In this document: positions 1 to 64,000 of the stretch, piece by piece | How positions within the stretch are numbered: position 1 is the first letter of the stretch | Layout of the letters: each line of letters begins with the position of its first letter | NCBI RefSeq assembly: GCF_026210795.1 | Contig: NC_089431.1 | Span: 2,046,001 to 2,110,000, forward strand | Direction: 5' to 3' | DNA: 64,000 nt | From: Rhizophagus irregularis | Taxonomy: Eukaryota; Glomeromycota; Glomeromycetes; Glomerales; Glomeraceae | Made by a program: the position numbers and the translations under genes | Notes under the pieces: generated by a model | The model's database searches: none | What the model was told of the DNA's origin: nothing | The model's input: only the letters and a program-made list of their open reading frames with translations

Positions 1-59
1 ATTATTACATATTTGAAAACAACTCTATATTACATTTCGGACGATTCTTTTTTTTTTAG

Positions 60-1282
60 TATGACGAAGTTGAAGCTGAGAGACATTATTTCGAATTTTT
101 CGAAGACGTTCATACGGAATTTCGACAATATGGGACTATTGTGCAATTCAAGGTAATGATTCGATAAGTCTCTTTCATATTGGCCGAATATTAATTTTAT
201 CATATAAAATTCAGGTTTGTAACAATTTTCAATTACATCTACGTGGAAATGTATATGTACAATATTCAAATGAAGATGAGGCAAAACGGGCGATCGAAAA
301 TATCAGAGGAAGATGGTATGCTGGAAAACAGTTATTATGTGAATATTGTCCAGTAACCAAATGGAAACCTGCGATATGCGGTAATTACATATATATTATT
401 AATCATTCTAGTTTGTAATATTTAAATTAATATGTATTTTCGTATTATATTCATCAATATTTTGGGTTTTGAATATCAGGATACTATCAAAGAAACCAAT
501 GTCCAAAAGGAATTCAATGTAATTTTTTACATGTATATAAAAATCCCGGAGGATTATATTCAGATGCAGATAGAGACTTCGAAGATAAACGTTCAGGTTC
601 TTAATTTTTGTGAATCTCAAATTATAAAATACGTTTTATATTAATTTTATGGTTTTTATTGACAGATTTTATTATGGCTATCGAGAATTCTTCTAATATT
701 ACTGTTTCTACAGCTGTAAATAAATCGTTTCCAGAGTCAACTGTTAATTCTACCGAGTCCTCAAAAAGATCTCGATCGTCCAGCTCAGATAGGAGCGATT
801 CACATCACTCTATAGTGAAACGTAATAGTAAAAATTCTCGGCGGAAAAATCGATCGAAATCACGATCGAGATCTCATTCTCGTTCTCCACCTCTGCGATC
901 CAACGACAAATATCGTTATCGTCATAATTACAAGCGTGACAATCGTTATCATAATGAACGTGATGAACACCACCACCACCATCACCACCACCATCGAAGT
1001 CGACATCATAAAAAGAGTGATCGTGATTTAGACGAATCGCGTTCTCACTGGAACCGTCATCGTGGTCATTGGGATAGAAAGCCTGATTATTATGACATGA
1101 ATGTTGATAAAAAAAACAAGAAAGACAGAAATGAAAATGATCGAAAAATACAACGGCGTGATTCAAAACGAGATAATAGAAAAAATTCTAGAACTAATAA
1201 GAATGAGAATCAATCATCTGATGACTCTATTGTCTCTTCTACTTACAATATTAGAGAAAATGGTAAGATTTCTGATGAATAA
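60..1282 (+). CDS. U2AF35-related splicing factor (ZRSR2/Urp-like), 5' end outside window
   Basis: The 3' part of a U2AF small-subunit-related factor, which in the family recognises 3' splice sites through an RRM-like (UHM) domain flanked by CCCH zinc fingers. Visible exons are 60-152, 215-380, 480-596 and 666-1282, joined by GT-AG introns that keep frame. The second exon encodes HLRGNVYVQY and GRWYAGKQLLCEYCPVTKW, and the next encodes GYYQRNQCPKGIQCNFLHVY, the second zinc finger. This matches ZRSR2 more closely than canonical U2AF1. The last exon is an Arg/Ser-rich tail of about 200 residues with a run of nine histidines. The N-terminus, including the first zinc finger, lies left of the window. 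A nuclear spliceosomal role is inferred from the family. Confidence 0.9.
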
Positions 1283-1346
1283 TATATATAGTAAATACTG
1301 TCAATGTACTGTATAATATGGAATCACCGAACTTATTCGTTTTGAC

Positions 1347-1352
1347 AATAAA
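1347..1352 (+). terminator. AATAAA polyadenylation signal
   Basis: AATAAA lies 65 bases after the stop of the U2AF35-related gene, at the expected distance for 3' end formation. No experimental support is visible. Confidence 0.5.
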
Positions 1353-1953
1353 ATGTTAAATGTAGTTCATTAAAAATTTGTTACTTGAAAGCGAGTTTAA
1401 TTATTTTTGTATTAAAAAACAAAAGTATATATTCTTTATATTCTTAGTGTCTTTATTGATTAAATATAATATATACAGTATCTACAATATATAATTTCAA
1501 AACAACATTTAAAGAAAGCAATATGAAGAAAGCGTATGTTATTTAGCGAGCCACAATTTTTTTGAAGAAGTTGAGGTTACACAATTCAGATTTACACTTT
1601 ATAAGCCAAAGCATTATTGTCAGGACCATTTTTTTCTTGGATATAAAGAGTATTATTGTATGCATATTGTATTCATCCCACATATGAGACTACAAAAACC
1701 TGAAGAAATATCAGTATCTGATGGATGCTTGTCCAGGTGACCTTGAAAGAATCCAGATCATCCACGAATTTCGAACAGATTTATAATTATAAAGAGTTTC
1801 AGAAAACAGATGTTTGGTACATGCACATATATTATACTTGAATTTATGAGCGCCATCTTAAAATTTGAATGGAGAGATACAATGAAGAAAAAAAGAAATA
1901 TAATGTACCAATAGCTTTTATGATTTTAAAGTTATATATTATTAACCAACAAA
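1353..1953. other. Convergent intergenic spacer
   Basis: AT-rich 3'-to-3' spacer between the U2AF35-related gene and RAD17. No open frame with family features, RNA gene or repeat was recognised. Confidence 0.5.
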
Positions 1954-3564
1954 TCATTCTTTTCTTTTGCCACTATGTCGAAATTTACCAAATTCTTTCA
2001 AACGTGTTTTTCCGTCATAAGAAATTTTTAAAACATTTGATTTATCGAATTTACTCATTCGTCTCAAATACGGTAGCACAAACATAGTAAGATCTTCTTT
2101 ACTATGATTTGTCATAATAAACTCTGTATTTTGTGTGCCAATTGCATCTTTCTCAAAAAGCCGTTGTTTACCGCGTTTTATTGACCAAAGTAGTTCGTTA
2201 TTTTCTCGCATGCTTTGATTAAACTTGAATGAATTGCTGCCCTTATGAATAACAAAACCTTTTTTTGGAGAGTCTTGTATTCGAGAATCTATTAAACCAT
2301 TCATCAGAATCAAACTACAGTTTCTTTTATTGTAATTTTTAGCATATAGTAAATCATAATTGCTAAATACTTCAGATGCACGTGCGAGTTCAGCATCGCT
2401 AGAATATAATTCAAGATAATTTGAAAAAGCCAGTTCACCAAACTTCTCGTAATCAATCTGCATATTGCGAATTATTCTTCTCGGCTTTGAATTTGTTTTT
2501 TTAACTTCAAAAACAAGATCCAGACATTCAAATTGGTCCACTTGATTTTCAAAATTTATATTTTCATTTATAATAGAACGCATTTCAGACATCGTTTCTT
2601 GAGGAAGCTTTACAGACGATCGAGTATTATTAAAAGGCTTTCGAGGAGCATGGAGTAACTTTCCAGCTTTGTTATATCTGTGAGGTGATACGAATGATGG
2701 TATCTTCTCTGTAACTTCCATAAGTGTATAAGCATTTTGTATAGAATTCAGTGCTTGACGAATATCATTTACACCACTTTCGATAACTTGGTCCATAATT
2801 TTCATTACACATTCTCTTTTGATAGCTTCATTTTTGGGAAACTTCAAATTCAAGAATGCTCTGATTCCCCTCTTTAAAAAAGTTGGCGCAACCGGACGAA
2901 ATCTAATATGTGTCACTTTTTTATCTTCAAGAATATCACCATGCACAGTATTGTATACTGTATCAACTAATTTACGTTCTTCATGGTTCCAATCCTCAAT
3001 ATTAATGCTTGTTTCCGTAATTGTCCAAATAATCGGCATTCTTACATCATCTCTTCTCAAATAATTTTTTATTTCTTGAACAAACTTAGATTGTTGTTCT
3101 TTAAAATTTGGAGCATTGGACGTAAATGGTAAATCCTCCAACAATAGAACTTGCGCTCTGAAATTATTTTTCAGGGCTTCTGGTGTCGCAAACCAAACAT
3201 TATCATTGATCCAGTCTTTAAATCTCGTTATTGCTGGTTCATAAAAATCGGGGTGAGAAGAACCTATAGGATATGGATCAAATCTATTTATACAAATATA
3301 AGGCAGCACATTTAATCCCCGAAGTCCATGCTGTTCAGTCTCTTGATTGATAGATTTAATAGCTAAATTAATAGTTGTTGTCTTTCCGCTACCCGGTGGT
3401 CCATTTAGGACAAGCAATTTTTTTTCTAATAAACATTTATCGTTATTTACTCTTTCGAAAATTTGTTTTACAGCGTTTTTAACTTCATAAAACTTTTGTG
3501 GATTTACAGCCAGCTCTTCAACACAATTCGGTTGAAATTCAAGGTACCAATTGCCGGAAGTCAT
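1954..3564 (-). CDS. RAD17: RAD17/Rad24-like checkpoint clamp loader
   Basis: Replaces the large RFC subunit in the alternative clamp loader that places the 9-1-1 ring on damaged DNA in the nucleus (family knowledge). The protein of about 536 residues starts at ATG 3564 with MTSGNWYLEFQP and VEELAVNPQKF, corresponding to the W-x-x-x-Y-x-P / ELAVH start of Rad17. A Walker A, NGPPGSGKTTT, follows near residue 55, and a hydrophobic strand with LLLEDLPF serves as the Walker B/acidic segment. An AAA+ lid region and a divergent C-terminal half follow. The frame is open 69 bases upstream to a non-ATG codon, and an acceptor-like AG near 3639 means a short upstream exon is possible. The coding region has no intron, unlike its neighbours. 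Confidence 0.85.
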   Translation of the reverse strand: MTSGNWYLEFQPNCVEELAVNPQKFYEVKNAVKQIFERVNNDKCLLEKKLLVLNGPPGSGKTTTINLAIKSINQETEQHGLRGLNVLPYICINRFDPYPIGSSHPDFYEPAITRFKDWINDNVWFATPEALKNNFRAQVLLLEDLPFTSNAPNFKEQQSKFVQEIKNYLRRDDVRMPIIWTITETSINIEDWNHEERKLVDTVYNTVHGDILEDKKVTHIRFRPVAPTFLKRGIRAFLNLKFPKNEAIKRECVMKIMDQVIESGVNDIRQALNSIQNAYTLMEVTEKIPSFVSPHRYNKAGKLLHAPRKPFNNTRSSVKLPQETMSEMRSIINENINFENQVDQFECLDLVFEVKKTNSKPRRIIRNMQIDYEKFGELAFSNYLELYSSDAELARASEVFSNYDLLYAKNYNKRNCSLILMNGLIDSRIQDSPKKGFVIHKGSNSFKFNQSMRENNELLWSIKRGKQRLFEKDAIGTQNTEFIMTNHSKEDLTMFVLPYLRRMSKFDKSNVLKISYDGKTRLKEFGKFRHSGKRKE

Positions 3565-4375
3565 TTTTACAGAGCTAAATAAAACTTTCTGTTTATAAAT
3601 AGACGTGTCAAATTCACATGACTGACGCCACACCCTGTTATGAGAATCAAAGTTTTCTAAGCACTAATTAAAATTAGTTTTAAACAAAAGAATAAATACC
3701 TATTAATTAAGAGAAATACTATTCTATTTTTATTTTAATATATGTAAGGCTTGACCTGTCCTATCTAATATTATAAGAGGCCCGATTAAAAGAGAAAATA
3801 CAAAGATAGGGAGAATACTATATATCACATTGGGGATGTGATGTACGGTATCATATAAAAATTTAATATATATTGCGGACGGATCAATTGGAATTTTTGC
3901 CGGATATTTAAAAATTGCAGAGTTTATAATAATTTTTTTTATCATGTAAAATTAATTATATTCGGATTTGAGCTATGTAACGGTTGATTCTTTCTTCTTC
4001 TCATTTAATTATCCGAAAACTTTTAAAATTAGATAATAAATAGTTATATACTTATATTAACATTTGAGCAATACAAATGATTTAAATTAATAAATTATAA
4101 CTTTTAAGAAAGAAATTTTTTTTTCCCTTGTTTAGAAGGATTAATTTATTTTTTGAAAAAAAACTATCTATTTTATGAGAGACAGATATTTAGAGTACTT
4201 TCTCGAAATTTGAAATGAAATTGTCAGAGTTAGAGCTATAAAGTTTGGTTTTTACTAGGAAACTTCTTATAAAGCGAATTTAAACTATAGTAAATTATAG
4301 TTTATTATAGAAAAAATCTCTTAATAAATGATACATAATTTAGTTGATGGAACCCAATATCACGTGATAAAAAAT
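3565..4375. other. Upstream region of RAD17 / 3' flank of DUG2-like gene
   Basis: AT-rich spacer that must contain the RAD17 promoter. A 71-codon frame on the minus strand at 3730-3945 is hydrophobic but matches nothing I recognise. I see no confident regulatory element. Confidence 0.4.
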
Positions 4376-7300
4376 TCATTTTTCTTTTTTAATTTCACTT
4401 AACTTACTAATTAAATTTTTAAAGATTCTTTTACCGGCTTGTAAATTTTTTAAACGTATCCTTTCATTATTTAAATGGGCTTGATCAGTAGATTGTCCCA
4501 TAGGTAAATGTATTGCTACAGCATTAAAATTTCTTTCTAATAATTTTATAGCTGGTATCGAACCGCCTTCTCTTATATACAATGGTTTAACACCCCATTC
4601 CTATTTAATAAAATTTATAATTATAAACAAAAGAGAAATAATAATTAATAATAGTAATAAAAATAAAATAATAAAGAACTTACCTGTTTAATCACTTGTT
4701 CTGCTGCTTTAAAATATTGATTTTTAGGATCTCCTAACCACCAATCTGCCTTATTATTGATTTCAATCTAAAAGATGATAATAACATTATATTGTTTGTT
4801 TAGTTCCAATATTTTTATTCTTGTTTTTTAGGTAAAATAAATAAATAAAATAATAATACTTACGCGTAAATTATTTTTAGTTCTTAATTCACTAAAGATT
4901 TCTTTAACAAATTCTTTAAAACTTTTCACAATATCATCAATATCTTGATCTGGTACAATACGCATACTAACACTAGCTTCAGCTTTACGTGGTATAATTG
5001 TAACATTTTTTGGCCCACTAACATCAATTTTATGTATAGTAAATGACGGGTATCTCCATTTTGACATTAATTTTTCTTTTGTTTCGCTTGATTTACTTGA
5101 AAAAATCAAAAAGACTTATATAAAACGAACGTACATAATAAAAATGAATTCGTTTGAATAAAATTACCTAGGATTTAATTCTAAAATACGTTCATATAAC
5201 TGTTCTTCATAAGATGTAATAGGTCTCACGTTATTATAAAATCCTAAAATTAAAATCAAATAAAATAAATATAAATACGTATGAAATAATTTATAATGAC
5301 TTCCTTTAAATTTTTTTACCTGGAATTAAAACATAATTATCTTCTGATACGAGTTTCGCAAGAACTTGAATCATATCATTTAAAGGTTGCGATACTGCTC
5401 CTCCTTGCATACCAGAATGTAAATCTGATTCTTCGCTAGAAATCTATGTGCAATATATGTAAAAGAGATGCAAAGAACTACTTTTTCGGCATATTGAATT
5501 AATTTATAAAATTTACCTCAATTGTTGCAAGAATCACACCACGGAGCCCATAAGTTAAGCATGGAGTCACATCATCTAACCAATAAGAATTACTATAATA
5601 ATGAAATAACAGAGAACTCAATCAACAATTAATTAATTAGCATACCTAAAAATTCATAATTAATTTAGAATAATTTTTACCTTAGTAAAATAACGTCTAC
5701 TTCACCAATCAAATTCTAAAACAAATACACATATTAATTTTTTGTTGCGTGAAATTTAAAAATTACTTTGTTAAATATTTTTACTTATTTGTTACCTTGA
5801 ATTTTTCCACAGTTTTATCAAATCCTATACTACCATTTTCTTCCTCCCCTTCAATCAAAAATGATACGTTGGCTTTGAGTTTCTTTTCTTGTTGTAATTC
5901 ACTAACTGCACATATAGCCGCAATCATAGGTCCTTTATTATCAGTAACGCCTAATAATAATAATGGAACAAGTAAATAATGTCAATCATTTATATTATAT
6001 AATATTTAAGTTTATAAATGAATATATATTGCCTCGGCCATATAAATATCCATCCTTTGCTATAAATAAAAATAACATTAGAATACAAATATCTTCAGAT
6101 ATTTAAAATACATTAACTATTTATTACCAGTCATTTCAAATGGATTTGTAAACCATTTTGTTTTATCAGCATCAATAACATCATAATGTCCATAAACCAA
6201 AATATTTAACTGTTTATGTTGTTGCTTAAAGTCACTAATTCCATTAAATTTACCAAAAACTAATGGATTTTGACCTGTTGCTATCGGAATCTATGAATAC
6301 AAAGTAGAGTAAAATATTTATACAAACATCTACAGATTATATAAAAAATTTTTCATTTTTTTCATTAACTTACTAATTCTGATTCAGCTCCTAATTGTAT
6401 AAATACATTCTTTAAAAATTTTGCACCTCTAAAACATTCTTCTAAATATTTTGGTTTTCCGCTAACTGTACGTAATAAAATCCACTTTTTAAGAGCATAC
6501 AACATAATATCTAAATAGTATATAACATTCACGTATAAAAATTATGATAATAAAAATTTTCCTATAATTTAGTGTTTTATATTTTACCTGAGGTTTCTGG
6601 AATTATTGCTTCTTGGCAATTATCATCTGTTAAATTTATATCCCAAAACTTCATATCAAAAAAAAAAATATATATTAACCTTTTAACTAAATAGTAGTTA
6701 GTAATCTTATTAAAAATAAATATACTTTGATTAATTGATCATTAGCACCACTAATCAACAATGATTTATTTGGTGATAAAGTTAAAGACAATATAATTCC
6801 AGTATGATCCTTATAAGTATTTAATATTTCAAATGTCTTATTCCATCTCTAAATAAATATTCAAAATATATCAATTAATTTAAAAAAATTAACTATAATA
6901 TTTTTTGAAAATATTATCTTACTTTGATAGTTCCATCAGCTGAACCAGAAAATAAACAGTTATCTCCTGCAGCTAAAGCTAACACATCATCCTAATTTGT
7001 TAAATGCGAGAATAAAAATTTTAAAAGGATCTCTTAATATAAAACAGATAAAAAAAAATCATAATGAACATACATCGTGAGCCATAAGAGATCTGATATG
7101 CTATCAAAAACAAAAATTAAGTAAAATTGACACTTGAATACAAAAAAACAACTCGGTTATATTTTTTTCAACTTACATGATAAGTTTCCAAATCATAAAT
7201 CTTTTGTAAATAATAATAAAATTTTTTTTAATCCTTAAACTTTAATTAAACCAAATTGTAGCTAATAACACAAACCTTAATATCACCACCTTGTGCGCCA

Positions 7301-8736
7301 CAAAATAATAACTCATCTTGTATAGCAAGAGTTAGGATACCAGCATCTGTTCCTTTAAGAACTTTTAAAAGCTCCATAGAATTCTTTGTGATTGACCACA
7401 CCTAGAAAAAATAATGAAGATATTCTATAATTATTTCAATGCAATTAATGCAATTTAAATTTAAAATTTTTTACCTTAACGTCACCATCCCCTGATCCTA
7501 AATTTACAGGAAAAAAATATATATATATTTTCAATAAATATGTTGATAAAAAAAATATATTAACATTATCACTTACCACTTAAAAGAATCCTTCCATCTT
7601 TATTTTCTCCCAATAATAAAGAATATACATACCCATCATGACTATTCATATAAATCATACAATCGTGAACTTCATATCTACAAACATTTTCTTGTTCTGC
7701 ACAAATTTTTGCATCAATTTCCTCTTCTTCGACCGAACTGATTATTTCACACGCATTAGTAGTTGGTGGGATATTATCAAAGAATTTAGAATAGTTGCAT
7801 GAATACGGAAAGTTATGTGTTTGATGATTTTCTTTAGTCGATAAATCGAATCGCTTGATTAAGAAAAAAAAATTTTTTTTTTTACTATAGAAAATACTTG
7901 TACGATTTATTATTTTCAATTAACTTACTAGAATACTTGTGTTCTGACAACCAATATACACTGTATCTAATTCGTCACAATAAACTACCGAAAATAAATC
8001 TCCAACATCGCACACTTGAATAACATAGAGACATTTTAATGTATCTACATCCCACACCTATAACAAAAAATATGAGATATTTAACAATGTAGATAAAAGA
8101 AATATGTAAAAAAAATTGAATTGGGATGGAATAATTACATACTCGAACAGTACAGTCGCCTTCATATAAAAATATACATATATATTCGAGAGTATTAAAA
8201 CGAATATCGATTCAAATCAACATCAATTAAATATAATACAATGTTCTTCTTACCAGATGAGCTAAATAACATTTTTTGATCATTTGAAAGAGTCAAACAT
8301 AAAACACCTCCTAAATGTCCCTTTAATACAGCTTCTTGCTGAAAAGTGATCAAATTCCATATCTAAAATATTTACAAATTTTTAATCAAATTTCTAATGA
8401 TAGTGAAATATCAAATAAATTATTCAATTAACATTTACCTGAATATGAGGACCTTGAGAACCGGTAAATATATATCTGTCAGAACAAGCTAAAGAAAGTA
8501 CGGAATTTTCTCCGTGTGTTATTGTATGACTTGGTTTATTCTCTTGTTTTTGTGGAAAGCGATTTAGGCTGACTGTAAAAGAATAAAAATATGTTAAGTG
8601 GTGAACTATAAATACAAAAAAAAAGAAAGAAAGGTATATTACGTAGTGGTGTGGGACTAGCACTTCGTTGTATTGGAAAGTATTCACTTGGAACGGCGAG
8701 ACCCTCCAGACTTTCCGGATTAGACGTCTGTGACAT
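4376..8736 (-). CDS. DUG2: WD40-M20 peptidase, DUG2-like glutathione-degradation subunit
   Basis: In yeast, Dug2 pairs with Dug3 to cleave glutathione in the cytosol. The gene runs from ATG 8736 (MSQTSNPESLEGLAVPS) to the stop at 4376 through about 20 short exons with GT-AG introns. For example, exon 1 is 8643-8736 and the second exon ends CAG before GTAAATG near 8439. The N-terminal half encodes WD40 blades (VLSLACSDRYIFTGSQG; VLKGHLGGVLCLTLSNDQKM). The C-terminal half is an M20 metallopeptidase: VYGHYDVIDADKTKW supplies the His ligand and GRG-VTDNKGPMIA the bridging Asp. EGEEENGS supplies the Glu pair, and VTIIPRKAEASVSMRIVPDQ is the dimerisation lid. This WD40-M20 fusion is diagnostic. I saw no break in the parts translated, though not every splice site was checked. 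Confidence 0.88.
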
Positions 8737-10483
8737 ATTTATAATTCAAAAAATTAAGGTTTTGTACAATTGGAAAAATTCAGAATTGGACTTCCTTTAT
8801 ATATTCAGCGCTAGCGTCGATCATTTATCAAATTTGCCTTTAAATGGAATTTAATTTTTGATACTAAGAATCGGAAATTTTCATTCAACGTATTGCACCA
8901 TTTAAAATTATTTTGCGAATATCTAAAAGAATATTAAAAATTTAATTTATTACATTCATACAAGTTAATTTTATTAAAATAAAAATTACATATTTTATTA
9001 GACTAAACGATGAAAATACAGTATAAAAGATGTATATGAATATACAAGATATTTGTCATAATATATTTGGTGAATTCTTTATTATTATTCTCATAAAATA
9101 AAGGTAGTCTTCTCGTTGAATGTATTTTTGCAGGCTTTTCAAATCGAATTTTCCAAGAAATAAATGTTGATAAAATAAATGTCAAGGTAATTAATATTAA
9201 TAATGCTATATATACGTATTACATTGCTAATAATGGAATGTGTGAATGTTGGCGCAGTTTGAGAATTCGTTTTAAAGATATCAAAAAGATTTAGTTAAAT
9301 TTTAGTATACTAAAATCGATAACCTAAAATATTATTAAACGAAAAACCTACATGCTGAGAATTATAACGCCGACAATGATCTGAAATCTTTTTTTTTTTA
9401 AAAAAAAGAGAGAGTAAGAAAATAATGAAAAAAATTTATATGGAAACCATTTCAACTAATAAGAAAGTACCATGTAGTGATTTTCAAAGATTTTCGAATT
9501 GTGCTTACTTAGAACCAAATATTATGAACAAAAATAATAATTGAATCCATTTCAGATTAACGTGTATATTTATTTGACGTCAAAAAATTTTAAAGTAAAT
9601 TCAAAATTAAATTTAAGTAAATTCATGAAAATGGTTTATACGAATATAATATAAAAAAAAAAAGAAAGGAAGATTAAAGGGTATGAAGAAGAGAACATAT
9701 ACAAGGCTACAAGCACTTATTTATATAAATTAGTCATCCTTTAAATACGATTGTTTTACAAATTTATATTTTAATTAAAATATTCTCGAATGAACTAAAT
9801 CATTAAAATTTAATCACGTGTAATCACAAGTAAGTTTCACTACTTTCTTCGGCGAGATTTTATCGGATAATTATATATATATATATATATATATATTTTA
9901 AACTAAGTTTTATATAGCGAATATTACGAAGAATTTTTGCTTAGGGACGTCCATTACGTGTTATACAGACTAATTGGCGTCTTAGATGCTTGTCAAATTA
10001 ACAACATAAAGCCACAAAAAAGTTCGTCGATCTTGAGAGGCGAAGTATTTCATAGGAATTTTTTTTTTAATTTTTATAAGCCACGAAAAGCATTTAGAGT
10101 AAGGCTATCTTTTTCGTGGCAATCGTGAATAAGCCAACAAAATTTAAATTTGGTAAATAAGCCGCACAAGCCTTTTATGCATAAATGGCTTAGATCGATG
10201 AACGTACGCGTTGGCTTCTCGTTTAAATGGCCACGAAAAGAACAATTTGAGCGATTCTTCGCGATATTAAGCATAGATAATCTATTCCAAGAAAAAAAAA
10301 ATGTGCTAATCTGGTATTCGTTTGAATTGACACGAAAATAATATTTTTTCAAAAATGATAAATGTTGAAAATAAGGCTTTTTTTATGAAAATATGGCAAT
10401 GAAAGTTTTATTGCAACGTGTTATTAATTTTTATGGGGATTCAAATAATCTTAATTTAATAAAATTTGAGGTAAAGAGTATCT
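8737..10483. other. Intergenic region with TA microsatellite and hairpin
   Basis: Divergent spacer of about 1.7 kb between the DUG2-like gene and the secreted-protein gene. It holds a (TA)n tract at about 9874-9897 and a 10-bp inverted repeat, GCCACGAAAA at 10080-10089 and its complement at 10111-10120. The stretch 9940-10340 is less AT-rich than its surroundings and has frames on both strands (63-92 codons) without recognisable features. It may be a gene relic. Confidence 0.4.
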
Positions 10484-10490
10484 ATATAAA
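10484..10490 (+). promoter_or_regulatory. TATA box of secreted-protein gene
   Basis: TATATAA lies about 60 bases before the ATG at 10550. It is followed by a C/T-rich stretch, a common fungal start-site context. Assignment is by position only. Confidence 0.5.
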
Positions 10491-10549
10491 CGTGCCGTTT
10501 CTTGCCTTGATTCCTCACTTCACTTGGGGTAATTCAAAAAAAGACCAAA

Positions 10550-11041
10550 ATGAAACTCTCTAATATTCTCTTGCTTAGTGCTTTCTTTGTCGCTTTTCTC
10601 TTCTTCGATTCCGCTACTGGCAAGTTTAAGTTTTCTTGAAGTGATTATTGTCTCAACCACTATTACTAACAAGTATTATTTTTTTAGCTTGTGCTCGTAC
10701 TACCACGACAGTTACGAAAATAACCACTATTCCAACAACAATCACTAAAGCTGTAATAACTTTAATTAAACTTTATTCATTTTAAAAATTAATTTAATTA
10801 TTTTATTTCTATTTTGAAGACTTGCTTGACGATCGGTACAACTACCACTCTTAGCATTACTTCCCCAACAATCATTACCAAATGCACTCCTACACCAACA
10901 TGTACATGTAATCCGCATATTATAGGAGATTGCTGCCGACACCCCGTAACCATCAAAAGTCTTAGCCTTAGTCTTAAAACGATTAAAATTAAAACGCTTG
11001 TACCTGTAACAACGATCTGTGTAAAACCACCAATTTATTAA
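10550..11041 (+). CDS. Small secreted Cys/Thr-rich protein (candidate effector)
   Basis: A 118-residue protein from three exons: 10550-10619, 10688-10752 and 10820-11041. Exon 1 encodes a signal peptide (MKLSNILLLSAFFVAFLFFD) with likely cleavage after SATA. The mature chain is rich in Thr and Ile and has eight cysteines, including CTPTPTCTC and GDCCRHP, which suggests disulfide bonds. Intron 1 reads GCAAGT at the donor and TTTTTTTAG at the acceptor, so it is a GC-AG intron. Using the nearby GT instead gives an early stop, as does reading through. Intron 2 is GT-AG. The function is unknown. Size, secretion and cysteine content fit a fungal small secreted protein, but an effector role is inference. 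Confidence 0.72.
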
Positions 11042-11441
11042 ATATATAATATATACCGATTTTCAAGATGTAAATAATTTCCCTTGGACCTTAAATTTTG
11101 TAAATAATATTATAATATTTGTAGTTTTATATTGTGTATATATCTTTATCCTATAAAACTTTTTTTTCCTTTTGATATATATATATATTAGATTTCTTTT
11201 ATTATTCTTTTTTTTAAATACGAATTGATTTAAAATTCAAAGATTTCAATTGTTTTTTAATAAATTTAGCATTTGATTTTTTTGTAAAATTGTAATAAAA
11301 AACAGTAATACATAATATAGAGCGGTTAAAATGCAATTATTAGCGATAAAATCGATAAAATTATACAAAAAATCATAAAAAAAAATTTTCTGCTATATAT
11401 TTAAAAAATATCCCGCATTTTCTGTATTTTCTATCCAAAAA
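11042..11441. other. Intergenic spacer
   Basis: AT-rich 3'-to-3' spacer between the secreted-protein gene and the BTB gene. No feature was recognised beyond T-rich tracts. Confidence 0.4.
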
Positions 11442-12157
11442 TCAGAATTTACCGTTTTCTTCTTCATCCCTTTTTCTTTTCTTCTGAGCAAATATTATTT
11501 TTATATTATTTAATCCTACTTCATTTTTTTTTAAATAATTCGTAATCTCTAATTGAGTTTGTTCAAGTTCAAGCCATTTACAAATATCTAAAGTAATTTT
11601 CCAATTTTCAATATCATTTTGTTGCCAAGTTGTTGGTAAATATTTTAATAAACCGTCCATCATCTTTGTTAATCCTGTTACTTTGAATTTCTTTGCTAAA
11701 TATGCAATTGTGAATAATTGCTCATTTGTTCTTACATAAACTGGCCAACCGTAGCTATAATGAAAATTATTATTTTTTTATTTTTTATCATAATATAAAT
11801 TTTTTTTTATTTATAATATAATTATAAATTTACTTACAAGTATGATAGAAATTTACCAAATATTTCATAATCATAATAAAATTCAATTTTATCTTTTTCT
11901 TCTTTATACTCTTCTTCTTTATCAATAATATCATACCAATTTTTTATCACTATACGATTATTAATCAAGCAAGAACAATCTATGTAATAATTTCCTTTTT
12001 TCATTTTATCACTCTTATCGAAATATTCCAAAAAATATCCTGATTGATATTTTAATATAACACTGTGTGCAAAATAAATCTTTCCATCTATACGCAATAC
12101 TACATCATATGTATAATGATCATTGAAAAGCTGTTTTAAATTGGTTATTATTTCCAT
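11442..12157 (-). CDS. Short BTB/POZ-domain protein
   Basis: Two exons, 11838-12157 and 11442-11754, joined by a GTAAGT...TTATAG intron, give about 210 residues. The N-terminal half shows the BTB/POZ hallmark: NDHYTYDVVLRIDGKIYFAH followed by SVILKYQSGYF, as in the D-x-V-hydrophobic...F-x-A-H-K/S core. A later segment, TIAYLAKKFKVTGL, fits the BTB helix that reads LxxAxKYxxxxL. The C-terminus is Lys/Arg/Glu-rich (KKRKRDEEENGKF), a possible nuclear signal. BTB domains mediate dimerisation and often recruit cullin-3 ligases; the target here is unknown. The ATG at 12157 follows a frame open slightly further upstream without another ATG. Confidence 0.75.
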
Positions 12158-12326
12158 ATTTTTTGAAAAATTCAATTGCTAAAAAAAAAAGGTTTCGTAA
12201 TACTACTTACTTTTAAATTATACATTATGCAATTACGTCATCTTAGAACCGTGGTACAAAAAAATTATCTTCATGCGCAACTTGTATAATGAATATCTCT
12301 GTCTCATTTTATGAAAACATTGAAAA
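12158..12326. promoter_or_regulatory. Divergent promoter region BTB / PIG-L
   Basis: Only 169 bases separate the start codons of the BTB gene (-) and the PIG-L gene (+), so they must share a short divergent promoter. No TATA motif or other defined site was recognised. Confidence 0.45.
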
Positions 12327-13392
12327 ATGATTTCTTTCGTAATATATTCATTGTTTATATTCTTGATGTTTCTTATAACAAATACTATAATACTATATTA
12401 TATAATGATTAATAATAATGAAGTTCAATTGAATGAAAGGAAAATATTGCTAATTATATCTCATCCTGATGACGAATGTATGTTTTTTGGTCCTACTTTA
12501 CTTTTTTTACGAAATCGAAAAAATCAAGTTCATTTATTATGTTTATCGATAGGTACTTAATAAATTATTATAAATTGAAAATTATCTTTATCGATATATT
12601 TTTATTAATTATTATTTTTTTCTTTTTTTTTTTATATAGGAAATGAATCGGGGCTGGGGGAGATACGAAGGAATGAACTTGAAAGTAGTTGTATAACACT
12701 TGGAATTGATATTGAAAATATTAATATTATAGATCATCCGTAAGTTTCAAAGTTGAAACCAAAATTTATCTTTATCAATCAAATATAATTTACTTTAATT
12801 TGTTTAAGATCATTACAAGATGGTCCAAAGAATAATTGGGATCCTACTTTAATATCCAATATAATAAATGATTATGTTACAAAACATAAAATTGACATTG
12901 TAAGTATATACCATAATTACTTGTAGTAAACCATATCTTCCTAAATATCAAATTTTGAATAATTTATAGATTATAACTTTTGATGAAAAAGGAGTTTCTT
13001 CTCATCCAAATCATATAGCTGCGTTAAATGGTGCAAGGTAAATATATTATTTTAATTACGTTATCACGAGTGTATCTAATCTCCTTTTTATTTTATTTCT
13101 TAGACATTTTATTCAATCCGTTACCACTTCAAATGATATTATATTATATAAATTATTAACAGTTCCCGTATTAAGAAAATATATATCAATACTTGACCTG
13201 CCTTTAACATATCTATTTAAAAATCGAAACAATTTAAATCATTTAATTTTTATATCCTCTTTTACCAATTTTATACGAGCAAGAAAAGCTATGACATCAC
13301 ATCAATCTCAATTAGTTTGGTTTCGTCATTTATATATTTTGTTTTCCAGGTATATGATGATAAATGAATTACAATTAGTTAACATTAATTAA
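12327..13392 (+). CDS. PIGL: PIG-L / GPI12: N-acetylglucosaminyl-phosphatidylinositol de-N-acetylase
   Basis: Catalyses the second step of GPI-anchor synthesis on the ER membrane, removing acetyl from GlcNAc-PI. Exons 12327-12552, 12640-12739, 12809-12899, 12970-13037 and 13104-13392 join in frame to 257 residues. The N-terminus is a membrane segment (MISFVIYSLFIFLMFLITNT). The metal-binding motif is ISHPDDECMFFGPTL, followed by NESGLGEIRRNEL. The second conserved block is TFDEKGVSSHPNHIA. The end, QSQLVWFRHLYILFSRYMMI, matches the conserved C-terminus of the family. Length is typical (about 250) and all catalytic residues are present. A GGTATATG near the end looks like a donor, but reading through gives the expected end. 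Confidence 0.95.
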
Positions 13393-13461
13393 ATTATTAA
13401 ATAAATAAATATATATGTATAACAAATACAATTTTTCTTTTTACCTCTCATCAATATAACA

Positions 13462-13698
13462 ATGAGATTTATTCCACAAAAAACGCTTGATTTAAATACT
13501 TTTTTTATCACTATAATTGTTACATTCTGTGTTCTGACATTAATCCATGGTATAATTTTAATCATCTTTAATTTACTTAAAATGATTTTCTCTTTGGTTC
13601 ATCCATTATCAAGGTAATTCAAATTTTAAATTAGTATTACGCCATAACAAATCTAATAAAAATATTTTTATTTTAGCGAAAATAAATATAATGTTTAA
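13462..13698 (+). CDS. Hypothetical small membrane protein
   Basis: Too short for confident gene calling. ATG 13462 begins MRFIPQKTLDLN and continues through a strongly hydrophobic stretch (FFITIIVTFCVLTLIHGIIL). Unspliced it ends at TAA 13617 after 51 residues. If the intron 13615-13676 (GTAATT...TTTTAG) is removed, it ends SENKYNV at 13698. The single or hairpin transmembrane segment is evident, but I recognise no family. It lies just behind PIG-L on the same strand and could be part of the PIG-L 3' UTR. Confidence 0.3.
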
Positions 13699-14074
13699 AT
13701 AATTATATTATATTTATTATTTCATATTCGCTTCTTTATGGTTGACTATCTCAATGATAAAAATTGTAATATAAAATTCTTCCCTTATATGAAAAAAAGA
13801 TAAAAAGATGTTAATTATATAATTAGAATAAATTTAAATGCTAAAAACTATTTTCAAATATGATTGATTAAGTGATTATAATATTTAATATTTTACAAAA
13901 TAAAGGAAGAATCCAAAATGATTATTAAAGCGAAAAAATTAAGTTCTATATTACAAAAAAAAGAAAAAAAAAAGAATAGCAATTGATCGTAATATACATC
14001 CATATTTCCCAAATATGCTATTAAAAAAGTAACTATCGATGTAAAAATAGTTATTATTATTATTAAATTTCCAG
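13699..14074. other. Convergent intergenic spacer
   Basis: AT-rich spacer between PIG-L/small ORF (+) and SCC2 (-). Only A-rich tracts were seen. Confidence 0.4.
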
Positions 14075-17000
14075 TTACAATTGAAAATCACTATCCTCTT
14101 CATCAGTCACATTATCTATAATTGATTTTCGTTTCTTTTTAGATTTTTTAGATACAGTGTCATTATTAGGTGTATTTCTTTTTTTATTTCCTGATGTTCT
14201 TGGTGATGATGCGTTTTTTGATTTTGGACCTAATTTACGTACAATTCCTTTTCTTGAAGATGTACCTCCTGATGGTTTTACTGTTGTATGTGTTGTCTCA
14301 TCAAATATAGTCATAGTCGTTATATCGAGATCCATGCGATCCAAACTAGCATAACTATTTGATTGTTTGCTACTTAAATCTCCCTCCATCTCTGTATCGG
14401 CAAATTCTTCTTTCTGCGTACCATCCTCAGCGATAAGCTTTCTGAACTGAAAAGAAAACTCTTAAATTATTATCGGAAATTTTTTTTTTTTTAAAAAAAA
14501 TTCTATTTATATAAATAAGCATACCAATTCGCATTGTTGTTTTATATCATCGTCCGTTAGCAAAGGTTTATCTATAAACGAAAGACCATCCCATGTAATT
14601 ACTGGTGGAGCATTTTGATGACGTAGAGCTGGCTTATCTTTATTGGATCCACTTTGGGCTGGATTGAAGTTCTGACATTTGCTAAATAAAAAATAAAATT
14701 AGTAAAATGTTTATAATAATAAATTTCTCGAGATTTAACTTACGCTTCGCTAAGTGCATATGTCTTTTTCAGATGTTCCTTCAAGTACATAAGAATAGTC
14801 ATACAAATGGAAACCTTTGCAGCATAAGGCAATGGCAAAATAGTTTCTGCAAAAAAAAAACAAAAAAAAACATATAATGAAATATAACTGTTCGTTTAAT
14901 TGTTTTAAATAACCAGAATATACCTTTGTCTTTATTCCTCGATTCTTGTTCTTGACTATCTTCTTGTGTTTCCTTTTTCTCTATATTCTCTAAAAGTTCA
15001 GGCTTTTGAACACCTTCAATTAACATTGAATTTAATTTAATGTCATTGTCTGTAGTTTCGCTCACATTCATAAAACTTCCGTTAAGCATAGTAACGCTAG
15101 GCTGATGCGGAGAATTGTTTTCATCAAATGTTTGAATATTGACAGAGGCCTGCTCTTGTGAAGTTTTATTCTGATTAATTATATCCATGTCAATATTGAG
15201 TATTTTTGCATTATTTTGAATAGAATGCAGAGCACTTATAGCAACAACTGACAAAACACGATTGATACAATAAATAACATGAAGGACTTCTTCCAAAGAC
15301 TTATAATCAATAGTAGCTAGATTTTCCGCAACAAATTTACAAAAACCGACATCAACCTGAACGGAAAAGGATAATTAATAGAAAATATATGAATATTAAA
15401 TTAAAGCAAAAATGTTCATACCGTTGATTCATCACATCGTATTAAATCAAAATCGAATGTTCTGACAATTGATATTAAGAAATCATTACGACGTTGCCGT
15501 TTTTCTTTCAGTAATGAATACATAGGATTAAGCAAAGCTTCAGGATGTCCCTCGTCATTTCGAACAGCATACCCTAATCGTAAAAAAATGGATCAAGTTA
15601 AAAAAATCATATAACACTCAATCATCATAAATTTTAGTTATTTCCTAAATAACATACCAACAATAGGATTTTCACAAACCAATTGCTTTTGAAAAGCGTA
15701 CGCCTTTTTAACACAATCTACATTTCGAGAATGTATCAGTGAAGCATGTTTTTCATTTAAGTGTTGATGCAATTTAAATGCCTTGTCACGAACAGTCTGT
15801 TCTGGACTAGTCTCTATCGCAACAATTGTCGGGATACACTAGAAAAATAAATATAAATAAATGTTATTGAGAATGTAAAATGAACAATAATAAATACAAA
15901 CTCACATACCAATACAGGATGTGCTAAGCCCTGCTGAATAATGTTTCCTAAGACATCTAAAGCAATTATTTTCAAACTTTGTGTTGGATCAAAAGTACAT
16001 TCGAGAATCCGATCAAGATATCGTTGCATTAAAGAACTGCTTACACTATTAAATTTCAAAGAAGGAACTATTACTCCCAAACCAAATTGCTTTAAAACAA
16101 ATAAAAAAAAAATTTATTATTCTTACCCAGCCTCGGCAAACTCATCTGCATTTCCAATTAAAACCTTTAGATCGACAGGGTTATTTTTTTTTTGCTCTAT
16201 GAATAATTGATAAATATTTATTTAAAATAAGTAAATAAATTTATAAATTATAATAATAATAATACGCTTACTCTTCTCTTCTAAATCTGTATTAATTTTT
16301 TGTTGTTCTGCTACCAAGAAATCAGAAAACACCTTCATTAGCTGTATTTTCATATCCATAGCTCCAGTATTCAATATACGATCCATTAGATCCGTACTTT
16401 CCGGTCTAAGCATTATGATTGGATAGGATAAATATATGAACCCTATAGAATATAAATAAAATCAGTAAGAAGAGAAAGTAAATATACTTTAATTATTATT
16501 TACCTAAACTTTGTAATGCCATTTTCTGAACAGTTTCTGATAAGCTTTCTTTGCAAAAATATAAAACTAATTGGAAAACAATAGTTATTATAGGTCCCTA
16601 AATTTGTAATAAGCGGTATTTCAATATATATCGATAGCACAAAATTATAAAAGCGTGTTTAAATAATCTATTCGTACCTTATCAATTAGATTTAATTCTT
16701 TCATTTCATCTGATAAAAAAAACAAAGTTAATCAAATAAATATATATGTATATATATATATATTAGTGAATTTATAAAAATTTTTGTAGTGTTCTAACCT
16801 GGTTTTTCCGATCTCTTTTTGTCAAAATCGAAATTCTTACATAATAGACCGATAATTAAAAGAAGAACCATAACATTTCGCGCCGAAGATATATCTTTAC
16901 CAGCATCTAAATGTTTCTTCTCAACTTTAAGTTTTTCTTCAAGGGTACAAGGTATATAAATGGAAAATAAGAAAAACAGAATTTTTCATGCGATTACATG

Positions 17001-20000
17001 AATAAATTAATAAAATATTACCTATACAAGATCTCAACAGTTTTGTTAAACGAATATAGTTATGCGTTAATTTGTCAACAATAACACAAAGACACGGTAC
17101 AACTTCTTGAAGAATCTAAGGTAATAATACAAATGGTAATAAGATTTCAATATTTATTCTTCATATAATTCTAAACAATACCCGATATATATTAAATCAT
17201 CTTCTTATCATACCTTTTGTGGACTTTTGGTAAGTAGACCAAGAAGAGCTTGCTCTACTTCAGTTAAAAAGCTTGGATTTGGTCGTTTTAAAAGTGGAAG
17301 AACACTTTGATAGATGATCAAAACATAATATAAGATAGTTTGGTCATCGGACTATATGATCAAAAATTAAATTAAAAGAGAATTCTATTATTATATGACA
17401 TCATTATCATTACTTACCGAGCTAGCACTTTTTAAGTATGGTTGTAGAGTGACAACATGTCTTCGAACAAGTGAAGGAGAGGCATTGCTTAAGAGACATA
17501 TGGTACTTATACAACTTACGACTTCAGTCTAAAAAAAGTCCATATATATTAATAACATTTAAGTAATGATCATAGAAGGAAAAAATCATGATTTTATAAA
17601 ATACCTTTGAATTGGAGTCTTGCAATGTCAATAAATGCTCGAACAAACAATCCACCATACACTGGCATATATTTAAAACTTCCCGTTTCTGTTTTCCATC
17701 CTTTTCTAAAATCTTTTTTTTATAAAAGATATAAATAATCTCAAATAAACCCTTTTTACATGATTAAATAATTAAAAACTAACCTTTTTGAATAATCCTC
17801 CTAATACATGGCCGTTTCTTTCGCCAAGGCGTCCTGCAACTCCAACAATTAACAAGCTTCTACTTAAAACTTCTTTCTTACCAACAGAAGACATGTTGGT
17901 AAATTCACTTTGTCCATCATCGTCATCAAGATCATCCATGTCAATGCTCACAGTTCTTTGATGTTTGAATGGTACAAACCATAATTCTTGAATTGTTTTT
18001 AAAGCTAAGTCCTTTAGAATGAATTAATTAATAGTTACTAATGATATCTAATTTTCACAATTCTTAAATGATATTTACCTTAACATGATTATCGTCGTCA
18101 TTTATACGCATAAGAATTTTACAACCAATATCTATCATCATTTTCTGGTCCGCACTTTTAAGATATATGTCACGAAGTAATTTTATAACACGTTTTCGGA
18201 CATTGAGACCGGTATCCTGTACATACATGCATATAATAAACATATATTCCAAAATAAAACTTGTATGAAAATTACAAAATATTAATTTATATTTACCAAA
18301 ATTCGCTCACTGATAACTTTATAATACTGTTCAGTAATATCGGGTTTTTGTGAGAGATATCGACCAACAAGATCAATAGCTGCATCACGAACAGCCGGTG
18401 AATTATCGGAAAGTCTTTGTGCAATTGTTTGTCGAACATTAACCTTTGCATTTACATTCAATATTAATTAGAATATCGAGGTTGCCTTAATCGAAATAGG
18501 AATAGAAACTTACTTGACTCAAAATGTTCGGATCATTAATAACTACTTGGCCCAAGGCTCTCAAGGCTTTGGTTCGAAAAGCAACAACACCTGTATCAAG
18601 CGAAACCAAAATTCTCGAGAGGATAGAATCAAAATTCTGATATAGAGTTTGCCTTGTTGCAAGAAGTTCGGTAACAAGACTAATGTCAGAACGTTCTATA
18701 CCTAATGATCTATTTGGAAGTTAAAAGAAAAAAAAAATTAAGCTATTAAACCTAAGGTACTATAGAAAGTACATTGAAACTACCTTTGTTTCAAATTTTG
18801 GTCAATGTTATCTTCTAAAGACATTTGCCAATATTCGGCAATTATTTTATCTAGCAATTTTTTCATTTCGCCAATCGTGGCTTTTTCTTCCCGGTCTTCA
18901 CTCGATAAATTTTCAGAAATCGAAAGTAGCGTGTTAACAAAAGAATATCCCCACTCCGCCAAATAAAATTGCCGAGCACACTAAAGTATATCAAATATAC
19001 AATCAATAAGGTTTATTGTATAATTATAATTCTTATTATATACGTACCTGTACTCCAGGATCTTCTAATGCGCCAAATTCTAGAAATTTTAATACAACTT
19101 TTTGACATTCCCAAAGATTGTTCACTGACTGCGCATTCGTTAGACTAGTAATCTAAAATAAAATGAATCGAGCTATGTAAATGTGACCATGAAAACAAAA
19201 AAAAATTAAATCGTATTATTCGCACCTCTCCCTTTGGGACATCTTTGGCCATATCTATCCAATGGCGAACTTCTTTATTTTCCCAATTATCTTCTAATGT
19301 ACTCTCACCAGTTACTAGGACGTTATTGGCATATTTCTTTATTCGTCCAGCAATTGTACCTAAATAATCAATAGCCATGGACTTTGTGTATGTGTCTGCC
19401 TTCTTATCGTTAATATAGCCAACCTAAGTTTTAGCGAGTAAATATTATTAATTGACATAATAATGAAACAGTGATTGCTTCTATAAACATTACCATAATT
19501 TTACTGAAAATGTGAACTATCATTTCTGCGGCAGGCCATTCCGGAAAATTTAAAACTGTGATTACATCTTCCATGAAGTTATCCAGCAATACACGATATT
19601 CTGACTCGTTCGAGTTTTTAATAGACTTTGTGCATCTTAACAATTTAAGAAATTATTGGATGACGTGCGGAATTGTAAAAAAATATTAATAAAATAAAAG
19701 ATGAAAAATACCTTGCCAGCAAGAATTTAAAAACATAACCAGCATTCGCACTAGCAGCATCAATACCCGTTTTCCAAGCACTTCCACACTAATTTAATTA
19801 AATATTTATTAGTAATAAAAAAAAGGAAACAGGAAAAAAAAAACAATGTGGTTCTGGGGGATAAACCTTTTTTTAAATTATTGATATCTCCAATGATATC
19901 AATTCCAAAAATTTCATCTCTGCCTTGGCCGTCAATTTCCTTGGAGCCATATTGATTTGTACCCGCTGTACAACTTTGAATGAGTTGCAAAATAAGTGCC

Positions 20001-23000
20001 GAAACCATCTGTATTGATTTACCATCAGGTAACCTATAATTAACGATTTTATTAGCTATGGTAATCAGCATGGGGACATTTTACCCATTCGTATTAATTA
20101 CCTATATTGTCGTAAATTACGCTTTGTCGTGGGTAACTTAATTAAAGAAGTGAGAATTTCCTCTAAAATCCAAGTACGTTGTTTTTGATGATTTGTGAAA
20201 ACCTGTTACATTAATTATTAATTATCATTAAAGCTTTGCCCAATACAAAATTCATGATATTAAATAAAATCATGTCGTACCAATCGCAACAATCCAAGTG
20301 CGACCAATTTCATAGATTCAACATTATTTCCAAAAAAATTATTGCTGCCACCGCTAGCAGAATCAACAAAAAATGGTCCAATAGCAATAAAACTAACAGT
20401 TATGACAATGCTATCTGATAACTCTTCTTGTTGCATTAAGTCATACAATTTTCTCAGATAAGTAGTCATAATTGGAAGCAATCCCGATATCTTACGCTTG
20501 AGGCGCGAAGTAAGAAAAAAATTAACTGTTAAGGAATAAAAATAAACTTATAATAACTCGAATAAAAATAAATTTTATAAAGGATATTTATCAAAAATCT
20601 CGAGCAATAAGGAATCAGCTTCATCTGTCACACAATGGAAATTACAATAAATTAACTAACCATCAAAAAAATCCCATCCCAAAAAATTTTTTAAAAAAAC
20701 ATACTATTCAATTCCTCTTTAGACGTATTTAATTCCAAAAAACGGTATATAATTTCTCCAAGTTGATTTTTTACAAGATTCAAACTTGAAGTAATTAGGT
20801 CTTCAGGGTAAAGCTATAATCGATAATTGTTAATTAATTATATTATTATATTAATAGTCAACAAAATACGGCAAAATAGAAAATGTTCAATACCTGTTTA
20901 CTTAATTTACCACCCGTCATTATTGTAAATGCAGCTATTGCAGCATCAATCCCATTCATTATTTTTTCAAGCTTTTCTTCAATTTGTTCCGTCCTTGAGT
21001 CTTCATCCATTTTATAATCATCATCATAAGTATCACCTTTATCTACACTGTAATCAGAGTTTTTTTGATTTACTTTAATTCGGCTTTTAGATGTTGACTT
21101 AGGTAATACTTCAAAATTTTCGACCTCTCGCACAGAACGATCTAATATTTTCAAAAGACGTGCTAAGTCCTCTACTTCAACATCCTCCATACGTTTGTAA
21201 CGGCTCACTTTGCTAACAAGTTTTATGAGTTGTTGGATTGCATTTGTGGTAAGCAGAGGTTCGCTTGAGCCCATACTTGATGGAACAAATAATGATGTTG
21301 AATTTTGTGAATTTGCATTAGATTGATCTACGCTGGCGGAATCCTCAGCTTCAAATATCATACTCATATAATTGATTAAGTTGATCAATACACCTATAAA
21401 ATAGTCCAAGATAAATAAGATTTGCAATAAAATTGAAATTATACAAAAATAAAAATGTTAGCTTACTTTCTCCATTTCGTTCTTCATCCTTATCTTTATC
21501 CTTATGTTTTTTGTATTCTTGATTTGGTTTTTTGTGAGATTGATGCGGACTAAGACTCCAATCAAATTCTGATTTTTGGGGCGAACGATATTCTTCCAAT
21601 TTATCTCTCGGTGGAATTTCTATAACTACTTTAGGGGATGTTGCTCGAATACTTTGTCGTTTTGTAGTTAAGAGATTATCAGAATCTTCGTATTGTTCAT
21701 TATAGAAATTATTTACGGGAGATGTTTCTGGGTTAATGACGACTTGGGGAGTTAAATGTTCCATTTCTATTTCTTGTGATGAAGTAGATGACACTTTAGA
21801 ATCTTGATATTTTGACTGAATGTAAGATTTTGAAAGGGATGTACTTTCTATAACAACATGTGGAGAATTAGAACGTATATCATATGATCGTGGAATCATA
21901 TTTGCTTCTGAAAAAACGTTAAGATGATAATCTCTATTTGAATGTGCCGGAGTTTCGATGAAAACTAATGAAGATGGTGTTCGAATATCTTGATTATCTG
22001 ATGAATTATACATAGAATTTCCATAAATACTATCATTACTATACGTGTTCTGTCGCTCTCTCTGATGAACATGGTTGATATTTCGAGGAATATTCGGTGT
22101 AGGTAAAATACATTCTTCATAAACACTTTGATTATAACCAATTTGCTGAGGCACAGCACTATTCATGATAACTTCAGATTTATTAGCATTATTAGCATGA
22201 AAGCTTTGAGATGATCGAGAACCCATGCCAGATACTTGATAAATGTCGCGATTATAATCTTGGTGTTGTGAGATTATATTACTACTGGTAGTATTCTGAG
22301 GGATCATTTCCATAGCCTGCGTGAATGGACGTTTCTGTGGGATTGAAGGCTGAGGATTGATTGCATACTCGAAAGAAGGTCGTGGAAATGTTATCGATGA
22401 GCTCTTAAATCGGCTAATTCAATATAAAACCAATAAATTCATTAAATCATATTCATATTTTCGATATTTGATATTATAACTTTTTTCAAAAACTTATTTT
22501 GAGACATAAATATTAATACAATATAAATTAAGAAAACAGACTAAGACAATAGATCTATATATAATTAAATTAAACTTGTACACTAAATATTTATTATGAA
22601 ACAAGATCGAAACAATGGAATACTTACACATAGCTCACATCAACTTGATTTAGCAATCCACGAACAGCATGTAACTGTTGTTGTAGAGAGAAGTCAGAAA
22701 TCTGGGACGCTGATTGATTATCCAAAAGGTTGGCAATACGTGCATATTCTGGATCTGTCGGATTACAAGTGATATAATCTCCGAATGCAATAGATATTGG
22801 AGGTATATCGCTCATAACTTTTCGACAGGATAAAAGAATTATTAATTATAGTTTTCAAATAACCTAAACAGCCCCCAGAGTCATCGAGGTACCTTAAACT
22901 ACAAACAAATAAACTAATAAACTAAATAATAAAAAAAAAAGAACCTGCTGACGCTGGAGTAAGTGAAGCTAATGCTGAATATTGTAATGACGATCGGGCG

Positions 23001-23083
23001 TCGTCTGGAGTTGGCATATAACCTGCTCCAGCCCCTCCCTCGCCACTACGCTGTTTTCCATTTGTACTGCGAGGACCATTCAT
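14075..23083 (-). CDS. SCC2: Cohesin loader SCC2/NIPBL/Mis4
   Basis: The large HEAT-repeat subunit that, with Scc4/Mau2, loads cohesin on chromatin. The gene spans 9 kb with more than 20 exons. ATG 23083 gives [19 protein letters not shown] (exon 1 about 22945-23083). The N-terminal third is disordered and Ser/Asn/Gln-rich (exon about 21466-22416). The HEAT body contains [20 protein letters not shown], the hallmark NIPBL stretch, followed by [20 protein letters not shown]. Further blocks are [19 protein letters not shown] and [20 protein letters not shown]. The tail at 14075-14389 is basic ([20 protein letters not shown]) and ends DEEDSDFQL, which suggests a nuclear signal. Overall length fits fungal Scc2 (1,500-1,900). 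Exon boundaries were not all resolved. Confidence 0.9.
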
Positions 23084-24122
23084 TATTTTTGTTTGTGATT
23101 TACTATACAATTTTCGCGATTAATAGTTGCTAGATAGATTTCACTGTTTGCAAACGTTTCCTATTGATGGAACACTTGATTTAGAAATGAATGACATCAG
23201 AGTTGAAACACAGTTTCCTTCTCATTTATATCAAATAATGTCGGCCTTCTTTGTTTACTTTATATCATGACATTCGAAGCGAAAAAGGACTATTGACTGT
23301 GTGTTATGTCAATGTTTTTTATCATGTGATCTGATTGATTTATTATTACTATAAAAGTCATTTATTGCTTTTATAAAATAAGTATGACGTCATATTATAG
23401 TACATTAATAAGTTTTTCTCTGTTCTATTTCTTTCAGATTTTTGAATTTCCCAATAGCCAAAACTTTCATCATATCCTAACCAACTGACAATTTATAATA
23501 ATTTTACAAATTTCCATACGCTCAAAAAATTACAAACAACAATATTCTCAATGATACAATTATATTATTTCTTAAAAGGATTGTTAAAATTATAATACCA
23601 AATTTCTTCTGTAAACTAAGTAGTTACAGCACAATATAAAACTACTTAAATCTACAGGGAAATTGTTTTCATTCTCATTATTTTGAAAATTAGAAATTTC
23701 TACTGTTGATTAAGTTCAACTACAATATTCTGAGTTGTAGTTGTCAGCATTTTTAATGATGTTTTCGGTTTATCAAATCTTTTTCGAATATAAGTAAACT
23801 ATCACTACAATAGCAGTTCATATTGAAAAATAAATTCCGTTAAAAGTGTTACAACCTTGAATGCTACAAAATCAAAATATATTAAAATTATGCTTTAATT
23901 AAAAAAAAAATCAATACACTAAAAAAATTCTTTATCTGACAAAAGCTAATACCTAATGCTATTTCAGAATGCAAAAATATGAACTGGAAAAAATTCCATT
24001 TTGTTTTTTGGCGGAAGAACAATACCAACCAGTAATGGAAAAATTATTGATATAGTTATATAATATTTTTGTCGTTACCATTTACTTTTAAACTATACTT
24101 CTATGAATCTTAAAAGAAAATA
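23084..24122. other. Upstream region of SCC2
   Basis: About 1 kb of AT-rich DNA that must hold the SCC2 promoter. No recognisable gene or repeat was seen. Confidence 0.4.
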
Positions 24123-24341
24123 TTAATACCATGAAGCCTGCTGCAATCCCAGACGCATTGATTCATAATGCTTAGATCCAACAAATTGCCTGTAATGTTT
24201 GACATAAATTGGCACCATAAATCCATGCACTGAGAATATGAAGTATACAAAGAATACAAAAATAGACAAATACGTGATTATAATCGATATATAATGAAAA
24301 TAATTATCATAAGAAGAAGGAAATTGTGCTAAGTGTTGCAT
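24123..24341 (-). CDS. Hypothetical transmembrane-protein exon
   Basis: A 72-codon frame from ATG 24341 begins MQHLAQFPSSYDNYFHYISI and runs into a clear membrane helix (IIITYLSIFVFFVYFIFSVH), followed by a basic loop (VPIYVKHYRQFVGSKHYESM). The end, LGLQQASW, is followed by TGGTATTA, which could be a splice donor, so this may be one exon of a longer gene reaching toward 23950. I do not recognise the family. The composition is more protein-like than the flanking AT-rich DNA. Confidence 0.3.
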   Translation of the reverse strand: MQHLAQFPSSYDNYFHYISIIITYLSIFVFFVYFIFSVHGFMVPIYVKHYRQFVGSKHYESMRLGLQQASWY

Positions 24342-25809
24342 ATGTTAAGCCACCACTAATAAGTTAAATTCGTTATCTATTGGAACGTATTATTATTAGT
24401 TGTTCTGCTTTCATTTAACTTTGTTAATACTTCAGGAAATTTAATTCAATAATATTGTTTTTTTTAAAAAAATGATGTATTTGAATTATATAGCTGCTTC
24501 AATTATTCCACATGATTTTGATAAAAGGACTAAATCAGAATTTCAAAACTAATGAAGCATCATCCTTTATAATGATATCTTTTATGTATTAATTGCAAAA
24601 ACTATTGCAAATAAAATTTTGAATAAATGAAAACTTGCTTGAAAAATTCTCTTTTTTCTTTTAAAAAAAATTACTTGACTAATTGGGGTCTTTGCCAATA
24701 AAGTACAAAACTCAAAAAAAAATTTTAATTTTACTTTATATGTTAATTATGTTTTTTTACTGAAATAAATGCAAATTTAATATCAATTCAATTTTTGATA
24801 TTTTTTGAGTTTTATGCCTTTCATTGCAAAAACTATGTATCAATCAAAAAAATATATATTACGTTTTCTGATAAATATGATAAATATATAAAATAACAAC
24901 TATTAAATACATCTCATTGAAAGGATTTCTTTTGATTATTACATTATAAAATAACTACTATAATATTATTAACCAGGTTAACTTAAAACTTAAAATTTTT
25001 GGCTAATTCTTTTTCAAAGTTAAATTTCTTACTAAATATAAGTTTGGTAACTTATACTGAATTTTGATATAAGTTAAAATTAGAAAATTAATCAGTATTA
25101 CAATTTATCAAAATCTATTATATACTAATAATTTAATATATCAATATCAGTTTTTTAACTGTATATAACTTAAAATTAGTATTTTTAATAAGTTGTAAAT
25201 GATAAAAGTAAATTGCTAAAGTTCACGCAATAACTCGGTCACTATACCAGATTATGATATATTTTCAACCAGAATTAAAAATCTAATAAAATACTGGCCA
25301 GTATTATATTATAATTTTACCATCGAATATTATTACCAGCGATGCTTGTTTAGCAATACAATATATATATATATTATAAAATATAAAATTTACAAATAAA
25401 TATTTTAATAATGCCTGTTTAAATTATTTTTGCAATAACTAAATATTTTGTTAAATTTTATATTTAATTAATATTTGGCTAAATCTAAATTAATGGCTAA
25501 ATTGGAACTCAAAGAATATATAGATCCAGATCCAAAATTTTAATATAATTTTATACATCTAATTCTATTAAAAAATTTATACAAAATCATCATACAAATT
25601 CAAAATTTTATTATAAATTTTACAATTATAAATTTGAGTTTATATAAAAAAAATCTTTTTAAAGAAAAATTCCTAACAAATATTATTAAAATTTTAGATA
25701 CTTTATAAATATTGATATCCAATATATATAATATAGTAGGTCTTATACAAAAATTTGTATGTATACTATAAAATTAAAGAAAACACATTTTGCTACATAT
25801 CTTACTATA
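24342..25809. other. AT-rich spacer at the edge of the transposon-rich region
   Basis: About 1.5 kb of very AT-rich DNA with many short A/T runs. I find no coding frame, RNA gene or clear repeat boundary. Confidence 0.4.
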
Positions 25810-26076
25810 CAGTGATCATAAAAAAATAAAACACAGCTTATTGGATTCATTTTAATAAAATGAATCAAATGGTAATAGTTTCATATTTCTAGGTATAATA
25901 GATGTTAAATTATATCACACATTAGCACTTTGTATTTTTATTCACTATGTATTTTTATATTTATTCCATAACTTGCCATCTATCTATTATACCTAAAAAT
26001 ATAAAATTACCACCATTCAACTTGTCTTATTAAGATGAATCTATAAGCTTTGTTTCATCTCTTTATGTGAATGTCA
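25810..26076. mobile_element. MITE with about 95-bp terminal inverted repeats (Tc1/mariner-like ends)
   Basis: The left half from 25810 (CAGTGATCATAAAAAAATAA) pairs with the right half ending near 26076. Shared blocks in inverted orientation include AGCTTAT, GATTCAT and AGGTATAATAGAT (25893-25910 against about 25976-25993). The centre is short. CAGTG ends next to a TA are typical of Tc1/mariner derivatives, but the superfamily is inferred. There is no coding capacity. Confidence 0.65.
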
Positions 26077-26080
26077 AGAT

Positions 26081-26257
26081 TATACATGCCACCCAAATTA
26101 TTTTGGACTGCCGTAATTATAAGTAAAATCCCAAATTCAATTATGACATCCCAAATTATTTGGCACTTTACATAGTAAATTATATATAAACCGAATGAAT
26201 TATGGCATCCCAAATTATAATTATGACATCCCAAAATAATTTGGGCAGCATGTATAG
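26081..26257. mobile_element. 177-bp hAT-type MITE with 8-bp TSD
   Basis: Flanked by exact direct repeats GTCAAGAT (26073-26080 and 26258-26265). The termini are inverted repeats of 26 bp with two mismatches, starting TATACATGC and continuing into CCCAAATTATTTTGG. Internal copies of CATCCCAAATTAT add further symmetry. Perfect 8-bp target duplications are characteristic of hAT transposases acting in trans. It sits at the right edge of the neighbouring MITE. Confidence 0.8.
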
Positions 26258-26539
26258 TCAAGATATATAATAAATTAAAAAATATTTCAAGTGTTTTTTA
26301 AAACAAATTAAGAAACTCTTTACACAGGTCGAACAGATGTCATTGTCGCAAAATTTGCCTGGAATTTTTCTGGCAAATTGAGAATTATCCCGGTAAATTG
26401 GGGTAAATTGTGTTACAATTTTGGGATAATGGAGGACTTACAATTTGGCAAATTTTGTCAAAATGGCAAAATTCCTACAAAATTCCTAATTCAAATGTTG
26501 AGAAATTTTTCAGTAAATTATCATTAAATTGTGGGAAAT

Positions 26540-26990
26540 TTTAGGCAAATTTTTAGTAATGTTATGCAAACGAAGTGTAAATTGTGGTGAATTTAGTCAA
26601 ATTTTTAGTAATGTTATGCAAACGTAATGTAAATTGTGGTGAATTTTAGGCAAATTTTTAGTAATGTTATGTAAACGAAGTGCAAATTGTGGTGAATTTA
26701 GTTAAATTTTTAGTAATGTTATGCAAACGTAATGCAAATTGTGGTAAATTATAGTGAATTTTTAGTAATTTTATGCAAACGTAATGCAAATTGTGGTGAA
26801 TTGTAGTGTATTTTTAGTAATGTTATATAAATTGTTGAAAATTTAGGTGAATTTAGTCAAATTTTTAGTAATTTTATGCAAACATAATGCAAATTGTGGT
26901 GAATTTTTAGCAATATTAGGCCAATGTTATGTAAATTGTGATGAATTTTTTGTAATGATACGTAAATTGCAAATTTGAAATAAAAACTTT
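26540..26990. repeat. Left subterminal repeats of element A
   Basis: Eight or so imperfect copies of a unit of about 50-65 bp carrying TTTTTAGTAATGTTATGCAA and ACGTAATGCAAATTGTGGTG. Subterminal repeats of this kind are transposase-binding regions in CACTA elements; that role is inferred here. Confidence 0.7.
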
Positions 26991-27364
26991 CCATTGTTGC
27001 ACAATTTACCGGGAAAATTCTGGTAAATTGTGTATTTTTTTGTCAAATTTTGGAAAAATGGACCATTTTACCAAAATTTAACTTTCAAATGCTAGAAAAT
27101 TTTTAGCAATTTTAGACAATTGAGTGACAATTGTTTGACAATTTTTGGACAATTGAGTGTAAATGTAATATTTTTAAGACAATTTCTGACAATTGAGTAA
27201 TAATTAAGCAACAATTTTGTGTAATTTTATACAAATTTTATAACAATTTATTGATTCTAATTTTATTAACAATTTATCTAATTATTCAATTATAACGTGT
27301 AATTAAGTACAATAATGTTAAAAAAAACAAACATCAAAAAAAACAAAAAGTTTTGAAGATTAAT

Positions 27365-28870
27365 CTTCGAAACTCACCAAGCAAGGAGCCAAAGAACTAT
27401 TATCTTGTTACAATAATCTACAAAAAAAGAAAACCATTCAGTTAGAATGTTTCTTAAAGATAAAACAGAAGTTTCGTAACGAAACGTACGAAACTTACCA
27501 TTTCAGAAGCCATATCCAATACCTGAACGTAAAGTAATGGCTTCTATTCAACAATAGTTTTACGAGATTCATGTTTCCTAAGTTAGCTTCCCAGATATCC
27601 CGAACCTACAAAAAAGAAAAGGAACGTTAGTAAACGGTTCCTAATAAAAAAAAATTTAAGTTTCATGATATTTGTCATGAAACTCACCATTTAAACTGAA
27701 GTTTCGAAGTTATACTTCGAAACCTACACGTTATCCAAACCTAAGTTCGAATCTGGAGGGAGGGACCTACAAAAGAGAATAAGAAATGTTAATAAAACAT
27801 TTCTTTAAAAAACAAACTGAAGTTTTGCAACGTTTTTTTTGTTGCGAAACTTACCAAAGCCGTCATTCCGCTCGAACCTACAAAAAAAATAGAAAAGAAA
27901 CGTTAAAAAATGTTTCTAATAATAAAAAAAAAAACACGGTAAGTTTCGTTGCAAACTTACCACATTTTCACTTTCCAATGATACCCGAATTGGAGACCTA
28001 CAAGAAATGAAAAAGTAAAAGAAACGTTAGAACGTTTCTTAATTAAAAAAAACAAAAAAGATAAGTTTCGTTGATGAAATGAAACTTACATTTTTCCGTT
28101 TCAGAATCCTGGAGCACCGGAACTTACAAAAAAAGTAGAAGAAATGTTAGAGAACGTTTCTTAATTAAAAAGAAAATAAAATATTTTAAGTTTCATTAAA
28201 ATGAAACTTACATGTTGACGTTTCGGAATCTTGGAGATACGAACCTACAAAAAAAGTAAAAGAAACGTTAGAACGTTTCTTAATTAAAAAAATATAATAT
28301 AATAAGTTTCGTTAAGTTTCGTTAAAAACGAAACTTACATTTTCCGTTTTAGGAATCCTGGAGCACCGGAACTACCGAACCTACAAAAAAAGTAAAAGAA
28401 ACGTTATAGAACGTTTCTTAATTAAAAAAAATATAATATAAGTTTCGTTAAAATGAAACTTACATTTCCGTTTTGGCCATTAATGAATATTCATGCTGAA
28501 ACTTGGCGTTCTCCTGCACTACAAAAAAGTAAAAGAAACGTTAAAACGTTTCTTAATTAAAATAAAAATATAAATATAATTAAGTTTCGTTAAACTTACA
28601 TTTCCGTTTTAGAATCGAGGAGGGCCATTAACGAATATTCATGCTGAAACTTGGCGTTCTCCTGACCTACAAAAAAAAGTAAAAGAAACGTTAGAACGTT
28701 TCTTAATTAAAAAATAAAAATATAAGAAGTTTCGCTAAACAAACTTACATTTTGCCATTTCGGAAACCTGGCACCGGAATCTACAAAAATAAAGTAAAAG
28801 AAACGTTAAAACATTTCTTAATAAAGAAAAAAATAAAAAAAAAAATAGTTTCGTAAGATAACAAACTTTA
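27365..28870 (-). repeat. Array of about 12 mini-exon/intron-like modules in element A
   Basis: Read on the minus strand, each module has a donor GTAAGTTTCG or GTGAGTTTCG, whose first bases start a hairpin (GTTTCGTT against AACGAAAC). A T-rich stretch follows, then a second hairpin GAAACGTTCTAACGTTTC with a CTAAC branch-point-like loop, then CTTTTTTTGTAG. The stretches between acceptor and next donor are 21-105 nt and more GC-rich. One example: exon 28339-28380 (42 nt) followed by a 94-nt intron 28245-28338. Exon-like pieces share words such as GCTCCAGGATTC and AAACGGAAA, and two contain GAGAACGCCAAGTTTCAGCA. Their lengths are not multiples of three, so a coding role is doubtful. Confidence 0.75.
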
Positions 28871-28916
28871 CCTGACTTCTCCAAATGTAACGATAATTGC
28901 TATACCAACGGGAAAT

Positions 28917-29010
28917 GGGAAAGGTAAGGGGGAAGGACGAGAGAGAGGGAAGTGGGGAGAGAGAGGGAAGGAGAAACGAGAGGGAGGGTGACGGGAAAAT
29001 GGTGAGAAGA
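28917..29010 (+). repeat. Purine-rich tract of element A
   Basis: About 95 bases almost only of G and A (GGGAAGTGGGGAGAGAGAGG and similar), at the promoter-proximal end of the module array. The equivalent in element B is over three times longer. On the minus strand this is a C/T-rich tract, a common fungal transcription-start context. Confidence 0.6.
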
Positions 29011-29061
29011 AGGAAAGAGCAAAATAAACTAAATTAGTTTTTTTTTAAACTCTAAAAAAAA

Positions 29062-29200
29062 ACTGCGGCTGCGGCTGCAATAGTTTATTTTTAGTATTTT
29101 TAGGTTAGTTAAAAAAATGAACTGCGGCTGCGGCTGCAATAGTTTATTTTTAGTATTTTTAGGTTAGTTAAAAAATGAACTGCGGCTGCGGCTGCAGTTT
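29062..29200. repeat. 59-bp tandem repeat with CGGCTG motifs
   Basis: Two full copies and a partial third of a unit starting ACTGCGGCTGCGGCTGCA and continuing AGTTTATTTTTAGTATTTTT. It is the only strongly GC-rich motif in element A. Element B has in its place a palindrome with ACCGCAGCT arms. Confidence 0.7.
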
Positions 29201-29209
29201 AACCAAGTT

Positions 29210-29256
29210 CATGTCACGTACTCACGTGATACACGTGACATGTATTTTATATAAAT
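29210..29256 (+). promoter_or_regulatory. Paired CACGTG palindrome and TATA box, element A
   Basis: CATGTCACGT (29210-29219) pairs with ACGTGACATG (29233-29242), enclosing CACGTG sites at 29223 and 29232. TATATAAAT follows at 29248 and then AGGGGGC. CACGTG is the E-box bound by bHLH factors. The order E-boxes, then TATA, then T-rich run reads as a plus-strand core promoter and recurs in element B. Confidence 0.6.
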
Positions 29257-29378
29257 AGGGGGCTTTTTCCCGAAACTTTTTTTTTTCTTTTTTTATAATT
29301 TTTTCAATTTAATTGATAGATGTATATATATACTTATATATATACATATATATATATCTATCTAATAAACTTTATGAA

Positions 29379-29460
29379 AAGCCCCTCCTCTGTAAACAGG
29401 TAGAGGCCATAAAGTACCTATGAGGGGAGAGCTATGCTGCTCCTCCGCCTGTTTATAATA
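29379..29460 (+). ncRNA. Candidate structured RNA (pseudoknot-capable) in element A
   Basis: CCTCT (29394) and AGAGG (29402) can close a hairpin whose loop GTAAACAGG can pair with CCTGTTTAT about 45 bases downstream, giving a pseudoknot. A further hairpin GAGC...GCTC lies between. The block is nearly identical in element B, but the loop of the second hairpin differs while its stem is kept. It lies 120-200 bases after the TATA box. This is a hypothesis from base-pairing only; I matched it to no known RNA family. Confidence 0.4.
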
Positions 29461-29539
29461 ATAAAAGAAAAAAATTGAGCCTTTCAGTAGTAAGGTTTAG
29501 TATTAAATTAAACAACATATCACAACACATCGTGTTGTT

Positions 29540-29561
29540 ACATTGTTAATATTAACAATGT
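29540..29561. repeat. 22-bp perfect palindrome
   Basis: Arms of 11 bp starting ACATTGTTAAT, with no spacer. An identical palindrome occurs in element B at 37601-37622. It is preceded by a small hairpin, ACAACAC-ATC-GTGTTGT. It may be a binding site for a dimeric protein. Confidence 0.7.
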
Positions 29562-29639
29562 GTTTAATGTTAAATAATGCGTTTGGAATATAAATATTAT
29601 AAATTTAATAATGTCCGTAATTTACAAATAAATAAAAAT

Positions 29640-30570
29640 TATCATCAATTTTAATGTAATTAAGTGTAATGCTACGTTATCCAATGTAATTGTAGTATTT
29701 TTTTGTGTTCTTTAGTGCAATTCCGCGTTTTTTAGTGCAATTCCGCATTTTCTAGCATAATGTTACATTTTCCAGCATAAATAAAAATTATCCTAATAAT
29801 TTTAATGTAATTAAGTGTAATGCTACGTTATTCAGTGTAATTGTAGTATTTTTTTGTGTTTTTTAGTGCAATTCTGCATTTTTTAGTGCAATTCCACATT
29901 GTCTAGCATAATGTTACATTTTCCAGTATAACGCGAAATTTTCTAAAAAATATGATAATTGTGGTACTTTTTAGTGTAATGCTACATTGTCTAGTGTAAT
30001 TTGGTGAAATGCTACATTTTCCAGTGTAATGCTATATTATTGAGCATTTTCCAAAAAAAAATTGTAACATTTTAACATTCTGACGAAAATGAAACATTTG
30101 ACCAAAAAAACATAAAATTTGCTGAAAATATGCAACATTTGACAAAAAATATAGAATTTTCATAAAAAATGCACATTTGCTAGAAAATTGGAATATTTGA
30201 CAAAATTTGATTTTAATTGATAATTGTTACAACAATTTTATGAAATGTTGTTACAATAATATCGCATTGGAGATAAAATGTGGCATTTTCATAAAAATGC
30301 ACCATTTGCAAGAAAATTGGAACATTTGACAAAAAAAGCAAAATTTGATTTTAATGACAATGTTATAACAATGTCACGAAATGTTACGAAATGTTACATT
30401 TGAGATATAATGTAGCATTTTCCCAAAATTTCATAAAATTTGCTAAATCGGACAATGTTGTAACAATGCTATTCCAAAAAATTGCTCAGCGTAATGCAGC
30501 ATTTTCCACAATTTCCCACCATTTACCAGAAAAATGTGGAATTTGCATTTTTTGAATTTTGGACAATGGT
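29640..30570. repeat. Right subterminal repeats of element A
   Basis: Two repeat classes. The first carries GTGTAATGCTACATTTTCCA and TTTTTAGTGCAATTCCGC. The second carries AAAAATGCACCATTTGCAAG and ACAATGTTATAACAAT. Counterparts occur in the same order in element B. Confidence 0.65.
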
Positions 30571-30589
30571 GCCCCTTCGACCTGTGTTA

Positions 30590-31250
30590 TTAAAAAATAT
30601 TTTAAAAATTTCTTAAACAAAAAATAAATCATTTAAATATATATATATATAAAATTCTATAATTCATTATACAAAATAAAAATTTTACCTATAGTAAAAT
30701 CATTATTGTTAATTTGTTATACAAATAAAAATCTACTTTTTGCATAACTGCTATTTGATTATACAACTCAACCATATGACTTATTAAAAAATTATATACA
30801 GTAGTAGACTTTTATCCTCAAACTTAGTTTCGGCTATTTCCACGCTCATGTTCTGATACAAATATATTTTATATAAAATAAAATTTAACAAATGATATCT
30901 AACTGGGTTATGTAATATTATTTACGTAATAAATGCCATTATTCCCTCGCCTCACAGAAGCACAAAAATCACATTTATCTTCTTCAATGAAACAAGTAAT
31001 AATTTTCATCATTTTGTTAGAGCGAAAAAATAAGGCCCAATATGGGCAAAACTTTATTAAATGCTTCGTTGATAAGTATATACATTAACGGAACGATAAC
31101 CATATGTCTAGAAAATATTAAAACGCAGAAAAATTTGGGAGCTGTGAACACAAAAAAAAATTTAAAACCTCTGAACATGAATGCCCCTTTCAACTTGAAA
31201 TCTTTATTATTCTTTATTATGTAAAATAAAAAATACATTATACCATTAAT
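30590..31250. other. Spacer right of element A
   Basis: AT-rich DNA with no recognised gene; only short frames without features. Confidence 0.35.
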
Positions 31251-32440
31251 TTATAGAAATTTTTTTGGGGTGAATTGCTCCTCATTTTTTAGGCGACTGC
31301 GACCCTCTTTTAGTACCTCATAGAAAACATCTGTATTCTTCCTTGTCCTTGCTTTCCACGATAAAATGACTTTTATGGCTATTATGAGTTTTGAGAAAGC
31401 TTCCACTGTCCTCGGTACCTTGATATTTTGTAAGTCCATCATTATAATTGTGTTTTTCGAAAAGATATTTTGATGCTGATATAGTAAGTTGAAATCCGTT
31501 AGATTGTAAACAATATGTTTTGATATCTATAATTCTAGCTTTTGCAGAAGAAAGAAGCGACATATACAAAGCTGTTAAAATCACTTTTGTGCAGTATTCT
31601 AGCTTTCTGAGATCACCTTTTCTCTTTCTGCGTGTATTTAGAATCCCATCTTCTTGCGCTAAGACTTCTGTACCTAATGAGCTTTTCCATCAAGCTTCGG
31701 ATCACTCTTTCCAACAATGTTTAAGATTTCTTTGAGTTTGTTATAGGATATTGATGCTAACTCTCCGTAATTAAACTTAATATCAGTTTTTTCAAGGAAG
31801 GCGTTTCTCAATAAAGGTGGACGTCTATATGATTGAATTAAATTCACGTTCAGACAAAGCTTGGAGCAAGGTGTCATTTTGTACAAGAAGTAGAAGTGTT
31901 GGAGAAGATGCTGAACATAGATCAAGTCATTTGATGCAGTAGAGTAATTGATTAAATTCTCACCCAGGCACCTGCCTAAGGGTTCCAAGTCTATTACATG
32001 TTACAATATTTTACCTTTTTACTTGACAATTCAATTCCTTCAGTCTCATTTTCTCGCTTTTGAAGAGTTTGTAGTTTAACACCTTTGATTGATACTTCCT
32101 ATGCATGTGCATATTGAGTAAGCTGTTCGCAGAAAAAAAGTGTTAGAATAGACGAATACAGTCCAGATACTTTATATACGTTCTATTCTGATATCTTACC
32201 GCTCTTCCAAATAATATGTTGAGATATCCTAGAGAGGCAGTTTGGATAGCGGTTTTTTCCTCAATTTCCTTCCAGAAGCTGCGTACAACTTTGCACATTA
32301 AGCCTTCGCTGTTCTTTTGTCTGGGAATTTTCTACAAAAGAAGCGTCATTCTTTCTTTGCAACAGGGTACTCGTGAAGAAAATTATCGCAACTTTTTCCG
32401 AGTATTTTTCAGTAATCATTTTTTGCGTCCATTATAATTT
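31251..32440 (-). pseudogene. Degenerate gene of unknown family
   Basis: Less AT-rich than its surroundings. Minus-strand frames line up in order but are broken by stops and frame changes: about 32440-32210, 32150-32020 (LTQYAHA, stop, EVSIKGVKLQTLQKREN), 31988-31674 (LYKMTPCSKLCLNVNLIQSY; ELASISYNKLKEILNIVGKS), 31584-31318 (LSSAKARIIDIKTYCLQSNG) and 31442-31251. Possible introns are GTAAGA...AACAG and GTAAAA. The pieces look like one former protein of 350-400 residues. I recognise no domain. It lies between elements A and B. Confidence 0.45.
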
Positions 32441-32510
32441 ATGAGAGACAAATTATGGGTTTCACGCGTATCAGTATATCGGTATCATATAACTACCCCA
32501 AGAATACCAC

Positions 32511-33140
32511 CAAAAATTTTTGGTAACGTGACTTGATGAGTTTTATTGGTCAGGAACATTTATCTTGTAGATTTCATAAAAAAAAAATTAAAGAAACGTT
32601 TAATTTAAACATTTCTTATCAGTTATAGTCCTTTTCACTTTATAAAATTATTGGTTTTTTTTTATTAAAATAAATGAATATAAAATTATTTATTATTTAG
32701 AAATTTAACAATAAATCTTCGTGTTATTTATATAATTTAATAATAGTAATAAAAAAATAATTTTTACTATGTATTAAATAAAAAAGTCTTATTCTTATTC
32801 AAAACTTGATAGTTTACCTTTATATGTCCAAAGTTGTAAATAAATTTTTATTTAATATAAAAAACGCGTTTTTATTTTTACAACAAAATAAAATACAATA
32901 AGATTAAAAAGTAAATTATAATAAAAAAGAATAATATATATTTTAAGGGAAAAAACACCTATTTATTTATTTATTTTATGGATAGTCAGGAGAAATACAA
33001 TTTAAAACCTATTAAAAACAAATATAAAAAAACATATCTAGAAACCTGACTGAATCAAGATAGTGAAGGTGAGAAGTAAAAACTTGATAGATATATCTAC
33101 TATTTTTAGATTAGTAATACAAAGTGTTACCAAAAATTTT
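32511..33140. repeat. Possible MITE with AAAAATTTTTGGTAAC inverted ends
   Basis: AAAATTTTTGGTAACGTGAC at about 32512 is matched in inverse orientation by GTGTTACCAAAAATTTTT ending near 33141. The interior is A/T-rich and non-coding. No clear target duplication was found, so the element status is weak. Confidence 0.3.
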
Positions 33141-33774
33141 TAGATGGGTTTCTTAATGTATACTGGAACATATGATATTAATGTATGGAACTGGCTGGAA
33201 TTAACGCATATGCATGTGCATAATTCCTAAACTTAGGCCACCAGATATATGTTAAGTTACCTTGGCTTCACCCCTAACATAAGATGGGGCCTTCATAGTT
33301 TATCATATTAGTAAATCACATGATTGGTAGATCTATTAATAATCTTGATAGTATAATCAGTTACTAGCTCTATTCATTTATAGATCGTATCAGATTGATA
33401 CAATAGCCCTGTTCAATTCTAGATCTGACCGGATTGATCGAAAATTTACACCCTTAAATAATTGGTTGCTGATGCGGTCAGTGGTCAGTCATACCGATCT
33501 ACAAAAATTGGTGTTTTTCCCTGATTACGATCTATATAATAAATGACACATCTACACAGGTCGAACAGATGTCATTGTCGCAAAATTTGCCTGGAATTTT
33601 TCTGGCAAATTGAGAATTATCCCGGTAAATTGGGGTAAATTGTGTTACAATTTTGGGATAATGGAGGTCTTACAATTTGGCAAATTTTGTCAAAATGGCG
33701 GAATTCCTACAGAATTCCTAATTCAAATGTTGAGAAATTTTTCAGTAAATTATCATTAAATTGTGGGAAATTTT

Positions 33775-34300
33775 AGGCAAATCTTTAGTAATGATATGCA
33801 AACGAAGTGCAAATTGTGGTGAATTTAGTTAAATTTTTAGTAATTTTATGCAAACGTAATGTAAATTAAGGTGAATTTTAGGCAAATTTTTAGTAATTTT
33901 ATGTAAACGTAATGCAAATTGTAGTAAATTTAGTCAAATTTTTAGTAATTTTATGTAAACGTAATACGAATTGTGGTAAATTTAGTCAAATTTTTAGTAA
34001 TTTTATGTAAACGTAATGCAAATTGTAGTAAATTTAGTCAAATTTTTAGTAATGTTATGCAAACATAATGCAAATTGTGGTAAATTTAGTCAAATTTTTA
34101 GTAATGTTATGTAAACGTAATGCAAATTGTGGTGAATTATAGTGAATTTTAGTAATTTTATGCAAACGTAATGCAAATGGTGGTAAATTGTAGTGTATTT
34201 TTAGTAATGTTATGTAAATTGTTGAAAATTTAGGCGAATTTTTAGCAATGTTATGCAAACGTAATGCAAATTGTGGAAAATTGTGGTGAATTTTGCATTT
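33775..34300. repeat. Left subterminal repeats of element B
   Basis: About nine imperfect copies of the unit of about 55-65 bp with TTTTTAGTAATTTTATGCAA and ACGTAATGCAAATTGTAGTA, matching the left array of element A. Confidence 0.7.
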
Positions 34301-34679
34301 TTTCGGTAAATGTTAGTTAAATCTTTGAATAATTTAGTGAAATTTAGGATAATTTCGGACAATTGAGTGAAAATGTTTTACCGATTTTGGACAATTGAGT
34401 GTAAACGGTATAAAATGCAACATTTTCGAGACAATTTAGTGAAATTTTGCAATAATTTTGGACAATTGTGTGAAATTTAGTAATAATTTTAAACAATTTA
34501 GTGTAAACGCTGTGACAATTTAAAACACTGATTTAATAATTTTACATAATTTATTACAATATTATTTATTAACAAATGCACAATTATTATTTAACGATGA
34601 GAATCTATATTGATCTATATTCATCAGATATCCGATGATCTATGGATAATCCACACCTCTAATTCATTCATGTATCAAA

Positions 34680-36840
34680 TGTCCAGTGCCGAAGTAAAAG
34701 CCGGTGAAAACTTAAAAAAGAAAAAAATGAAACATTAATATACGTTTCGTTGAAAAAAATCAAAATAAAAAACATTTCGAAGTTATATACCTTTGAAATG
34801 TTAAATTCCATACAAGGATCGCCGAACCTAAAAAAAGAAAAAACGAAACGTTAATATATGTTTCGTTGAAAAAAATCAAAATAAAAGATATTTCGAAGTA
34901 TAATATACCTTCAAAATATTGAATTCCTATGTCCATGAGCCACCGAACTAAAAAAAGTTAAAACATTTCGAAGGTATAACAAACATTTCAAGTATACCTT
35001 CGAAATGTTCCCCACTCCATTTCAGTTTTCCCTTTCTCTTTCCCCTTTCGTCTTCACCTTTCCCTTTCATTTTTCCGTTCCTTTAACCTACAAAAAAAAA
35101 AAATAAACGAAACTTTAAACAATGTTTTGTTACATAACAAAAATCCAATAATTTCGAAGTTCTAATACCTTCGAAATGTTGAAACGGCATCCTGGAACCT
35201 TAAAAATGAAAACCGAAAGTTAGTAAACGTTTCATTGTAAATAAAACAAATAAACTTCGAAGGTTCTTATATTTACCTTCAAAATTCTTCCGTACAGAAG
35301 GCGACCGGAAAATAAACTACAAAAATAAAGATAAACGAAACGTTAGTAAACGTTTACTAACATTTCGTTAAACAAAAAAAAAAACAAAATTGATTCGAAG
35401 GTAAATATTTACCTTCGAAATCTCGTCCTGGAGGCGAAGCCATGGATCTATAAAAAAAAACTGAAACGTTAGTTAACGTTTCGTAGAAAAAATTATTAAC
35501 AAAAAAAACGAAAATATTACCTTTCACCCAAAAATTTCGTCCGGCGTTACTACAAAAATAAGAAAAGAAACGTTAGTTAACGTTTCTTAAAAAAATAAAT
35601 AAAAATAAAGTTTCGCAACACAATGTTAAAACTTCCGTTCGTTTCTTTTAAAAAAAATCCAAACGTCCGGAATCAAAAGGAAAAAAGAAACGTTAGTATC
35701 GTTTCAAAAAAAAATTAATAAAATAAAGTTTCGCAACACAATGTTGCGAAACTTACCGTTCAAGTTCGAAATTCATCATCCAAACGTCCGGAATCTAAAA
35801 AAAGGAAAAAAGAAACGTTAGTATCGTTTCTTTAAAAAAAAAATTAATAAAATAAAGTTTCGCAACACAATGTTGCGAAACTTACCGGTTCGTTTCGAAA
35901 TTCATCATCCAAACGTCCGAATCTAAAAAAAAGAAAAAAGAAACGTTAGTATCGTTTCTTTAAAAAAAAAATTAATAAAATAAAGTTTCGCAACACAATG
36001 TTGCGAAACTTACCGGTTCATTTCGAAATTCATCATCCAAACGTCCGGAATCTAAAAAAAGGAAAAAAAAGAAACGTTAGTATCGTTTCTTTAAAAAAAA
36101 AATTAATAAAATAAAGTTTCGCAACATAGCATGTTGTTTTAAAACTTAAACTTACGGCTCATTTCGAAATTCATTATCCAAACGTCCGGAACCTACAAAA
36201 GTAAAAGAAAGAAACGTTAGTTAATCGTTTCTTTTAATAAAAAAAAAATAATTAATTAAGTTTCGCAACGATTCTTTGCGAAACTTACCGTTCGTTTCGA
36301 AATACATTATCCAAACGTCCGGCGTTCCTACAAAAGAAAAGGAAAAGGAAACTTAGAAACGTTTCCTTACAAAAAATTAAAAAATTTTTTTTAAAAAAAG
36401 TTTCGAAGCGAAACGCTTCGAAACTTACCTTTCGGTTTCTCATTTCCCAAAGTCAAACCACCGAAAAATCTATAAAAAAAAAAGAAAGGAAACGTCAGTA
36501 TGTTTCCTAAAAAGAATTTAGAAAAAAAGTTTCGAGGCGAACACCTCGAAACTTACCATTTCGTTTTCTAAGTCGAGTACGCCAAAAAAACCTACAAAAA
36601 AAAAGAATTATTGGAAACGTTAGTAATGTTTCCTAAATTAAAAGATTTTTTTAAAAAAGTTTCAAGGCGAACGCCTCGAAACTTACCGTTTCGTTTTTCC
36701 AAGTTGAATACGGCGAAAAGACCTATAAAAAAAAGAAGATATAGGAAACGTTAGAAACGTTTCCTAAAAAATAAAAAAAATATTAAAGTTTCGAATCGAA
36801 CAATTCGAAACTTACCCTTTTGTTTTTCTGAAAGGAAATT
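34680..36840 (-). repeat. Array of about 17 mini-exon/intron-like modules in element B
   Basis: Same design as in element A. In one clean module, the exon-like piece 35886-35922 (37 nt, TTTGGATGATGAATTTCGAA core) is followed on the minus strand by a 91-nt intron 35795-35885. That intron contains donor GGTAAGTTTCGCAAC, a hairpin with TTGCGAAAC, a second hairpin with TACTAAC at 35817-35823, and acceptor CTTTTTTTTAG about 23 nt beyond the branch-point A. Left modules use GTATA-type donors with a CATTTCGAAG hairpin, while right modules use GTAAGTTTCG. Three consecutive units are almost identical. Exon-like pieces of 37-38 nt would break a reading frame. Confidence 0.75.
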
Positions 36841-36854
36841 TCCGATATTTCTAA

Positions 36855-37200
36855 TTTACGGTAAAAGGGGAAGGGAAGGGAAGGGAAAAAGAAGAACGAA
36901 AAGGGAAAGGGGAAAACGAAAGGGAAAAGGACGAAAAGGGAGGAAGAACAAAAGGGGAAAGGGGAAAATGAAACAAAAAGGGAGGAGGGAACGAAAAGGA
37001 AAGGGGAAATGGAACGAAAAGAACGAAAGGAAAAGGGAAATGGAACGAAAAGAACGAAAGGAAAAGGGAAATGGAACGAAAAGGGAGGGGGAGAACGAAA
37101 AGGAAAGGGGAAATGGAACGAAAAGGGAGGGGGAGAACGAAAGGGAAAAGGGGAAGGGGAAGGTGAGAGAAACAGGGAAGGTGAAATGGCGAAAGAAGGG
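36855..37200 (+). repeat. Purine-rich tract of element B
   Basis: About 345 bases of GGGAAAGGGGAAATGGAACG-type repeats, almost free of pyrimidines on the plus strand. It lies between the module array and the promoter-like block. Frames of 60-78 codons here (Lys/Glu/Gly/Arg-rich) are composition artefacts. Confidence 0.75.
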
Positions 37201-37218
37201 GTAAGTAAAAGCCTGAGA

Positions 37219-37337
37219 AAAAAAAATTAAGCTTTTGCTAAAAAAAGCTTAATTTTTTTTTTCATTATACCGCAGCTAAGCTGCGGTAATTATTAAGTAA
37301 TATCACGTGATGCACGTGATATAAAATTTATATAAAT
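37219..37337 (+). promoter_or_regulatory. Nested palindromes, CACGTG pair and TATA box, element B
   Basis: Three palindromes stand in series: AAATTAAGCTTTT-type arms at 37219-37260; TACCGCAGCT/AGCTGCGGTA at 37268-37288; and TATCACGTG/CACGTGATA at 37301-37321. TATATAAAT follows at 37329, then AGGGG. The CACGTG-TATA order and spacing match element A. Plus-strand transcription toward the conserved RNA block is inferred. Confidence 0.6.
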
Positions 37338-37447
37338 AGGGGCTTTTTCCCCGAAATAATTTTTTTTTTTTATTATAATTTTTTGATAGATGTATATATA
37401 TACTTATATATATACATATATATATATCTATCTAATAACTTTACGAA

Positions 37448-37531
37448 AAGCCCCTCCTCTGTAAACAGGTAGAGGCCATAAAGTACCTATAGGGGGAGAG
37501 CCACCTTGCTGCTCCCTCCGCCTGTTTATAG
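37448..37531 (+). ncRNA. Candidate structured RNA in element B
   Basis: Counterpart of the block at 29379. The CCTCT/AGAGG hairpin, the loop GTAAACAGG and the downstream partner CCTGTTTAT are all kept. The second hairpin (GGGAGAGC...GCTCCCTCC) has a longer stem and a different loop than in element A, which is compatible with selection on pairing. Unproven. Confidence 0.4.
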
Positions 37532-37600
37532 TGACAAAAAGAGGGAGTCCTTCAGTAGTAAGGTTTCGTATATATAAATTAAACAACACATCGTGTTGAT

Positions 37601-37622
37601 ACATTGTTAATATTAACAATGT
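37601..37622. repeat. 22-bp perfect palindrome in element B
   Basis: Same ACATTGTTAAT arms as at 29540-29561, in the same relative position after the structured block and the ACAACACATCGTGTTG hairpin. Confidence 0.7.
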
Positions 37623-37689
37623 GAATTTAATGTTAAATAATGCGTTAGAATATAAATATTATAAATTTAATAATGTCTGTAATTTTACA

Positions 37690-38720
37690 AATAAATAAAA
37701 AATTATCTAATGTAATTAAGTGTAATGCTACGTTATCCTGTGTAATTGTAGTATTTTTTTGTGTTTTTTAGTGCAATTCCGCGTTTTTTAGTGCAATTCC
37801 GCATTTTCTAGCATAATGTTACATTTTCCAGTATAACGCAAAATTTTCTAAAAAATATGATAATTGTGGTACTTTTTAGTGTAATGCTACATCGTCTAGT
37901 GTAATTGCGGTATTTTTTAGTGTAATGCTACATAATCTAGTATATTGCTACATTTTTTAGTGTAATGTGGAATTTTCCAAAAAATGTGATAATTGTGATG
38001 CTTTTTAGTGTAATTTGGTGAAATGCTACATTTTCCAGTGTAATGCCATATTATTGAGCATTTTCAAAAAAAAAATGTAACATTTTAACATTCTGTCGAA
38101 AATGAAACATTTGACCAAAAAAACATAAAATTTGCTGAAAATATGCAACATTTGACAAAAAATATAGAATTTTCATAAAAAAATGCACCATTTGCCAGAA
38201 AATCGGAATATTTGACAAAATTTGATTTTAATTGACAATGTTATAACAATTTTATGAAATGTTGTTACAATGATATCACATTGAAGATAAAATGTGGCAT
38301 TTTCATAAAAATGCACCATTTGCAAGAAAATTGGAACATTTGACAAAAAAAAAGCAAAATTTAATTTTAATTGACAATGTTATAACAATTTTATGAAATG
38401 TTATTACATTTGAAATAAAATGTGGAATTTTCATAAAAATGCACCATTTGCAAGAAAATTGGAACATTTGACAAAAAAAAAGCAAAATTTGATTTTAATG
38501 ACAATGTTATAACAATGTTATGAAATGTTACGAAATGTTACATTTGAGATATAATGTAGCATTTTCCCAAATTTTCATAAAATTTGCTAAATCGGACAAT
38601 GTTGTAACAATGCTATTCCAAAAAATTGCTCAGCGTAATGCAGCATTTTCCACAATTTCCCACCATTTTCCAGAAAAATGTGGAATTTGCATTTTTTGAA
38701 TTTTGGACAATGGTGCCCCT
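37690..38720. repeat. Right subterminal repeats of element B
   Basis: Same repeat classes as element A's right arm. A unit of about 115 bp with AAAATGCACCATTTGCAAGA and GACAATGTTATAACAAT is present in about three tandem copies between 38170 and 38540. Confidence 0.65.
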
Positions 38721-38782
38721 TCGACCTGTGCTAGCGTCTGCACATTTTTTGCGTTAAACTTTTTGAAGTTCTAACTTTTACC

Positions 38783-39700
38783 ATGCCTATTCCAAAATCT
38801 ACTTTTCGTCCAATTGCTCCTAAACCACAAACACCTGTACGGGACCCTTATGTTATAGCTGTATTAACATTTACTCCATCAGAAATTCAAGAAGTGACGG
38901 TACTTACTACTGATGTTTCAACACCTGTAATCACTAAAGTTTCTAAAAAGAATAATGGCCAAAAAACAGAAAGAGCAAGTTCTGTTAAAGAAGAAACTGG
39001 CTGGGATGATACAAATACCGGATTATTGATAAGTTTTCTTGAAGATAATTTTGATATTTACAAAAAAAATAAGTCCAATTTTGCCAAAACAGCTGCTACT
39101 AAGATTTTTTCAGGAAAGTCGTGAGAGCAGATTAAAAATAAAGTATCTCGTCTTGTAACTAAGTATAATAAAATTAAAGAAAAGGAGAACAAAACACGAA
39201 GAGAGACGCAAGTAAAATGAAAATGGTTTGACAGACTTGATGCTTTATTTGGAACTCGTAAAAATCACAATCCGGGATTTTTAGTAGATGGATTTTCTGA
39301 TGATGTTCAATTGTTTGACAATTTTAAAGAAAAAGAAACAGAAACTAACGAAGAAGTTTTAGCAGAAAAAAAAGATAATCAAATTACTAAAAAATAAAAA
39401 TCTCTTTCACAGGATCCATTAGCCGAAGCCATGATTTCTATGAGTAATGCAAGACAAATAATTTGGGAAAAACAACTTGCCTCTGAGAATGACCTGTTTG
39501 AAAAGAAGCAAGTAGTTTAAAAGGAAATTAGAGAAGCAGAAACAGTTTTTAAAAAAGAAGAATTAGAAGTTGAGCGAATTAAAGCTGGAACATTGCGAAA
39601 GAAAATGGAGTTTGAAATAGAGCAATCACGTATGCAATATGAGATTAGAATGAAAGAATTGGATTTAAGAATGTTGCAATATAAATTATCTTTAGAATAG
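38783..39700 (+). pseudogene. Myb/SANT-like protein of a PIF/Harbinger transposon (in-frame stops)
   Basis: One continuous 305-codon frame from ATG 38783 to TAG 39700, broken by four in-frame stops (TGA 39122, TGA 39218, TAA 39395, TAA 39518) and no frameshift. The N-terminal part holds a Myb/SANT-like trihelix: GLLISFLEDNFDIYKKNKSN and then QIKNKVSRLVTKYNKIKEK. The C-terminal half is a charged coiled coil (KKMEFEIEQSRMQYEIRMKE). Such proteins accompany Harbinger transposases and bind their ends. Both TGAs sit where the family has tryptophan, after GKS and in K-x-KWFDRLDALFG. It is probably the partner of the transposase on the opposite strand. Confidence 0.75.
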
Positions 39701-40037
39701 TTGCAATTTAACGTTAATAAGTAGTAGCAATAATAACAATAGCAATAATAATAGTAATAACAATAATCATAATAATAATAATAGTAATATAATATAATAG
39801 GTAATAATATAATAATAATGGATTTAACAATAAATTTGTGAATAACAAAACATTTTGCTGCAAATTTTTTATTTAAGAATTTAACATGTATTGTATTTTT
39901 TTAAAAATTCAATAAACTTAAAATTTAAATCTTTTATTTATCATATATTTGATGAAAATATCTTTTAAAATATGCATGATATATTATTTATGAAAAATTT
40001 ATGAAAAATGTTGATGAAAGATTAAATTTCTTTTAGC

Positions 40038-41110
40038 CTACCCAGTTCTTTTTAATACCTCATCATTATTCCTTAATGTATAATTATCATTTTCGCCATT
40101 ATCATCTTCTTCTATATTATTATTGAAATCACCCTCCCAAATATCCATATTTATTTCTAAAAAGTTATGTAAAATTATTGCACAACATGTGAATAATACT
40201 CCCATCTTAACCATTTTAATATCAAGATCCTTTAACATTCTAAATCTCGCTTTTAATCTCCCGAAGGTATTTTCTATTACAACTCGATGACATGAATGGA
40301 ATTGATTAAATTTTTTGTGTTTTCGAGAAGATGGATCTTTAAAAGGTGGGATTAAGAAAGGAGAAATAGGATAAGCTGAATCACCCAAAAGATAATCATC
40401 ATCTTGAATAAGATGAGAATAATCTTTATAAAAAAAAGAAATTCTATAAACTTGGGCATCATGTACTGAGCCCGGCCAGCCAACATCAAAACTAGTAAAA
40501 ATGCCTCTATCATTTACAATACCTTGACAGTGAATAGCATAGCGTTTTTTTCTAGTAAAGTAAACCTCTGGATCTTTATTTGGAGCATTTCTCATAGGAA
40601 TATAGGTTCCATCAACTGCTCCAATTACATTTTTCAGCCCTCCTAAATTTTCAAATCCTTCATTAACTTTTTTACGCTCTTCTGAAGTAGGCCACTTAAC
40701 AAACCTCTTTTTTTTGCTAAAATTGCTTGAATAACTCGTTTAGTATAAAGAATTACCGTCCCTTCTCCTATTCCAAATCTTGAACAAACTTCAAACAAAC
40801 TTCCAGTAGATCCAAGTCGACAAAAAAATACAGCTAACTGAAATTCAACACAAGCTTGAGGTTTATTTCCTTGTGATGAAAATACATGATGGGATCGTAT
40901 AAGGTTGGCTAATTGTTGGAAGTTATGTGGATGCATTCTTAAAATTTTTTTAAATCGAGTAATATCATAAAATGGAAGAACATTTTGCCACCAATGCTTT
41001 GACTTCACTACGTGGTATAATCTTGGTTCTAAATACCGTGTATTTATTCATTTTATTAAAACTGTTTGTAAAATGATATTATTCTCTTCATCACTTGAAT
41101 TTTTCTCTTC
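40038..41110 (-). pseudogene. PIF/Harbinger transposase (DDE_Tnp_4), frameshifted
   Basis: The N-terminal half (41008-40690) has the helix-turn-helix region: FQLAVFFCRLGSTGSLFEVC and FGIGEGTVILYTKRVIQAIL. After an A-run near 40690 the frame shifts and continues with KWPTSEERKKVNEGFENLGG and GAVDGTYIPMRNAP. The catalytic triad is visible: Asp in GAVDGTYIP, Asp in LLGDSAYPISPF, and Glu in RVVIENTFGRLKARF. The C-terminus is acidic. A further stop lies upstream of 41010 within a continuing frame (EPRLYHVVKSKHWW). Only one homopolymer frameshift and about one stop disable it. Convergent with the Myb/SANT gene, as in intact Harbinger elements. The element's own termini were not found. Confidence 0.85.
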
Positions 41111-41389
41111 TTCTTCTTCATGTTCATCTCCTAAAAATATTTGTAACTATAACAACTTATAAAGTCTTTCTTTAGGATTTATATTGTAACGGTAAAAGAA
41201 AAGAAATTATTTTACAAAGTTTTTTTCTTTAGTAATAAGTGTTATAGAAAAAATTATTTTTTTAAAGTCTTGTAAAGTTTTTTTTTTTAAAGAGTATTGT
41301 AAAAAAAATCATTTAAGTATTAAATCAAGTTAAAGTTAATCAAAGTTTAAATATTAAATCAATGATGAAATTGCAGATCAAACTGATAT
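41111..41389. other. Spacer in the Harbinger flank
   Basis: AT-rich, probably the 5' flank of the transposase. No terminal inverted repeat was identified. Confidence 0.3.
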
Positions 41390-41540
41390 TTTAATGAAAA
41401 AAAAGCAAAAATCTGCAAAATCACAGACTTCCGCATAAATTTCACATAAAAAAAAAGCAGAAATCTGCAAAATCGCAGACTTTCATATAAATTCATATAA
41501 AAAATGCGGAGATCTGCTAATTTTACAGATCTCCGCAGTT
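41390..41540. repeat. Degenerate AAATCTGCAAAAT tandem repeat ending in a perfect hairpin
   Basis: Three imperfect units (AAATCTGCAAAATCACAGAC) lead into a perfect stem, TGCGGAGATCTG (41506-41517) with CAGATCTCCGCA (41527-41538) and a 9-base loop. It may be the end of a foldback element. Confidence 0.6.
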
Positions 41541-41559
41541 CTGTATCTTAAAAAATTTC

Positions 41560-41850
41560 CCGATGATATGATTTTGCTATTTGAGATAAAATTTGACTAC
41601 ACGTAACTAATAATACATATATGGAATCATTACAAGCTTTCATAAAATCATGATTATGTTTAATTCATAATTTAACAGTTGAAAATGCAGTCTCAATGGA
41701 GTTAAAATCAGGAGAATAAGGTGGAAGAAAAACAACACAACATCCTAATTCTTCCAATAAAACTATTAATTCATTATTATGATGGATTCTTGCATTGTTA
41801 ATTATTACAATAATACTATTATCTCCTGGATATGGATTTATTGTTAGCAT
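41560..41850 (-). pseudogene. Tc1/mariner-type (DDE_3) transposase fragment
   Basis: The C-terminal catalytic part only. NNARIHHNNELIVLLEELG and VFLPPYSPDFNSIETAFSTV are the classic second and third catalytic blocks of DDE_3 transposases. The second catalytic residue, normally Asp in VMDNARIHH, reads Asn (IINNARIHH), so this copy is dead even apart from truncation. After FSTVKL comes a stop, then a recognisable continuation (DFMKACNDSIYVLLV). ATTTAG just before the ATG looks like an acceptor, so upstream exons probably once existed. Confidence 0.75.
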
Positions 41851-41907
41851 CTAAATAGTAATAAAATTATTAATTACAATATAAAAAAATAAGATTATAA
41901 CTAATTT

Positions 41908-42050
41908 TCACCTGGGGTGATATCTCTCGGGTAATATCACCCATTGATTTTATTATAATTTAATAAGTTTAAATAGGTGATTTAACCTAGGTGATTTCGC
42001 CTATTAATTTTATTAATAAATTTTATTTCAATATAGGTGATATCACCTGA
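41908..42050. mobile_element. Short foldback element with GGTGATATCACC motifs
   Basis: TCACCTGGGGTGATATC at the left and GATATCACCTGA at the right frame several GGTGAT/ATCACC words. The palindromic GGTGATATCACC occurs at 42036. It interrupts the upstream side of the Tc1-like fragment. There is no coding capacity and the target duplication is unclear. Confidence 0.45.
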
Positions 42051-42370
42051 AAGTTAAACAAAATTAAATATTTCACGATGATATAATGTTTACATTAATT
42101 GTGATACTATTATTATACTGCATTGTTATTATTATTGTATTTACAGACCATTTCAAAAATTCTCACTCATTTCATTAAAAAAACTTTTATCTTGTTTCAC
42201 TTTTCTAAAGGATTAGTTTTTGAATAAAATTAATAAAATTAGTATCACTTTTGTTTCTATTTGCTAATATCACTTACATAAAACTGCAATACAGAAAATA
42301 TCATTTTAAATACAAACTTTTTTATAATAATTTGTACGATAGTTCTGACCCACTATTTAATTAACTCTTA
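42051..42370. other. AT-rich spacer
   Basis: No gene or clear repeat seen. Confidence 0.3.
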
Positions 42371-42624
42371 TTATGACTCTTCATATAATGATTCTAATCT
42401 TTCATCAAACTCTCGCCATAATTCTTCAGTTGATACTTTTAACCCGCTATTTAATTTCTCATATGATTTTTCTGACTTGTTTCTTGAAAATAATGAGATA
42501 GCTAATGAAATCCAAATAGGAAATGAAAGTTTAGTAGATTTTTTAAAAGATCATATGAAAGATCATCAGAAAGATAATAAATATTATGATCAATGAATCT
42601 AACCTGTTATTGAATTGTTTGATA

Positions 42625-42808
42625 CAGTCAAACCTTTATATAACAATATGTCGGGACATATATGAAATTTTTAGAAAATATCGTTATATCAAAGTTATAC
42701 CGATATTTATATGTCCTCACATATAGTGGGAAAATAAAATTTTATCGGTATAATAAGTTTTTAATAATATATCGGTATATCGAATATCGGTATATTGAGG
42801 TTAGACTG
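42625..42808. mobile_element. 184-bp pogo-like MITE, TA duplication
   Basis: CAGTCAAACCTTTATATAAC at the left and its near-complement at the right (RC CAGTCTAACCTCAATATACC), flanked by TA on both sides (42623, 42809). CAGT-AACCT-ATATAAC ends are typical of pogo/Tigger-type elements. The interior repeats ATCGGTATA. It is inserted in the FAR1/MULE relic. Confidence 0.8.
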
Positions 42809-43482
42809 TACTTAATTTCTTACATGATTTTTGATTCATTTCTCAAAATCATGAACAAATAATGAAATTCAATTAGGAAATGATATGATCATCAGGAAGA
42901 AAATAGTGAGTACCACGATCAAAAATTCTAACCTGTTATTCTGTTCTTATTATTTGATTTTCCTGATCTGATACTTGATTTCTCATATGATTTTTTTAAT
43001 CTATTCCTTAAAAATTATGAACAGATAACGAAAATTAAACAGGAAATGAAAGTATAAATATCATAAGAAATCATTTGGAAAATTATCATTATGAAGAAGA
43101 ATATGACGATAGTGAATATGAGAGTGAGTATGAGAGTGAAGAAAAAAACAGATTAAAATTAAATTAAGAAAAAAAATTTAGTTCATGGGAACTTGTTGAG
43201 TCATATCTTGACAAATATGCAAAATAACAAGGATTCTGCCTTTGTAAAAAAAGCGTATACCAGATCCAAATAATAATACAATTACTAGACGCAGAATGTA
43301 TGAATGCTCACATGCCTAAACACATGAAACTCAAAAAACTATCTTAATGGAAAATAGGAGGGATAGAGATTCTGAAATGATTGGATGCTCTTGGCATATT
43401 AATCTTGCATTTCCTAGATCTTCAAATGGTGTTCAGATTAATAGTATAATTAGTAAACACAATTATGATATGAACCCACTTG

Positions 43483-43726
43483 TAAGGTTACCTGCCTAAA
43501 CCTCTCCAAAATTTTACGATTAGTTTCTCCAAGATTTTACTATAGTTTTATTATAGTTTCGGCAAGGTTTCAGCAGTTTTAGCATTTATAATAAGTTTTG
43601 ACAGGTTTCGCTTTTCTCCAGAGTTTCGCCAACTTTTTAATAAGACTTTCATATAGTTTCAGCAAAGTTTTGCTATTTCAGCATTTCGCTAACTTGCCAA
43701 AACCCCTAGTTTCTCCAGCAACCTTA
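43483..43726. mobile_element. 244-bp hAT-type MITE with 8-bp TSD
   Basis: Flanked by CCCACTTG (43475-43482 and 43727-43734). The ends are TAAGGTTACC and, inverted, TAAGGTTGCT. The interior is rich in AAGTTTCGCC/TTTCTCCA words. The host protein reads through the empty site as MNPLVGEIAP, which supports the boundary. Confidence 0.85.
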
Positions 43727-43906
43727 CCCACTTGTTGGTGAAATAGCACCAAAATATCAAAAATTAACTGACAAAATGATTGAAAAAGTTAAATTTTGGA
43801 TGATTCAAGAGAAAATGGGCATATCAACTCAATACAATCTCCTGGTAGCCTTGTTTCCAGATAAAGTAATTAACAAAAAGGATTTAAGGCAAATATATCA
43901 TTTTGT

Positions 43907-44135
43907 ATTCACAAAGTAGATTTTTTTGATTCATCAAATTGTATAACAAATTGCCGTACTTTTTTTGATTCAGAAGTTTGTAATACAGTAATCATGAGAT
44001 AGTAAATAATCTCTTTTGATTCACAAAGCAGATTTTTTTGATTCACCAAATTGTGTAACTAATCATTGTACTTTTTTTGATTCAGGAGCTATACGACAGT
44101 TATCACGAAATATTTAAGTTTTTTTTTTGAATCAT
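43907..44135. repeat. Imperfect tandem duplication of about 115 bp
   Basis: Two adjacent copies with CACAAAG-AGATTTTTTTGATTC, ACTTTTTTTGATTCAG and GACAG/ATCA-CG-A words, directly after the FAR1/MULE relic. Confidence 0.6.
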
Positions 44136-44264
44136 GTATCAAATAAAAATTATATTCATTTGTTAATTTTCAATTTTTATTATCTAATTATACGTTAGCA
44201 AAATAATTATTTTTTTATTCATAATCACAATTATGCACATAATCACCAAAATCACTACTTGCTA

Positions 44265-45547
44265 TCATTATATTCCGTGCAGTTTCTAAAGAACAATGTC
44301 TTCAAATATTAATCTCATTGCTAAAGATGTTAGCCTTAATTATTTTTTAAAAAATTTTGAATTATGGCTATAAGATTTTTATAGCCTTAATTAATTACGG
44401 CATATAAAAATTTTGTATTACGACACTTTTTTGAATTACGGCTAACATCTTTACTCATTGCTGTTTCAGGAACAAGGATTTCTTGAATATAATTATCAGT
44501 TTGTAATGAACAAGAATTTATGGGCGTAAGAATATTAGTTGTTATAAATAAATCAATTAGGGTATTTGCAATTAAAAGAGTGCCTTTAGTTCTATAATAT
44601 CCTGACTAATTTATAGATTTAATTAGTAAGTTATAAATTTAATTTAAAATTAATTTAATATATAAAAAAAATAAAAAATAACTTACTCTTAAACTTTGAA
44701 ATCGGTTTATTAGCATCATCGGCGCTGCAGCCTTCTTATGTCCAACTTTTTGATATACTTATTTTGTAAGACTGAGATAATAACTGTGAGTATTACCATT
44801 AATGATTTCTGTGAGATCATCTTTAAATCTATTAATATGATGGGGTAACTCATCAAAATTAATTATAGGGTATTTGTTTGCGATGCCACTTGAAATGATT
44901 GATAGTTCTGATAGTTCTGCAAAGTGAATAAAGCAAAAATTCATCCAATCTGATTCTGAACTTTTTCCTATAAAATATTTAATTAATAATTATCATTGGA
45001 TTATTAATTGTTTAATATATAATAATTCCAAATACCTTATTCTATCTAATGCTAATTTCATCTGATCAGACATCGGATCAGGTAAAATTTTATCACAAAA
45101 AGAACAAGTTTCTTTCACTATAAATTATTGAACAAATTAATGCTAAGTTTCATTTAAATTAAATATTTTTAAAATATAATGCTTACTTTGATCAATATTT
45201 AATTCATCTTCTAGTGACTCTAATTCATTAAATTCGTCAAAGTTATATTGATATTTATATATTCTCTTTATTATGAAAATTCTAATAGATAATAAAAACA
45301 ATAAATTTAAACAACAATAATCAAAATATAAATCAATTAAAATTATTAATTGTTCTCTATTTGTTACATTATTTTTTCACGAATTTTGTTTTATCCTTTT
45401 AGTTTGTCTTTTTTGCACAGAAAATGGTAGCGGATTTAATGGCAAATTAGATTGAGGGTTCTGATAATTGCACTTGTAATGGATTTCTTTTTCTTGGTTT
45501 AGCTGAAGGTTTTGATGGAACACCATAATTACTCAATGTATGAATAC
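44265..45547 (-). pseudogene. RTC4-like domain gene, decayed
   Basis: Minus-strand exons carry an RTC4-like (restriction of telomere capping 4) domain. KETCSFCDKILPDPMSDQM is at about 45119-45033. Then FCFIHFAELSELSIISSGIA, PIINFDELPHHINRFKDDL and SYYLSLTK follow at 44944-44759. One in-frame TAA comes next, then KVGHKKAAAPMMLINRFQSL. After a GTAAGT...TAG intron, SGYYRTKGTLLIANTLIDLF and DNYIQEILVPETAMRLIFED follow. An acidic first exon (FDEFNELESLEDELNIDQ) and a basic Ser/Pro leader lie upstream. The last exon is split by the MITE at 44322-44453. At least three stops make it a pseudogene. The role of the domain here is unknown. Confidence 0.7.
44322..44453. mobile_element. 132-bp hAT-type MITE with 8-bp TSD
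   Basis: Flanked by CTCATTGC (44314-44321, 44454-44461). The inverted ends are TAAAGATGTTAGCC on both sides. The rest is AATTACGGC-type repeats. It is inserted in the last exon of the RTC4-like relic, whose frame continues across the empty site. Confidence 0.85.
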
Positions 45548-45551
45548 TTAA

Positions 45552-46113
45552 TTGCCAATCTGCCTAAAATCGGTACTGTATTACTAATAAAATTCGGGGT
45601 TAAATTTGCTGATTTTGTGCTAGAACACAAACTTCAAAAAAGGATATCTCATAGATGACATATTGACTATAAAAAAAAATCATATGATATACTGAAAAAA
45701 TACTTGAAAAAAATGAATTTGCAAAAAAAAGTTATACATTCATATGCAAAATAATGAGTTTACTATGTGTGCGTGTCAGATTTACACCTTAAAATATACA
45801 AAATTTCAATATTTCATTTACTATATTGCATTATTTACAACAAAAACCTATAATTTTTAGCTTCTAAAGTTGTTTTTAAAAGCTTTTTTGAAATATTTTT
45901 ATTATTAAAAACAAGTGAAAGTTAAAGAAAACCAGTTACAGAAATATAATTATAAATTTTTTTGGCAAATATGATTTGTCATAAAATGAAAGAAAATATT
46001 GTTTTTATGATATTTCTGTTTGTAAAATGGGTGAAACTTATTTCACGCGTGAAATGCAAAAAATGCTTTTTATTTTATTAGTAACGCTATGCCATTTTTA
46101 GGCAGATCAGCAA
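45552..46113. mobile_element. 562-bp MITE with TTAA flanks
   Basis: Left end TTGCCAATCTGCCTAAAA, right end (inverted) TTGCTGATCTGCCTAAAA, continuing into TTACTAATAAAA, so the repeat is about 40 bp with mismatches. TTAA lies directly outside both ends (45548, 46114). TTAA duplications are typical of piggyBac, but a TA duplication with longer ends is equally possible. Related ends occur at 55801-56404. Confidence 0.7.
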
Positions 46114-46117
46114 TTAA

Positions 46118-46349
46118 GCCATCTGGTCAGAAAGGATCATTTATATGGTTTAAATTTCCTAAACATATAATTATAAAAATAAGTATAAGTAATATAAATA
46201 TGCTTTGCAAGTATTTTATTATAAATCAATAAATTTTTGCTAGAATTTGGTAAAACGCATTACTTATTTTTAAAATAAGTAACTAATTTGTTTGTTATAT
46301 TTTCAATAAATTTATCATAATTTTGTGATTTTAAGTAATCATATGTTTA
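46118..46349. other. AT-rich spacer between MITE and MULE relic
   Basis: No clear feature; possibly a further piece of the RTC4-like relic's 5' side. Confidence 0.3.
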
Positions 46350-46472
46350 CAAACATCACGTAAAGATCTATTCCAAATATAATCTAGACATAGAGGGCAT
46401 TCTCCTGTAACTATATTTACGATATAGTAGTTAGATCGGATTTCACTAGCTTTCTGAATTGCTTTTTCTGCC
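46350..46472 (-). pseudogene. SWIM zinc-finger end of MULE-type transposase, split by the LINE
   Basis: Minus-strand KASEIRSNYYIVNIVTGECP and LCLDYIWNRSLRDVCKH, a SWIM-type zinc finger (C-x-x-C...C-K-H). It is the direct continuation of the frame at 54787-54618, which ends MINKLAEKAIQ. The two halves are separated by the LINE and share its 18-bp duplication. Confidence 0.8.
46455..46472. repeat. Left 18-bp target-site duplication of LINE
   Basis: TGAATTGCTTTTTCTGCC, identical to 54618-54635. Long perfect duplications like this are the mark of target-primed reverse transcription. Confidence 0.9.
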
Positions 46473-46559
46473 GATCTATTGACCAAAAATTTTCGGAAAG
46501 AAAATTTTATATCTTCGTACTAACAACTCTTATATTTTACCCAACTTATACCTTCTAAC

Positions 46560-48691
46560 ATGTCTAGAAACCTTGCTAGAAGAGGTGGCGGCAGCTATAA
46601 CCCTAACAGTAATAAGGCTGCTCGTCAAGAAAAGAAAAATAATAAAAAACAACTCTCCGATAACTCTGGTTCTGATAGTGATAATAATTCTCAAAAACGT
46701 TCCCGTATACTTACAAAAGACTCCATGGATGAAGACTATGAAGATTTCGTCGCCGACGCGCTGGCTGACGGTGGTTTAGTTGGTTCAACTTCGACCGCTA
46801 TTCCTCAACAAAATAATTCCCGCAGCACCGCCCAAGAAAATACTCAAGCTTCTACCCCGAATAATTCTGCTGCGCCTACTGCGCCTGGCCAAGACGCGTT
46901 TTCTGGAGCTAACGCGTCTATTCATGCACCTCGAAACAAAGAAAATAACTCATCCCCTAACGCGTCCCCTAATATGGACGAGAATGATGGTACATCGCCC
47001 GATCAGGCTGTCGATCCCTCCCCCACCATTACTATTAATCGTCAAGATTTCCTGGCTGCGGCTGCGCCCAACTCCGCTCCCCAAACTCTAGAGAAACTTA
47101 AAACTAATAAGGCAATCATTGATGCCGTTAACAATTTGTTTTTAGAAACATATGAATCATACACCGGTCGGGCTCGTATGACTGGTTCAGGGGACGCTAA
47201 ACGTCTCATCATTCACTTCCATACTGCGGAGGCTCGTGACTTGTGTATTGGTTCCACACACTCCGATTTTCCGGACCTACAATTCCACCTGTACGATCCC
47301 AAACAGCTCCGGTCCGATGAAGACCTCCGTGCAATTCAAGTCACAGATATTCCGTTTTTCATTACTAAACCCCAACTACAATCCTATTTCAAGAAATTTG
47401 GCAACCTGCTATCCCTTCATCTCTATTCAAGGAAAGGTGCCAAAATGCAACAAGCCCGCATCGTCTATGATCATGCCGATGCCATCGCCCGTTTTACCAC
47501 CCAATGGGCAGTTTATTGTTTTTCCACCTGTTTGCGCGTTACTCCCTGTCACTATTCAGTGAAACAAAAAGCTGCTCGTCGAGAATTTGTTGCTGTCCTC
47601 TCTGGACTCCCTGCTAACACTAAAGATATCCATCTCGCTCCGTTAGTTAAAGAGCATGGAGCTAAAGCTATTAACATTCCTCTTTCTCTAAACTCCTATA
47701 AACCTAAACCATGGGCTTATGTTACTTTCAATTCACAAACGACAATGGATGCCGCTATGGAACAAACAATTGGATTCCATGGTCGTACTCTTTGGTGGGG
47801 TACTTCCAATAATTCGAAAGCCCTCTGCCACAGATGTGGTAAGCTCGGTTGTGCTCCTACCTCCTGCCCGCTCAATCAACGCCGCGGACGCTCACGTACA
47901 CGTGACCCTGTTGCCGCCCTTAAAAAACGTTTCAACATTGGCCATAGACCTGCTCAACAAAGAGCTCCGCGTAATAATTCTCGGTCTCGCTCTCGCTCTA
48001 AATCCCGAGATCGTTCTGCCTCTGCTCAACGTCCGAATTCAAACCCCAACCGCTCTAATAATAATAATAATAGCTCTAACAATACTAAACCCTCCTCCTC
48101 TGGTCCAGCTCACTTCTCCTCAACTGCTCATGGACGCACGCCTTCCAATACTCGAAAAGGCAAAGATCGATCTGTTTCCTTTTCGTCCAATGGTCGTGCT
48201 CCACTCCTGGATCCGAATTCTCCTAATGCTCTTGAGGCTGCCCTTAAGATTCTTAATGTTTTAAAGAATCTTCAACAAGATGTTGCTCGTGTGGAATCCC
48301 GCATTTCAAATCTTGAACTTAACAATCAACGGCTATCTGCCATTGAAGCCCATTTAGGCATCAATCCTCCCTCCACTCCTGTTATCAATTCTGAACCTGA
48401 TCGGATGGAAGAAGACCCTCCTGAAACTACTGGTACCTTAATCCCACATCCTAATGCTCCCTTATCTTCTGGTGCAAAGAAATCCTCTTCCCCCAAATCT
48501 ACACTCAATAATGTTCCGCACTCGCCTCCACTTCCACTCCTAACCCTTCCCCGCAAGACGAATTGAACTCGGTTATTCAAGATCAAAAAGCGATTAAAGA
48601 TACCTTACAATCGCTCACTGGTTCCATCCAAGGTTTTATTGCTTCTCTTGGTGGTTCTCCCTCCGAACGAGCTTCTGCTCTTTCGCAATAA
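46560..48691 (+). CDS. LINE ORF1: RRM-like nucleic-acid-binding protein with zinc knuckle
   Basis: ATG 46560 opens 668 codons to TGA 48566. The N-terminus is Ser/Asn-rich and disordered. About residues 175-420 contain two RRM-like folds (RAIQVTDIPFFITKPQLQSY; REFVAVLSGLPANTKDIHLA). Next comes a zinc knuckle, CHRCGKLGCAPTSC, with spacing CX2CX4CX4C, so Cys replaces the usual His. An Arg/Ser tract (NNSRSRSRSKSRDRSAS) and a coiled coil (NLQQDVARVESRISNLELNN) follow. Just before the stop, another frame is open and continues as QDELNSVIQDQKAIKDTLQS to TAA 48691, so the last 50-60 residues were probably lost by a frameshift near 48515. ORF1 proteins coat LINE RNA. Confidence 0.85.
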
Positions 48692-48738
48692 CTGATTTCT
48701 CACCTCCTTTCCCCGTACTTTATTATCATTGTGTTCTA

Positions 48739-51700
48739 ATGATTGACAATTTTAATTATGATACGTTTGTTCGGAACTCACCCAACCCTGTAGATACTTA
48801 TAATTTTTCAGAACATGAATCTTTATTTACTACCTTAAATTCTTCTCCTATCCCCAATTCCTTTAATATTTCATCCTTTAATATTAATGGCCTTCGACAT
48901 AATAGTCAAGTTAAAATTGAACAAATTTTAAACTTTTTCAACCTCAAACATATTTCCTTTGGTGGTATCGTAGATACCCATTTATCCCCCAAACAAATTC
49001 ATTTTTTATCTAAACGCCTTCCTAATTATACTGTCTTTTCCTCTGACATGATAAAACTAAACAAGTCAAATCTACTGGTGGCGTTTCCCTTTTTATTGAA
49101 AAATCTCTTGCTTCTCATGTACAAGATTTTGTTTCACATTCCTCACGTATTTTATCTGTTGACCTTTATTTTAAAGGCAACATTAAATTGCGTATTTTTG
49201 TTATATATATCCCTCCTATTTCCGATTCTAAATTACGATCTGAAACCATTGATCTCCTTTTACAATTGTTAGTGCATACTAAACAACAAAATTTTTATCA
49301 CGCCATTTGTGGCGATTTTAATATGCATTTAGACATTTATTACCCTATTTATTTTAACCGCCCTTCTGTTGCTTCTCAACGGTCTTATCGTTTGTTGCAT
49401 CATCTTTTATCTCATGGTTATGAAGAAACCATTCCTGCTAATGCTTCTGATTCACTAGGCACCTTCCACCGTGATGACCAGATTACTCGCATAGACTATG
49501 TTTGGTCCTGCCCGATGCTAAAAAGCTTTGCTCTCACTTCCTACATATTCGACGCCCATGATACCTGCTCTTCTGATCACAATCCTGTCATCACGTATTT
49601 TGATGATTCACTCTTGGCTGCATCTATCAAGGTTGCTCGTGCTAAACAACTTCAACGTCGAACTCGCCGCGTTTTCAAATTTGATTCAGTCACTACTCAA
49701 CAATGGGAATCCTTTTCCACTCACACTGACTCTCTTTGCGATGTTCTTCCTTCTACTTTTTCAACATGGCACATCAATCATCAATGTGAATACTTGCATT
49801 CTCGTATCGTGAAAGCTGCTAATGCTTTTCTTCCATCTGTCATGGTCGGTAATCAACACACACCTACGGTGCCTAAAGATTTGGAAGCTTTAACTCAACA
49901 TTATCGTTTCCTCAGCCATCTTTTGCATTCGATACGCTTATTGTGCAAATATCCTTCTACATATTTTAATAGATATGAACATGTTTGGTCCATACATTTC
50001 ATTCGACTTCAAAAAATTCTTCATCTTTATAAGAAGGTTATCCCCTCTCCCCCTATTTTACCTACTTCTTTAGCCACATGTAGGCAAGACGGTTTTATTT
50101 CTTTATTAGAATCCTTAAAGATTATTTCCAGTGCCCTTTATGGCCTCCTTCTTCTCAAAGAAAAAGATTTTCAAGATTCTTCTATTCGTGCCAAAGTGGA
50201 TGATAGGGACAACAATTTTGAATCTGATATTTCCTCATTCATTAATTCAGCTCTCTCAAGGACTCGACGTCGTATCACATTATATCGAATCTTTATTGAC
50301 CACCCTACACAACCTAAACTCCTAACGAACCCGCATGATATTGATGACGCTGTTATCAACCACTTCCAGAATTCCGTACCTATTAAATCATCTCCTCCTG
50401 ATAATATTTCAGCTCTTCCTGAAAAATGGTCTTCTGCTTATCGCCCTATGGATGATGTGAATTCTTCTATTTATGATTCTTTGTTGGATCCTCCTTCTCT
50501 TGATGAATGGTTGTCTACGGTCTCTTCTATGCCTAACGACAAAGCTCCTGGTCCTTCTATGATTACTTATGAGATGCTTAAGCATCTGGGTTCCAGCGCT
50601 TCAGCTTTGGTCTTAATCCTGGTCCAGTCATGCTTCCATACTGCAGATATTCCTGATTTATGGCATCAAGCTATGGTTTTCCCTATCCCTAAACCTCACG
50701 AATGGAAATGTCAACTCAAGAATACAAGACCTATTACTTTACTTGAAGTTATTAGGAAATCTTTGGTCAAACTCTTTTATAATCGTCTCGCTTCCATTTT
50801 GGCTTCGAATGAAGTTCTCAAAGGAGGAAACTTCGCCGGTCTCCCTGGTGGTTCTTGTCGTGACCCTTTTGTCGTCCTGGAATCTATTATCCATGATGCT
50901 CATGTCAACAAATCGCCGCTTTGGATCCTTTCACAAGATATTTCAAAGGCTTTCGACTCGGTTGATCTCAAGATGTTGCGTTTTGCTTTAGAACGCATTA
51001 AACTTCCTGCTTCTGCTACCAAGTTTATTTTATCCCTTTTTATGAAACGCTCTAATCGCGTTTTTACTGCTCATGGAACTACACCTTCTTACCGCGTTCG
51101 TATTGGTATAGATCAAGGCGAAGTTATCTCTCCCTTACTCTGGGTTATATATATGATCCTTTATTCGACTGTTCTTAAGAATGAAATGATGGATCCGTAT
51201 ATACTTCATGCTCCTTCTTTATCTAATCCCTTGGCTGAGACAAATTCAGATGGATTACGCATTAACAACTTGGTCTTTATGGACGATTCCACTTTAATTT
51301 CGTCATCTAAATCTGGAATGGAATCGATGCTTTCTATTACGGAAGAATTTTATCAGATTAATAATACTTCCGCTAATCACAACAAATATGTTTTAATTAC
51401 TAATTCGTTGCCTCCCACTTCAGCTCCTTCGCCTTTTCCAGTCGTGTTTGACTTGCAATTATCTGGACTGAACAAAGTACCTTCCATTTCTATTGTGCCT
51501 ATTTCCATGCGAATAGTTCTTTCTGCTTCCCTGGGCTGTGGTTCAATGTCGCTTGATCTCGTGATTTTGTCAGAAAGCAAGTTGCTCGATGTAACTCGCG
51601 CTACCGTTCGTCCTGCCAAATTATCTGCTAAGCAAGTAGTTTATTTACACAACACTATCCTTATTCCGAAATTGGAATATCGCATGCAAGTACACACACT

Positions 51701-54347
51701 CTCGAATCTGAATGTCGTCGGCAACCAGCAGTATCCGTTCCTTGGTTAAACATAAGGCCAATTTTTCACGTGTACTCCCGATTCTATTTTGTTTTTATCT
51801 CAAGGCTTGGGATTGATTAATTTATTTTTTCATCAATCACAAACACATTTAACTAATTTGTTTTTATTAGCTAATTCTTCTTCTTTTTTTGAAAAAATTT
51901 AAAAATTTTTATTTTTATATAGATTACGCTTAATTCAATTTTCTTTTTTGATTCCCATTTCTCCATTGTTAGTTAAAGATTGGACTTTATGGTCTAAACT
52001 TTTCGCTTTTAAACAGGATTATATCGCTTGCACTATCGCCCTCCTGACCACCACTCCTTTCAAATTGTCGTGTTCACGACTTTCAACTTTGCCTGACCTT
52101 ACTATATCTGATGGTCATACGCCTTTATTTGACGTTATGACTCCAAAAATTTTTATATCTTACTTTCGACGTCTTAGAAGTTTGCAACTTTATTACCTAT
52201 CTCAATTCATCACGCCTCAAGGAACCCATATGATCACTTGGAATGTTTATTTATCCAATCTATTAAGTAGGAAAGGCCATCGAGTCCTCCCGCATAAATG
52301 GTTCAATGACATCCACCAACGCGTCACTGTTCCGAATTCCAATTCTCTGCTCTTGGATCAATTTTCTTCTGATGCTATCCCTTCGAACATTGATTTGGCT
52401 CCAGCCTTTGGTTCCTCTAGAAAATCCATGAAACGGATCGACTTTAAACGAAGATGGTTCTCCTCTTTTTGGAAAACAACTTAGCAAACAACAATATTCC
52501 TGCAAGATTGTCCATTGGACCTCTGATTGTGCGACTCGACCTAATGATGTTATCACGCTTACTCCGTCCCGGTTGTTCTAAACACGTACCGGTTACCCAT
52601 ACTAAAAACAACCCATCAGATGTTACTCCTCTATGTATCATCCCAAAACTTTCTCCTCTTAGATCTTTACTTCTCCCAACAACGCAGGAGCGTATTAGAC
52701 ATGACACCACCACTATTACTTCTCCTTATACTTGGGCGGACCTTGACGAGATTGTAAGATCCTATTATGGTCGTTTGGTCATTCTACCTAATTTTTCACA
52801 AGAAGATGTGGTTACTCTCCCTTCTCCTTCTCCTTCTCCCTCCTTGGCTTAGCGCTCTCTTGCTTTTGCTGCCTCACCGTTAGCAACTCCTCCTGATAAT
52901 CATTATTGTTTTTATACTGATGGTTCTTTAATTAACCTCGCACTCCCGATGTTTCTATGGGTTGGTCGGTACAAGTCCTGATGGCGCTGGTTTTTTCCAA
53001 TCTATCGCTGCTCACGCTCATGGAATTTTTCACAATTGGCCTTCTTCTACAAGAGCTGAAATCGCTGCTATACATGCTGCTCTTACAGTCACTCCTCCGT
53101 CTTCAACGGTCACTATTCATACTGACTCTCAATCTGCCATAGATGGTCTTCGTCTATGTGCTACCTTTTCTTATTCCAATAGTAGGCTTTATTACAAGAC
53201 CACCAATTTTGAACTTTGGGCTATTATTGAACATCTCATTTCCTCCAAATCTTTATCCGTCACGGCTGTTAAAGTGAAAGGTCACTCTGGTAATTTCTAT
53301 AATGACTACGCGACTCTCTGGCCAACTCTCGCGCATACTTCTTCTTCAGCAATTCTTCTTTCTGATCTGGATCAAGTATCTCCTCACGATTTCTTATTAA
53401 AATATGATGATATTTTATGCGAATCCAACCCACGACGCCTATTTAAGCAATATTCGCAAATGCTGTGGATGCATAGATTAACGCGTTTATCGCATTTTAA
53501 CTTTACCATTGCTTTATCCTCTATCTCAGATTTCGTGATTGATTGGGATCTTACCTGGTTCTCGCTAAATTCTGAACCTCAGCATGATGCTTCATTTACT
53601 CGCGCTCATGCTTCCCTTCATCGCACCTTCAAATTCAAACTCTTTTTGGAAGATTTGCCTACCTTGGAACATCTTAAAAGAATTCGCCCGGACTTGTATA
53701 TTGACATCTTATTGTGTCGTTCGTGCCTCGACTCCAAGGAAGATTTCATGCACTTGTTTATGTGCAAATGTAGACGAATCGCTATGGAACAGATTCTCCT
53801 CTCCTACCAACATCACTTTATCAACAAACTTCAAGAAGCTGGTGATCTCGTTAAGAAAGATCCCTCTTTAATTATTAACAAATTTAAATCTCTTCCTTGT
53901 TGGTCCTTTTCTTCTTCAAATTGGACTTCATATAGCCTTGTCCGTGGCTGCCTTCTGAAATCTTTTGTCGAATTTTTTGATGAACTTTCTATTCCACGTA
54001 ACTCTGCGATGAAGGTTATCTCTGCTATCCACAATCACTTTATCCAAAAAATCAGAAAACGAATTTGGCTTCCGCGCTCCTATGATAAATCTAAATGGGA
54101 AGACGCGATGAATATTACTCATAAACTCAAACTCTCTCGGCCTTCTAATTTGCCAAAGTCCACATACTTACCCTTCTCAACTTTACCTCCTCCGACCCTT
54201 TCCGATGCCGCACGTGACTCCGACGTTGATTATTTAAAGAACTCGATGAAATATGGTTTGCCTTGGTTTAATCACTATTCGGGTTTTATGGGTCGTCTAA
54301 CGGTGCAACTTACTAACAGCTTTAGCAGGGTGGTGTGTCGATTTTAA
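48739..54347 (+). pseudogene. LINE ORF2: APE endonuclease, reverse transcriptase, RNase H (frameshifted)
   Basis: Starts MIDNFNYDTFVRNSPNP 48 bases after ORF1. The endonuclease has SSFNINGLRHNSQVKIEQIL, CGDFNMHLD, RIDYVWSCP and SSDHNPVI. The reverse transcriptase has NTRPITLLEVIRKSLVKLF, GLPGGSCRDPF, LSQDISKAFDSVDL and LVFMDDSTL (FMDD catalytic box). A zinc-knuckle-like CPGCSKHVPVTH comes from a neighbouring frame. The RNase H has FYTDGSLIN, RAEIAAIHAAL and HTDSQSAIDGL. Its last motif, GHSGNFYNDYAT, has Thr where the catalytic Asp is expected. Frameshifts lie near 49070, 51710, 52480 and 52935, and a stop is at 52852. The C-terminal region after RNase H is intact (CRSCLDSKEDFMHLFMCKCR). The coding potential of all domains is visible but no continuous protein can be made. 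Confidence 0.9.
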
Positions 54348-54617
54348 TAATGGGCGCATTGTTCGTTGGTTTGTTTGCATAGTTGCCTCTTCTTAGGTTG
54401 AAATATATTTAGGCGGGAGATCAGGATAGTTTTAGTGTTATGCGATTTTTTCCTTTTCGAATTAATTTTATAGCTTTATTACTGTTTTGGAGACTATATA
54501 GTTTTGTTTTTAGTTAATTTTATTTTTCTTTTTTTGTACTTTGAAAATTTTATTTTATTTTTGTAAGTTCGATAAATAAATTTAATAAAGATAAAGGCTA
54601 CTATGCCATGTTTGCCT

Positions 54618-54635
54618 TGAATTGCTTTTTCTGCC
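54618..54635. repeat. Right 18-bp target-site duplication of LINE
   Basis: Identical to 46455-46472 and followed by host sequence that continues the MULE frame. Confidence 0.9.
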
Positions 54636-55530
54636 AGTTTATTTATCATTGGAGAAAGCTTATTCATTGTTTCCTCAGTGAATTCCACTATATGATCATC
54701 ATAAGGTGAAATAAATACATCAGAATCCTTTGATTGTTTAACATAGTAATAATCATTATGGTTGGTAGATTCAACCATATTCATCAAAAAACAAAACCTT
54801 CCTTTATTTAATCTTTTTTGTTGATCAGATGTTAAAATAACTGGCAGATTTTGCTAAATTTTTTTTTAAAAAAATATTAGTAAAAATACAATTTAATAAA
54901 AAGAAGTATTTAAAATTACCTGTTTATTACTAGTCCAGTTTCAAAGTTATTTGGCCCACTATTTTCTGTCAAATTATCCCAAACTCAAAACAGTTTGTTT
55001 TCTTGAATAATTAGATTCAATTGTACAATGTATTCTTTTTGTAAAATTGTTGTCATTCATGGTACTGAATTATTTGAATAGTCGTATAAAATCCTTCCAG
55101 CATCAATAAAATTTAACCTCCACTTATCACACATCCAATTATTTTTTACACTATTAATTATTAGATCCTTTTTATTATTTTTGATAGGTAAAGTTTGTAT
55201 ATGATCACAAAAAAGCAAAAACATATCATGTGAAATATTATCTGATCAATATCGTCCAATAATTTTAAAAGCTATTGCAATAGGATATCTAATAAAACAT
55301 AAGTTTAAATTATTATTAAATTAAAAAAAATAAGAAAAATTAAATTTAAATTACCTAAATTGTTGAGGAATTTGCCATTCTCTAAGATGATTACCTAATG
55401 TTTGCATAATATGAAATCAACATAAAATAGCACCGCATGTTAAACTTTCTATTCCAAGTTTCGAAGGTCTATGCTTATCTATCATCATATATGGATTCCA
55501 TAAATTATTTTGAAACCTTTTGCATCATGT
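54618..55530 (-). pseudogene. MULE-type transposase relic, host of the LINE
   Basis: Minus-strand pieces in order: MMIDKHRPSKLGIESLTCGA and ILC, stop, FHIMQTLGNHLREWQIPQQF (about 55500-55370), typical of the MULE catalytic region. After a short intron, YPIAIAFKIIGRY and SHDMFLLFCDHIQTLPIKNN follow. Near 54787-54618 come DSDVFISPYDDHIVEFTEET and MINKLAEKAIQ, which continue beyond the LINE into the SWIM finger at 46350-46472. Scattered stops show decay before the LINE arrived. The N-terminal part is lost or lies in unrecognisable sequence near 55560. Confidence 0.7.
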
Positions 55531-55756
55531 AGATCTTCATAATACGAATTTTTTTTTTTTAAAAAAAAATTTATTTGCAAGGTTCAGAGTCTTTAAGGCA
55601 AATTCGTCCAATATTCGGCACATAATCTGCAACATACAGGGAAATCAGAACTAAAAAAAGAGTCATATTTCTTTTTTTTCTTTTTTTGAAAAAAAAATTT
55701 TTTTTAATGAACGTTAGTTAACGTTCAGTTTGTAAGTCAAGAATATAATAGAGCCT
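55531..55756. other. Low-complexity spacer with hairpin
   Basis: Long T and A runs and a small palindrome, TGAACGTTAGTTAACGTTCA (about 55707-55726), which resembles the AACGTTAGTTAACGTT hairpins of element B. Confidence 0.4.
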
Positions 55757-56796
55757 ATTGTCAATTTTAATTTGGAGGTATATCACCTCTGAAATTTTAA
55801 TTGCCAGTCCGTCATTCAACAGTACAAAATTAATTTGTAGATCTGACGCATATTTTATATGAATTACATTAATTGGCATATTTTAATGTTGATTTTGTCC
55901 CACAAAGTCACGTTTAAATATAACAATAACTCACTAATCAATAACATTAAACATGAATAAGCCACAAAAAAAAATTTTTTTATTGTTCGATATAAAATTT
56001 AACAAGTTTACCTTGGAGGAAGTTACCATTCCACCTTATATTTTAGTTAAGGTAAGATTTTTTATATATGAATTTTGCAAATTTTTACAAGGTTTTTTTT
56101 ACATTATTGAAAAATATATATTATTTTCTTTACCAAATTAACAAAATAACAAAAAAAAAATATTTTTTTTTATTTTTCTTTTTAGTTTTTTTTTGGCACA
56201 CCATGATCTTACCAGTTTTGGAAAACACACTTAGGTAATGTAATACCTTCTTCTAGTAAATTTTTGAAGTATTTATGTTGTTGTGATGTATTTTTAAAAT
56301 AGTGCAAAAACCATTCCAGAGCAATAGTATTTAATATATAAAAATCTGTCAAAATTAATTATAGATTGCTGATCATTTTGTACTGTTGAGTGGCGGACTG
56401 GCAATTAATTATTTTTAAATAAAAAAAAATTTTTTTATATATTATAGGCTTTGGATGGAACCTATCGATGAGTTTGAAATTCAGAGGTATGCTTATCTCC
56501 GAAACTTAATTTATTTAAAAAAAAAAATAATAATTTTTTATTTATATTATATAGGTTCCGGATGGAACCTATTGATGATTTTGAAATTTAGAGGTATATT
56601 AACTTCCGAATCTTTAATTTATTTTAAAAAAAAATAATAATTTTTTATTATATTATATAGGTTCCAGATGGAATCTATTGATGATTTTGGAATTCAGAGG
56701 TATACTTACCTCTGAAATTTAATTTATTTTTTAAAAAAAAAATTATTATTTTTTATATTATATAAGTTCCAGATGGAACACATGAGGAATATTCTG
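55757..56796 (+). repeat. Tandem array of 106-bp units, exon-like core, interrupted by a MITE
   Basis: Units start at 56448, 56555, 56661 and 56766 (period 105-107). A first, partial unit at 55757-55800 was split by the MITE 55801-56404. Each unit reads TTATATTATATAG, then about 38 nt of GTTCCGGATGGAACCTATTG and TTTTGAAATTCAGAG, then GTATACTTACC. It therefore looks like an acceptor, mini-exon and donor on the plus strand, with introns of about 67 nt. The last unit is cut by the MITE at 56799. Confidence 0.7.
55801..56404. mobile_element. 604-bp MITE with TTAA flanks
   Basis: The left TTGCCAGTCCGTCATTCAAC pairs with the right end (inverted TTGCCAGTCCGCCACTCAAC), a repeat of about 29 bp continuing AGTACAAAAT. 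TTAA lies outside both ends (55797, 56405). Starting TTGCC and the TTAA context match the element at 45552-46113. It is inserted in the first unit of the tandem array. Confidence 0.75.
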
Positions 56797-56798
56797 TA

Positions 56799-57122
56799 TT
56801 TTTCCAATATTAAGCACCCCCCGAAATTAAGCACCCCTTTACTTTGCATGATATCAAGCATAAACTGAAAATAAGCATCTCTCCGACTACTTATTGATTT
56901 TATTATATTATCGAAAAAAACAAAAATTACAAAATTACATTATTATTGAAAAATATATTTACAAATAAAAGAATTTAACTACTGAAACTTTTTTTTTGCA
57001 AAATTTTTTTAAATTAATTTAAAGACGTTTAAAAGGCATTTTTCTAAACTGTCGAAATTAAGCACCCCCTTAAACTTTTCGCACAAAATCCCTGTAAAAA
57101 GGGGTGCTTAATATTGGATAAA
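56799..57122. mobile_element. 324-bp MITE with TTAAGCACCCC inverted ends
   Basis: The left end TTTTTCCAATATTAAGCACC and inverted right end TTTATCCAATATTAAGCACC differ at one site over 22 bp. TA lies outside each end. ATTAAGCACCCC is repeated inside both ends. Probably a Tc1/mariner-type derivative (inferred from the TA). Confidence 0.75.
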
Positions 57123-58339
57123 TATGGTATCTGGTAGAACTGTTACTGGTCAACCATGCTTCTGAAAGTTGTACAGACAGATAACAGATTATAAAGAAGA
57201 TTGAATAGAGAACTATATGAAGATATTAGGAGATGGCTTCTCAAACAATTTGTAACTTGTATCCATTAGATGCAACAGTGGAGAAATTACCTTATATCAG
57301 TTCCTATGTAATTCATATTCAGATAGTATTGATGAGCCCTTTACTACATTCTATGAAAATTATGAGTAATCCGATAACTAAGAACTTTGTTTCTCATGCC
57401 TTAGGAGCTATCAGGTTAAAAGCCAATATGTTAAGAATTGACTTTGAAGGTACTTGTAATGCTTAATGGTCCATATTACCTTTAGAAAAGATTTGTAGAA
57501 GGACTCCAATACCTTTTATTATTTTTTTTGTTATCCAGAAGGCAATTAGACTTCAGGGCTTCATATTAAGAGAATAATAATTTCACTGTTTCAGCTTTTA
57601 GAGTTTCTGCAATTTTACTAGTTGTATCCTATACATGATGGTGAATTAACCCATGGTAATTTGGCAATACACCATATAATGCTGAAATATATTACATCAA
57701 ACCCAATCTAAAATAGCATATGCTGAATTCCCATAATGCCGATTTGTGCTGATTTAGTGAATTAACATAATGCCGAATTACACCAATTTGGTGAATTGGC
57801 GTAATGCTGATTGGTCATAAATCATAATTGTCAAAAGTTAAATTATTTTAGTGACACAACTGATATACAACTTCCATATAAAGGTAGACAATTTTTTTTT
57901 GTAAAATTTAGGAGTCAAAGGTGTTTCTTTTTTATGAATTTTTTAAATCTGTTTGATTTTTAGCGAGATCATTGCCAATATAATCAATGTATAATTTCCA
58001 TATAAAAGTAGGTTTTGATTTTGTATAATTTAAAGGGATTTAAGGGTGTTTTTTTTCCTTCAGAAAAACTGCATGACTTTACCAAAAACTTCTTTCCTGA
58101 TAGGATTTTTAATAATTTATAGACGAAACTCTTTTTACTAGAGAACTAGTTTTGTCATTTAAATGGAACTTATTCTTCTATTTTTATGTAATTTAACCGG
58201 TAAGTATTAAATTGCTGGCATAGTGGAATATAGTGCATAATTTACTTACAGATACTGTACGTTACTTCTTTATTATGGTTATTTGAAGCTTTTTTATTAT
58301 TATTTTTATTTGGAAATATTTCTAACATTTTTTCTTTTT
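57123..58339 (+). other. Degenerate sequence between MITE and hAT relic
   Basis: Between 57200 and 57560 short plus-strand segments look formerly coding (ELVSIRCNSGEI-like; DEPFTTFYENYE; SFSCLRSYQVKS), with many stops. I do not recognise the family. From 57640 to 57800 AATGCCGA/GGTGAATT words recur. The rest is AT-rich. Confidence 0.35.
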
Positions 58340-59026
58340 ATTATTTTCAGATATTGCTTTCTTGGACAATAAGAATTACCATTGATGTTGAAGGAATACT
58401 TAAAAAACAAGAAAATCTTTTACTTGGTAAATAATTTTTTTTTATTTATTATATCTCCAATAAATATTAATATTATTTTTATTTCAATATTAAGTGTTGG
58501 ACAGATGGATAAGTAGCAACCATCATTTTTATTTTTCTTTAGTTGTAATTACTCTTGAATGAAAAGGTATGTAATTAAAGTTAAAGACTGTTCAAAAAAC
58601 TCTCACACTGGTCTTTTTACAGCAGAAGAAATAAAGAAAGTCCTTAAAGATATAGGCCCACAGCGTTTTTCTTCAGTAGTGTCAGATGGTGCTAGCGCTA
58701 TGCAATTAGCTAAGAGATTAATATCTGAAGAATATCCTAAAATTTTGCCAGTTCATCACATGCAATTAATTTGTACTGATATTATGAAAAAAAATCCATT
58801 TTCAAATAATATACTTATTAACTATCAGAAATTTGTTACTTATTTTGCTGAGTCACATCAATCTGAAGCTACTCTTCATGTAGAAATCAAAAAAGAGTTA
58901 ATTGTTGGAGGTGGATTAAAAAGGTCTGTTAAAACAAGATGGAGTATTGCTTGGGATTGCTGTACATCAGTATTACATTTAGAAACTATTTTCAAAAATG
59001 TAAGTGAAATTGTAGTTAATTTCTAA

Positions 59027-62000
59027 GGGCGGTGACATATATTACGTAATATCATTTTATTATAGACGCTTACCCCCCCACCCCCAGGTAAGATATCCTG
59101 ATCACGTGAATACAGATCATTTCCTTTTATAGGATTATTTATTGGTATTTCATCATAATGATCATATTTCATCAGAATTTTTTTTAAATTGATTTAATGT
59201 TCTGTTCATTTTAATGATATAAAGCATGTTAAATAAAATTATACAAACAATTTTGTTTTATAAGAAAATTTTATTGTAAAATAATCTAATTTATTTTTAC
59301 AAGTTTATTTTATATTAAAATTCTCAATCCCCCATGTTCTGAAATTCTAAAATCCCAAGTCCAAAAATCGTAAATTTTCATATAATCAAAGTATGAATTG
59401 AACACACAAATCAATAATATTTAATGATATACAGTATAGCGATTGTGATACCTATTACTGTTTATAGCTGCGGTTCGCATTTTCTCGTTACAAAAGAAGA
59501 AATGTGAATTGCCGCAGCACTTCGCACAAATGCGTTTAACTTAAATTTAAACTCTAAACTTTTTACGCGTCGATATTAAACTTTATTCACAATTTATATA
59601 TTCCTAAAGTTTTGTAAGCTGTTTTTTTATTGTTATCAAAATCCAACAAAATAGCTTAATATGAACCGTCAACCCTTTTTTCTCAGCCCCAAGTTTAATA
59701 AGAAACCAATTTATAGTTTACAAACAAATAAATATCAAGAATTTACCAATGCCTACGTATATAGTATTATGGTTAAGATGGGGAATGGTGATCCTAATCG
59801 CTCTGAACTTTGTGAATCAGCGACTAAAGAATGAAACAAAATTAAAAGAAAAGATAAACCGGAAATTGAGGATATTATTAGAGATTACCTGGCCACACCA
59901 TATAATTTATGTGATATATAAACAATGAGGTCAATACCATCCGGATCTAGAGAAGAATCTCTTCCAAATCTTCCCACGATTCGTACAATGGATCCTGTTC
60001 CAGAAATCTCTGTTAATGCATCATCTCAACAAAAGGCAGCAAACGAGATACAAATAGCTGAAAAAAAGCTTACCGAGTTTGAGCAGATCTACAACATCAC
60101 AACTGATTCTCAATTTTGGCTTGATACTTTTAAAAAAATAGGAAGCCTTCGAGATGAAATCAGATCTAATAAGGGAAAAATCATCAAATTAAAAAGAAAT
60201 GCTAATTATGCTCAAAAGTGCAGAGAAAAGAAAAGAAAAATACTCGACGAAAATCAGGAAGTAATACGATATGACAAACCTGGTTGTCCTTCACTTCTTT
60301 TTAACCATCCAAATTTATACGATCATATCCATGATTCTATCGAATTTGGGGTGGCTGACGAAAAATGACGAAAAGAGGTTATTAAGGTCCGAATCGTTAA
60401 AAACTTGCGAAAAACCCTTGAAGAAAATTATAACGTTTATATGGTGAAAACTACATTGAACAATTATTTGTTACCTCGCCAATCTAATTCTATTGCTGCA
60501 AAAGCGCATCATCATCCGGCGTGGGTCGCGGTAGCCGGAGTTTCGCGTACCAAAACACGGGATCATTCCGATGGTCATTACTGCCTTGCATCTGTCAAAA
60601 GCGCAAGACAATTTGCCACTGTCTTTGCTAATAATGCCGTTATTATTTCGCAGGATGACAAGGTGAAAATAGGTCTTGGAGTACCTGCTGTAGGTCGGAC
60701 GTTTCACACTTTGCAATCAGTTAATGAGCTTGTTAGTGTGGCCGACCATGATTTTCCCCTAGGAAATGCACAAAAATTAGTTCCATCGGTTTACCTTATG
60801 ATAAAACCAAATGAATTAAACGATGAGTTACGAACGGGACAACTTGCCATCTTTGTACGTCGTCAATGATCCCTTGGTACGTCCTCACTCTCACACATGC
60901 AAGACCTCAAAAACCTAACTCTGGATATTAAATATAACGATGTGTTGAAAACAAACGGAGAGATTAGACCTATTTGGGTGTTATTGGTAGATGGAGATCT
61001 AGACGAAAATCCAAGACATCTAAAAAATATCAAAACCTATTGACACCTTTTTCGAAAGTTCGATTTAGATTACCTGACTGTACGAACACACGCTCCAGGT
61101 CAGTCCAAGTATAATCCAGTTGAAAGAGGTATGGCAACACTGTCCAGAAAATTGGCGGGTATCATGCTACCGATCGATCACTTTGGATCACACCTAAATA
61201 CACAAGGCAAGGTAATCGTTCCAGAGTTAGCCCTTCGAAATTTTCGATATGCTGGAGAATCACTTTGCGATATTTGGCGTAAAGATTTGATTTTTGGAAA
61301 AAGTGTTGATGCACGGTATGTCGAGAAGCTTACTAACCCGTTTGAAAACATAGAGTTTGAGGGTACGGATAAAGAAAAAGCAGAAGAGCAAAAACAACAA
61401 AAAAAGAAACAAGAAAAAGAAAATGACATACCAGAATGTTTTGTGCCATGGTCATGGATCGAAAATCATTGTAATTTATGTCAGTATTCTCTTGATATTA
61501 AACGTTGTACAAATTCAAGTTGTTGTGGACCATCTCGTGCAAAAGAAGCTACGGATCTTCTTCTTTCGAATAATGGCTTTTTGCCTCCAACTACGAAAGC
61601 TAAAGACAGACATTTCGCAAATCCCATACACCTCCTTGAATATTATGATCTCTTAAAAATTCCCGGGTACGATTCACATTGCCCATCCATTGACCAAATG
61701 ACCTATTCGCGCCTTTGTCGTTCGGTGTGCAACAAATACTTTCCAACTTTTAATTATTTGACAAAGCATAAAAAAGCGATGCATCCAGTCAGCCATGGAC
61801 GACCTAAGGGAAAGTCTAAGTGTAATTCAAATTCTCTTGACGATTTCTCTCTCCCTCACCCTTTAACTATGCTGGCCTCTTTTTGATGAAAATGAATTTA
61901 AGGGAATATATATCAGATAATGAATGATTGTATATTAAACTTAATTTATATTATCCTATTATTATATGTATTGTATGCATTTGTATACATATAAAAATAA

Positions 62001-62188
62001 AATTCATTTTATTTTTTCCTAAAGTTTAACGTGGGAAACCAAAATAACACAAATGATTAATAAATTTTTAAGCCACTAAATCGGTTATATAGGTTGATTA
62101 TATCATGTGATAAATATTAATATGTATAACATAAGATTTTTCGCGACCCCCCACCCCCTAAAATATTACATAATAAATGTCATCGCCC
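59027..62188 (+). mobile_element. 3.16-kb DDE transposon inserted in the hAT intron, TSD TAA
   Basis: The inverted ends GGGCGGTGACATATATTACG and (inverted right) GGGCGATGACATTTATTATG continue to TAATAT, about 26 bp in all. TAA lies on both sides (59024-59026, 62189-62191). It sits between the donor at 59000 and the acceptor at 62231, so it landed within an intron. It carries one long frame. A TWA-type 3-bp duplication and GG-starting ends recall PIF/Harbinger, but the protein does not look like a Harbinger transposase. Confidence 0.85.
59661..61886 (+). pseudogene. Transposase-like 741-codon frame with five in-frame stops
   Basis: From ATG 59661 (MNRQPFFLSPKFNKKPIYSL) one frame runs to TGA 61886 with stops only at 59832, 59919, 60366, 60867 and 61041 (four TGA, one TAA) and no frameshift. 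A basic coiled-coil N-terminus (GKIIKLKRNANYAQKCREKK) precedes a helix-turn-helix-like stretch. A probable RNase H-fold core follows: VIISQDDKVKIGLGVPAVGR, IWVLLVDGDLDENPRH and APGQSKYNPVERGMATLS, giving candidate Asp, Asp and Glu residues. The C-terminus has Cys-rich segments (HCNLCQYSLDIKRCTNSSCC). The arrangement resembles a family repeated in glomeromycete genomes, but I cannot assign a named superfamily. Confidence 0.65.
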
Positions 62189-62359
62189 TAAGTTAATGTC
62201 AAATTATTAAATATTTTATTATTATATTTTTAGATGTTAATTGCTGATTCTAAAGCAATGAATCAAACTTTACGAAATTTAGTAAATAATTGAAATTTTT
62301 GGTTGAATATTGAAAGTTTTACAGCTATTTTAGAACCTGAAAAAAAATGCTGTGAAGAG

Positions 62360-63650
62360 TAAAGCTCCGCACGTTGAGTTTCGAGCAGCAATCTGGCTCG
62401 GCTTGGCTTGAAAAAAAAATTCTGGCTGAGCCGGAATGAGCGAGCCATAAAAAATTTCGGCAAGCTAAAGAATGAGCTGCCAAGCCATTAAAAACCTGGC
62501 TCGAGCCGAAGTAGGCTTGAGCTTTATCTTCAGAAAAATGTTTCGCAACGTTTTTTATTAAAACATTGAAAAAAAATGTTGCGAAACGTTTTTTTTTAAA
62601 TATATTATTAAGAAAAACGTTTTCGCAACGTTTTTTAATTAAAACATTGAAAAAAAATGTTGCGAAACGTTTTTTTCTAACATAATACTTTGAAAAAAAC
62701 GTTTTCGCAACGTTTATTTATTAAAAATATCGAAAACCGTTGTGAAACATTTTTTTTAAATATAATATTTTGAAAAAACATTTTCGCAACGTTTTTTATT
62801 AAAATATTGAAAAAAATGTTGCGAAACGTTTTTTTCTTAAATATATTATTACGAAAAAACGTTTTGCGCCATTTTTTAATTAAAACATTGAAAAAAAAAC
62901 GTTGCAAACCATTTTTTTCTAACATAATACTTTGAAAAAAATGTTTTCGCAATGTTTTTATTAAAACATTGAAAAAAAATGTTGCGAAACGTTTTTTTTA
63001 AAATATATTATTAATAAAGAACATTTTCACAACGTTTTTTTATTAAAAATATCGAAAAACGTTGTCAAACGTTTTTTTTTAAATATAATATTTTGAAAAA
63101 ACATTTTCGCAACGTTTTTTATTAAAATATCGAAAAAAAATGTTGCGAAACGTTTTTTTCTTAAATATATTATTACGAAAAAATGTTTCGCGCCGTTTTT
63201 TAATTAAAATATTGAAAAAAAATGTTGCGAAACATTTTTTTTAAATATATTATTAATAAAAAACGTTTTCGCAACGTTTTTTTATTAAAAATATTGAAAA
63301 AAACGTTGTGAAACGTTTTTTTTAAATATAATATTTTGAAAAAACGTTTTTGCAACGTTTTTTATTAAAATATCGAAAAAAAACGTTGCGAAACATTTTT
63401 TCGTAATAATATATTTAAGAAAAAAATGTTTCACAACGTTTTTTTCGATATTTTACAAGCCAGCTCGAGCCTTTTGAGCTGAGCTTATTACCGGCTTGAG
63501 CTTTTTGAGCTGAGCCTATTACCACTCAGCTCGAGCTCTTTTCGAGCTGGTTACGATTTGCCACTGAGCCAATTTAATCATGGCTCAGTTCGGCTCAGCT
63601 TGAAAAGCTCGAGCCAGCTCACGAGTCGGCTCGGCTCATGCGGAGTTTTA
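62360..63650. mobile_element. 1.29-kb hAT-type non-autonomous element with palindromic tandem array
   Basis: Flanked by GTGAAGAG (62352-62359, 63651-63658). The inverted ends are TAAAGCTCCGCA and TAAAACTCCGCA. GC-rich inner arms (GGCTCGGCTTGGCTTG; AGCTCGAGCC) frame an A/T-rich core of about 11 tandem units. It is inserted in an exon of the hAT relic, perhaps mobilised by a related hAT transposase. There is no coding capacity. Confidence 0.85.
62535..63455. repeat. About 11 copies of an 80-bp self-complementary unit
   Basis: Each unit contains ACGTTTTCGCAACGTTTTTT and, in inverse orientation, AATGTTGCGAAACGTTTTTT, joined by ATTAAAACATTGAAAA and spaced by TAAATATATTATTA. Every unit can fold on itself and on its neighbours. 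The GTTTCGCAAC/GTTGCGAAAC arms equal the donor-side hairpin arms in element B (for example 35860-35882). Confidence 0.8.
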
Positions 63651-64000
63651 GTGAAGAGTATTGAAGGTAAAAATGCAACTATGGCTGATGTTTTTTTGAA
63701 TGGCTACTGCTATCAAGGCTTTACCTACTGAAAGTACTAAAGAATTAAAAGAGTTTTGGCAAAAATGCATTCAATTTTATAATAATAAATGGAAGCAGTT
63801 TGATCATGAATTATATTTACTAGCATATTTTTTGAATCCAAAATTTCGCGGAAAAGGATTTATACCTGAGACCTATCAATTAATCCAAAAGAAAGCTTTA
63901 GCCTTATGGTCAAAAATGGGCAGAAGATCAAAATTAGCATTTACACTTGCTGTTCAAATGAATAATTATGATGATTCTTATATTGACGAACTTCCAACTC

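Follow-up and report, generated by a model that had tools for sequence, protein, structure and literature searches.

The analysed window, a stretch of 64,000 nucleotides of the Rhizophagus irregularis genome (C3:2046001-2110000), contains a 5,176-bp element, referred to here as element B, in which a chain of very short exons and structured, intron-like units is arranged on the minus strand. The original prediction, made from this DNA alone, had placed about 17 such modules inside a transposon. Indeed, TIRs and a CTA target-site duplication delimit element B, and 17 units were located between positions 36815 and 34711, of which 15 have both GT and AG intact, one has no acceptor and one has no donor. 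A second member of the same family, element A, has the same build and the same intron grammar but different exons. The features of both elements are as follows (window positions):

33555..38730, minus strand (sense): element B, non-autonomous, CACTA-type, carrying the array; CACAGGTCGAA TIRs, CTA target-site duplication
38708..38730, minus strand: TIR on the promoter side (C3:2084708-2084730)
37763..38527, no strand: subterminal repeats on the promoter side
37330..37700, minus strand: promoter-like block, with a TATA-like sequence CTATTTATATAA and a CACGTG pair at the array side
36850..37210, minus strand: C/T-rich leader upstream of exon 1
36723..36815, minus strand: intron 1, 93 nt
36592..36686, minus strand: intron 2, 95 nt
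36470..36556, minus strand: intron 3, 87 nt
36328..36428, minus strand: intron 4, 101 nt
36193..36288, minus strand: intron 5, 96 nt
36052..36155, minus strand: intron 6, 104 nt
35923..36013, minus strand: intron 7, 91 nt
35795..35885, minus strand: intron 8, 91 nt, with a 37-nt exon (35886-35922) upstream
35671..35756, minus strand: decayed unit 9, donor kept, acceptor gone
35550..35636, minus strand: decayed unit 10, acceptor kept, donor gone
35448..35520, minus strand: intron 11, 73 nt, donor GTAATA
35317..35412, minus strand: intron 12, 96 nt
35199..35276, minus strand: intron 13, 78 nt
35088..35168, minus strand: intron 14, 81 nt; an intron with the same ends occurs in gene models P0017 and P0022
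34948..34997, minus strand: unit 15, 50 nt, donor within a long palindrome extending into the exon
34828..34908, minus strand: intron 16, 81 nt
34711..34790, minus strand: intron 17, 80 nt
34545..34710, minus strand: terminal exon with two AATAAA signals (34550-34555 and 34565-34570); predicted exon end
33758..34503, no strand: subterminal short tandem repeats (52-bp and related units)
33555..33577, plus strand: TIR on the 3' side of the array (C3:2079555-2079577)
26323..30586, minus strand: element A, TTA target-site duplication, 11 introns at 27418-28871

Each unit of array B is composed, in order, of a donor at a hairpin, a T-rich stretch, a second hairpin containing the branch sequence (present in most units, not in all), a T-rich tract and an AG. 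The donors are of the types GTRAGT, GTAAAT, GTAATA or GTATAT-like, and the exons between introns 1 and 8 measure 35-41 nt. The module given as an example in the original prediction, a 91-nt intron (35885-35795) with a 37-nt exon (35922-35886), is exact. At the downstream end of the array, the first part of the terminal exon recurs in many copies. At the upstream end, a promoter role is inferred for the block at 37330..37700: the region at ~37382-37832 has a mean identity of 0.99 across all six close group B copies, no comparable identity peak was seen in groups A, D and E, and a genome search with the block gave 85-100% identity among the 40 of 137 candidates scored. The promoter-like blocks of both elements (37330-37560 and 29230-29440) also contain an imperfect inverted repeat (GGGGCTTTT ... 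AAAAGCCCC), which flanks a TA-rich stretch and, judged by eye, adjoins the TATA-like sequence and the CACGTG motifs.

Elsewhere in the window, a LINE-like element of higher GC content is found on the plus strand (46560-54347); it matches RVT_1 and RNase H and, below threshold, an endonuclease, and an open reading frame with an RRM match lies ahead of it. On the minus strand, a 559-aa open reading frame (1954-3633) matches the Rad17 P-loop and, below threshold, nSTAND3.

A search of the genome (146,748,485 bases in 32 contigs) with the CACAGGTCGAA end motifs yielded 84 left and 77 right copies, and none with the reversed-pattern control. A right end was found at most 20 kb from the left end for 64 of the 84 left ends, with spans of 4.0-5.7 kb (41 pairs), 6.2-7.0 kb (3), 7.9-9.5 kb (15) and 13-17 kb (5). 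Among the 41 short pairs, 38 complete elements were examined; all 38 have 7-16 called introns between their ends, and 34 have identical 3-bp target-site duplications. A transposase match was detected in longer elements with the same ends. In brief, the protein of one such element (L049) matches Transposase_21 (tnp2; PF02992, E=8.9e-10). Among the 107 of 690 candidates scored, 13 genomic matches to this protein have at least 74% identity, the following one having 56%, and 9 of the 13 fall within TIR pairs of 8.0-9.1 kb. The 15 long elements include 9 with a Transposase_21 match, 3 with an array instead (at the places of L005, L008 and L021) and 3 in which neither was seen. No Transposase_21 match lies inside the 38 array elements, one match beginning in the end repeat of L025, and no array was seen in the 5.4 of 8.4 kb of L049 that were read. 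L025 (G000:C4:3842248-3846928) is apparently an array element nested in a transposase-bearing copy of its own family, with an outer TIR pair of 13.8 kb. The family thus has a TIR beginning with CAC, a 3-bp target-site duplication, subterminal repeats and partners with the same ends that encode Transposase_21, as CACTA/EnSpm transposons do. Since 9 of the 15 longer elements encode this transposase and the 38 array elements lack it, the array elements are read as non-autonomous members of a CACTA (EnSpm/CMC) transposon family of R. irregularis, and the array as their cargo.

The intron grammar was scored with a chain model of donor, branch point and acceptor, whose matrices were derived from arrays A and B themselves. 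On the minus strand it called 8 introns in element B and 11 in element A; the plus strand gave none, and it called at most 2 in any of 20 dinucleotide shuffles of each element; in the whole window, 23 of the 26 high-scoring introns fall within these two arrays. Other arrays of the same grammar, for which a search had been proposed as a check with the original prediction, are numerous: all 48 fetched loci (L001-L048) carry 7-16 introns on one strand and 0-1 on the other, against 0-2 in three shuffles of each. Four of the 48 are duplicates (L001 is array B of the window; L003, L006 and L007 repeat L045, L030 and L035), so that 44 other places are represented. Twenty of these loci (L029-L048) were chosen by length from the list of paired TIRs; 11 of them are absent from the matches listed by the array search (40 of 576 candidates scored), and all 11 carry 7-12 introns. 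After removal of duplicates, the 46 loci contain 508 introns (471 distinct) with a mean length of 91 nt (s.d. 7.7). Among the 508, the donor is GTAAGT in 367 and GTGAGT in 60, the last exon base is G in 435, the acceptor is GTAG, TTAG or ATAG in 495, and the distance from branch point to acceptor is 22-29 nt in 473. These introns therefore have the GT donor, branch point and AG acceptor, at spliceosomal spacing, of U2-type introns. The exons have a median length of 36 nt (398 of 462 intervals; the 64 intervals of at least 130 nt were excluded as probably concealing missed introns), and only 104 of the 398 lengths are divisible by three, in agreement with the original prediction that exon parts are not multiples of three.

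Because the scorer had been trained on the arrays of the window, counts anchored on the hairpins only, with splice sites not required, were also made. Donor hairpins are preceded by GTA or GTG in 383 of 404 cases, compared with 28 of 197 for a control (AGTTT outside arrays), and branch hairpins are followed within 32 nt by a pyrimidine-YAG in 314 of 376 cases, compared with 108 of 513. The claim that splice signals recur in register is borne out by both the chain scorer and these counts. Of the 471 distinct introns, 377 have a donor stem and 448 a branch stem, and the mean folding energies are -12.0 kcal/mol for the donor region and -8.0 kcal/mol for the branch region, versus -3.3 and -2.0 kcal/mol in one shuffle. 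A simple tandem repeat was rejected, since the signals stay in register while the exons of A and B differ. The window contains no Rfam match at gathering scores, and no tRNA was found in it.

Two further repeats were noticed in the window. A second, unrelated array of about four units lies on the plus strand (56405-56790); it has an acceptor-like TATATTATATAG, an exon-like part that in most units begins with GTTCC(A/G)GATGGAA, and a GTAT-type donor within a palindrome like AGAGGTAT..ACCTCT, with no clear CTAAC branch point. An 81-bp tandem repeat of inverted repeats (TTTCGCAACGTTTT ... CGTTGCGAAACG) occupies 62532-63444, and no donor/branch grammar was seen in it.

Conservation of the splice signals was measured on matched dinucleotides in pairwise alignments below 5% divergence, in which the comparisons are not independent of one another. 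This count replaced an earlier one by site class in a multiple alignment (acceptor AG 0.050, hardly below exons at 0.075), which suffered from unequal CpG content between the classes and from misaligned T-runs. The donor GT was lost in 15 of 1504 comparisons, versus 84 of 2268 for exon GT and 211 of 2153 for other intron GT; the branch AA in 12 of 1410, versus 383 of 8307 for exon AA and 463 of 13153 for other intron AA; and the acceptor AG in 82 of 1504, versus 389 of 2263 for exon AG. Changes at these three signals are thus about 3-5 times rarer than at the same dinucleotides in exons. Against this, other intron AGs are kept as well as acceptors (lost in 68 of 2045), the AA at donor positions +3/+4 (lost in 33 of 1154) is kept hardly better than other intron AA, and the donor differed in all of the five most divergent comparisons. 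Counted per site over 66 reference units, the donor is variable in 9 of 66, compared with 14 of 81 exon GTs (p=0.65) and 35 of 99 other intron GTs (p=0.002), the branch point in 3 of 60 compared with 57 of 366 (p=0.03), and the acceptor in 13 of 66 compared with 33 of 108 (p=0.16). Variants common to more than one copy affect 6 of 158 splice sites versus 38 of 440 (p=0.05; p=0.10 when only variable sites are considered). The original prediction had named free drift of these signals as an argument against itself: pairwise, they do not drift freely, and per site the difference is weak, reaching significance at the branch point and, at the donor, only relative to other intron GTs. Taken together, the conservation counts are moderate evidence that splicing is maintained.

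Furthermore, covariation was examined in 74 distinct 29-nt donor hairpins, the selection of which fixed the outer six pairs. In these hairpins 96.3% of cells pair, and 90 stem cells are changed on both sides, versus 40.2+-4.3 in shuffles (0 of 500 as high) and at most 33 when the register is slid; the covariation score is 0.329 versus 0.202 (0 of 500). The six pairs with double changes are inner pairs. Two of the five measures do not rise above shuffles: how many pairs show a double change (438 of 500 shuffles as high) and how many further pair types occur (426 of 500). Overall, the donor stem is maintained. Its wobble pairs favour GU over AC by 55 to 31 (p=0.013 assuming independence, which these copies do not have), whereas branch stems favour AC over GU by 83 to 47, which counts against an RNA-level reading there; since the two stems point in opposite ways, wobble asymmetry was dropped as proof of RNA-level selection.

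Such a structure might also be expected if the repeats acted as DNA, as palindromic binding sites or structural repeats, the intron look being left over from a captured gene. Subterminal repeats that bind proteins are a known feature of CACTA elements, palindromes occur at most donors (377 of 471 distinct introns), and AC is not rarer than GU in the branch stem. Yet palindromes alone would require no GT ahead of the donor hairpin (seen in 383 of 404), no pyrimidine-YAG after the branch hairpin (seen in 314 of 376) and no strand-specific order; the donor stem favours GU, and the transposase-bearing L049 has no array in the 5.4 of 8.4 kb read. This explanation is therefore considered quite unlikely. 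The introns could otherwise belong to a device for spreading introns, or a source of introners, from which hairpin introns are inserted into host genes, as fungal introner-like elements are symmetrical, hairpin-forming introns according to the available part of PMC8469720. Here, by contrast, introns multiply as tandem exon-intron cassettes and with the whole transposon, and the three strong intron candidates of the window outside the arrays have no hairpins (array-derived matrices may miss host introns). No copy inserted singly into a host gene was seen in the window, and spreading appears very improbable.

Open frames cover 0.58 of the length of the joined exons, compared with 0.555 in exon shuffles, and 27 of 46 loci lie above their own shuffle mean; of the 66 distinct exon indels, 55 have lengths that are not divisible by three; and the variable columns by codon position in two terminal type-A exons (7 sequences, the exon pair having been obtained from 7 of 11 loci) number 10 of 63, 7 of 63 and 6 of 62. 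The frame and codon constraint of a protein-coding gene is thus not seen. On the other hand, 32 hypothetical proteins match two spliced translations (16 for each), the names shown being all from R. irregularis, and an exact spliced origin in the examined loci was found for 5 of the 32: OCT59_000984 has 5 of 5 introns identical to those predicted; OCT59_007829 has 6 of 9 as predicted, with one skip from a predicted donor to a later predicted acceptor; and OCT59_008614 (5 of 7), RIR_jg6779 (7 of 11) and OCT59_019713 (6 of 9, its first intron being unreliable) each have one skip between predicted sites. The first intron of P0026 is a mapping artefact caused by taking the earliest ATG. The OCT59 annotation was built with Illumina reads and BRAKER2 and with Nanopore cDNA, as stated in the available part of PMC10234402. 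The published gene models agree with the predicted junctions and constitute independent, if indirect, support for them. This support is limited because gene finders need an open frame; the models may be partly ab initio, as their exon skips keep a frame open.

These proteins raise the possibility of a transposon-carried protein-coding family, in which mini-exons of lengths not divisible by three would rotate the frame and exon skipping would diversify a small protein. Besides the 32 predicted R. irregularis proteins, this idea is favoured by the shared ends of the first 16 (8 begin with MAIIVTFG and 8 end in FRYWIWLLKWLL), by several type-A exons without stops in all three frames, and by the open frame of L031, which has 165 aa versus a shuffle mean of 74. 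It is opposed by the open fraction over the 46 loci, which stays near that of shuffles, by a stop in one frame of type-B exons (judged by eye), by the 55 of 66 exon indels with lengths not divisible by three, by variation that is no higher at third codon positions than at the others in the terminal type-A exons of 7 sequences, and by the absence of any Pfam family at cutoff in the 10 of 32 models scanned. A protein-coding family is accordingly judged unlikely, and a mostly non-coding joined RNA is favoured. The statement of the original prediction that a non-coding RNA is likelier than a protein stands insofar as a protein is the less likely product, with the qualification that annotations do hold hypothetical proteins made from these exons. 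Hypothetical proteins of AM fungi can therefore be transposon-borne intron arrays, of which annotators should be warned. A search with the joined exons of a single copy, L016, gave no spliced retrocopy: none of the 69 matches (40 of 72 candidates scored) spans two exons, and one extends a few bases past a junction.

On balance, the array is probably an RNA gene carried by a transposon, spliced and for the most part non-coding, with splicing as such being maintained. It would be an RNA polymerase II unit composed of the promoter-like block, the C/T-rich leader, the cassettes and a last exon with polyadenylation signals. Its 7-17 cassettes, each a mini-exon with a two-hairpin spliceosomal intron, would have been multiplied by tandem duplication. 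The spliceosome would take out one intron after another, and the two hairpins could pack the donor and the branch point of each short intron close together. Copies would retain the capacity for splicing better than they retain the content of their exons; if splice signals are kept while exons decay, being spliced would most likely be the source of the benefit. This benefit could consist in RNA stability, export or escape from RNA surveillance, and the element looks built for splicing and not for encoding a protein. A transposon with the act of splicing as conserved cargo would represent a new interaction between selfish DNA and the spliceosome, and perhaps a route to escape from RNA-based silencing.

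One specific form of this benefit, which we regard as rather improbable, is that the array could be a splice shield against small-RNA silencing: selection would make it spliced often, and exon sequence would be free to drift. The idea derives from the 398 exons (median 36 nt), for which only about 40% of the 24-nt pieces of the joined RNA lie inside one exon; the other ~60% would cross a junction and so correspond to no stretch of the DNA or of the nascent transcript. Small RNAs derived from the mature RNA would then guide silencing poorly to the transposon, and the splicing of so many structured introns during transcription could hold nuclear silencing complexes away. Nuclear RNAi can be impeded by introns: in C. 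elegans, a target without introns no longer needs Aquarius/EMB-4 for silencing (available part of PMC5554785). In R. irregularis, small RNAs derive from young transposons, mostly LINE and Gypsy, and AGO and RdRP genes are expanded in AM fungi, no RdRP protein having been detected in spores (available part of PMC8647823). Given these small RNAs and the expanded Argonautes, the shield could be tested with existing RNA data.

Among known systems, the micro-exon genes of schistosomes likewise have many tiny exons and variable exon use in models. They encode secreted proteins and their exon lengths are in frame, whereas most exon lengths of the arrays are out of frame and the exons vary by frame-breaking indels. 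SP7-like effectors are also found in R. irregularis and have repeats and an intron, but they are proteins with one conserved intron before the first repeat, and the available part of their description (PMC11333574) contains no two-hairpin intron array; an SP7-like effector gene was rejected on account of this different architecture. Fungal introner-like elements, or symmetrical stwintrons (Hypoxylaceae, Capnodiales), share short, multiplying spliceosomal introns with inverted-repeat hairpins, and are integrated singly at new gene positions (available part of PMC8469720); the introns described here, by contrast, alternate with mini-exons of their own in a tandem array inside a transposon and carry two distinct hairpins, at the donor and at the branch point. 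No description of such arrays was found in the literature, as judged by titles and abstract openings and with subscription papers mostly outside coverage, and the main texts of two papers on R. irregularis transposable elements (PMC8647823, PMC11075540) contain no words beginning with splic- or intron-.

In summary, membership in the CACTA group is ordinary and the intron-array cargo is, as far as our searches go, undescribed. The array elements share with non-autonomous CACTA/EnSpm (CMC) members a TIR beginning with CACAG, a 3-bp target-site duplication, subterminal repeats and Transposase_21 (PF02992) partners. Such members usually carry deletions or captured gene pieces; the array elements differ from them by a structured intron chain, located behind a promoter-like block, in 38 of 38 complete copies examined.
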